Under the pieces are notes generated by a model, which was not told the origin of the DNA, searched no databases, and saw only the letters and a list, made by a program, of their open reading frames with translations. Below, piece after piece: positions 1 to 36,984 of a stretch of DNA of 36,984 bases. The position numbers and the translations under genes were made by a program. The DNA is from Actinomycetes bacterium. GTDB lineage: Bacteria; Actinomycetota; Thermoleophilia; BMS3ABIN01. The stretch is taken from assembly GCA_021803005.1 (NCBI GenBank), contig JAJZQT010000011.1, positions 1-36,984 on the forward strand, given 5' to 3'. Every line of letters begins with the position of its first letter. The stretch's first letter is position 1.

Positions 1-14
1 TATTAGAACTCAGG

Positions 15-200
15 ATGAGGCGCATTTCCATGTGGTGCGGCTTAGGAGGCGAAATGAACATTAGGGGAAAGTGCGGCAGGTTTTATCCAAACCTACAAGG
101 TATACCTGTGCGTCAGGAGGTGGTGGACCTTACCGGTAGCTATTCGAACCTTATAGTCCTAAATCAGCTTGAAAAAGTGGTAAATAGGCTAACTGCTTAG
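15..200 (+). pseudogene. 3' fragment of an unidentified gene, left of the ars operon
   Basis: This open frame reaches back almost to the window edge and stops at 200. Its last 30 or so residues (YSNL, then LNQLEK, then a short tail) recur in a second, shorter fragment at 6593-6673, so this stretch was probably coding. It may be the end of a gene that begins outside the window or a remnant left by recombination. I do not recognise the family. A transposition or recombination gene would fit two broken copies flanking a cargo operon, but no motif in the fragment shows that. The ATG at 15 has no clear ribosome-binding site, and the real start may lie upstream. Confidence 0.35.
118..177 (+). repeat. 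Left copy of a 60-bp imperfect direct repeat flanking the ars operon
   Basis: Positions 118-177 align without gaps to 6591-6650 with about 45 of 60 matches. The last ten bases (CTTGAAAAAG) and TATTCGAAC are the best-kept parts. Both copies are read in the same frame and encode nearly the same peptide (VV...G-S/T-YSNL..LNQLEK). Confidence 0.7.
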
Positions 201-237
201 AAGCCGAACAGAGCACTCCCTTTAATAGGAAACTCTA

Positions 238-267
238 TTGACAAACATCCGCTTATGCGGATATATT
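238..267 (+). promoter_or_regulatory. arsR promoter with ArsR operator in its spacer
   Basis: A consensus -35 (TTGACA, 238-243) and -10 (TATATT, 262-267) are separated by 18 bases. The spacer holds the inverted repeat ATCCG-N6-CGGAT (247-262), as expected for autorepression by an ArsR-type repressor. Initiation about seven bases past the -10 would fall on the ATG at 274, so the message is probably leaderless. Confidence 0.75.
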
Positions 268-273
268 GTTTAT

Positions 274-618
274 ATGAAAAAGACCGCACAACTTTTTAAG
301 GCCCTTTCAGATGATACGCGTCTGCGGATTCTCGGTCTTCTCCTGGCGGGTGAACTCTGCGTTTGTGACCTGGTCGCAATTCTGGATATGCCTCAGTCAA
401 CCGTTTCCCGTCACCTCGCGTACCTGCGCAATGCCGGTTTGGTGAGTGATAATCGACAGGGCGTGTGGATGCATTACCGCCTTGCGGATGATGCGACATC
501 CATATATCAGAACATTTTTGATTTGCTGCGTAAGGATTTTGCCGGATTACCGCAAGTTATTGCTGATCAGAAAGCCCTTCGCGAATACATGTCAAAGAAG
601 CAGGCCACCTGCAGATAA
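274..618 (+). CDS. arsR: ArsR-family arsenical-responsive transcriptional repressor
   Basis: This 114-residue winged-helix protein of the ArsR/SmtB family should repress the ars operon until trivalent arsenic or antimony binds. The metal-sensing motif ELCVCDL is near residues 28-34, followed by the recognition helix (residues about 40-58, containing PQSTVSRHL). The frame is open from a TTG at 238, but that codon belongs to the -35 box. I therefore start at the ATG at 274, which coincides with the predicted transcription start. Length is normal for the family. It is followed by a second operator copy and then arsC, so it probably controls two promoters. Confidence 0.9.
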   Translation: MKKTAQLFKALSDDTRLRILGLLLAGELCVCDLVAILDMPQSTVSRHLAYLRNAGLVSDNRQGVWMHYRLADDATSIYQNIFDLLRKDFAGLPQVIADQKALREYMSKKQATCR

Positions 619-629
619 TTTTTTTTAGT

Positions 630-656
630 TATAATATCCGTTTATCCGGATAGTAT
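630..656 (+). promoter_or_regulatory. Second ArsR-type operator, between arsR and arsC
   Basis: ATCCG-N6-CGGAT recurs at 636-651, with TTAT shared in the six-base centre. It is bordered by -10-like hexamers (TATAAT at 630-635, TAGTAT at 651-656); no strong -35 is visible. This could be an internal repressed promoter or an accessory binding site. Confidence 0.6.
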
Positions 657-677
657 AGAGATATTCAAGGAGTTCAT

Positions 678-1115
678 ATGAAAAAGAAGGCACTATTTCT
701 TTGTACCGGCAATTCCGCACGCAGCCAAATGGCTGAAGGGTTGGTCAATCACGATTTTGCCGGAACGATTGAGGCATTTTCAGCCGGAACCGATCCCCAG
801 GGTTTAAATAAATACGCTGTGCAGGCTATGTCTGAGCTCGGCATCGATATCAGCAGCAGCGCTTCTAAACATATCAGCAAATATGAAGGCCAGACCTTCG
901 ATTACGTCATCACCCTTTGCGACGATGCCAATGAGAACTGCCCGGTCTTCTTCGGGGGCGTCAAACGTCTTCATATGGGTTTTCCCGACCCTGCCAAGGC
1001 AACGGGGAGCGATGAGGAGATCCTGGTGGAATTTAGCCGTATTCGCGACAAAATCCGCGCGCGGATGAACGGCTTCTTCGAGAGTGAGCTAACAACTGAT
1101 TTCAGAGGGAGATGA
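678..1115 (+). CDS. arsC: Arsenate reductase, thioredoxin-coupled type
   Basis: This 145-residue protein should reduce arsenate to arsenite in the cytoplasm so that Acr3 can export it. It has the low-molecular-weight phosphatase P-loop C9-T-G-N-S-A-R-S. The second and third redox cysteines are C81 and C88, in the LCDDANENC segment typical of thioredoxin-linked (Staphylococcus pI258/Bacillus) ArsC rather than the glutaredoxin-linked class. AAGGAG sits upstream of the ATG. The stop is one base before the acr3 start, so the two genes are translationally close. All three catalytic cysteines are present, so it should be active. Confidence 0.93.
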
Positions 1116-1116
1116 T

Positions 1117-2190
1117 ATGACTTCCGGTGTGAGCAAAAAGCTTTCGTTTCTCGACACCTATCTGACCCTGTGGATCTTCACGGCCATGGCGGTTGGTGTA
1201 GGGGCCGGCTACCTTATTCCAGGGGTAGAAGATTTCATCAACTCTTTTTCAGTGGGTACCACCAACGTTCCCATAGCCATCGGTCTGATTCTGATGATGT
1301 ACCCGCCTTTTGCCAAGGTCAGATACGAGGATATGGGTGAAGTATTCAGGAATAAAAAAATACTAGGGTTGTCCCTATTTCAGAACTGGGTTATCGGCCC
1401 TGTCCTGATGTTCGCGCTGGCGATTATATTTCTGCACGGTTACCCGGAATACATGGCTGGAGTGATCATGATCGGCCTGGCCCGCTGCATCGCCATGGTC
1501 ATAGTCTGGAACGAACTGGCCAAGGGCGATACCGAATACGCCGCCGGGCTGGTGGCCTTGAATAGCGTTTTCCAGGTACTTTTTTATAGCGTCTATGCCT
1601 GGGTCTTCATCACCATACTGCCGCCCATATTTGGTTTTGCGAGCACGACAGTCGACATTGGCATCGGACAGATCGCCAAGAGTGTCTTGATATACCTGGG
1701 CATTCCCTTCGCTGCCGGGGCTATCACCCGCCTTATCGGAGTTAAGTTGATGGGCCGGGAACGCTACCATGCCGAATTTGTACCTAAAATCAGTCCGATC
1801 ACGTTGGTGGCGCTGCTGTTTACCATAGTTGTGATGTTCAGCCTCAAGGGAAATCTGATTGTGCAGATACCTTTGGACGTGTTGCTGATCGCAGTCCCAC
1901 TTGGAATTTACTTTGTAGTGATGTTCGTCGTCTCGTTTTTCATGGGCAAGAAGGTGGGAGCCGACTATAGCAAGTCCACCACCCTGGCCTTCACCGCCGC
2001 CAGCAATAATTTCGAGCTGGCGATCGCCGTATCCGTGGCTGTCTTTGGCCTGAGTTCCGGGGAGGCGTTTGCCGGAGTAGTCGGCCCGTTAGTGGAGGTG
2101 CCGGTCATGATTGGGTTGGTCAATGTGGCTTTCTGGTTCCAGCGGCGGTATTTTCGCGAGTCTGCGCTCGCTTTTACAAAGGAGGGATGA
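1117..2190 (+). CDS. acr3: Arsenite efflux transporter, Acr3 family (first copy)
   Basis: This is an integral membrane permease of the bile/arsenite/riboflavin transporter superfamily that exports arsenite. It has 357 residues and about ten hydrophobic segments. The conserved Acr3 cysteine is C124 in [11 protein letters not shown], followed by the family's NELAKGD segment. Late in the protein comes the [14 protein letters not shown] motif. Length fits Acr3. It starts one base after the arsC stop and ends just before the usp gene. A second Acr3 gene lies 3 kb downstream after arsA, which is unusual redundancy within one operon. Confidence 0.93.
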
Positions 2191-2193
2191 CAA

Positions 2194-3057
2194 ATGTTTG
2201 AAAAGATTTTGATTGCTACTGACATGTCGCCTGCAGCTGACTGCCTTGTGCAGTGTGCGGCGGAACTAAAAACGCTTGGGCTAAGGAAAGCAGTCCTGGC
2301 CCACGTAGTTTATGTGGCCAACACTCCCGGCCTGGAGGAACTTCTCAAGGAAAAGGCCAGTCCACAACTTGAACGTCAGAAGAAGCTGCTTGAAAAGCAG
2401 GGCATAGCAGTTGACATTGCGCTAGAGCTGGGTATTCCTGCACACGACCTGGAAGACCTCGCGGACCGGCATGGCGCAGACGCCATCCTCATCGGCTCTC
2501 GCGGCCACGGCCTCGCCCGTTCAGCACTTGGAGGTGTCTCTTTCAAGCTGCTGCAGATAACCAGACACCCTGTGTTCCTTTCTCGTATCAATGTGGAAGG
2601 TGAAGGAGACCAGTGCCGCATCTCAGTCTGTATAAGACCGTTTGAGAAGATACTTTTCCCCACCGACTTCTCTGATACCAGCGAGCGGGCGTTTTCATAT
2701 CTCTTAAATATTTGCAAAGAAGGTGTTCCGGCTGTGACCCTGATGCATGTCATGGAAAGTCAGCATGCTGTTCACCTTCCGAAGAAATCGTTGGAAGAGC
2801 AAAAGACACTTGACCTAGAGCGCCTCAGGTCTATGCAGGAGCAGTTGGAGCGACTGGGCTGCCGGGTGTCGACCGAATGGGTCAGCGGTAGCCCGGGAGA
2901 CGAGATCGTCGACATGACCAAAACAGGCAACTATTCCCTTGTAGTCATGGGTAACCATGGCAAGGGATTGTTTCGTGAGGCGCTATTCGGAAGCGTAGCC
3001 AATGAAGTGGCGCGTGGTGCTGAAGTGCCAGTGCTGTTTATTCCGGCGATACGATAA
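2194..3057 (+). CDS. Tandem universal-stress-protein (UspA) domain protein
   Basis: Two UspA domains make up this 287-residue protein (residues about 1-135 and 148-287). Each begins with an FEKIL-type strand followed by D-S/T. The second domain carries a textbook ATP-binding loop G-x2-G-x9-G-S (GNHGKGLFREALFGS). The first has a degenerate version (GSRGHGLARSALGG). GGAGG precedes the ATG, and the gene starts three bases after acr3 ends. The family binds ATP and supports stress survival. A direct role in arsenic handling is inferred only from its position between acr3 and arsD. Confidence 0.85.
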   Translation: MFEKILIATDMSPAADCLVQCAAELKTLGLRKAVLAHVVYVANTPGLEELLKEKASPQLERQKKLLEKQGIAVDIALELGIPAHDLEDLADRHGADAILIGSRGHGLARSALGGVSFKLLQITRHPVFLSRINVEGEGDQCRISVCIRPFEKILFPTDFSDTSERAFSYLLNICKEGVPAVTLMHVMESQHAVHLPKKSLEEQKTLDLERLRSMQEQLERLGCRVSTEWVSGSPGDEIVDMTKTGNYSLVVMGNHGKGLFREALFGSVANEVARGAEVPVLFIPAIR

Positions 3058-3101
3058 ACAACAAGAAGCAAATTAGTATCTAAAAACGAAAGGAAGAAAT
3101 C

Positions 3102-3542
3102 ATGAAGATTGAACTATTCGAACCAGCAATGTGCTGCTCCAGCGGCGTCTGCGGACCGTCCGTCGACCCAAAGCTGGTCAAGTTGCAGGAAACGCTGAGA
3201 TTAATCGAGGAAAAGGGTGCAGGGGCAATAAAGGTGAACCGCTACAACCTCTCAAATGATCTTGACGCGTTCGCGAAAAACGCCGCCATCGGCGAGGTGC
3301 TGAAAGAGCAGGGACCTCACGCTCTTCCGATGATATATATTGACGGCGAGGTCATCGCCGAGCACGAGTATCCGACTACCGATGAGTGGCAAGCAGCCCT
3401 AAAGGCACGGGGTGTTGAAATCGATCTTAACTCTCCATCAAAGACCGATAATCCCTGTTGCCCGTTACCATCGTCAAATGATGAATCTTGCTGCCCGCCA
3501 TCGTCGGAATCCTCGGATTGTGGGCCGGGCTGCAACTGTTAA
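3102..3542 (+). CDS. arsD: ArsD arsenic metallochaperone with extra Cys-rich tail
   Basis: ArsD is a cytosolic chaperone that carries trivalent arsenic to the ArsA ATPase. The thioredoxin-like core has the essential vicinal pair C11-C12 and C17, one residue earlier than in the plasmid R773 protein. The tail after residue 115 adds CC pairs at 119-120 and 130-131 and single cysteines at 140, 144 and 146, separated by Ser/Pro/Asp linkers. Total length is 146 residues against about 120 for the classic protein. AGGA precedes the ATG. arsA follows ten bases after the stop, the usual arsDA pairing. Confidence 0.92.
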   Translation: MKIELFEPAMCCSSGVCGPSVDPKLVKLQETLRLIEEKGAGAIKVNRYNLSNDLDAFAKNAAIGEVLKEQGPHALPMIYIDGEVIAEHEYPTTDEWQAALKARGVEIDLNSPSKTDNPCCPLPSSNDESCCPPSSESSDCGPGCNC

Positions 3543-3552
3543 GGGGCTGTTT

Positions 3553-5286
3553 ATGGAATTCCTAAAACAACCCACACGCAATCTGTTCTTCACTGGCAAG
3601 GGTGGTGTCGGCAAGACGACCACCGCCACGTCTACGGCCATCGCCTTGGCCGACCGCGGACTCAAGGTACTTTTAGTCAGTACCGACCCGGCCTCCAATC
3701 TGGATGAGGTGCTGGGAACGCCACTGTCGCAGGGAGGTACCGAGATACAATCCGTGCCAGGACTGATCGCTATGAACATCGAACCGGCAGAAGCGGCTGC
3801 CGCCTACCGTGAGCGAGTTGTTGGCCCATACCGCGAATCGCTGCCAGCCGAAGCTATTGCCAGTATAGAGGAGCAGCTATCCGGAGCCTGTACTGTCGAG
3901 ATTGCCGCCTTCGATGAATTCGCCAAGCTGCTTGGCGGTCCTGATGATGGAAGCCGCTTCGACCACATCGTATTCGATACTGCGCCGACCGGCCATACAT
4001 TGAGACTCCTGGAGTTACCAGCCGCCTGGAGCGATTTCATTGCCGAGAGTGTCGGCGGCACCTCTTGCCTTGGCCCATTATCCGGCCTGGGGGCACAGAA
4101 GGAGATGTACGCTAAAACCCGCGCCGCCCTGGCGGACGCGGCGCTGACCACTATCATCGTCGTCAGCCGCCCGGATGAAAGCTCGCTGACGGAAGCAGCT
4201 CGAACGTCAGGGGAACTTGCGGAGCTCAACATCATGAATCAGGTGTTGTTGCTAAACGGCCTTTTCGTTGCCGAGGACACCGGCGACCCCCTGGCTACAG
4301 CCCTGACCGATCGCTGCCAAGCTGCAATTGACTCGATTCCGGCTGTTCTGGCCGAACTGCCGAGAACCGAACTGCCTCTTGCACAGGAGGCCATGCTTGG
4401 TGTCGATTCCCTACGCCGATTCCTTGGCGGTGAAAGCTCCGCAGCGTCTTTGGTAACGACTGCTTCATCCGCAGTCAGCCTTAAGACAAAGTATCCATCA
4501 CTAGATGACCTGACTGCTGAAATCGCCGGCGGCGGCAAAGGTGTCGTTATGACTTTGGGGAAAGGTGGCGTCGGTAAGACAACCCTTGCCGCCGCCATTG
4601 CTCTCCGGCTGGTCCGGATGGGCCACGCGGTTCATCTAACCACGACCGACCCGGCGGCCCACGTTGAAGCAACCGTAGGGCGCGATGTAAAGGGACTGAC
4701 CATCAGCCGTATCGACCCCCAGGCCGAAACCAAAGCCTACTCAGACGAGGTTATGGCTACGGCCGGTGCCAATCTCGACGAACAGGGCCGAGCGCTGCTG
4801 GAAGAGGACCTGCGTTCCCCCTGCACTGAGGAGATAGCGGTCTTCCGTGCCTTTGCCCACACGGTTGCTGAGGGTCTGGATGCCTTTGTCGTCATTGACA
4901 CGGCACCTACCGGCCATACATTGCTGTTGCTTGACGCTGCCGAGGCTTATCACCGCCAGGTGTCACAGACCATGGCGGAACTTCCCGAAGCAGTGCGCCA
5001 GCTGCTACCACGGTTACGCGATCCCGAATTCACGAAAGCGTTGGTTGTGACCCTACCGGAAGCAACACCGGTACATGAGGCTGCCGCCTTGCAGGAAGAC
5101 CTGCGGCGGGCGGAAATCGAGCCATACGCCTGGATTATCAACCAAAGCCTGGCGCCGCTTTCTATCAGCGATCCCGTTCTTGGTAGACGGAGAGATCAGG
5201 AAACCCGTTTTATAGAAGAGGCACAGAATCTGGCCGCTCGCAGCTTCCTGGTTCCTTGGCTGGCTGAGCCTTTGCTTCTGAAATAG
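3553..5286 (+). CDS. arsA: Arsenite-stimulated ATPase ArsA (two-domain)
   Basis: This soluble pump ATPase should couple ATP hydrolysis to arsenite export. It has 577 residues with two homologous halves. Each has a deviant Walker A, GKGGVGKTT (about residues 15-23 and 336-344), and the DTAPTGHTL switch motif. Cysteines in the contexts GACTVEIA, GTSCLGP and SPCTEEIA match the metalloid-binding positions of ArsA. The frame is open upstream to 3412, inside arsD. The ATG at 3553 gives the expected N-terminus and follows AAGGGG. ArsA classically energises ArsB. With no ArsB here, it probably works with one of the Acr3 proteins. Confidence 0.92.
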   Translation: MEFLKQPTRNLFFTGKGGVGKTTTATSTAIALADRGLKVLLVSTDPASNLDEVLGTPLSQGGTEIQSVPGLIAMNIEPAEAAAAYRERVVGPYRESLPAEAIASIEEQLSGACTVEIAAFDEFAKLLGGPDDGSRFDHIVFDTAPTGHTLRLLELPAAWSDFIAESVGGTSCLGPLSGLGAQKEMYAKTRAALADAALTTIIVVSRPDESSLTEAARTSGELAELNIMNQVLLLNGLFVAEDTGDPLATALTDRCQAAIDSIPAVLAELPRTELPLAQEAMLGVDSLRRFLGGESSAASLVTTASSAVSLKTKYPSLDDLTAEIAGGGKGVVMTLGKGGVGKTTLAAAIALRLVRMGHAVHLTTTDPAAHVEATVGRDVKGLTISRIDPQAETKAYSDEVMATAGANLDEQGRALLEEDLRSPCTEEIAVFRAFAHTVAEGLDAFVVIDTAPTGHTLLLLDAAEAYHRQVSQTMAELPEAVRQLLPRLRDPEFTKALVVTLPEATPVHEAAALQEDLRRAEIEPYAWIINQSLAPLSISDPVLGRRRDQETRFIEEAQNLAARSFLVPWLAEPLLLK

Positions 5287-5385
5287 AGCAATAAGAAATC
5301 GGCTCCGTGTTTGCCGTGATGGGATGAGTCGTTGAAATATTAGGAAATATCAGGGTAAGCGAACAGACCCATAAAGGATGATAAT

Positions 5386-6468
5386 ATGGCCGATTCCGAG
5401 AACGCCAAGGTGTCAGTCGCAGCAAAAATATCGGTCCTCGACCGGTATCTGACGCTCTGGGTACTTGCCGCGATGGTACTCGGCGTCAGTATCGGCTGGT
5501 TGTTTCCGGGCATCGACTCCCTAGTCAAGCGCACGGAGATCGACGGGGTATCAGTACCCATATTCCTCGGACTGCTCGCGATGATGTATCCCGTCTTCCT
5601 GAAGGTGCGTTACGAGCGCGTCCGGCCAGGAACGATTCGGCTCTCGGCATTGGTCCTTTCGCTTGTCCTGACGTGGGGCGTCGGCCCTCTCATCATGTAT
5701 GTGGTTGCCCATGCCATGCTGCCTGACCTCCCACACTATCGAACGGGCTTGATTCTTATCGGCATCGCGCCGTGTATTGGCATGGTTCTCGTCTGGAACA
5801 TGTTGGCGGAAGGCGACAACGAACTCGCAGCTGTCCTCGTGGCGCTCAACTCGGTCATCCAGGTCTTCTTCTTCTCCGTCCTCGGCTGGTTCTATTTGAC
5901 GCTGCTGCCTCGTTGGACCGGCGGGGAGTCGGCACAACTGCAGGCGTCGACTTGGGAGATCGCAAAGAGCGTTGTCCTCTTTCTGGGAATTCCGCTCATG
6001 CTTGGCTATACCACCCGCAGAATAATGCTCCGACGGCGCGGTCAGTCTTGGTACGAAGAGCGTTTCCTCCCGCGCATCGGCAAGATCCCACTTGCCGGTT
6101 TGCTGTATACGATTGTCCTCACCTTCGCGTTGCAGGGCCAGAAGATTGTTCAACTACCGCTCGACGTTCTCCGCATCGCATTGCCGCTAGTGACCTTTTT
6201 CTTCGTTGCGTTCTTTACCGCATTCTCCATCGCCAGGCTGCTCGGACATCCGTATCGCGAAAACGCGGCGATCGCGTTCACCGCGTCGTCGAACAATTTC
6301 GAGCTGGCGATCGCAGTAGCTATCGCCGTGTGGGGAGTCACCTCGCCCGAAGCGCTGGCTACGACCGTAGGCCCACTCATTGAAATCCCAGTTCTCATGT
6401 CGCTGGTTTATGTGAGCCTGTGGCTTCGGAGACGATTCTCAGACGACCCGCCTGAAAGAGAAATGTAA
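5386..6468 (+). CDS. acr3: Arsenite efflux transporter, Acr3 family (second copy)
   Basis: This second Acr3 permease has 360 residues and about ten hydrophobic segments. The conserved cysteine is C130 in APCIGMVLVWN, and the protein ends with [18 protein letters not shown] and a basic tail. It is clearly related to the copy at 1117 but diverged throughout, and its codons look richer in G+C, so a separate origin is more likely than recent tandem duplication. AAGGATG precedes the ATG. A 99-base gap follows arsA, where I see no strong promoter. It is the last gene of the cassette before the right repeat fragment. Confidence 0.92.
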   Translation: MADSENAKVSVAAKISVLDRYLTLWVLAAMVLGVSIGWLFPGIDSLVKRTEIDGVSVPIFLGLLAMMYPVFLKVRYERVRPGTIRLSALVLSLVLTWGVGPLIMYVVAHAMLPDLPHYRTGLILIGIAPCIGMVLVWNMLAEGDNELAAVLVALNSVIQVFFFSVLGWFYLTLLPRWTGGESAQLQASTWEIAKSVVLFLGIPLMLGYTTRRIMLRRRGQSWYEERFLPRIGKIPLAGLLYTIVLTFALQGQKIVQLPLDVLRIALPLVTFFFVAFFTAFSIARLLGHPYRENAAIAFTASSNNFELAIAVAIAVWGVTSPEALATTVGPLIEIPVLMSLVYVSLWLRRRFSDDPPEREM

Positions 6469-6557
6469 TTTTGACCTTTTCACAACATTGACACAACCAT
6501 AAATCGAGCACGAAAGCTCGAACTTCGGTAAGGCGTCATCGATATAGCAACAAAAAT

Positions 6558-6575
6558 ATGGCTTAACAAAGCCAT
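6558..6575 (-). terminator. Intrinsic terminator, best oriented for the leftward operon
   Basis: ATGGCTT and AAGCCAT form a 7-bp stem around a four-base loop. On the minus strand it is followed by ATTTTTGTT, a good U-tract, so it should end the transcript from the genes at 6.7-10.5 kb. On the plus strand only TTTCT follows, so it could weakly end the ars operon as well. Confidence 0.6.
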
Positions 6576-6590
6576 TTCTGAGGGGTAAAT

Positions 6591-6650
6591 AGGTGGTGGG
6601 CGTAATCGGCACTTATTCGAACTTATATATGCTGAATCAGCTTGAAAAAG
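6591..6650 (+). repeat. Right copy of the 60-bp imperfect direct repeat flanking the ars operon
   Basis: This matches 118-177 at about three quarters of positions without gaps, in the same orientation and reading frame. A stop codon lies immediately upstream in the coding frame (6590-6592), so this copy is truncated. Confidence 0.7.
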
Positions 6651-6673
6651 CCGTTATGGCGGCGGTGGCTTGA
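6593..6673 (+). pseudogene. Short 3' gene remnant homologous to the fragment at 15-200
   Basis: Twenty-six codons followed by TGA encode VVGVIGTYSNL..LNQLEK and a short alanine-rich tail, the same C-terminus as the fragment on the far side of the ars operon. There is no start codon with a ribosome-binding site, and an in-frame stop lies directly upstream. It is therefore a remnant rather than a gene. The parent gene is not recognised. Confidence 0.4.
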
Positions 6674-6680
6674 TGTTGAG

Positions 6681-7367
6681 TTAGGCCATTGTCGCTGCGT
6701 GAGCCAGCACAGAGCGTGTGCGGTCCTCCGCGGGATAAACGGTATCAGCGATGTCGGCAATTTCCTGCCACGATACGTCCGGCTTATACTTGGCCAACCC
6801 TAGTTTAAGAACCTGGACGTTCGGCGGGCTAACAAATCCAAGATCTTTGAATAGCAATTTTGCCCAAACCTTGGCGATATTCTTTGTTCTTTCCATTTGT
6901 TCGCGATCAAAATCCAAGGTAAGCTTTGCTTCATAAATTAGCAGATCGTCATCGATGCAGATCGCTAGGTCAGGTTTTGCGTTGAACATTCCCTGTAACG
7001 CGCCGTATACACGTCCTTCATCCCGACTCAATACATTACCGGCTTTTTGGCGAATCTGCTTTGGGTGGGTCATTGAGCTGTTATTTAGACCTTCGGGAAG
7101 TTCGGTATAGAGACGGCATTCGAATACGTCCTCTTGCGCCATAAGCATGCGAACAAGTTCGTCTAGGAATTGGCCAGTGTTTGGTTTTCGTGCATAGTAG
7201 GCGTCTCGCAGGAGCGCTACTTCTGCATAAATTCGGTACGAGTACTGTTTAATTGGACGCCGTAGATACGTGCTGAGCGCATAGTTATCATCCATCGGTT
7301 CATGAAGCAATCTAAAAAGGTGGGAACAGACATATCTTTCTTCTCGATTATAGACATCGTAATCCAT
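6681..7367 (-). CDS. Predicted PD-(D/E)XK nuclease-like protein
   Basis: I do not recognise a named family for this 228-residue protein. Residues 132-148 read PD133L...LLIYE146AK148LT, the D...ExK spacing of a PD-(D/E)XK nuclease core. The helix that follows, rich in charged residues and Gln157, also fits. The N-terminal 125 residues are alpha-helical in character and could be a sensor or target-recognition part. AAGGAG precedes the ATG. It lies 84 bases downstream of the E2-like gene on the same strand and ahead of a terminator, so it may be the last gene of that operon. The palindrome at 7405-7420 in the gap could give it separate control. Nuclease activity is inference. Confidence 0.55.
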   Translation of the reverse strand: MDYDVYNREERYVCSHLFRLLHEPMDDNYALSTYLRRPIKQYSYRIYAEVALLRDAYYARKPNTGQFLDELVRMLMAQEDVFECRLYTELPEGLNNSSMTHPKQIRQKAGNVLSRDEGRVYGALQGMFNAKPDLAICIDDDLLIYEAKLTLDFDREQMERTKNIAKVWAKLLFKDLGFVSPPNVQVLKLGLAKYKPDVSWQEIADIADTVYPAEDRTRSVLAHAATMA

Positions 7368-7404
7368 TTAGAGGCTCCTTATCTGGACCTTACTTCTTAC
7401 AAAT

Positions 7405-7420
7405 AACTTGCAAGCAAGTT
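7405..7420. promoter_or_regulatory. Perfect 16-bp palindrome upstream of the nuclease-like gene
   Basis: AACTTGC-AA-GCAAGTT is a perfect 7-2-7 palindrome in the gap between the E2-like gene and the nuclease-like gene. No U-tract follows on either strand, so an operator is likelier than a terminator. The binding protein is unknown. It does not match the operator proposed for the LexA-like gene. Confidence 0.4.
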
Positions 7421-7451
7421 CGGCAAATAGTGGACTTATAATTTTTTAATT

Positions 7452-8246
7452 TTACTGACGCCAACCCTGAATCATCAGTATGTTGGTAGGATCGAGATAG
7501 TTTTGAGCAAGTTGCCGGTCTATATGATTCAGCAATACATCGTTCCAAAACTTCTTTAGTACTTGATAACCTTTGAAAGCTTCCGAATGACACTCGCTAA
7601 AAGGCCTAAGGGAACCACACGGGCAAATCACGGAGTAAGGATTGGTTTTTGAATTGAGATAATGGTCTAGCAAACTAGACTGATGGCATATCTTATAAAG
7701 AACATCTAATTTTTTATAAAAAGTGATGTGCTTTTCAATATTTGCAAATGACTCAAGGAGACCCAAAACACCATGTGAATACTCACCCCAGGGCCAATGA
7801 TCATATTTCTCATGGAAACTTTGACTGTAGAAGTGTGGTACGACAACTTTTGTCATAAATTCCCGAAGGTTGAAGCCGTTCTGTGAGTATATTACTTCTT
7901 CGAAAGATGTCGTCAAACACAGATTTCCATCACCATAACAGTGAAAATCTTGCTTCCTGGGAATGCGCTTTCCTGTTTCATATACCTGAGGCCATATTGA
8001 ATCTCTCGTTTTCTCCAGATTTATTTCAATCTCGTATTTGTCATGTATAAGATTATTTCTCGACTTCGATTTTTTTGAAAACTGATAAAGATCAATCCTT
8101 TTTTTATCAGGAATGTACTCCATGCCAAAAGCAAGTATGCCAGATATTTTGCCAGGATTACCCTCTTTATAGGTCAGGTCAGGAAAGTTTTCCCGAAGCC
8201 ACTCTAGATCATCCTCTTCGATTAAGAACTCACTTGTTTGCGTCAT
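7452..8246 (-). CDS. E2-like (UBC-fold) protein with C-terminal SEC-C-type zinc motif
   Basis: This 264-residue protein resembles bacterial E2 (ubiquitin-conjugating fold) proteins. It has a YEIEI strand (residues 71-75), WPQVYETGKRIP (85-96), then H102-C-Y-G-D-G-N-L-C110-L, in which C110 sits where E2 enzymes carry the catalytic cysteine. WPWGEYSHGVLGL (151-163) resembles the segment after the UBC core in prokaryotic E2 families. Residues 208-220 (CPCGSLRPFSECH) form a SEC-C-like zinc motif. The start overlaps the MBL gene by 17 bases, so expression is coupled. No E1, JAB deubiquitinase or ubiquitin-like gene is adjacent. E2 proteins acting without E1 are known from short type II CBASS, but no CD-NTase is present here. 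The substrate is unknown. Confidence 0.7.
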   Translation of the reverse strand: MTQTSEFLIEEDDLEWLRENFPDLTYKEGNPGKISGILAFGMEYIPDKKRIDLYQFSKKSKSRNNLIHDKYEIEINLEKTRDSIWPQVYETGKRIPRKQDFHCYGDGNLCLTTSFEEVIYSQNGFNLREFMTKVVVPHFYSQSFHEKYDHWPWGEYSHGVLGLLESFANIEKHITFYKKLDVLYKICHQSSLLDHYLNSKTNPYSVICPCGSLRPFSECHSEAFKGYQVLKKFWNDVLLNHIDRQLAQNYLDPTNILMIQGWRQ

Positions 8247-9204
8247 AATACGGTTTTGGTGGTGTAAAGCTCACACTCGCGATCAATTTGCCCTTCTTTC
8301 TTCCACTACGCTTGGTGACATTTTCTGAAAGAGTCCGCTCGAAACCTCCGTCATCGCTTATTTCGTAAATGATATTTCCATCACAGGTAAGAAGGATCTC
8401 GTCAGCATGTTCCTCGTATATGCTCATCGCGTCCTCATGAGGTGGCCAATCCTGATCTTTTCCACCTCGATCTTCGCTTTCATCCATGCTTAGCGCTGAA
8501 ACTATTACAACTGACGGATCAATTGCTTTAATTCCTTCAAGGTATGGTTCGTCATCTTTCTTTTCCATAAAGAAGCTTCTTGACCCATGATGACTTGCAT
8601 GGAGATAATCAGATGTAAGAAGATTATCAAGTGTGGTACCGTCAGCCAGTTCACGCTCTGCGTAATACTTAACAACTTTATTCTTCCAACATTTATGGTT
8701 CGAATCGCCCGCAAAAAGAACAGACGCATCGCCGTACACCATTCTTAGAACCAAGCAATCATAATGAACGTCGTTGTTTTCGTCCTCAGCATATTTTGAT
8801 GAACTAAAACAGTAAAAAGTTGCTCCGCCTACTTCGTAGGGCGTCCTGCTCGCGCGAAGCTTAACTGAGCCAATTTTCTTTACTAAGGATAGGAAGTCAT
8901 CGTAATGCGGCCTGTCATTACCATCTTCAAACCGAAAGCCAGACTCCCATATTTTTCCTATTTTGAACTTTTCAGATAGGTCCTTGATCCCACAAAGATG
9001 ATCTTCATCGGGATGGGTTATAACCAAATAATCCAAAACTTTCTTTTCGTCATCTGTTTTAGTAATGTGCCGGTCAAGATATTCGAGAATATCTTCTTCG
9101 GCTGAATCGGTGTAATTGCAGTCAATAAGCATTGTCTGACCGTCGGGTAATTCGATAAATGTGGTGTCGCCATGACCAACATTAATGTGATGTACTTTTA
9201 ACAT
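8230..9204 (-). CDS. ComEC-like metallo-beta-lactamase-fold hydrolase
   Basis: This 324-residue soluble MBL-fold protein is closest in motif style to the ComEC/Rec2 hydrolase domain. Visible ligands are HINVGHGD (6-13), the H64-P-D66-E-D68-H69 metal motif, AGD167SN and LHASHHGS (201-208). In ComEC the domain is thought to be a nuclease; other MBL proteins cleave nucleotides, RNA or small molecules. There is no membrane channel domain or signal peptide here. AGGAGG sits upstream of the ATG at 9204. The gene overlaps the membrane-protein gene by 23 bases upstream and the E2-like gene by 17 bases downstream, a sign that the three act together. Confidence 0.85.
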   Translation of the reverse strand: MLKVHHINVGHGDTTFIELPDGQTMLIDCNYTDSAEEDILEYLDRHITKTDDEKKVLDYLVITHPDEDHLCGIKDLSEKFKIGKIWESGFRFEDGNDRPHYDDFLSLVKKIGSVKLRASRTPYEVGGATFYCFSSSKYAEDENNDVHYDCLVLRMVYGDASVLFAGDSNHKCWKNKVVKYYAERELADGTTLDNLLTSDYLHASHHGSRSFFMEKKDDEPYLEGIKAIDPSVVIVSALSMDESEDRGGKDQDWPPHEDAMSIYEEHADEILLTCDGNIIYEISDDGGFERTLSENVTKRSGRKKGKLIASVSFTPPKPYYDANK

Positions 9205-9877
9205 CTTTGCCTCCTGATTTTGTTAAATGATAATAGGCGCAATAGATTACTTCCTTCGCGAAATAGTAGCCTCGCTGTCTTGTTCGAAAGAATTCGATGG
9301 TTGCCGAAGCCCAACCCAGAATCATCACGATAGCAATGGCAGACCCGTTTTCATTTAACGACAGCTCATTCAGATAAGCGAGAATCAGAATGATCGTAAG
9401 CAGGGAAGACAACATCCAGGTGCTTGTTAGCAGTGCGCGATGAAAGGCATATGAGGCATTAAACGCTTCGACCCGTCCAATCTTTTCAGAATTAACGACA
9501 GCCATTGCCCTGGAAAAAACCTCTTTGTAATCACCACCTGCTTCTTTAGAGCTTCCAATGTCTAATGCATCTTTTAATTGCTTTACGATCTGACCTCTAT
9601 ATTCACCCAGCATATTACTCTTGCCGGACAGAAGATTGTCCGATGGGATACCGCCCCACAGAAAGTAATATATTGGCTGGACAAAACTTGAAATCGCTTG
9701 AATCACATGGCCAAGGGAATATGCGACAGCTAATCCAATACCAACGCCAAGAATCTCAGCTGTTTTGAACTCGAAATTGATTTTCAAGACATTGAATAAC
9801 CAAATCAGAACCGATAGCACGAGCAGGCCCGGAATTATGTTTGCTAAAAAGTCATAATATGAATATTTGTCGTTCAT
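9182..9877 (-). CDS. Four-helix membrane protein, putative effector of the E2/MBL operon
   Basis: I recognise no named family for this 231-residue protein. Predicted membrane segments lie at about residues 11-30, 41-66, 150-170 and 177-195. A soluble region of about 80 residues between the second and third contains a charged segment. The YDFLANIIPG start, a short cytoplasmic helix leading into the membrane, is reminiscent of membrane proteins in other defence clusters. AAGGGA precedes the ATG. It lies 15 bases after the LexA-like gene and overlaps the MBL gene. A membrane-disrupting effector, or an anchor for the other two proteins, is inference from context. Confidence 0.65.
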   Translation of the reverse strand: MNDKYSYYDFLANIIPGLLVLSVLIWLFNVLKINFEFKTAEILGVGIGLAVAYSLGHVIQAISSFVQPIYYFLWGGIPSDNLLSGKSNMLGEYRGQIVKQLKDALDIGSSKEAGGDYKEVFSRAMAVVNSEKIGRVEAFNASYAFHRALLTSTWMLSSLLTIILILAYLNELSLNENGSAIAIVMILGWASATIEFFRTRQRGYYFAKEVIYCAYYHLTKSGGKDVKSTSH

Positions 9878-9892
9878 TTTTCCCTTGAGTGA

Positions 9893-10510
9893 TTAAGGCG
9901 ATATTTCTTCTTGTTTGATGACAGTTCTTACAACACCCTGAATTATAAAATCTGCTGTCAGAATTATGGGTTTATGGGATGGGTTGCTAGATTTTGGCAC
10001 AAGGGCAATATACTTCGCGCTGGGTCGATAAATCTTGATGGTTGCTTCATCTCCAATCAGAGCCAGGACCGTGTCGCCCGGCGAAGCTTCCGATCTACTT
10101 TCAATCAAAAGTAAATCTCCATCGTCGATGCCAGCTTGATTCATCGAATCACCTTGAGCAGTCAGAAAGAAATATTTCTTCAAATCCCGCACCAGCCGCT
10201 CATCAATAGCAACAAAAGCCTCAATATTTTCTTCAGCTAGAAGTGGAGTACCGCACGCAACGCATCCGATTAGGGGGACGCTGACGGTGCGTTGGGACTC
10301 TTTTTCCATCACCACACCCCGACGTTTATTTTTTTCAAGCTCGATATAGCCTTTTTTTGAAAGTATTGTGAGGTACTGCTGAATTGAATTTACTGATTTA
10401 AACCCTAGCGCGTCAGCGAGCTCCTGCCGTGTAGGCATACGATCGTTTAGCCTAGAGAGCTCTTTGATTGCGTTTAAGACTCGCTGCTGTTTGCCTGTCA
10501 ATGGTTCCAT
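9893..10510 (-). CDS. LexA/S24-type self-cleaving repressor, first gene of the E2/MBL operon
   Basis: This 205-residue protein has the LexA layout: a winged helix at residues 1-65 (MPTRQELADALGFKSVNSIQQYL) and an S24 peptidase domain. The catalytic dyad is S122 (GDSMN) and K159 (ATIKIY). The scissile bond should be C86-G87 (VACGTP), Cys-Gly as in UmuD rather than the Ala-Gly of most LexA proteins. The host LexA is probably elsewhere; this copy sits on the element and opens the operon. A promoter with a -10 about six bases before the ATG and an inverted-repeat operator in its spacer suggests autoregulation and a leaderless message. RecA-stimulated cleavage after DNA damage would induce the downstream genes. 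Confidence 0.85.
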   Translation of the reverse strand: MEPLTGKQQRVLNAIKELSRLNDRMPTRQELADALGFKSVNSIQQYLTILSKKGYIELEKNKRRGVVMEKESQRTVSVPLIGCVACGTPLLAEENIEAFVAIDERLVRDLKKYFFLTAQGDSMNQAGIDDGDLLLIESRSEASPGDTVLALIGDEATIKIYRPSAKYIALVPKSSNPSHKPIILTADFIIQGVVRTVIKQEEISP

Positions 10511-10544
10511 ACATGTATTTTAACATGCGATATGTAAATGTAAA
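10509..10544 (-). promoter_or_regulatory. Operon promoter with operator inside the spacer
   Basis: Read on the minus strand: -35 TTTACA (10544-10539), 16-base spacer, -10 TAAAAT (10522-10517), and the ATG at 10510 near the expected transcription start. The inverted repeat TTTACAT-N5-ATGTTAA (10538-10520) fills the spacer. A perfect 10-bp palindrome ATACATGTAT (10518-10509) runs over the start codon. The half-site ATGTWAA occurs three times. Confidence 0.65.
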
Positions 10545-10600
10545 GTAAAAAATTTTGTACTACATTCAACGTCCATGAATTATAGCCAAGGTTGATTAAT

Positions 10601-13600
10601 CTATATTTGATCTATTTTAGTCATTAACTTCTCCGTCTCGATTAAGACTTTGATTATTTTCTGATAATGATCAATATCTTCGTTGCTTAGCTTTCTGCCC
10701 TTTCGATCTTTAAGCCATTTTTGGGCGGGTTGGTAGCCGCCTATATAGAAATTCCATGCTAATTCAGGCACGTTTCCAAAATATTGTTTGGCATTAATCC
10801 AAATTTTTTGTTCCTCATAACGATTTCTTTCTACTTCATCGCTTCCTGATATTGGATATGAGGTTTCATAATCGTTTAATATCTTAGAATTCATCAGATG
10901 AAGCTCTTTTAACTCATTTCCTAATTTTCCTAGCTTTCTGAACGTAGTATCATCTTTAGGAATTGGAATACGCGGGAAATCGATTTTCAGCAAATCTTGG
11001 TACTTTGAGCGATACTTTGGCGAATACAAGACGGCATAAATATAATCCAGGATTTCCTCTGGGCTATTTTTCGATGTCAGATTTTTAGTAAACTCCTTTA
11101 GCACATCTGGCTTGAAGTTCGGTGTGCGTGTACCATCATCGTGGTAGAGATAGAGAGGGAAAATATAACCCCACTCTTTTGTTTGCAATGATATCGCGCC
11201 GCTTTCAATCATATTTGCTGTGACTAGAGCATGCTGGAACTTAAAAGTGCTTTGTTGACGAACTGTAACTAGCCCAATGTTTTCGTGGTCAATGAAGTGC
11301 CTAAAGGTGGATTCGCGAGGATATGCGATAAACCCCTTTGACTTTCCCGTATACGCAGTTTTGCGTATATCAAATGGGCGGTATAGCACTTTCTCTAGGG
11401 CAAATCCATTTTCCAGATCACTTTTTGCCCAATCTATTCGCCAATCTCGCCCATCAGCTGGCAATGCATATTTTGTCCTGATCTGAGGAGCATCAAGTTC
11501 CTCAAAATCGTTGGTGATCAATGTTAGCTCTTTGTTCGTCAATGGAAAGCAAATCTTGTCTCTTTTTGATTGGATGCCCGAATTCTGGTGGATAAAAAGG
11601 TCATCGACCTTAACTCCAGCTGAGTATTCTTTCTCTTGGCTTTCATTTCTGGGCACAAAAAAGTAGTTTGGCGCAGAACTCGAAATCTTATGCCACTTTA
11701 CTTCCATCCCTAACTTGTCAAACTTATTGTGACGCGTGCCATAAAGCTCTGCAAAAGAAACTTCGCCAAGTCCTTTCTTATTGCTCCTTTTTACAAAGAC
11801 ACTTATCGCGACGCCTTGCTGAATAGCAAAAACATTCTCGTCCTTCGTGCCGTCAGGAGAAACTTCGTTTTTCTTTGTACTGCCATGTAGATCTAAAATG
11901 TATAATTGATCGAACGTTTCGAGCAGATGCTTACGCATTTGGCGGTGGGTTATGCCATCGATGTAGCTGTTGTTTGTTATCATCGCCACAATTCCCGCCC
12001 CATTTTTTAAAATCATTTCTTCAGCAAAGCGAATAAACTTTATGTAGTCATCATCAAGATTGATCTTTCGCTCGTTAAGGGCCTTTTTGTAATCCTTTAA
12101 GAGATCTAGAATGTATTCGCTCTTATTATTACTACTAATGCTGTATGGTGGGTTGCCCATGACCACCATAATTGGACGCTCATGCTTTATCTTGGCGGCC
12201 TCTTCGGCCTCATGACTTACCACATCTGCAAGACCGAAGCTAAAGAGATCTGGCTGGCTCGGATTACCTTCTTCTAAAGTATTTGTGAGATATACACCGA
12301 TACGCTGTTTCGGTTTTGCACCCATTTCTTGAAGAGTCATACCTAGCTTGAGGTGTGCAATGGTATATGGAGCCATCATCAGCTCAAAGCCGTAGATCCT
12401 TGGAAGAAGATCATCCTCAACATAACCTGGCCAGCGGCCTTCTTGACCCTTAAAACCCTGATAAATATGCTTCATGACTTCGTTTAGAAAAGTTGCTGTT
12501 CCTACAGCGGGATCGAGGATCTGAACGCGGTGTAGATCTTTTTTGTAACTTTTGCCCTGACTAGTGAGTGTAACTTTTTTCTTACTGGTATCGGCGAGAC
12601 CTTTGGGCAAACCAAAGTCTCTTTTCAGTATCTCATCCACATTTTTGATGATGAAGCGCACCACAGGCAGGGGCGTATAGTAAGCACCCATTTGCTTGCG
12701 TATCGCAGGGTCATATTCCCTCAGGAAATCCTCATAGAAATGAATGATGGGGTCTTTCTCATCACCAACCTCAAACAACTTTAGATGTTTGTGAACTAGC
12801 ATATTCACATCACTGACGGAAAATACCTCACATAACTCATCCACGATGTATGCTAGTCGCTTATCAAAACGGGGACCGACTATATGGTCGAAGAATTCGC
12901 GTAGGAAAGGATTACTGGCAGGAACGAGGTCACGCGCTTCCTTGCGATCAAAGTTCTCTGGGGTTGTGTCATTATAGCGAGCTACAAAGAGGCCGTAGAC
13001 GAGCGTCTGCGAATACATGTCTGCAAATTTCTCTGTCGTGAGATCATGTACAAGAAGCTCTTTCATCATGTTGTACATTTTCTCTAGCTCTTGGTTCCTC
13101 TCATCATCTTCATGCGCTAGATATAGCTGGACATTATCGCGAATACGCCTGGCTTTAGCCCCCATAATTTCGGCCAAACGTTTGCCACTTTTTATTGACT
13201 CTGGTTGGAGCTCTAAGAACTGTGCTAGCTCGTCAGCCAGCTGTCCATACATCGCGGGGTTTAGATGAAGTGTTCCATGCTTCAGTTCACCAATAGTGAT
13301 GGTTCGATATTTGCTGCCATTTTGAAAAAATCGAAATTCTATGTAGTTGGTAAGAAAGAGATTCTCATATCCACCATAGCGCCGCATCTGGTCGGTCTTC
13401 TCGGTCTTATCAAGAGAAACATCAATATCTTTTGCCTCAGCGTATCCACGGATAATGTCCTTATTGGATCTGTTCAGGAATACGAAGTCGGGATTTCCGT
13501 GAGCCGAACGTTTTGGGTCATTGATTGCCGTGACACCTTTGAAGCTTGACATCAGTCTCTCAAGTGCCGGACGATAGGCATGTTCCTTAGCGTGACCACT

Positions 13601-13663
13601 TTTGTACTGGGTCAGCACTTCGCCAACATACTGTTCAATTATTTTTATGGTTTCACTACTCAT
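10601..13663 (-). CDS. Fused restriction-modification enzyme (nuclease + N6-adenine methylase + specificity domain)
   Basis: This 1020-residue single-chain enzyme should both methylate adenines at a target site and cut unmethylated DNA. The N-terminal PD-(D/E)XK nuclease has D59 and E76-A-K78, with Q92 in the following helix. A helical linker leads to the methylase: GAYYTP (326-331), SAM-binding DPAVGTA (384-390) and catalytic NPPY (504-507). The C-terminal 450 residues should recognise DNA. It resembles proteins annotated as type ISP, but there is no room for the SF2 helicase of the LlaGI class, so a type IIG/IIL mode is more likely. It is separated from the LexA-like gene by 90 bases holding that gene's promoter. 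Confidence 0.85.
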   Translation of the reverse strand: MSSETIKIIEQYVGEVLTQYKSGHAKEHAYRPALERLMSSFKGVTAINDPKRSAHGNPDFVFLNRSNKDIIRGYAEAKDIDVSLDKTEKTDQMRRYGGYENLFLTNYIEFRFFQNGSKYRTITIGELKHGTLHLNPAMYGQLADELAQFLELQPESIKSGKRLAEIMGAKARRIRDNVQLYLAHEDDERNQELEKMYNMMKELLVHDLTTEKFADMYSQTLVYGLFVARYNDTTPENFDRKEARDLVPASNPFLREFFDHIVGPRFDKRLAYIVDELCEVFSVSDVNMLVHKHLKLFEVGDEKDPIIHFYEDFLREYDPAIRKQMGAYYTPLPVVRFIIKNVDEILKRDFGLPKGLADTSKKKVTLTSQGKSYKKDLHRVQILDPAVGTATFLNEVMKHIYQGFKGQEGRWPGYVEDDLLPRIYGFELMMAPYTIAHLKLGMTLQEMGAKPKQRIGVYLTNTLEEGNPSQPDLFSFGLADVVSHEAEEAAKIKHERPIMVVMGNPPYSISSNNKSEYILDLLKDYKKALNERKINLDDDYIKFIRFAEEMILKNGAGIVAMITNNSYIDGITHRQMRKHLLETFDQLYILDLHGSTKKNEVSPDGTKDENVFAIQQGVAISVFVKRSNKKGLGEVSFAELYGTRHNKFDKLGMEVKWHKISSSAPNYFFVPRNESQEKEYSAGVKVDDLFIHQNSGIQSKRDKICFPLTNKELTLITNDFEELDAPQIRTKYALPADGRDWRIDWAKSDLENGFALEKVLYRPFDIRKTAYTGKSKGFIAYPRESTFRHFIDHENIGLVTVRQQSTFKFQHALVTANMIESGAISLQTKEWGYIFPLYLYHDDGTRTPNFKPDVLKEFTKNLTSKNSPEEILDYIYAVLYSPKYRSKYQDLLKIDFPRIPIPKDDTTFRKLGKLGNELKELHLMNSKILNDYETSYPISGSDEVERNRYEEQKIWINAKQYFGNVPELAWNFYIGGYQPAQKWLKDRKGRKLSNEDIDHYQKIIKVLIETEKLMTKIDQI

Positions 13664-13673
13664 AATTTATCCA

Positions 13674-13702
13674 ATTATAATGCTAAAAAATTGATATTTA
13701 AA
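13674..13702 (-). promoter_or_regulatory. Probable promoter of the restriction-modification gene
   Basis: Reading the minus strand, a perfect -10 (TATAAT, 13679-13674) lies 10 bases before the ATG at 13663, with a weak -35 (TTTAAA, 13702-13697) 17 bases upstream. The surrounding DNA is strongly A+T-rich. Confidence 0.5.
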
Positions 13703-13757
13703 CCTTTATTTGTTATACAAAGTGCCTAAACCTCCATATGCCACACTTGAAAAATCT

Positions 13758-13787
13758 TTGACAGAAAAAACTACTTCGTGATAGATT
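13758..13787 (+). promoter_or_regulatory. Probable promoter for the small membrane-protein gene
   Basis: TTGACA (13758-13763), an 18-base spacer and TAGATT (13782-13787) face right. They leave a leader of about 120 bases before the gene at 13915. The leader contains the inverted repeat AAGCGAT...ATCGCTT (13826-13832 and 13849-13855). The 251-base gap 13664-13914 holds nothing else I can identify. Confidence 0.5.
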
Positions 13788-13914
13788 TCCCAGCTGATGA
13801 GCCAATTTGACTATCTTGGTCTTAAAAGCGATTCTGCTTGGCTATCATATCGCTTCTAGCTGAAAAGCTCATCTTCTGGGACATTTCCTGCTCCAATAGT
13901 GAAAGGGTCGTGAA

Positions 13915-14460
13915 ATGCTTTCTTTAACTGGTATTTTTTGGATTTTGATAATCGTGCTCATTGTTGCAACAATCCTCAGACTCACCAAGAATCTCAAAGA
14001 GGAAAACGTAGTGCAACGCTGGGGTGCTTACCTCCCAGGCCAGAATCAAGCGGGCGAGGAATATTTAGCTCTTGCCGAGCAAGAAATTGCAAAGAGAAAC
14101 ACAAGCTTCAGCAAAGAGCGAATCAATTTCGGTATGACGGGTCAGGGTGGGCCTGCTTTAAGAATCGTCTATAGCCCTACTTATTCGAGCTACATCACCT
14201 ATGACATAACTGGTGATGACCTCTTCCTCCATTACGTCCTGTACCGAAGAGGTGATTGGTTCTACAGTATTCCTTTTCTCGGCAAGATCTTATTTCGGCT
14301 ATTTAAGAACGTTTACGTCCATGACCATAACAAGCTGATTGGCTTTGCCTCCGTAACCATCGACTGCGCCAAGGAAGCCGCCGGCAATCTCATGGATAAG
14401 TTCAGTATGGACAAATCGAAGCGAATTAAGGAATCCAGTGGCCTGCTTGGTCCGCTTTAG
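13915..14460 (+). CDS. Unknown protein with one N-terminal membrane helix
   Basis: I do not recognise this 181-residue protein. Residues 4-23 form a single hydrophobic helix followed by a basic stretch (RLTKNLK), consistent with a membrane anchor and a cytoplasmic body of about 155 residues. The body is rich in aromatic residues (YSPTYSSYITYD, WFYSIPFLGKILFRLF). It is the only plus-strand gene between 6.7 and 18.8 kb and has its own probable promoter. It meets the TraD-like gene tail to tail with a four-base overlap. GAAAGGG lies upstream of the ATG. Cargo of the element is the only inference I would make. Confidence 0.6.
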   Translation: MLSLTGIFWILIIVLIVATILRLTKNLKEENVVQRWGAYLPGQNQAGEEYLALAEQEIAKRNTSFSKERINFGMTGQGGPALRIVYSPTYSSYITYDITGDDLFLHYVLYRRGDWFYSIPFLGKILFRLFKNVYVHDHNKLIGFASVTIDCAKEAAGNLMDKFSMDKSKRIKESSGLLGPL

Positions 14461-15848
14461 TCTAGGAAGCTATAGGGCTCGTCCTGCTCAGCAGCAATCG
14501 GATCAGGGAATGTGACAACCTCTGAATCGGGGAAAGTAACTTCTTCGTCCAGTTTGGCTAAGCTGATTGTTCTTCCCGATTCCTTATTAAGGCGTCTAAG
14601 CGTTGCCTGATTCTGTTCCAGTCGCCAGCTTTCTTCCAAATCGAAGGTTCGGAACGTCATCTGATCTTTGCCCTTCGTTTTTAGAATGGCGACCTGAGTT
14701 GGAAGGGCGATTAGTTCGCTTATGCCTTCCTCCCTCTGCTCGTCCTTCGTGAAATAGGTATATGAGTCCTCATTTCTGATCTTCCAGTCATACGGGTCGT
14801 AATCTTTGATGTACTTTACGATCAGTTCAGCGTCCTGCCTGTCGCATCTGTAAATAACAAAGTTCTTTGCGTTGCCGAGAATAATATCCCGTAATTGCTG
14901 GTCGAGCTGAACAAGACTCTGATGAGCAAGGATAAGAGAAAGGCCATATTTTCTGGCTTCGCTCATGATCTCCGCAAAGCTCAACGTTGCGTAGTTCTGA
15001 AACTCGTCCACATACAGATAAAATGGCTTCCTGGCTGACGGCGGTAAATCAACTCTCGACATTGCCGCCATTTGGATTTTGGCCACGAACAGAGCTCCAA
15101 GAAGAAAGCTGTTTGTTCTCAATACTCCCTTAGCCAAATTTATGAGGACCACTTTCTCTTCATCCATAATCTGCCTGAAATCAATCGTTGATTTCTTTGC
15201 TGAGAGCATAAGACGGATTCTTGGATCGCTTGTAAATGAGGAAACTTTATTGAGTGTAGATTCGATGTTCGATATTCGCTCTTTCTCTTCCCACTTCTCA
15301 TATCTGTTGTGCCAGAAGGAATCGACGGCCTCATAAGTTACGTGCTTCATTTTTTCTTTGCGGAATTGCTCGTTTGTGAGGAGCGGTTCAATGTCGAGCA
15401 TCGTTCCGCCCGCTTCGATGAGGGTCAAAACAGCATTTCGCAATATCTCAATCAGCCTGGGCGTCTTGTCATCTGAGAGGTTCCAGATTTTCCTGAAAAC
15501 CTCGATGAGCTCCAAGGTCTGGGTGTATGGGTCGATTCCTTCTTGCTGTTCGAGAGGGTTGAAACCAATTATGTTGTCGGGGTCGGTCATTTCGACCAGG
15601 GTGACGTTTCGAAAGTCGTCAAGATTTCCAACTATGTCATTCACTAAATCGCCGTGAGGATCAATAACCCCACATCCATTGCCGTTCATGATATCGCCGA
15701 GTATCCAGGTCGCCAGACCCTTTGACTTGCCAACACCTGAACTGCCAAGTACATAGACGTGTGTGGATCTGTCCTCTTCGGGCAAATAAAAACCGACGAC
15801 CTCGTCGGCATCGTCATAGGTCATACCAATTTTCAGAGCTGAATCCAT
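14457..15848 (-). CDS. TraD/VirD4-like conjugation coupling ATPase
   Basis: This 463-residue P-loop ATPase of the TraD/TraG/VirD4 (HerA-FtsK) group has Walker A GSSGVGKS at residues 35-42, VIDPHGD at 61-67, and Walker B YLYVDEFQN near residue 290. LILAHQSLVQLD follows, which resembles the sensor region of coupling proteins. Such proteins deliver relaxase-bound DNA to a secretion channel. There is no N-terminal membrane helix pair, so it is the soluble type. It starts 34 bases after the HTH gene ends, in the leftward run that begins with the replication-relaxation gene. No other type IV secretion genes are in the window, so the element may be mobilisable rather than self-transmissible. Confidence 0.8.
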   Translation of the reverse strand: MDSALKIGMTYDDADEVVGFYLPEEDRSTHVYVLGSSGVGKSKGLATWILGDIMNGNGCGVIDPHGDLVNDIVGNLDDFRNVTLVEMTDPDNIIGFNPLEQQEGIDPYTQTLELIEVFRKIWNLSDDKTPRLIEILRNAVLTLIEAGGTMLDIEPLLTNEQFRKEKMKHVTYEAVDSFWHNRYEKWEEKERISNIESTLNKVSSFTSDPRIRLMLSAKKSTIDFRQIMDEEKVVLINLAKGVLRTNSFLLGALFVAKIQMAAMSRVDLPPSARKPFYLYVDEFQNYATLSFAEIMSEARKYGLSLILAHQSLVQLDQQLRDIILGNAKNFVIYRCDRQDAELIVKYIKDYDPYDWKIRNEDSYTYFTKDEQREEGISELIALPTQVAILKTKGKDQMTFRTFDLEESWRLEQNQATLRRLNKESGRTISLAKLDEEVTFPDSEVVTFPDPIAAEQDEPYSFLD

Positions 15849-15882
15849 ATTGAATGATTATATTCCGAGCCTTAATCATTGC

Positions 15883-16206
15883 TCAAGAATAATCAGAACT
15901 CTTCTGCTCAATCCAGTCCATCAAGCTTTTCATCGGAATGCGGATTGAGCATTCACTAAGTCTTATCGCGATCTTGCCCCATTCGCCGTTATAAAGCATC
16001 TGATAGGCGGTCGAGCGGGACATTCCGCACAAAGCTCCTGCTTCAGTAATCTTGAGAAGTAGACGGTCTTTGTACAGATCCGTGCAGGGTGGTTCGTAAA
16101 CAGCGAATTTCTCTGGCTCTGTTTTTAGAACCTTTGCGACCTCACGTAATTTTTGTTGGCATTCTTCAACAAGTTCCAGCGCCTGTTTGCAGTTTTCACA
16201 ACCCAT
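15883..16206 (-). CDS. Excisionase-like helix-turn-helix protein
   Basis: The frame is open from 16281, but AAGGAGG sits five bases before the ATG at 16206, giving 107 residues. Residues 4-30 form a short coiled coil starting with CENCKQ, a possible metal or disulphide pair. Residues 50-100 resemble the excisionase/MerR-type HTH (LLKITEAGALCGMSRSTAYQM, then a wing ending RIPMKSLMDWI). Such proteins direct recombination or regulate element genes. With a serine recombinase in the same element it could be a directionality factor, but serine-integrase directionality factors are too diverse to call from sequence. Confidence 0.65.
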   Translation of the reverse strand: MGCENCKQALELVEECQQKLREVAKVLKTEPEKFAVYEPPCTDLYKDRLLLKITEAGALCGMSRSTAYQMLYNGEWGKIAIRLSECSIRIPMKSLMDWIEQKSSDYS

Positions 16207-16283
16207 CGTTCCTCCTTCAGTTTCGATTATCACTTTGAAAGAATAAAGGCACAGTTTTGAGCTGTGCCTTATTTTGCGCAATT

Positions 16284-16700
16284 TTAGCGCATGATACTTT
16301 GAACCTTTCCTCCCGACGCTATGACAACCGAATCAAGAAGCTGTATGCCCAAAATCTCTGATGATTTCCTGAGCCGTTCGGTCAGATTCATGTCTTCCAT
16401 GCTTGGTTCGGGACTGCCACTCGGGTGGTTGTGAACAGCAATGATGGCCACTGTGCCGTTTATGACGGCTTTTCTCATCACGTCTGCCGGTCTGACTATG
16501 CATGAATTCACACAACCGATTGCGGTCAGCTCTTTCTCGATCACCTGATTCCTGGCGTTGAGGTGGAGAATCCAGAAGCACTCGCGGTCGGCCATTGCTT
16601 CCTCGCTCATGTTTCCCTGAACGAACTTGGCCACGTCATGCGGAGAGCGGATAGGTTCACCCTTGGCGATATCCCTGACCTTCAGAAGTTCAAGATTCAT
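16284..16700 (-). CDS. radC: RadC-family JAB/MPN-domain protein
   Basis: This 138-residue protein carries the JAMM metal motif of the RadC family, H90-N-H92-P-S-G-x-P-x-P-S-x2-D103, with the usual NGTVAIIA strand before it. The N-terminal helix-hairpin-helix region of chromosomal RadC is missing, as in many plasmid and phage versions. I use the ATG at 16700, whose ATGA overlaps the stop of the upstream gene; a GTG at 16712 is also in frame. RadC-like genes are common on mobile elements and their activity is unresolved. It should not be assumed to be a deubiquitinase partner of the E2-like protein 8 kb away. Confidence 0.85.
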   Translation of the reverse strand: MNLELLKVRDIAKGEPIRSPHDVAKFVQGNMSEEAMADRECFWILHLNARNQVIEKELTAIGCVNSCIVRPADVMRKAVINGTVAIIAVHNHPSGSPEPSMEDMNLTERLRKSSEILGIQLLDSVVIASGGKVQSIMR

Positions 16701-17101
16701 GGCGTCCAGCACCCGACCCTCTCGAACCCCTGCTCAAGGATGTATGAAAGCCACTGGTTCAGAAAGACGTTTAAGTCCTTCTTGGCCTTTAGATACACCT
16801 GACTGGGCGCAGGATAGACTTCGCGGTAGCCGAAGCTGTCCTGATAGGTCAGGGCCTCAGCCATTTTCATTTCCGGGTAGATTCTTACTTCCATGTCCGG
16901 GTCGGGAATCATGTCGCCGTTCTGCTTGAAGTAGTGGCTCAGGGCAATGGTGACTGATTCTTCGTCTTCGTGAAGAAGATCAACGTTCAGCTCCATGAAA
17001 CCGCGAGCCCGGAACTGCTGATATTGCGGTATGTCCTCCATGTCCTCCCCCAGAATTTTCTCCAACTTTGCGAAAATCCGTTCGTAGATTGTCAGGGTCA
17101 T
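16697..17101 (-). CDS. Conserved element protein of unknown function (DUF6908-like)
   Basis: This 134-residue soluble protein starts at the ATG at 17101, which follows AAGGAGG. The earlier in-frame ATG at 17131 lacks a site. It has an acidic helical N-terminus (YERIFAKLEKILGEDMEDIPQ) and a conserved-looking core ending MAEALTYQDSFGYREVYP and LNVFLNQWLSYI. The core reminds me of a domain of unknown function annotated next to RadC and replication genes in mobile elements; that match is from memory. It is coupled to radC by an ATGA overlap. Confidence 0.7.
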   Translation of the reverse strand: MTLTIYERIFAKLEKILGEDMEDIPQYQQFRARGFMELNVDLLHEDEESVTIALSHYFKQNGDMIPDPDMEVRIYPEMKMAEALTYQDSFGYREVYPAPSQVYLKAKKDLNVFLNQWLSYILEQGFERVGCWTP

Positions 17102-17190
17102 GACTTCCTCCTTGAATTGGTGTGCGGGCATGCAGAGGCCAGCACAGGTTTTGGGAAACGCATTGGGGGGTGGCGGTACTTTGAGCCTTC

Positions 17191-17333
17191 AGCCCGATTC
17201 AGGGACGCTTACCCGCAGCCTGAACCGGGCCTTCCGAAGCCGGTGAAGAGCAGTACCTACCGAATGTTCAAGGTGCGTGGTAAGTTTTCGAAAAAGAGCC
17301 TTGTCCTTGTGGGATCTAACTCCGAAGGCTCTT
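17191..17333. repeat. Two strong inverted repeats in the gap after the replication-relaxation gene
   Basis: The 243-base gap 17102-17344 holds no gene. GCCCG-A-TTCAGG (17192-17203) pairs with CCTGAA-C-CGGGC (17219-17230) with one mismatch. AAGAGCCTT (17294-17302) pairs exactly with AAGGCTCTT (17325-17333). Neither is followed by a U-tract on the minus strand, so they look like structured leader or processing elements rather than terminators. Confidence 0.5.
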
Positions 17334-17344
17334 GCCCTGGCGGG

Positions 17345-18184
17345 CTATTCCAACAAAGAAGTTGGTGAATCTGTGAAGGGAGAAAGCCAAATGCTTCCGA
17401 GGGGGCTCTTTCTCTGAATCTCTGAGAAGGTCGTAAACAGAAACATCTGCCTCCCCCCTGCTTTCCCTGTTGCCTGGATCAGGTTGGCCAGGCGTCTTTC
17501 ACTTTCGGCGACCGTCAGGACGCGAAAGTGATTAAATCCGTATTCCTCTGTGTACTGACGTGATTTCCAATATCTTTTGTAAGCTGTCACCTTCTCAGCG
17601 AACCGTGACAGCGTTTCCGTTCCCATATCTACTTCCAAGAAGAAGATATGTTTGCCTCTCCCGCTCTGTATTCCAAAGAATGCGTCAGGTGCGACGACGA
17701 AATACTTCTTCTTGGCTCCCGTTACGGAAATCCGGCGCAGTTGCGATTTGTCGCCCCGCTGATAGAAAAAGATCTCTTCCGGTCTTCCAGCAAGCGCGAT
17801 ATCAAGACAAACCTTGAACTCCGAAACCCCGAGCGTGTGATCCATGAACAGCCATTCAACGCGGTTGCTGGCGCGGTTCCATCTAATCTTGTGGCGATCC
17901 ACTTCAAGCGAAGTCGCCACAATGTCAGCTCCACGCTTGTCGAGGGCGTAAACTGCCTGTGCGATGACGGAAGTTGCCGGACGCTCAAGGCGATCCACAA
18001 ATCGGTGCTCGTTGAGTTTCTTGAGGCGCATATTGCATGCCACCAATGAAGCGTTGGGGAAAAAGAGCCGCTGGATCTGGTCGCGCTTCAAAAACCGGTT
18101 CTCGTAAACGCTCAGGATTATGGATACATCCCGAGTAGTAAGAACCATAGGCGATATTCGATTGTTCTCTCTTTTTCTTGTCAT
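17345..18184 (-). CDS. Replication-relaxation family protein
   Basis: This 279-residue protein fits the replication-relaxation (Replic_Relax) group found on plasmids and integrative elements of Gram-positive bacteria. An N-terminal winged helix (residues about 16-75, LTTRDVSIILSVYENRFLKRDQIQRLFF) is followed by a nuclease-like body with AHT-type strands (EWLFMDHTLGVSEFKV) and FFLEVDMGTE. These proteins are thought to act at plasmid origins or in DNA transfer; biochemical proof is thin. It starts only 17 bases from a large inverted-repeat structure. No strong ribosome-binding site precedes the ATG at 18184, so the structure may be part of its leader or its target. It begins the leftward run of element genes after the 51-residue gene. 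Confidence 0.75.
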   Translation of the reverse strand: MTRKRENNRISPMVLTTRDVSIILSVYENRFLKRDQIQRLFFPNASLVACNMRLKKLNEHRFVDRLERPATSVIAQAVYALDKRGADIVATSLEVDRHKIRWNRASNRVEWLFMDHTLGVSEFKVCLDIALAGRPEEIFFYQRGDKSQLRRISVTGAKKKYFVVAPDAFFGIQSGRGKHIFFLEVDMGTETLSRFAEKVTAYKRYWKSRQYTEEYGFNHFRVLTVAESERRLANLIQATGKAGGRQMFLFTTFSEIQRKSPLGSIWLSPFTDSPTSLLE

Positions 18185-18200
18185 TGGTTTTCGTGTTTTT

Positions 18201-18391
18201 CACCAGGGGAAATTAAGCGACCGAAGGAAGCGCCGTCTGGCTGTAAGCCAGACTTCCCGCGCCTCGACGTAGTGAACCCGTAGGGCGAGGGGCGGGAAGT
18301 CGGGCTTCGTTTCGACCTACAAACGAAGACAGACGGCGCAGGATTGAAGTGGGCTAAATGCCCCGCAAATCCTGTTAATTTCCCCCTGGTG
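18201..18391. other. Large nested multi-stem inverted-repeat structure (candidate origin or structured RNA)
   Basis: The outer stem pairs CACCA plus GGGGAAATTAA (18201-18205, 18206-18216) with TTAATTTCCCC plus TGGTG (18375-18385, 18387-18391), 16 pairs with one bulged C. Inside lie GCGCCGTCT/AGACGGCGC (18230-18238, 18331-18339) and CAGGATT/AATCCTG (18339-18345, 18368-18374), capped by GGGC/GCCC (18351-18354, 18360-18363). The first of these encloses GTCTGGC/GCCAGAC (18235-18253), ACTTCCCGC/GCGGGAAGT (18252-18300) and CTTCGTTT/AAACGAAG (18305-18328). Some arms compete. The arms are perfect or nearly so, far beyond chance in 190 bases. Confidence 0.8.
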
Positions 18392-18411
18392 GTTTTAATG
18401 TTTTCAAGATT

Positions 18412-18462
18412 TTGGGTCTTATAATTGGGTCTTACAGCGGTTGTAAGTATCAATGTAAGACC
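18412..18462. repeat. Iteron-like repeats of TTGGGTCTTA / CTTACA
   Basis: TTGGGTCTTA occurs at 18412-18421 and 18425-18434, 13 bases apart. GGTCTTACA (18428-18436) is inverted at 18454-18462 as TGTAAGACC, with another TGTAAG at 18442-18447. GTCTTACA occurs again at 18733-18740 inside the leftward promoter. This spacing suits protein-binding iterons or operator clusters. Confidence 0.55.
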
Positions 18463-18617
18463 TATTGGGTGGGTTTAGGCGCTGTATCTGCCGCTTTCAG
18501 GACTTCTCTTTCTTTGTCGAGCATCTCCTCGGCCGCATCCAAAAAGGCGGTGACCAGCTTATCCAGCTGGCGCTTGACCCTCTCAGGATCGATCTTTTTG
18601 GGATAGACCTCGATCAT
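18462..18617 (-). CDS. Small 51-residue helical protein
   Basis: GGAGAGG lies five bases before the ATG at 18617, the strongest ribosome-binding site of the region, and the frame runs 51 codons to TAG. The product starts MIEVYPKKIDPERVKRQLDK and continues as an amphipathic, acidic helix (LDAAEEMLDKEREVLKAAD), with a short Pro/Thr tail. It lies directly downstream of the leftward promoter and an ATCGTA palindrome, and upstream of the replication-relaxation gene. The stop codon overlaps the iteron-like repeats. I recognise no family. A small DNA-binding or copy-control protein fits the location, but that is only inference. Confidence 0.6.
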   Translation of the reverse strand: MIEVYPKKIDPERVKRQLDKLVTAFLDAAEEMLDKEREVLKAADTAPKPTQ

Positions 18618-18640
18618 TTTTGCCTCTCCAAAGCTCTTAA

Positions 18641-18693
18641 ATCGTATGCTTACGATATAGTGAGGGAAAAAGAAACGGGATTTCTTTCCCGTT
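18641..18693 (-). promoter_or_regulatory. Leader with terminator-like hairpin and operator-like palindrome
   Basis: On the minus strand, AACGGGA and TCCCGTT (18693-18687 and 18680-18674) form a hairpin followed by TTTCTTTTT, resembling a terminator or attenuator within the leader of the 51-residue gene. Next comes the palindrome ATCGTA-N4-TACGAT (18641-18656). Its half-site recurs at 18727-18732 inside the promoter. Confidence 0.5.
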
Positions 18694-18721
18694 AGCTCTC
18701 TGCCCTGCTATATGTATTAAA

Positions 18722-18751
18722 ATAATATCGTAGTCTTACAAGTGCCGTCAA
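18722..18751 (-). promoter_or_regulatory. Leftward promoter of the element's replication/transfer genes
   Basis: Reading the minus strand: -35 TTGACG (18751-18746), 18-base spacer, -10 TATTAT (18727-18722). Its spacer contains GTCTTACA and its edge an ATCGTA half-site, both repeated elsewhere in this intergenic region, so it is probably regulated. It is divergent from the XRE promoter. Confidence 0.65.
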
Positions 18752-18759
18752 TAGGAAAG

Positions 18760-18780
18760 TTTTCCACAGATTGTGTATAA
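18760..18780. other. Inverted pair of DnaA-box matches
   Basis: TTTTCCACA (18760-18768) and, three bases on, TGTGTATAA (18772-18780, complement TTATACACA) both match the DnaA-box consensus TTWTNCACA exactly and face each other. Together with nearby A+T-rich DNA, repeats and the replication-relaxation gene, they mark a candidate replication origin for the excised element. Confidence 0.55.
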
Positions 18781-18788
18781 AAAGGGTC

Positions 18789-18817
18789 TTGCCAGAGTTC
18801 TGTTTCTGTTCTATATT
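18789..18817 (+). promoter_or_regulatory. Promoter of the XRE-ImmA-recombinase operon
   Basis: TTGCCA (18789-18794), a 17-base spacer and TATATT (18812-18817) face right. AAGGA (18833-18837) precedes the ATG at 18846. The divergent leftward promoter begins 38 bases upstream, so one regulator could control both. Confidence 0.7.
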
Positions 18818-18845
18818 AGGAGAAATTAGCGTAAGGAAACGATAA

Positions 18846-19205
18846 ATGGCCAAACATTTTGGCGACAAATTAAGACAATTGAGGCATGAGCGGGGCATCG
18901 GCCAAGAGCAGATACGGGAAGCTCTGGGCTATAAGACAAACAGCTACATCTCCGATGCCGAGCGCGGCAAGTTCATTCCCCAGGGCGACAAGCTCTACAA
19001 ATGGGGCGAAGTCCTCGGACTCTCCCCCGAGCAAATGGACGACCTCCTTTTGGAATACAAGCTTGAGGCATTGGGATTGGATGATCCTGCGTTCACGCTG
19101 ATGTTCAAGGAAGTCCCGAACATGACCCGCGAGGAAAAGCAGTCTTTAATCAGGTCGTTTGAGAACGTCATTCATTCCCGAACGCCCAGAAAGAAACGAT
19201 CATGA
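18846..19205 (+). CDS. XRE-family helix-turn-helix regulator
   Basis: This 119-residue protein has an N-terminal Cro/C1-type HTH (residues about 5-60: KLRQLRHERGIGQEQIREALGYKTNSYISDAERGKFIPQGD), followed by a helical tail (MTREEKQSLIRSFENVI) that probably dimerises. AAGGA precedes the ATG, and the promoter is close to consensus. Its stop overlaps the ImmA-like start by ATGA, the usual repressor/anti-repressor pairing of integrative elements such as ICEBs1. It probably represses the divergent leftward promoter; the repeated GTCTTACA and ATCGTA motifs are candidate sites. The very basic end (RTPRKKRS) is notable. Confidence 0.85.
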   Translation: MAKHFGDKLRQLRHERGIGQEQIREALGYKTNSYISDAERGKFIPQGDKLYKWGEVLGLSPEQMDDLLLEYKLEALGLDDPAFTLMFKEVPNMTREEKQSLIRSFENVIHSRTPRKKRS

Positions 19206-19672
19206 AGCGAGTAATCGACAGAGCCAATCATATATACGAAAACTACGGGACCGATCTTGACAGAATTGCAGACGGTCTTGGTCTTTCGGTGATCTATGAT
19301 GACAAACTAACGGGAAGAATGCGCGAGTACTACTTTCGGGGCTCTATTGTGATTCGTCAGGATTTGCCCGTTCGGGAAAAGCGGGAGCTCGTCGCTCACG
19401 CGGTCGGGCATCATCTCTTTCACGCCGGAAACCATCTCGCTATGCAGAAGCGAATCTACTCCTTCGGCAACTACCATGAGAAGCAGGCTAACGTCTTCGC
19501 CGCCTGCCTGCTCATTCCGCTTTCTTCGCTTATGAGACTGATGGCTGACAAGGCACGCCTTGATGAGATCGCCGAACACTTTCAGGTCCGCGAGGAACTG
19601 GTTCGGCTACGGCTCAAAGTCTGGGCTAATTTTGAAAAAGGGTTAAGCGGCAGCAGCGCCAGGGTGGGTTAA
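19202..19672 (+). CDS. ImmA/IrrE-like protein with degenerate metalloprotease motif
   Basis: This 156-residue protein has the ImmA/IrrE gluzincin layout. The active-site helix reads H66-A-V-G-H70-HLFH where the family has HExxH, so both histidine ligands remain but the catalytic glutamate is alanine. The downstream E93-KQANVFAACLL segment, which normally supplies the third ligand, is present. It could therefore bind metal or a partner without cleaving, or the glutamate role may be met elsewhere. It is translationally coupled to the XRE regulator by an ATGA overlap and ends two bases before the recombinase start. In ICEBs1 the active homologue cleaves its paired XRE repressor. Confidence 0.75.
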   Translation: MKRVIDRANHIYENYGTDLDRIADGLGLSVIYDDKLTGRMREYYFRGSIVIRQDLPVREKRELVAHAVGHHLFHAGNHLAMQKRIYSFGNYHEKQANVFAACLLIPLSSLMRLMADKARLDEIAEHFQVREELVRLRLKVWANFEKGLSGSSARVG

Positions 19673-19674
19673 AA

Positions 19675-21213
19675 ATGAACTGTGTTATTTATCTCCGAGT
19701 ATCAACTAAAGAACAAGCTCAAAAGGCTGATAGCAATGAGGGCTATTCTATTCCTGCCCAAAGAGAAGCGTGCGTAAAATATATCGAGGAAAAAGGCTGG
19801 AAGCTTATTGATGAGTACACTGACCGGGGCGAATCGGCCAGGTCGAAAGACCGACCACAGCTTCAAGAAATGCTCTCAAGAATCAAGAAAGAAAAAGATG
19901 TTCAGGTAGTCGTCGTTCACAAGATCGACCGGCTCGCCCGGAACATGGAAGATCACATCACTATCAAGGCGATTCTAAAACGGGCCGGAACCGTCCTGGA
20001 ATCTGTCATGGAGAATATTGAAGATTCTGCCTCTGGCAACTTGGTTGAGGGTATTCACGCTCTCATGGCTGAATTCTATTCCGCAAATCTCGCAACTGAA
20101 GTAAAAAAAGGGATGGCAGAGAAAGCCAAGCGGGGCGGTTGGCCGTTTAAGGCCCCCGTTGGCTATAAAAATGAAAGAAAGGGTTTCAGAAAAAACAGCA
20201 TTTCCAAAATCGTAGTAGATCCTGAAACTGCTCCTCATATCAAAGAAGCTTTCCAATTATACGGGACAGGTAATTATTCAACTCACGATATTCGAGAATT
20301 CCTGGTTCAAAGGGGCGTTACTAATCGGAGAGGCGGTAATAATCCGATGGCTCTTTCCAGCGTCAATGCTCTTCTCTTGAACCCTATTTATATTGGTCTT
20401 ATCCCGTGGAAAGGTGTTAATTACCCGGGAAACCACGAGGCGCTGATTGACGAAGATACTTTCGAAAAGGTTCAGGAAGTGATGAACGTTCACAATGTTG
20501 CCGGTGAACGCACACGCAAACATCCCCACTACCTTAAAGGCACGCTTTATTGTGGGGAATGTGGTTCAAGAATGTCTGTCGATGTCGCCAAGAAAAAATA
20601 TGTCTATTTCTACTGCGTAGGCCAGAAAAAGAAGTTCACAAAATGCAAAGAGCTATATGTGAACACAGTGGATATTGAAAAAGAGATTGAGCAGATGTAT
20701 GAGAATATCCAGCTGACCCAGGATCAAATTGAAAAGATAAAAAAAGACTTCAATGAGAAGCTGATTGGCCGTCAGTCAAACAACGCTATGGAAGAACAAT
20801 TCCTTGGCAAGAGAATCACCAAACTGGCTGATGAAAAGCTGAAACTGATGAAAGCGTATTATGCTGGAGCAATCGAGCTGGACGTTCTCAAAGCAGAGCA
20901 AGACAGGATTTCGGCTGAAATGAAGTCCTCAGAGAAACGGCTAAAAACGATAAGGGGCGGTCTGGATCAATACAGAGTGATTCTAGATAAGGCGGCGCAC
21001 CTGGCTTCCAACTGTTCCGAGGCTTACAAACAATGCAAACCTAAAACAAAAAGGCTCTTTAACCAAGCCTTCTTTGAGAAGCTCTACGTGAAGGATCGTA
21101 AGATTTATAAGGTTGAATATACCGACTTATTCGGTGCTCTCTTCGACGAAAGTTCGAATAAGGATGATTTGGTGGGCGATGGCGGGCTCGAACCACCGAC
21201 CCCCTGCTTGTAA
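19675..21213 (+). CDS. Large serine recombinase (integrase) of the element
   Basis: This 512-residue integrase cuts and joins DNA through S10 (YLRVSTKEQ) in an N-terminal resolvase domain (residues 1-150, with DRLARN). It is followed by the recombinase domain (APVGYKN, then the NPIYIG segment), a zinc ribbon with four cysteines (LYCGECG...FYC...C) and a coiled coil. AGGGTGGG precedes the ATG. The last 15 or so codons (GDGGLEPPTPCL at the end) are encoded by the complementary strand of the tRNA-Val gene, and the TAA lies across its anticodon loop. Integration therefore supplies the protein's C-terminus. The element should insert at the 3' end of tRNA-Val. Confidence 0.9.
   Translation: MNCVIYLRVSTKEQAQKADSNEGYSIPAQREACVKYIEEKGWKLIDEYTDRGESARSKDRPQLQEMLSRIKKEKDVQVVVVHKIDRLARNMEDHITIKAILKRAGTVLESVMENIEDSASGNLVEGIHALMAEFYSANLATEVKKGMAEKAKRGGWPFKAPVGYKNERKGFRKNSISKIVVDPETAPHIKEAFQLYGTGNYSTHDIREFLVQRGVTNRRGGNNPMALSSVNALLLNPIYIGLIPWKGVNYPGNHEALIDEDTFEKVQEVMNVHNVAGERTRKHPHYLKGTLYCGECGSRMSVDVAKKKYVYFYCVGQKKKFTKCKELYVNTVDIEKEIEQMYENIQLTQDQIEKIKKDFNEKLIGRQSNNAMEEQFLGKRITKLADEKLKLMKAYYAGAIELDVLKAEQDRISAEMKSSEKRLKTIRGGLDQYRVILDKAAHLASNCSEAYKQCKPKTKRLFNQAFFEKLYVKDRKIYKVEYTDLFGALFDESSNKDDLVGDGGLEPPTPCL
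21170..21213. other. Right attachment site: 3' part of tRNA-Val shared with the recombinase frame
   Basis: The recombinase frame runs into the tRNA-Val 3' end and stops at 21213. Composition changes sharply here, from about half G+C to well above 60 percent. The exact crossover cannot be placed because no second copy of the tRNA end is visible in the window. Confidence 0.55.
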
Positions 21214-21245
21214 GGCAGGTGCTCTCCCAGCTGAGCTAATCGCCC
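21170..21245 (-). tRNA. tRNA-Val (anticodon TAC)
   Basis: The minus strand folds as a cloverleaf. The acceptor stem GGGCGAT pairs with ATCGCCC, the anticodon stem CCTGC/GCAGG encloses loop CTTACAA, and the T arm has GGTTCGAGCC. Discriminator A and encoded CCA occupy 21173-21170. The gene is complete despite the adjoining integrated element. Confidence 0.95.
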
Positions 21246-21361
21246 ACATAAAGTGGAACCGGCAGATGACGCGAGTGGCAGTGCCATTCGCCCGGCATGG
21301 CGCCGCGGCGGTTTTCATCATGAGCCGGCGTTGAATCAACCGCCATCCGCGGTGTGAAAAT

Positions 21362-21437
21362 TGGTGCCCCCAGGGGAATTCGAATCCCCGCCGCCGCCTT
21401 GAAAGGGCGGTGTCCTGGGCCACTAGACGATGGGGGC
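21362..21437 (-). tRNA. tRNA-Glu (anticodon TTC)
   Basis: The acceptor stem GCCCCCA pairs with TGGGGGC, and the anticodon stem CCGCC/GGCGG encloses loop CTTTCAA. The T arm has GGATTCGAATTCC, and CCA is encoded. It lies between tRNA-Lys and tRNA-Val on the same strand. The 116-base gap before tRNA-Val shows nothing recognisable. Confidence 0.95.
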
Positions 21438-21495
21438 GTGATAATCGCGCTCGGTTCACAGGCCTTGCGCAATCCCGCGGACCGTTGCAGAAAAT

Positions 21496-21571
21496 TGGTG
21501 AGCCGTACTGGGCTCGAACCAGTGACACCCGGATTAAAAGTCCGGTGCTCTACCAACTGAGCTAACGGCCC
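21496..21571 (-). tRNA. tRNA-Lys (anticodon TTT)
   Basis: The acceptor stem GGGCCGT pairs with ACGGCTC (one G-T pair), and the anticodon stem CCGGA/TCCGG encloses loop CTTTTAA. The T arm has GGTTCGAGCCC, and CCA is encoded. It is the first gene of the leftward Lys-Glu-Val cluster. Confidence 0.95.
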
Positions 21572-21925
21572 ACGCCGGGCCGGGACACGGTCAGCAGCAG
21601 CGGGACAGAAGCCCGGCACTACCTCATTCTAGACCATTTGACCCGGCCAAAGGACAACATAGTGTACTATAGCCCCCAGAAGCGGGCAAATCTGCGCGCC
21701 GGTTCTGCGCGCTCCCGGCGGCGGCCGCTGTGTACGGTCGCGCCATAAGACTCAACCGCCTCATCGGCGCCCGGCGGGGCGGGCAACCGCGTTGATTGAC
21801 TTTCCCGCAATGCGGGCAAAATAAAACAGCCGCGGCGCGACCCGCGTGTGCTTCCGTGGAGCGCAGCTTTGAGGCGCGGTGCGCGACACGCGGCCATCCT
21901 GACAACCCGACAAAACGAGGCGGAA
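21572..21925. other. 354-base gap between the tRNA cluster and tkt
   Basis: No gene is supported here. It must hold the promoters for the leftward tRNAs and for tkt. A possible rightward -35 (TTGACT, 21796-21801) has only a poor A+T-rich -10 near 21819-21825, overlapping the small inverted repeat CCCGCAATGCGGG. Frames crossing it are GC-driven shadows. Confidence 0.4.
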
Positions 21926-23968
21926 TTGGCTGAGAATCATGAGCTCGACCAGCAGTGTATCAACACGCTCAGGTTTCTGGCGACGGACGCGGTGCAGAAG
22001 GCCAACTCCGGGCATCCCGGGATGCCGATGGGCGCCGCGCCGATGGCATATGTCCTTTGGACAAGGTTTCTGGACTTTGATCCCACGGCTCCGGACTGGC
22101 CGGACCGCGACCGTTTCATCCTCTCTGCCGGCCACGGTTCGATGCTGCTCTACGGGCTGCTTTATCTGACCGGATATCCGGACATGACCATGGAGCAGAT
22201 CCGGAATTTCCGCCAGTGGGGCAGCCGCACTGCCGGGCATCCGGAAAGCCTGCTGGCGTCCGGCATCGAAGTGACCACGGGTCCGCTGGGCCAGGGCTTC
22301 GGCAACGGCGTCGGCATGGCGATCGCCGAGCGTTATCTGGCCAGCCTGTACAACACGGCCGAGCATCCGCTTGTCGACCATTATATCTACGCGATCTGCA
22401 GCGACGGCGACCTGATGGAGGGAGTTGCCTCCGAGGCCGCCTCCCTCGCCGGACACCTGGGCCTGGGAAGGCTCGTCTACCTCTACGACGACAACCGCAT
22501 CTCGATCGAGGGCAGCACGCAGCTGGCGTTCACCGAAGACCGCGGCGCCCGCTTCGAGGCATACGGATGGCATGTGCAGCATGTCGAGAACGGCAACGAC
22601 CTGGATGCGATCGAGGCGGCGATCGAGGCGGCGCGGCAGGAAGAGGAGCGGCCCTCGATCATCATGGTGCACACGCACATCGGCTACGGCGCCCCGCACA
22701 AGCAGGACACGGCCGCCGCGCACGGCGAGCCGCTGGGGGTCGAAGAGGTAAGCCTGGCCAAGGCGGCGCTGGGCTGGCCGCTGGAGCCCGATTTCTATGT
22801 TCCCGAAGAGGCGCTGGCGCATTTCCGCGCCGCCGGCGACCGGGGCAGGGCGCGCCACCAGGAATGGCAGCGGCTGTTTGAAGCCTATCAGCAGGCTGAG
22901 CCGGCCCGCGCCACGGCTTTCATGGCCGCGCTGCGACGCGAGCTGCCGGACGGCTGGGAAGAGCTGCTGCCGCGCTTCGGGGAAAAGGACGGTCCGATGG
23001 CCACGCGCGTGGCCTCCGGCAAATGCATCAACGCGCTGGCGCCGGCACTGCCGCAGCTTTTCGGCGGCTCGGCCGACCTGGCGCCGTCCACGATGACGCT
23101 GGTCGACGGCGGCGGCGATTTCGAGCGGGGCAGCGTCGGGCGCAACCTTCATTTCGGCGTGCGCGAGCACGGCATGGGCGCGATCGTCAACGGGATGGCG
23201 CAGCACGGCGGCATCATCCCCTACGGCGCCACCTTCCTCATTTTTTCCGATTACATGCGCGCCTCGATCCGCCTCGGGGCGCTGCAGCAGGCGCCGGCGA
23301 TCTGGGTGTTCACCCACGACAGCGTCGGCCTGGGCGAGGACGGGCCCACGCACGAGCCGGTCGAACACCTGATGTCGCTCCGGGTGATGCCCGACCTCGT
23401 GCTCATCCGCCCCGCGGATGCGGCGGAAACCGCGGCTGCCTGGCGCGCGGCGCTGGAACTCTACCGGCAGGACACGCCGGTGGCGCTGGCGCTGACGCGG
23501 CAGAAGCTGCCGGTGCTTAAGGGCGCCGACGCCGGCGGAGTTGCCCGCGGCGCCTACGTGCTGGCGGAGGCCGGCCGGGGCGTTCACAGCATCGACGCGA
23601 TCATCATCGCCAGCGGTTCGGAGGTGCACGTGGCGCTGGCCGCGCGCGAGCAGCTGGAGCAGAAGAAGATCTCGGTGCGCGTGGTTAGCATGCCTTCCTG
23701 GGAGCTGTTTGACCGGCAGGATGAGGAGTATCAAAAGGCGGTGCTGCCGCCGGAGGTGCATGCGCGCCTGTCGGTGGAAGCCGGCGTCACGCTCGGCTGG
23801 CGCCGCTACGTCGGCGACAGGGGCGGTTCGGTGGGGATCGACCGGTACGGCGCTTCCGCCCCCGGGAACGTGGTGCTGGACAAGCTGGGGATCAACGCCG
23901 GCAATGTCGCCGCCCGCGCCATGGAGCTGCTGGCGCACGAGCCGGGAGTCGCCGACTGGGATCTGTAG
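21926..23968 (+). CDS. tkt: Transketolase
   Basis: Transketolase moves two-carbon units between sugar phosphates in the pentose phosphate pathway, supplying ribose 5-phosphate for the purine pathway encoded next to it. The thiamine-diphosphate site is visible as SDGDLMEG...DDN, with [13 protein letters not shown] near the start and [13 protein letters not shown] in the pyrimidine-binding domain. The frame is open from an ATG at 21848, but homology-like sequence begins at [12 protein letters not shown] lies five bases before the TTG at 21926, so I start there, giving 680 residues, normal for the family. It converges with purH, nine bases apart. Confidence 0.93.
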
Positions 23969-23977
23969 AGGGGCGCC

Positions 23978-25519
23978 CTAGTGCAGAAAGTGCCTCACGC
24001 GGGTGAAGATCATCGCCACCTCGTGCTCATCGCAGAGCTTGATCGCTTCCTCGTCGCGCTTGGCGCCGCCAGGCTGGATGACACAGCTGATCCCCCTGGG
24101 GATCAGCAGGTCCAGCGCGTCGGTGAAGGGGAAGAAGGCGTCCGAGCCGCACGTTGCGCCCTGCAGCTCCGTCTGTGATTTCTGCAGCGCGATGTTGGTG
24201 GAATCGACGCGGCTCATCTGGCCGGCGCCGATACCGGCGGTGGCCAGGCCCTTGGCGATGACGATGGCGTTGGAGCGCACATGCTTGGCCACCCGCCAGG
24301 CGAAGAGGGCGTCGCCCCATTCGTTCTCGCTGGGATGCCGTTTGGTGACGACCTCCATGTTCTCGCGCTCGTCCAGTCCGGAATCCTTGTCCTGCACTAT
24401 CAGGCCGCCCATCACCCGCTTGTAGTCCGGTTCGCCGGTGACCGCCTTGCGCCGTTCCTCATTGACAAGCAGTCTTATCCTTGGCTTTTGGGTGAGGATC
24501 TCCACGGCTTCGGCGGTGAAGCCGGGGGCGAACAGCACCTCGATGAATTTCTTCGCCATCATCTCGGCCAGCTCTTCGTCCACGATCCGGTTCAGCGCCA
24601 CCACCGAGCCGAAAGCGCTGATCGGATCGGCCGCCCACGCCTTCCTGTAAGCGCGGCTGATGTCCTCCGCGACGGCGACGCCGCAGGGGTTGTTGTGCTT
24701 GATGACCACCGCCGCCGGCAGCGAGAACTCGCGCAGCAGCTCGCGGGCGCTGTTTAAATCCAGCAAATTGTTGAATCCCAGCTCGATGCCGTGCAGCTGC
24801 GTGACGCGGCTGAGCAGATGGCGGCGGGAGCCGACCTCGGTGTAATACGCGGCGCGCTGGTGGGGATTCTCGCCGTACTTGAGCGACTGCACCTTCTCGA
24901 AGTCCAGCAGCATGAACGGCGGGAAGTCATCCACGCCCTCGCTGAACCAGTTGGCGATGACGGTATCATAATGGGCGATGTTGTGGAACGTCTGCGTCGC
25001 CAGATCGCGCAGGGTACCGGCGCACAGCTGGTTGTCGTTCGCGCGCATCTCCTCGACGATCTCCGGATAGCGGCGCGGGTCGGAGACGACAGCCACGCTC
25101 TTGAAGTTCTTGGCGGCGGCGCGCACGATCGTGGGGCCGCCGATGTCGATGTTCTCGATGACTTCGGCCTCGGAGACGCCGCGGCGGCTGGAGACTTCCT
25201 CGAAGGGATACAGATTAACGACCACCATGTCAATCGGCTTTATATTGTGTTCCTTGAGCGTGAGCATGTGCTCGTGCTTGTCCCGGTCAGCCAGCAGCGC
25301 CGCGTGAATATTCGGGTGCAGCGTCTTGACCCGGCCGTCGAGGATCTCGGGAAAGCCGGTGACGTCGCTGATGGGAACGACCTTGATGCCCTTTTCCTCC
25401 AGAAAGCGGGCGGTGCCGCCGGTGGAGATGATTTCCACCCCCAGCTCTGACAACGACTCTGCAAATTTGTCAAGCCCTATCTTGTTGGAGACCGATATTA
25501 ATGCCCGTTTGACTTTCAA
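23978..25519 (-). CDS. purH: Bifunctional AICAR transformylase / IMP cyclohydrolase
   Basis: This enzyme carries out the last two steps to IMP: formyl transfer to AICAR and ring closure. It has 513 residues. The N-terminal MGS-like cyclohydrolase domain (about 1-200) contains STGGTARFLEEKGI and DGRVKTLHPNIHAALLAD. The C-terminal transformylase carries the catalytic KHNNPCG motif near residue 270, and later YGENPHQ-like sequence and SDAFFPF. Translation starts at a TTG preceded by GGGAGGA. It is the last gene of the leftward purine operon, 45 bases after purN. Confidence 0.95.
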   Translation of the reverse strand: MKVKRALISVSNKIGLDKFAESLSELGVEIISTGGTARFLEEKGIKVVPISDVTGFPEILDGRVKTLHPNIHAALLADRDKHEHMLTLKEHNIKPIDMVVVNLYPFEEVSSRRGVSEAEVIENIDIGGPTIVRAAAKNFKSVAVVSDPRRYPEIVEEMRANDNQLCAGTLRDLATQTFHNIAHYDTVIANWFSEGVDDFPPFMLLDFEKVQSLKYGENPHQRAAYYTEVGSRRHLLSRVTQLHGIELGFNNLLDLNSARELLREFSLPAAVVIKHNNPCGVAVAEDISRAYRKAWAADPISAFGSVVALNRIVDEELAEMMAKKFIEVLFAPGFTAEAVEILTQKPRIRLLVNEERRKAVTGEPDYKRVMGGLIVQDKDSGLDERENMEVVTKRHPSENEWGDALFAWRVAKHVRSNAIVIAKGLATAGIGAGQMSRVDSTNIALQKSQTELQGATCGSDAFFPFTDALDLLIPRGISCVIQPGGAKRDEEAIKLCDEHEVAMIFTRVRHFLH

Positions 25520-25564
25520 TCTGTCCTCCCGAGACGGCTCAAGCCCATAAAGCTGCTTTAATGT

Positions 25565-26182
25565 CTATTCGATTATCACCTTGCGGGGATTATCCCTGTC
25601 GAAGCGGACGCGCCCTGCCGCGATCAGCTCGATCGCGCGCGGCAGCAGCCGGTGCTCCACCTCGTGGATCCGGGCCGCCAGACTTTCAACCGTGTCATTA
25701 TATTCTATGTCCACGGCTTCTTGAAGAATGACCGGACCGGTATCGACGCCCTCGTCCACCAGATGGACCGTGACGCCCGTGATGCGGACACCGTAAGCCA
25801 GGGCGTCCGCGATGGCGCTGCCGCCGGGAAACGAAGGCAGCAGCGAAGGATGCAGGTTCACGACCTTATAAGGGAAGCGGTCGAGGAACGCCGGCGTCAT
25901 CACGCGCATGTAGCCGGCCAGCACTACCAGGTCGGCGCCGTGGTGCTCCAGCACGTCGGCGACCGCCCAGTCATGCTCGACCCGCTCGGCGTAGTCCTGC
26001 GGACGCAGCACCGCCGTGGGGATGCCGGCTTTCTCCGCGCGCTTGAGGCCGTAGGCGCCGGGCTTGTCGCTGACGACCACGGCAACCTCGATGTCTCCGG
26101 AGCCCTCGTGCAGCCGCTCGATGATGCTCTGGAGATTAGTGCCCGACCCTGAGACCAGGACGCCGAGACGGAAACGGCTCAA
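25565..26182 (-). CDS. purN: Phosphoribosylglycinamide formyltransferase
   Basis: PurN formylates GAR with 10-formyl-tetrahydrofolate, the third step of the pathway. The family signature is clear: SGSGTNLQ near the start, NLHPSLLPSFPG, then VTVHLVDEGVDTGPVI with the catalytic Asp. The frame is open from 26284, inside purM. AAGGA just before the TTG at 26182 and the first conserved strand (RLGVLVSGSG) mark the real start, giving 205 residues. It begins ten bases after purM ends. Confidence 0.93.
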   Translation of the reverse strand: MSRFRLGVLVSGSGTNLQSIIERLHEGSGDIEVAVVVSDKPGAYGLKRAEKAGIPTAVLRPQDYAERVEHDWAVADVLEHHGADLVVLAGYMRVMTPAFLDRFPYKVVNLHPSLLPSFPGGSAIADALAYGVRITGVTVHLVDEGVDTGPVILQEAVDIEYNDTVESLAARIHEVEHRLLPRAIELIAAGRVRFDRDNPRKVIIE

Positions 26183-26192
26183 GCGATTCCTT

Positions 26193-27179
26193 TCACCTTT
26201 TGATGAATTCGATCCGGTCTGTTCCGGAAACGATCTCGCCGAGCCGGACGGCACCGGGGACGGCGTCCTGCGCTTTGCCGGCATCGCTGGCGGCGACTAT
26301 GGCCACGAAACCGATGCCCATGTTGAATGTCCGCAGCATCTCGCCGGAGGCGACATTGCCGAGGCGCCTAAGGCTATCAAATAACGGCGATGTTCGCAAC
26401 CGGGAGAGGTCGATGCGCGCGGTCCGGCCCGCGGGGATCACCCGGGGGACGTTTTCCGGCAGCCCGCCGCCAGTGATGTGGGCCATGGCGCGCACGTCGG
26501 CGGCCTGAAGCAGCGCCGCCACATCCCGGGCGTAAATCCTGGTCGGCTGCAGCAGCGCCTCGCCGGCGGGCCCCACACCCGGCAGCTCGTCGCCGTAGCC
26601 GATGCCGTTGACCTCGAGGATCTTCCGGACCAGAGAGAAACCGTTGCTGTGCACGCCGCTGGAGGGCAGGCCGATGACGGCGTCACCGGCCTCGATGCGG
26701 CTGCCATCGATGATGGCGTCCTTCTCGACCACGCCGACGGCGAATCCGGCCATGTCGAAGTGTCCGCCGGTGTAAAGGTCAGGCATCTCCGCCGTCTCGC
26801 CGCCCAGAAGCGCGCAGCCCGACTGGCGGCATCCCTCGGCAACTCCTTCCACCAGCTGGGCCGCCTTTTCGGGGTCCAGCCTGCCGACGGCGAGGTAATC
26901 AAGGAAGAATAGCGGGCGGGCGCCCGTGGTGATCAGATCGTTGACCGACATCGCCACCAGGTCGATGCCGACGGTATCGTAACGGCCCAGCGCCTCGGCG
27001 ATCAGCACCTTGGTGCCGACGCCGTCAGTGGCCGAGACCAGGACGGGATTCTTCAGGTGTGGCAGTTCGACAAGCCCGGCGAATCCGCCGAGGCCGCCGA
27101 TGATGTTGAGCTCGCCGCGGGTGGATCTGACCGCGCCGCGGATGCGCTCCACCACCTCGGCGCCGGCGTCGATGTTCAC
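26193..27179 (-). CDS. purM: Phosphoribosylaminoimidazole synthetase (AIR synthase)
   Basis: PurM closes the imidazole ring of AIR using ATP. It has 328 residues with VSATDGVGTKVLIA, a GVDLVAMSVND-like segment (GIDLVAMSVNDLI), GGETAEMPDLY and HITGGGLPENVPRV in order. The GTG at 27179 follows GGGAG. Homologues usually begin about ten residues earlier with a TYA-x-AGV segment. The codons for LTYAGAGV are in frame directly upstream, yet no ATG, GTG or TTG lies between them and the purF stop. The protein therefore either starts short at this GTG or uses an unusual start codon. Confidence 0.92.
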   Translation of the reverse strand: MNIDAGAEVVERIRGAVRSTRGELNIIGGLGGFAGLVELPHLKNPVLVSATDGVGTKVLIAEALGRYDTVGIDLVAMSVNDLITTGARPLFFLDYLAVGRLDPEKAAQLVEGVAEGCRQSGCALLGGETAEMPDLYTGGHFDMAGFAVGVVEKDAIIDGSRIEAGDAVIGLPSSGVHSNGFSLVRKILEVNGIGYGDELPGVGPAGEALLQPTRIYARDVAALLQAADVRAMAHITGGGLPENVPRVIPAGRTARIDLSRLRTSPLFDSLRRLGNVASGEMLRTFNMGIGFVAIVAASDAGKAQDAVPGAVRLGEIVSGTDRIEFIKR

Positions 27180-27220
27180 GCCCGCTCCCGCGTAAGTGAG
27201 ACGCTCTTTCGCGTCTCCGC

Positions 27221-28777
27221 TTATGCCACCGGCTCCTTCTTGGTCTTGCGCTTCGGCGCCGCTTTCCCGCCATTGCCGCCGGCGTCCGGCGCCGCTTTTG
27301 CCTTGGCCCGGCGCTTCTTTTCCCCGGCCGTTCCCTGCTCGACCTGCTCGAAGCGGTGCTTGCTGCCCTTCACATCTTCAGGGATGTCAACGGGATATTT
27401 GCCGGTGAAACAGGCGCGGCAGAAGCGCTCCTTCGGCATGCCCACGGCCCGCTGCAGGCCTTCGAGCGTGATGTACTCCAGCGAGGTGGCGCCGACGTGC
27501 TTGCGGATCTCGTCGATGCTCTTCTCCGAAGCGATCAGCTCCGTGCTGGTGGAAGTGTCGATGCCATAAAAACAGGGATGCGTGATCGGCGGCGAGCTGA
27601 TGCGCAGATGCACCTCTTTGGCGCCGGCGTCAAACAGCATGCGCACGATCTTGTGCGTGGTGTTGCCGCGCACGATGGAGTCATCCACCACCACCAGCCG
27701 TTTGCCCCTGATCAGCTCCGCCAGCGGGTTGAGCTTGACGCGGACGCCGTGCTGGCGCAGATCCTGGTCGGGCTGGATGAAGGTGCGGCCGACATAACGG
27801 TTCTTGATCAGGCCCTCGCCGTAAGGGATGCCGCTCGCGCGCGCGAAGCCGATGGCGGCGGGGGTGCCGGTGTCGGGCACGGGGATGACCATGTCGGCAT
27901 CCACCGGGAACTCGCGCGCCAGTTCCTCGCCCATGCAGTTGCGCATGCGCGAGACCGTCTGGCCCTCGATCACCGAGTCCGGCCGCGCGAAATAAATGAA
28001 TTCGAAGATGCAGAAACCCTGGTCTTTCGCCGGCGGGATCACCTGGGTGACATCCATCCGCCCCGGCGTCAGCACTACCATCTGCCCCGGCGCGACCTCC
28101 TGGACAAGCTCGGCGCCGACGATGTCCAGGCCGCAGCTCTCCGACGCCAGCACGTAGTTGCCGTCCTCGAGGCGGCCGACCGCCAGCGGCCGCACGCCCC
28201 AGGGATCGCGGAAGCCGACGACGATGCCCTGGCTCAGCAGCACCACCGAGAAGGCGCCCTTGATCTTCGGCATCACATCGGCGACGGCGTCGCGGATGTC
28301 CTCCGCCGGGTTGGTGGCGATGATCGCCGCCAGCAGCTCGCTGTCGCTGGTGGAGGTGAGTTTGATGTCGTGGCCGTTGAGCATCCCGCGCAGCTCGCCG
28401 GTGTTGACGATATTGCCGTTATGTGCCAGAGCCACGGTGTGGCCGTTGCGGATGTGGCAGACCGGCTGTGCATTGCACCAGCGGGTCGAGCCGGTCGTCG
28501 AGTATCGCACGTGGCCGATGGCCGCCTGGCCAGAGAGGCTCCGGAGCGTCTCCTCCTTGAACACCTGCGAGACCAGGCCCATCTCCTTGAATACCGTCAG
28601 ATGGCCGTTATCGGAAACGGCGATGCCGGCGCTTTCCTGCCCGCGATGCTGCAAGGCGAAGAGCGAGAAGAAGGCCAGCCGGCTGACGTCCCGCCCGGGA
28701 GCGCTCAGCCCGACGATGCCGCAGGCTTCCTCGGGCTTGTCGTGCTCGATGTAATCGTTTTCGACGATTGGTTCCAC
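27221..28777 (-). CDS. purF: Amidophosphoribosyltransferase
   Basis: PurF makes phosphoribosylamine from PRPP and glutamine, the committed step. It has 518 residues. C18 (ACGIVGL) becomes the N-terminal nucleophile after removal of a short propeptide. Cysteines in RNCMGEE, HPCFYGID and FCRACFTGKYP match the iron-sulphur ligands of the Bacillus-type enzyme, so oxygen-sensitive turnover is likely. VVVDDSIVRGNTT is the PRPP loop. The last 50 residues form a Lys/Ala-rich low-complexity tail beyond the usual end. The start is GTG after AAAGGGA. Confidence 0.94.
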   Translation of the reverse strand: MEPIVENDYIEHDKPEEACGIVGLSAPGRDVSRLAFFSLFALQHRGQESAGIAVSDNGHLTVFKEMGLVSQVFKEETLRSLSGQAAIGHVRYSTTGSTRWCNAQPVCHIRNGHTVALAHNGNIVNTGELRGMLNGHDIKLTSTSDSELLAAIIATNPAEDIRDAVADVMPKIKGAFSVVLLSQGIVVGFRDPWGVRPLAVGRLEDGNYVLASESCGLDIVGAELVQEVAPGQMVVLTPGRMDVTQVIPPAKDQGFCIFEFIYFARPDSVIEGQTVSRMRNCMGEELAREFPVDADMVIPVPDTGTPAAIGFARASGIPYGEGLIKNRYVGRTFIQPDQDLRQHGVRVKLNPLAELIRGKRLVVVDDSIVRGNTTHKIVRMLFDAGAKEVHLRISSPPITHPCFYGIDTSTSTELIASEKSIDEIRKHVGATSLEYITLEGLQRAVGMPKERFCRACFTGKYPVDIPEDVKGSKHRFEQVEQGTAGEKKRRAKAKAAPDAGGNGGKAAPKRKTKKEPVA

Positions 28778-28857
28778 AGTTCCCTTTACCCGGTAAGACG
28801 GGAAATTTCTCTGCCCTTATCTAATGATTCTAGCGGTTTTGGAGACGCATGGCATGG

Positions 28858-31083
28858 CTATGTCCCCTGCATCATCTTTTCCAGCGCATTTTCCCAGGAG
28901 GCCGCCGCATCGGAGACCGGTACGCTCAGCAGCTCGCGGCCGCCTGATTTGATCACGAGCCGCTCGCCGCCGGTGCGGCCGATTACCCGCAGCGGCACAT
29001 CGCCGGCCATCTGGCGCAAGCGCTCCAGGTCGTCGCCGGCCACGGTGGCCACGACCAGGCCCGGCGTCTCGCCGAACAGCATGATGTCAGCGCGCGGCCC
29101 GGATCCATCCGCTCCATCCCCGGCATCGTCGAGCTCCACCACAGCGCCCCGGCCGCCCTCGATCGCCGATTCGGCCAGGCAGCAGGCCAGGCCGCCGTCG
29201 CTGACGTCGTGGACGCTGATGATCATCCCTTCACGAATGGCTTCCCGCACCAGCGCCTGCAGCTTTTTCTCCAGCTCGAGATCGACGTCGGGGATGCGCC
29301 CGGCGACCTCGCCGTGGATGCGCAGCTGGTACTCGGAGCCGTCGACCGCCGGGCGGCCGCTGCCCAGCAGCAGGATGACGTCGCCGTCGCCGGCGAACCC
29401 GTGCCGGGCGATGCGGTCCACATCATCGACGACCCCCAGCATGCCCACGACCGGATTGGGATAGATGGCCTTGCCAAAACTCTCGTTATAAAAACTGACG
29501 TTGCCGCCGGTGACCGGCGTCTCCAGCGCCTCGCACGCCTCGGTCATGCCCTCAACCGCTTCCTTGAACTGATGGTAGATGCCGCCCTTCTCGGGATTGC
29601 CGAAGTTGAGGCAATTGGTGATCGCCACCGGCCGCGCCCCGGTGCAGGAAAGATTGCGGGCGGCTTCTGCCACCACGGCCCGCGCGCCCCGCCGGGGATC
29701 GAGATAGCAGCGGCGGCCGTTGCCATCAGTGACCAGCGCCACGCCGTCGCGGCGGCCCTTGAGTCTGAGCACCGCCGCCTCGCCGCCAGGCCAGAGGGCG
29801 TTGTTTGTCTGTACCATGTGATCGTACTGCTGGTAGACCCAGCGCCTGGAGCAGATGTTGGGCGAGGCCAGCAGCTTTAGCAGGACGGCGGCCGGGTCTT
29901 CCGGCGGCGGGTAATGATCCTCCGCCAGCGGCTCATCGACCTCGTGCCGGGGCCGGACAGGCTCCACCAGATAAGTCGGCGCCTCGTCAACCAGGGCCGC
30001 CACCGGCATGTCCCCGATCATCTCCTCGCCGCGGAAGATGCGCAGGCGGCCGGTGTCCGTCACCTTGCCGATCACGGTCGCGTCCAGGTCCCACTTGGCG
30101 CAGACCGCCAGCGCCGCCGCCTCGTTCCCGGGCGTGACGCAGGCCAGCATGCGCTCCTGCGACTCCGAGATCATGATCTCGAACGGCTCCATCCCCGCTT
30201 CCCGCAACGGCACTCTGGCGATGTCCATGTCGATGCCGGAGCCGCCCTTGCTGGCCATCTCGCTGGCTGAGCTGGACAGCCCGCCGGCGCCCAGGTCCTG
30301 GAGGCCGACCAGCAGGCCGCGGTCGCGCATCTCCAGGCTCGCCTCCAGCAGCTTCTTCTCGGTGAAGGGATCGCCCACCTGGACGGTGGGGCGCTTCTCC
30401 CCGGCGCTCTCGTCGAACTCGGCCGACGCCAGGATGCTGGCGCCGCCGATGCCGTCGCGGCCGGTCGTGGAGCCGAACAGGATGATCAGGTTGCCCTCGC
30501 CGTGGGCGGAGGCCTTTAAAATCCCGTCGTGCTCGACCTGGCCGACGCACATGACGTTGACCAGGCAGTTGCCCTCGTAAGCATCCTCGAAATGGATCTC
30601 GCCGCCGATCGTCGGTATGCCCATGCAGTTGCCGTAGGCGGCGACGCCGGCGACCACGCCATCAAGCAGGAACTTCTGCCGCGCCTTCTCCAGCGAGCCG
30701 AAGTGCAGCGGATCGAGGCAGGCGATCGGCCGCGCGCCCATGGCGAAGATGTCGCGCACGATGCCGCCGATGCCGGTGGCCGCTCCCTGAAAGGGCTCGA
30801 TCGCCGAGGGATGGTTGTGGCTCTCGATCTTCATGGCGATTGCGAGCCCGTTACCAATGTCTATGATGCCGGCGTTTTCGCCCGGCCCCTGAAGGATGCA
30901 ATCGCCGCCGACGGGGAGCCCCTTGAGCAGCGGCCGCGAATGCTTGTAGCCGCAGTGCTCGCTCCACATCAGCGAGAAGATCGCCAGCTCCACGTAGTTG
31001 GGCTCGCGGCCCAGCCGGGCGCAGATGTCGTCATACTCCCTGGCCTTGAGGCCGAGCAGCTCGTAGGCGGGCTTCGCCGTCAT
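28858..31083 (-). CDS. purL: FGAM synthase, short PurL subunit
   Basis: This is the synthetase subunit of the PurL-PurQ-PurS complex, converting FGAR to FGAM with ATP and ammonia delivered by PurQ. At 741 residues it is the small PurL of Gram-positive bacteria and archaea, not the 1300-residue fused form. SHNHPSAIEPFQGAATG, GGEIHFEDAYEGN, QDLGAGGLSSS and SVHDVSDGGLA are all present. It follows purQ by 52 bases, and the ATG has only a poor ribosome-binding site. purF follows after 80 bases. Confidence 0.95.
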   Translation of the reverse strand: MTAKPAYELLGLKAREYDDICARLGREPNYVELAIFSLMWSEHCGYKHSRPLLKGLPVGGDCILQGPGENAGIIDIGNGLAIAMKIESHNHPSAIEPFQGAATGIGGIVRDIFAMGARPIACLDPLHFGSLEKARQKFLLDGVVAGVAAYGNCMGIPTIGGEIHFEDAYEGNCLVNVMCVGQVEHDGILKASAHGEGNLIILFGSTTGRDGIGGASILASAEFDESAGEKRPTVQVGDPFTEKKLLEASLEMRDRGLLVGLQDLGAGGLSSSASEMASKGGSGIDMDIARVPLREAGMEPFEIMISESQERMLACVTPGNEAAALAVCAKWDLDATVIGKVTDTGRLRIFRGEEMIGDMPVAALVDEAPTYLVEPVRPRHEVDEPLAEDHYPPPEDPAAVLLKLLASPNICSRRWVYQQYDHMVQTNNALWPGGEAAVLRLKGRRDGVALVTDGNGRRCYLDPRRGARAVVAEAARNLSCTGARPVAITNCLNFGNPEKGGIYHQFKEAVEGMTEACEALETPVTGGNVSFYNESFGKAIYPNPVVGMLGVVDDVDRIARHGFAGDGDVILLLGSGRPAVDGSEYQLRIHGEVAGRIPDVDLELEKKLQALVREAIREGMIISVHDVSDGGLACCLAESAIEGGRGAVVELDDAGDGADGSGPRADIMLFGETPGLVVATVAGDDLERLRQMAGDVPLRVIGRTGGERLVIKSGGRELLSVPVSDAAASWENALEKMMQGT

Positions 31084-31135
31084 AAGGTCAATGAATCCGG
31101 GGACGAGCCCGGGGACGCCTGACAGATTTTTCGCA

Positions 31136-31867
31136 TCATCTTTTATTCACCAGGAAATCCATGATCGATTCGAACACGCCGCGGCCGTCGGCGCCGCCGA
31201 CCACCGGATCGCAGACACGCTCCGGGTGCGGCATCAAGCCAAAAACGTTGCCATCCCGGTTGCAGACGCCGGCGATATTGCCCAGCGAGCCATTGGGATT
31301 GGCTTCCATCGTTACCTCGCCGGCTTCGTCGCAGTAGCGCACCACGATCTGGTCATGCTGTTCCATTTCCGCCAGGCCCTCGGCGTCGATGAAATAATTG
31401 CCTTCCATGTGGGCGATGGGTATGCTGATCCGCTGGCCGGGCGCGTAGGCCCGCGTGAACGGGGTGGCGGCGTTCTCCACCCGCAGATTCACCAGCTTGC
31501 AGACGAATTTCAGGCCGGCGTTGCGGTGCATCGCGCCCGGAAGCATGCCGGCCTCCAGCAATATCTGGAAGCCGTTGCAGATGCCGATCACCAGGCCGCC
31601 GTCCTCGGCGAAGCGCCTGACCGCTTTCATGATCGGCGAGAAGCGGGCGATGGCGCCGCAGCGCAGATAGTCGCCGTAGGAGAATCCGCCCGGCAGGATG
31701 ACGCAGTCCAGCCCCGCCAGCTCCGTATCCTTGTGCCAGAGGTAGCGGGCTTCGGCGCCGGTAAAAGAGTTGACGGCGTCGTGGCTGTCGGCATCGCAGT
31801 TGGAGCCGGGGAAGACGACCACGCCAAAGCGGGCCGTGCTGGCTTTGGTTTGGCTGGAAGCGGTCAA
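31136..31867 (-). CDS. purQ: FGAM synthase, glutaminase subunit
   Basis: PurQ releases ammonia from glutamine for PurL. This class I amidotransferase has the FPGSNCD start, nucleophile Cys in [18 protein letters not shown], and His-Glu in MPHPERVCD. The frame is open from 32029, but that part is a shadow of purS. The TTG at 31867, four bases after the purS stop, gives 243 residues and suggests translational coupling. The preceding ribosome-binding site is weak, so the exact start is uncertain by a few codons. Confidence 0.92.
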
Positions 31868-31871
31868 GGAT

Positions 31872-32111
31872 CTATTCGGTTTCGAGCTCGAACCGGAAAT
31901 CTTCGATGATGGGATTGGCCAGCAGTTTATGGCACATCTTGTCAACTTCGTCAGCGGCGCCATCGCCCGCGGGCAGTTCCAGTTCGATGTATTTGCCCAC
32001 GCGCACGTTGGCCACACCCTCGAAGCCAAGCGCCGGCAGCGAACGCTCGATGGCGACCCCCTGCGGATCGAGAATGCCCTGCTTTGGCGTTATGTAGACT
32101 TTGGCCTTCAT
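31872..32111 (-). CDS. purS: FGAM synthase, PurS subunit
   Basis: This 79-residue bridging subunit holds PurL and PurQ together. It has the usual [15 protein letters not shown] start and a [11 protein letters not shown] centre. AGAGGTGG precedes the ATG. It lies nine bases after purC and four before the purQ start. Its presence confirms the three-part PurL complex. Confidence 0.94.
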
Positions 32112-32120
32112 GCCACCTCT

Positions 32121-32831
32121 CTATTTGGTTTCTACCCGCTTCAGCATCTCTTCATATGCCGCCTCGACGTCGCCCAGATCGCGGCGGAAGCGGTCCTTGT
32201 CCAGCTTCTTCTTCGTGCTGGCATCCCAGAACCGGCAGGTATCGGGGCTGATCTCGTCGCCGAGGACGATGTTGCCGGCGCTGTCTTTGCCAAATTCCAG
32301 TTTGAAATCAACCAGCATCACGCCGCGATCGGCGAAGAACTCCGACAGGATGGCGTTGATCTCGAGCGCCAGGCGCTTGATCTCGTCGCGCTCCTCCGCG
32401 GACACCAGCTCCAGCTCCTCGATGTGGGCGTCGGTGACCAGCGGATCGCCGAGCGAATCATCCTTGAGGAAGAACTCCAGCAGCGGCTGCTTCATCCGCG
32501 CGCCCTCCTCGAACCCCAGCCGTTTGCAGATGGAGCCGGCAGCGTAATTGCGCACGACTACCTCGACCGGGTACATCTGAAGCTTCTTGCAAAGCAGCGT
32601 GTCCTCGAAGATCTGGTCCACCAGCTGCGTGGCGATGCCGTTCTCCTCCAGCAGCCGGAAGAGGATGGCAGAGATCCTGGCATTGCGCACGCCTTTGTGC
32701 GCGATCTGCCCCTTCTTCTTGCCGTCGAAGGCGGTGGCGTCATCCTTGAACTGCTGCGCGACCTCGTCGGGATTCTCGGTGGCCCAGACGATCTTCGCCT
32801 TGCCCTCATATAGTTTGTTTTCGTTTGTCAT
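32121..32831 (-). CDS. purC: SAICAR synthetase
   Basis: PurC joins aspartate to CAIR with ATP. It has 236 residues, normal for the bacterial enzyme, starting KLYEGKAKIVWAT and including EVVVRNYAAGSICKRLG and LVDFKLEFGKD. The start is ATG at 32831. It follows purB by 71 bases and leads directly into purS. Confidence 0.95.
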   Translation of the reverse strand: MTNENKLYEGKAKIVWATENPDEVAQQFKDDATAFDGKKKGQIAHKGVRNARISAILFRLLEENGIATQLVDQIFEDTLLCKKLQMYPVEVVVRNYAAGSICKRLGFEEGARMKQPLLEFFLKDDSLGDPLVTDAHIEELELVSAEERDEIKRLALEINAILSEFFADRGVMLVDFKLEFGKDSAGNIVLGDEISPDTCRFWDASTKKKLDKDRFRRDLGDVEAAYEEMLKRVETK

Positions 32832-32902
32832 GCTTTTCTCGGATTAATGTTGTGCTTATTTGTCAGGAATATTACGTTTTAAGGTGTCCCGGGTTTTTTC
32901 AT

Positions 32903-34204
32903 TCACACTTCCAGCCCTTCCAGCCGCTCGAAGACCACGTGGATGTTCTTGAGATAGCGGAGGGGATCGAAGCAGCTTTCCAGCTCCGCTTCGGTGAGTG
33001 ATGCCCTGACGGTCTCATCTTCAAGCAATAGCTGCCTGAAGCTGGTCTGGTCCTGCCAGGCCTTCATGGCACTGGTCTGGACGACGCGGTAGGCTTCCTC
33101 CCGGGAGAGCCCCCTGTCAATTAATTTTAGCAAAACCGACTGCGAGAAGACCAATCCGTAGCTGGCCCAGAGATTTCGGGTCATGTTGGCCGGATAAACC
33201 ATCAGATGCTCCATCACATCAGCCCACTTATAGAGCATATAGTCAAGTAAAATCGTGCTGTCGGGCAGGATGACCCGCTCCGCCGATGAGTGCGAGATGT
33301 CACGCTCGTGCCACAGGGCGTTGTTCTCCAGCGCCACCAGCGCGTTGGCGCGGATGATGCGCGCCTGGCCGCACATGCGTTCGCTGATGATCGGGTTGCG
33401 CTTGTGCGGCATCGCCGACGAGCCCTTCTGCCCCGGCTTGAAGGCCTCCTCCGCCTCCAGCACTTCGGTGCGCTGCAGGTGGCGCACCTCGGTGGCCATC
33501 TTCTCGATGCTGCTGGCGATCACCGCCAGCGTCGCGGCGAAATCCGCATGACGGTCGCGCTGGACCACCTGGGTGGAGGCCGGCGACGCCGCCAGGCCCA
33601 GCTTGCGGCAGACTTCTTCCTCGATATCCGGCGGGATCATGGCGTAGGTGCCGACCGCGCCAGAAATCTGGCCGACGGCGACGCCGGCGCGGGCGCGCTC
33701 CAGCCGCTCGATGTTGCGCGCCGCCTCGAAGCACCACACCGCCAGCTTCAGCCCGAAGGTGATCGGCTCGGCGTGGATGCCATGGCTGCGGCCGATCATC
33801 ACCGTATCCTTGTGCTCGAAGGCGCGCTTTTTCAGCACGCCCAGCAGGTGCCTGAGATCGCGCAGGAGGATGTCGCTCGCCTCCACCAGCTGCAGCGCCA
33901 GGCCGGTATCAAGCATGTCGGAGGAGGTCATGCCGTAATGGATGTACTTGGAAGCCTCGCCGACGTGCTCGCCAACGTTGGTGAGAAAGGCGATGACGTC
34001 GTGACGCGTCTCCTTCTCGATCTCGAGCACGCGCGCCACGTCGAAAGCCGCCTTTTCCCTGATCTGGGCCAGGGCGCCGGCAGGGATGAGGCCACGCTCG
34101 GCCCAGGCTTCGCAGACGGCGATCTCAACTCTAAGCCAGGTGGCCATCCGGTGCTCGTCGGTCCAGACGGCTGATATCTCAGGGCGTGAATATTTGGAAA
34201 TCAA
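32903..34204 (-). CDS. purB: Adenylosuccinate lyase
   Basis: PurB removes fumarate from SAICAR and from adenylosuccinate. The fumarate-lyase signature SSAMPHKRNP is present, with RSHGIHAEPITFG and the HYGMTSSDMLDT loop. The frame is open to 34330, but homology begins at ISKYSRPEI. AAGAGG lies four bases before the TTG at 34204, so I start there, for 433 residues. It is divergent from msrA. The 269-base gap between them must hold both promoters, but I cannot assign hexamers with confidence. Confidence 0.94.
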   Translation of the reverse strand: MISKYSRPEISAVWTDEHRMATWLRVEIAVCEAWAERGLIPAGALAQIREKAAFDVARVLEIEKETRHDVIAFLTNVGEHVGEASKYIHYGMTSSDMLDTGLALQLVEASDILLRDLRHLLGVLKKRAFEHKDTVMIGRSHGIHAEPITFGLKLAVWCFEAARNIERLERARAGVAVGQISGAVGTYAMIPPDIEEEVCRKLGLAASPASTQVVQRDRHADFAATLAVIASSIEKMATEVRHLQRTEVLEAEEAFKPGQKGSSAMPHKRNPIISERMCGQARIIRANALVALENNALWHERDISHSSAERVILPDSTILLDYMLYKWADVMEHLMVYPANMTRNLWASYGLVFSQSVLLKLIDRGLSREEAYRVVQTSAMKAWQDQTSFRQLLLEDETVRASLTEAELESCFDPLRYLKNIHVVFERLEGLEV

Positions 34205-34473
34205 ACGGCCTCTTGTCCGGTCGCGGTCAGTTGAATCGACCGCCTTATTATTTAACGAACCGCACGGGACGTCCACCCCCGGAAGGCAGATAAAAGCGAT
34301 AAGGAGCGATGATGCGGCCGGGAGCGGCATCCGCGGAATAGTTCATTACAAGTATCAGTTCCGGCAGAGAATTTTCTTCTGGCGGGTATAGACAATACAT
34401 TGCCGGGCGGCAGGCGCGAGCAGCGGCTGAATTCCCGGACCGTTTTTAAGACCGGACGAGGGAAGGAGGAGCC

Positions 34474-34965
34474 ATGGCTCCCGCAAAAGCAATGTTCGGC
34501 GCCGGATGTTTCTGGGGCGTGGAGGAAGCGTTTCGCGCCGTCCCCGGCGTTATCAATACGACTGTGGGCTATGCCGGCGGCATGATCGAGAATCCGGGCT
34601 ACGAGGAAGTCTGCAGCGGCGAAACCGGCCACGCCGAGACCGTGCTGGTGGAATACGATCCCGACCGCATCTCATATGAGGACCTGCTGGCGAAGTTCTG
34701 GGAGATCCACGACCCCACTACCAGGGACCGGCAGGGACCCGATATCGGCTCGCAGTACCGCTCGATAATCTTCTATTTTACGCCGGAGCAGGAGCAGGCG
34801 GCGCAGAAGTCGATGCAAGAGCTGGAGGAGTCGGGTAAATACCGGGTCGGCAACTACCGCCGGCCGGTGGTCACCGAGATCCTGGCGGCAGGCCCGTTCT
34901 ATCCGGCGGAGGAGTACCATCAGCGCTATCTCGAAAAGAGGCAGAGCCGGTTGAGCTGGCGGTAG
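34474..34965 (+). CDS. msrA: Peptide methionine sulfoxide reductase A
   Basis: MsrA repairs oxidised methionine (S form) in proteins. It has 163 residues, with the catalytic GCFWG near residue 12, GYAGG and ETGHAE motifs, and YHQRYLEK near the end. The strong site GGAGG precedes the ATG. It is the only rightward gene in the purine cluster and separates purD-purE from purB onward, so it probably has its own promoter. It converges with purE; a small GGCGG...CCGCC repeat lies between the stops. Confidence 0.94.
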
Positions 34966-34988
34966 CAGCCGGCGCTGCGTGGGCGGCG

Positions 34989-35456
34989 TTAAACCGCCAG
35001 AATCTTCCCCGCCATGATGGCCGCGTTTTTGGCGCCGTTGATCGCCATGCAGGCGACGGGTACGCCGGGCGGCATCTGTACGATCGACAGCAGCGAATCC
35101 AGGCCGCCGAGGTCGCTGGTATGGATCGGCACGCCGATCACCGGCAGCGGCGTCAGCGAAGCGATCACGCCAGGGAGCGCCGCGGCCTTGCCCGCGCCGG
35201 CGATGATGACCCTGATGCCGCGCGCCGCCGCTCCTTCCGCGTAGGCTGCCAGCCCCTTGGGGTCGCGGTGGGCGCTGATCACTTTCACTTCGTAGGGAAT
35301 CTCGAGCGCGTCAAGCTGATCGCTGGCGGCCTGCATCACCTCGCGGTCGGACTCGCTGCCCATGATTACACCCACCAGCAGATCGCCGCCGGGAACCTTT
35401 TCCAGCAGCGGCTCCAGCTCTTCCAGCGGTTCAAGTCCTTCCAGCGTCTCGTTCAT
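34989..35456 (-). CDS. purE: N5-CAIR mutase / AIR carboxylase catalytic subunit
   Basis: PurE makes CAIR. It has 155 residues from the ATG at 35456, which follows GGAGG; the longer frame to 35738 is a shadow of purD. It shows GSESD near residue 30, SAHRDP with the catalytic His, and [16 protein letters not shown], as in class I enzymes. The loop usually written AAHLPG reads AAALPG here. The acidic leader before LLVGVIMGS ([13 protein letters not shown]) is longer than usual. No purK is visible in the window. Confidence 0.92.
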
Positions 35457-35484
35457 CGGATCCTCCAGTTGATTACGGAGCTCG

Positions 35485-36774
<1,290 letters not shown>

Positions 36775-36911
36775 TGTTTCTCCTTTGCCGTGCCGGCTTT
36801 CCCCGCACGGGATTCGTGCCCGCGGAAGCCGTGCCTGCATGCTGCCGGCGCTATTCTGGTAGTGTCAAATATCTTTCGCACTTTCTTCCAGCGGCCTCGT
36901 TCTGATCATTG

Positions 36912-36984
36912 TCAGGCTATCGCCAGTTCCCTTTCCGTTTGCTGCGTGAGTAGCTCCATCGTCAGATAGCGCCGGGTTCCCCAT
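36912..36984 (-). CDS. Possible 3' end of an unidentified gene at the window edge
   Basis: A minus-strand frame enters from the window edge and stops at 36912. Its residues (RRYLTMELLTQQTEREL) look like a charged helix of a real protein, but only about 23 codons are visible. An alternative frame through the same bases stops at 36865. No family can be assigned. Confidence 0.25.
   Translation of the reverse strand, partial: WGTRRYLTMELLTQQTERELAIA

Follow-up and report, generated by a model that had tools for sequence, protein, structure and literature searches.

The attachment site attP of a bacterial large serine recombinase (LSR) appears to lie within the recombinase gene itself, about 24 codons before its natural stop, such that integration would exchange the native C-terminal tail of the enzyme for a read-through of the target tRNA gene, and the tail-bearing form would act as a state switch. 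We assign this reading, which is drawn from sequence comparisons, a probability of roughly 70 %, and we infer that circles are formed and that the tail is important. The window, i.e. the whole stretch of DNA analysed here, is 36,984 nucleotides long, and the features discussed are collected in Table 1.

The recombinase gene and its run into tRNA-Val(TAC)

A tRNA-Val(TAC) gene was called by ARAGORN on the minus strand (21170-21245, with its CCA end at 21170). The LSR open reading frame (ORF; 19675-21213, plus strand, 512 aa) crosses this CCA end in frame and antisense, and is ended by the TAA at 21211-21213, which overlaps the antisense anticodon GTA at 21210-21212. The initial annotation of this DNA had proposed that the integrase frame crosses the boundary between element and chromosome and stops across the tRNA anticodon, and both observations hold. 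By every sequence test the encoded protein is a large serine recombinase: the Pfam families Resolvase, Recombinase and recombinase zinc beta ribbon were matched over cut-off, and homology to A118 integrase was found, with an alignment reaching residue 476. As seen from the Pfam matches, the catalytic domain is N-terminal and unbroken in the integrated form. The structure model, built with 27 relatives, includes a coiled-coil insertion (helices 349-396 and 402-445), with domain placement at low confidence (pTM 0.35); residues 493-512, including the tRNA-derived end, have pLDDT below 50, and this end is modelled as disordered. The genes for an HTH regulator and an ImmA/IrrE-type peptidase stop 3 bp ahead of the LSR start and are likely to form an induction switch for the recombinase.

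Table 1. Features of the window and the basis on which each was assigned
Feature	Position	Strand	Basis
Chromosomal left flank = downstream flank of tRNA-Ala(TGC) in relative	1..120	.	98 % identical to G013:C19
LSR-less cassette with arsenic genes: arsR-, arsC-, ArsA-like, two Acr3/SBF-type permeases	121..6593	+	Left-end motif, hairpin-type right end; Pfam
Core TGGTGG, outer left end	121..126	+	Left-end comparison
Remaining attP right half, coding conserved tail DLTGSYSNLIVLNQLEKVVNRLTA, stop 198-200	127..200	+	Left-end comparison, frame test
Cassette right end: hairpin, GAGGGG motif, in-frame start codon position at 6593	6560..6593	+	Right-end comparison
LSR element, 14.6 kb, mobilizable-element-like, restriction-modification and other genes	6594..21169	+	Left end 6594, LSR at right end; Pfam, PADLOC
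Core TGGTGG, left end of LSR element	6594..6599	+	Left-end comparison
Remaining attP right half, coding native tail GVIGTYSNLYMLNQLEKAVMAAVA, stop 6671-6673	6600..6673	+	Left-end comparison, frame test
HTH regulator and IrrE/ImmA-type peptidase, directly 5' of LSR gene	18846..19672	+	Pfam HTH_31, Peptidase_M78; capH/capP-like (PADLOC)
LSR ORF, integrated-state reading, 512 aa	19675..21213	+	ORF, Pfam, A118 homology, structure model
attP left half within LSR 3' end, GTTCGAATAAG motif	21151..21169	+	Conserved at LSR right ends
attR core TGGTGG = antisense of tRNA CCA end	21170..21175	+	Sequence comparison
attB half: antisense tRNA translated as GDGGLEPPTPCL plus stop	21176..21213	+	ORF reading
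tRNA-Val(TAC), target gene, intact	21170..21245	-	ARAGORN

We gathered relatives of the LSR from public genomes as well as whole genomes surrounding the host and examined the sequence at their 3' ends. At 47 of 50 distinct junctions between an LSR and a tRNA or tmRNA gene (relatives 26-100 % identical) the frame is the same and no stop precedes the CCA end, although these counts, like those of the left ends below, share ancestry and are hence not independent. The 47 open junctions fall into 21 clusters at 70 % identity, and the length from the body of the protein to the CCA end varies from 494 to 567 codons in their full-length members. The targets include tRNAs for Val, Lys, Met, Glu, Pro, Ala, Arg, Leu and Ile as well as tmRNA. 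Amongst the three exceptions, one (L115) is frameshifted or degenerate and two (L020 and L125) lie at tRNAs without an encoded CCA; even so, the frame of L125 relative to the T-loop is the same as at the open junctions. The read-through into the tRNA is set by the tRNA and its flank and ranges from 12 to more than 60 residues. Its LV residues derive from the antisense CCA end and the G-(F/L/I)-E-P residues from the T-loop; the resemblance among LSR ends is therefore trivial, because the CCA end and the T-loop translate alike once the frame is fixed. The non-trivial part is the fixed frame across the junctions, and judging from these alignments the sharing of this frame is more than chance.

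A few sites depart from this arrangement. The LSR frame of L105 (G008:C33) leaves the core into DNA with neither a tRNA nor a T-loop motif, possibly as an off-target insertion. Non-tRNA sites of the form TGGTG(G/A)ACC-N-CGGGTTCGAACC, with tRNA-like spacing, occur at L093 (G002:C8, about 18243), L097 (G001:C6) and L049 (G005:C93), where they adjoin LSR or cassette ends on the right, and may represent landing sites carried by elements.

Left ends, attachment sites and the conserved tail

The left end was located by comparison with an element of another genome (G002:C8), whose LSR is 97 % identical and which occupies a different, non-tRNA site. The two share 96.6 % identity over 13778-21194 of the window and, separately, a 70-bp match at window 121-190; TGGTGGACCTTACCGGTAGCTATTCGAACC opens the left ends of both (at 121 in the window), and the DNA before each is unrelated. 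A second left end is found within the window at 6594. The initial annotation had placed a second copy of the tRNA end beyond the left edge of the window and had considered the case that no attL copy exists in the genome. Left ends do exist, and they lie inside the window, at 121 and 6594. The only sequence common to these two and the tRNA end is TGGTGG, and it follows that crossover occurs at the CCA end, that the body of the tRNA is the chromosomal attB, that integration requires no extended tRNA duplication, and that the half-sites of the element are the 3' end of the LSR gene and the left end. As the core is kept merely as GG or TGG in some left ends, the crossover can be placed at about the GG.

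A long copy of the tRNA end is absent from the window by short BLAST. The sole find of this kind elsewhere was one 51-bp copy (G002:C13), which had first suggested that the LSR tail is unchanged in the circle; both the long duplication at attL and the unchanged tail were rejected when the left-end comparison gave a 6-bp core. This copy in G002:C13 (29613-36313, L092) is an exact copy of the 3' half of tRNA-Val, situated at the right end of an LSR; the intact tRNA is 6.6 kb away. A second element probably lies between the two, perhaps one of a different integrase.

In the left ends a T-loop-like motif begins at base 24, against base 19 in the tRNA, and this outward shift of 5 bp was found in the Val, tmRNA and tRNA-Pro types alike. 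A motif shift of the same kind has been described between attP and attB of the LI integrase (PMC3783163). The TTCGAAC motif is nearly invariant in left ends and is placed where the attP motifs of LSRs lie, while the left-end sequence tracks the target, TGGTGGAGGCGG being common to the tmRNA-type left end and the tmRNA end. A pattern scan detected 68 left ends in 15 of the 19 host-family genomes and none in a reversed control. Occupied and unoccupied sites could also be compared: at an empty tRNA-Pro(TGG) site (G001:C18) 7 bp separate the Gly tRNA from the Pro tRNA, and at the filled site (G015:C61) the tRNA changes to a left end at TGGTCG, exactly where empty and filled sequences diverge. Similarly, the downstream flank of tmRNA in G001:C31 is found 42 kb off in G004:C7, past an island with an LSR at tmRNA.

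When position 21175 is joined in silico to 6600, the LSR frame continues as ...SSNKDDLV-GVIGTYSNLYMLNQLEKAVMAAVA and then stops; joined to 127, it continues as ...SSNKDDLV-DLTGSYSNLIVLNQLEKVVNRLTA and stops likewise, giving 524 aa in both cases. The protein would thus end in a 24-residue tail in the joined circle, as against 12 tRNA-derived residues in the integrated form of 512 aa, which supports the earlier proposal that the C-terminus of the circular form is set by the other end of the element. The accompanying idea that integration completes the gene is not supported: the conserved C-terminus sits at the left end and is removed by integration, and the tRNA adds a variable read-through. In seven LSR elements for which both ends are available, among them tmRNA, Glu and divergent Pro types, the frame likewise continues into a tail of this kind. 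These joints include ...LVDLTGSYSNLLILVQLEKAVNRLLVA followed by a stop in the G002:C8 element, ...VEAVQRYSNSEVNILSRLERVMKQVSA followed by a stop in the tmRNA element of G004:C7, an in-frame tail in the tRNA-Glu element of G018:C40, and tails of the VELFGRYLNSN... and VGLFGRYLNSS... types in three tRNA-Pro elements (5.9, 6.0 and 11.5 kb).

Within the host family the tail peptide, which has the pattern YSN-xxxLxxLExxV, is encoded at about 70 left ends. A stop within codons 10-20 was seen in 4 of 69 left ends in the tail frame versus 59 and 55 in the other two frames, and in-frame pN/pS is 0.46-0.63 within left-end subgroups; the tail is therefore a protein sequence under constraint. Beyond the TTCGAAC motif the third codon positions are free to vary while second positions and frame are kept. 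The tails end at 20-33 aa in 59 of the 69 left ends, and 25 of 59 unique tails have a terminal Ala. An LSR fused to its native tail was not found in the host-family genomes or viral contigs searched. No matching left end stood out in Nocardia and other distant hosts, where control counts were lower though not zero, nor was a left-end match found upstream of an LSR of distant relatives within the stretches searched; the tail is therefore established in the host family only. Plasmid and phage collections contained only LSR relatives below 60 % identity. In Nocardia asiatica (L011; G099:C226, 85434-85462) a 29-bp repeat of the 3' end of tRNA-Arg lies 67.8 kb from the junction of LSR and tRNA-Arg; it is unlike the 6-bp core of the host family, and joining there would alter the end of the LSR too.

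Cassette arrays, proposed mechanism and known systems

The same left ends also open LSR-less units of 0.8-6.5 kb, often in tandem, which end at tRNA-Ala, Val, Met or tmRNA. The right ends of these cassettes consist of a hairpin, a Shine-Dalgarno-like GAGGG motif and an NTG codon placed exactly at the core, and a C directly ahead of the core is rare (2 of 69 left ends). Several cassettes contain toxin-antitoxin genes, and the cargo families identified among those tested are HicA, HicB-like, HigB, ParE, RelE and AbiEii. None of the LSR right ends is next to a left end, and 27 of them have a tRNA or tmRNA as neighbour; right ends of the hairpin type, by contrast, are followed by a left end in 36 cases and by a tRNA in at most 31, the hairpin test being loose at tRNAs (Fisher p=1.6e-7).

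In the circular form, the LSR gene would be complete, with 500 codons followed by the conserved tail, and the predicted circle junction would join the LSR 3' end ...GATGATTTGGTGG to GCGTAATCGGC (from 6600) or to ACCTTACCGGT (from 127). By recombining at the CCA end of tRNA or tmRNA genes (core TGGTNG), the element would leave its tail codons stranded at its opposite, left extremity, and the integrated LSR frame would then read the antisense strand of the tRNA up to a chance stop, which in the window falls in the anticodon. The in-frame tRNA tail would accordingly be a by-product, since only an ORF without a stop in the core can be read on into its native tail. The most likely role of this arrangement would be a state switch on the recombinase, in which the tail-bearing form, made from the circle only, would perform or favour integration and would be lost upon success; the LSR C-terminus may in this sense be a sensor of integration state. 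LSR-less cassettes with matching ends would probably be moved in trans, and the ribosome site and start codon at their right ends could yield the tail peptide by itself, as a microprotein, where circles or cassettes are joined. On one reading, insertion of a cassette behind an LSR would give the enzyme a tail once more, and with it activity and renewed movement. As LSR-less cassettes retain the peptide too, it may be under selection by a route other than the LSR.

The LSR appears to serve integron-like arrays. The likeness to integrons lies in arrangement only, small cassettes standing in tandem at one fixed site, with toxin-antitoxin genes in several of them. Integrons use IntI, a tyrosine integrase acting on folded attC sites, whereas by sequence the arrays reported here have double-strand att halves of LSR type with a coding tail, and end at tRNA or tmRNA genes. 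As a tentative extension, which we hold with well under even confidence, the system could be a serine-recombinase counterpart of integrons, in which tandem cassettes would be moved by LSRs at the 3' ends of tRNA and tmRNA genes. Each free circle, with or without an LSR, would then rebuild the conserved peptide, either fused to the LSR or standing alone as a microprotein, and this peptide would license integration and be dismantled by it. The SCC elements of staphylococci are likewise inserted by serine recombinases, tandem insertions included, but their target is the 3' end of a single protein gene, and no split recombinase tail is known in them.

Self-disrupting (suicidal) integrases have been described as restricted to archaea, all being tyrosine enzymes (PMC8371274). 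The archaeal examples SSV1, pTN3 and pT26-2 are alike in having attP in the integrase gene, with integration at a tRNA splitting off C-terminal codons to the other end of the element. However, they are tyrosine recombinases that lose their catalytic domain (PMC8371274), whereas the LSR of the window is a bacterial serine enzyme which keeps its catalytic and DNA-binding domains and loses a short C-terminal tail; it resembles a mild suicidal integrase without being one. Large serine integrases of the A118/LI, phiC31 and Bxb1 type are similar in domain order, A118 homology and the 5-bp motif shift between attP and attB, but differ in that here the ORF is open through attP into a conserved tail and the targets are tRNA and tmRNA genes. 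tRNA genes are reported to be rare targets of serine recombinases (PMC3218068). The filamentous phage phiRSM also combines a serine recombinase with a short core at an antisense tRNA 3' end, but its enzyme is small and resolvase-like and its attP lies between two genes (PMC3816273). In the integration-dependent immunity of mycobacteriophage BPs, attP lies in a regulatory gene and integration changes the C-terminus of the protein (PMC4557955), although there a repressor is shortened by 33 residues (PMC4557955) and here a recombinase exchanges its tail. We found no earlier report of serine recombinase cassette arrays, or of attP inside a serine recombinase gene, in the open-access literature searched.

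A tail exchange by a bacterial serine recombinase would constitute a built-in and directly testable link between the state of the DNA and the form of the enzyme, and would bear on what sets the direction of recombination by serine integrases. The cassette arrays point to a second, unrelated class of enzymes behind gene capture of the integron kind, directed at the universal ends of tRNA and tmRNA genes, and the many tRNA-specific LSR variants represent a natural set of att-site specificities.

Alternative explanations and organization of the window

The tail could instead be a degradation tag, so that the LSR encoded by the circle would be short-lived and integration would strip the tag and stabilise the enzyme, by analogy with mycobacteriophage BPs, whose attP is situated within the gene for its repressor (PMC4557955). 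The frequent terminal Ala, in endings such as LVA, VSA and LTA, would agree with this, but many tails are without it, the whole YSN-xxxLxxLExxV segment is conserved and not its end alone, and tails are also retained on LSR-less cassettes; we consider a tag to be rather unlikely. These common LSR-less cassettes, with GAGGG and NTG placed exactly at the core and C seldom preceding it, are what one would expect if the peptide were an independent microprotein or leader made from the ribosome site of the cassette right end, its fusion to the LSR in the circle being incidental. An incidental overlap, however, needs no open frame, and at nearly all LSR junctions the frame stays open through the core despite changes in length, which makes this explanation unlikely. 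Two further proposals have very little to commend them. The conserved frame into the tRNA is compatible with the original view that the tRNA-derived tail is a functional C-terminus gained when integration completes the gene, yet this tail differs in length and sequence with the tRNA and its flank, is modelled as disordered, and has a conserved alternative encoded at the left end. Similarly, conservation of left ends at the DNA level only, through recombinase binding and with no coding role, would account for a near-invariant TTCGAAC at the position of LSR attP motifs, but is disfavoured by the frame and pN/pS tests, given that third codon positions vary while second positions and frame are kept. 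The reading of an attP within the LSR gene, with a tail lost on integration, is preferred.

A separate question, and one on which we lean only slightly against the alternative, is whether the contig of the window is chimeric or rearranged, so that its two extremities would not delimit a single integrated island, while the family-wide system would still be real. The left flank, which abuts an empty tRNA-Ala(TGC) in G013:C19, matches the tRNA-Ala(TGC) locus and the right flank the tRNA-Val locus, both of G013; therefore the contig joins two loci, by rearrangement or misassembly. The right part also matches G013:C21, which has a different LSR at this tRNA, up to the same contig end. On the other hand, recombination at att sites would produce the same picture, and the joining of two loci leaves the LSR element untouched, both its ends (6594 and 21169) being inside the window. 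The stretch 21170-36984 is ~100 % identical to G013:C21, from another genus of the family, up to that shared end; the contig may have been binned in the wrong genome, or one population may be present in two samples with different LSR elements at one tRNA.

By gene content, the LSR element (6594-21169) carries putative Replic_Relax (PF13814) and TraG/TrwB-like ATPase genes in addition to the integrase, as assigned by Pfam. Three neighbouring minus-strand genes at 7452-9877 gave PADLOC matches to E2-like, metallo-beta-lactamase-fold and membrane proteins and constitute a possible defence operon, beside which a type IIG restriction enzyme is encoded at 10601-13663.
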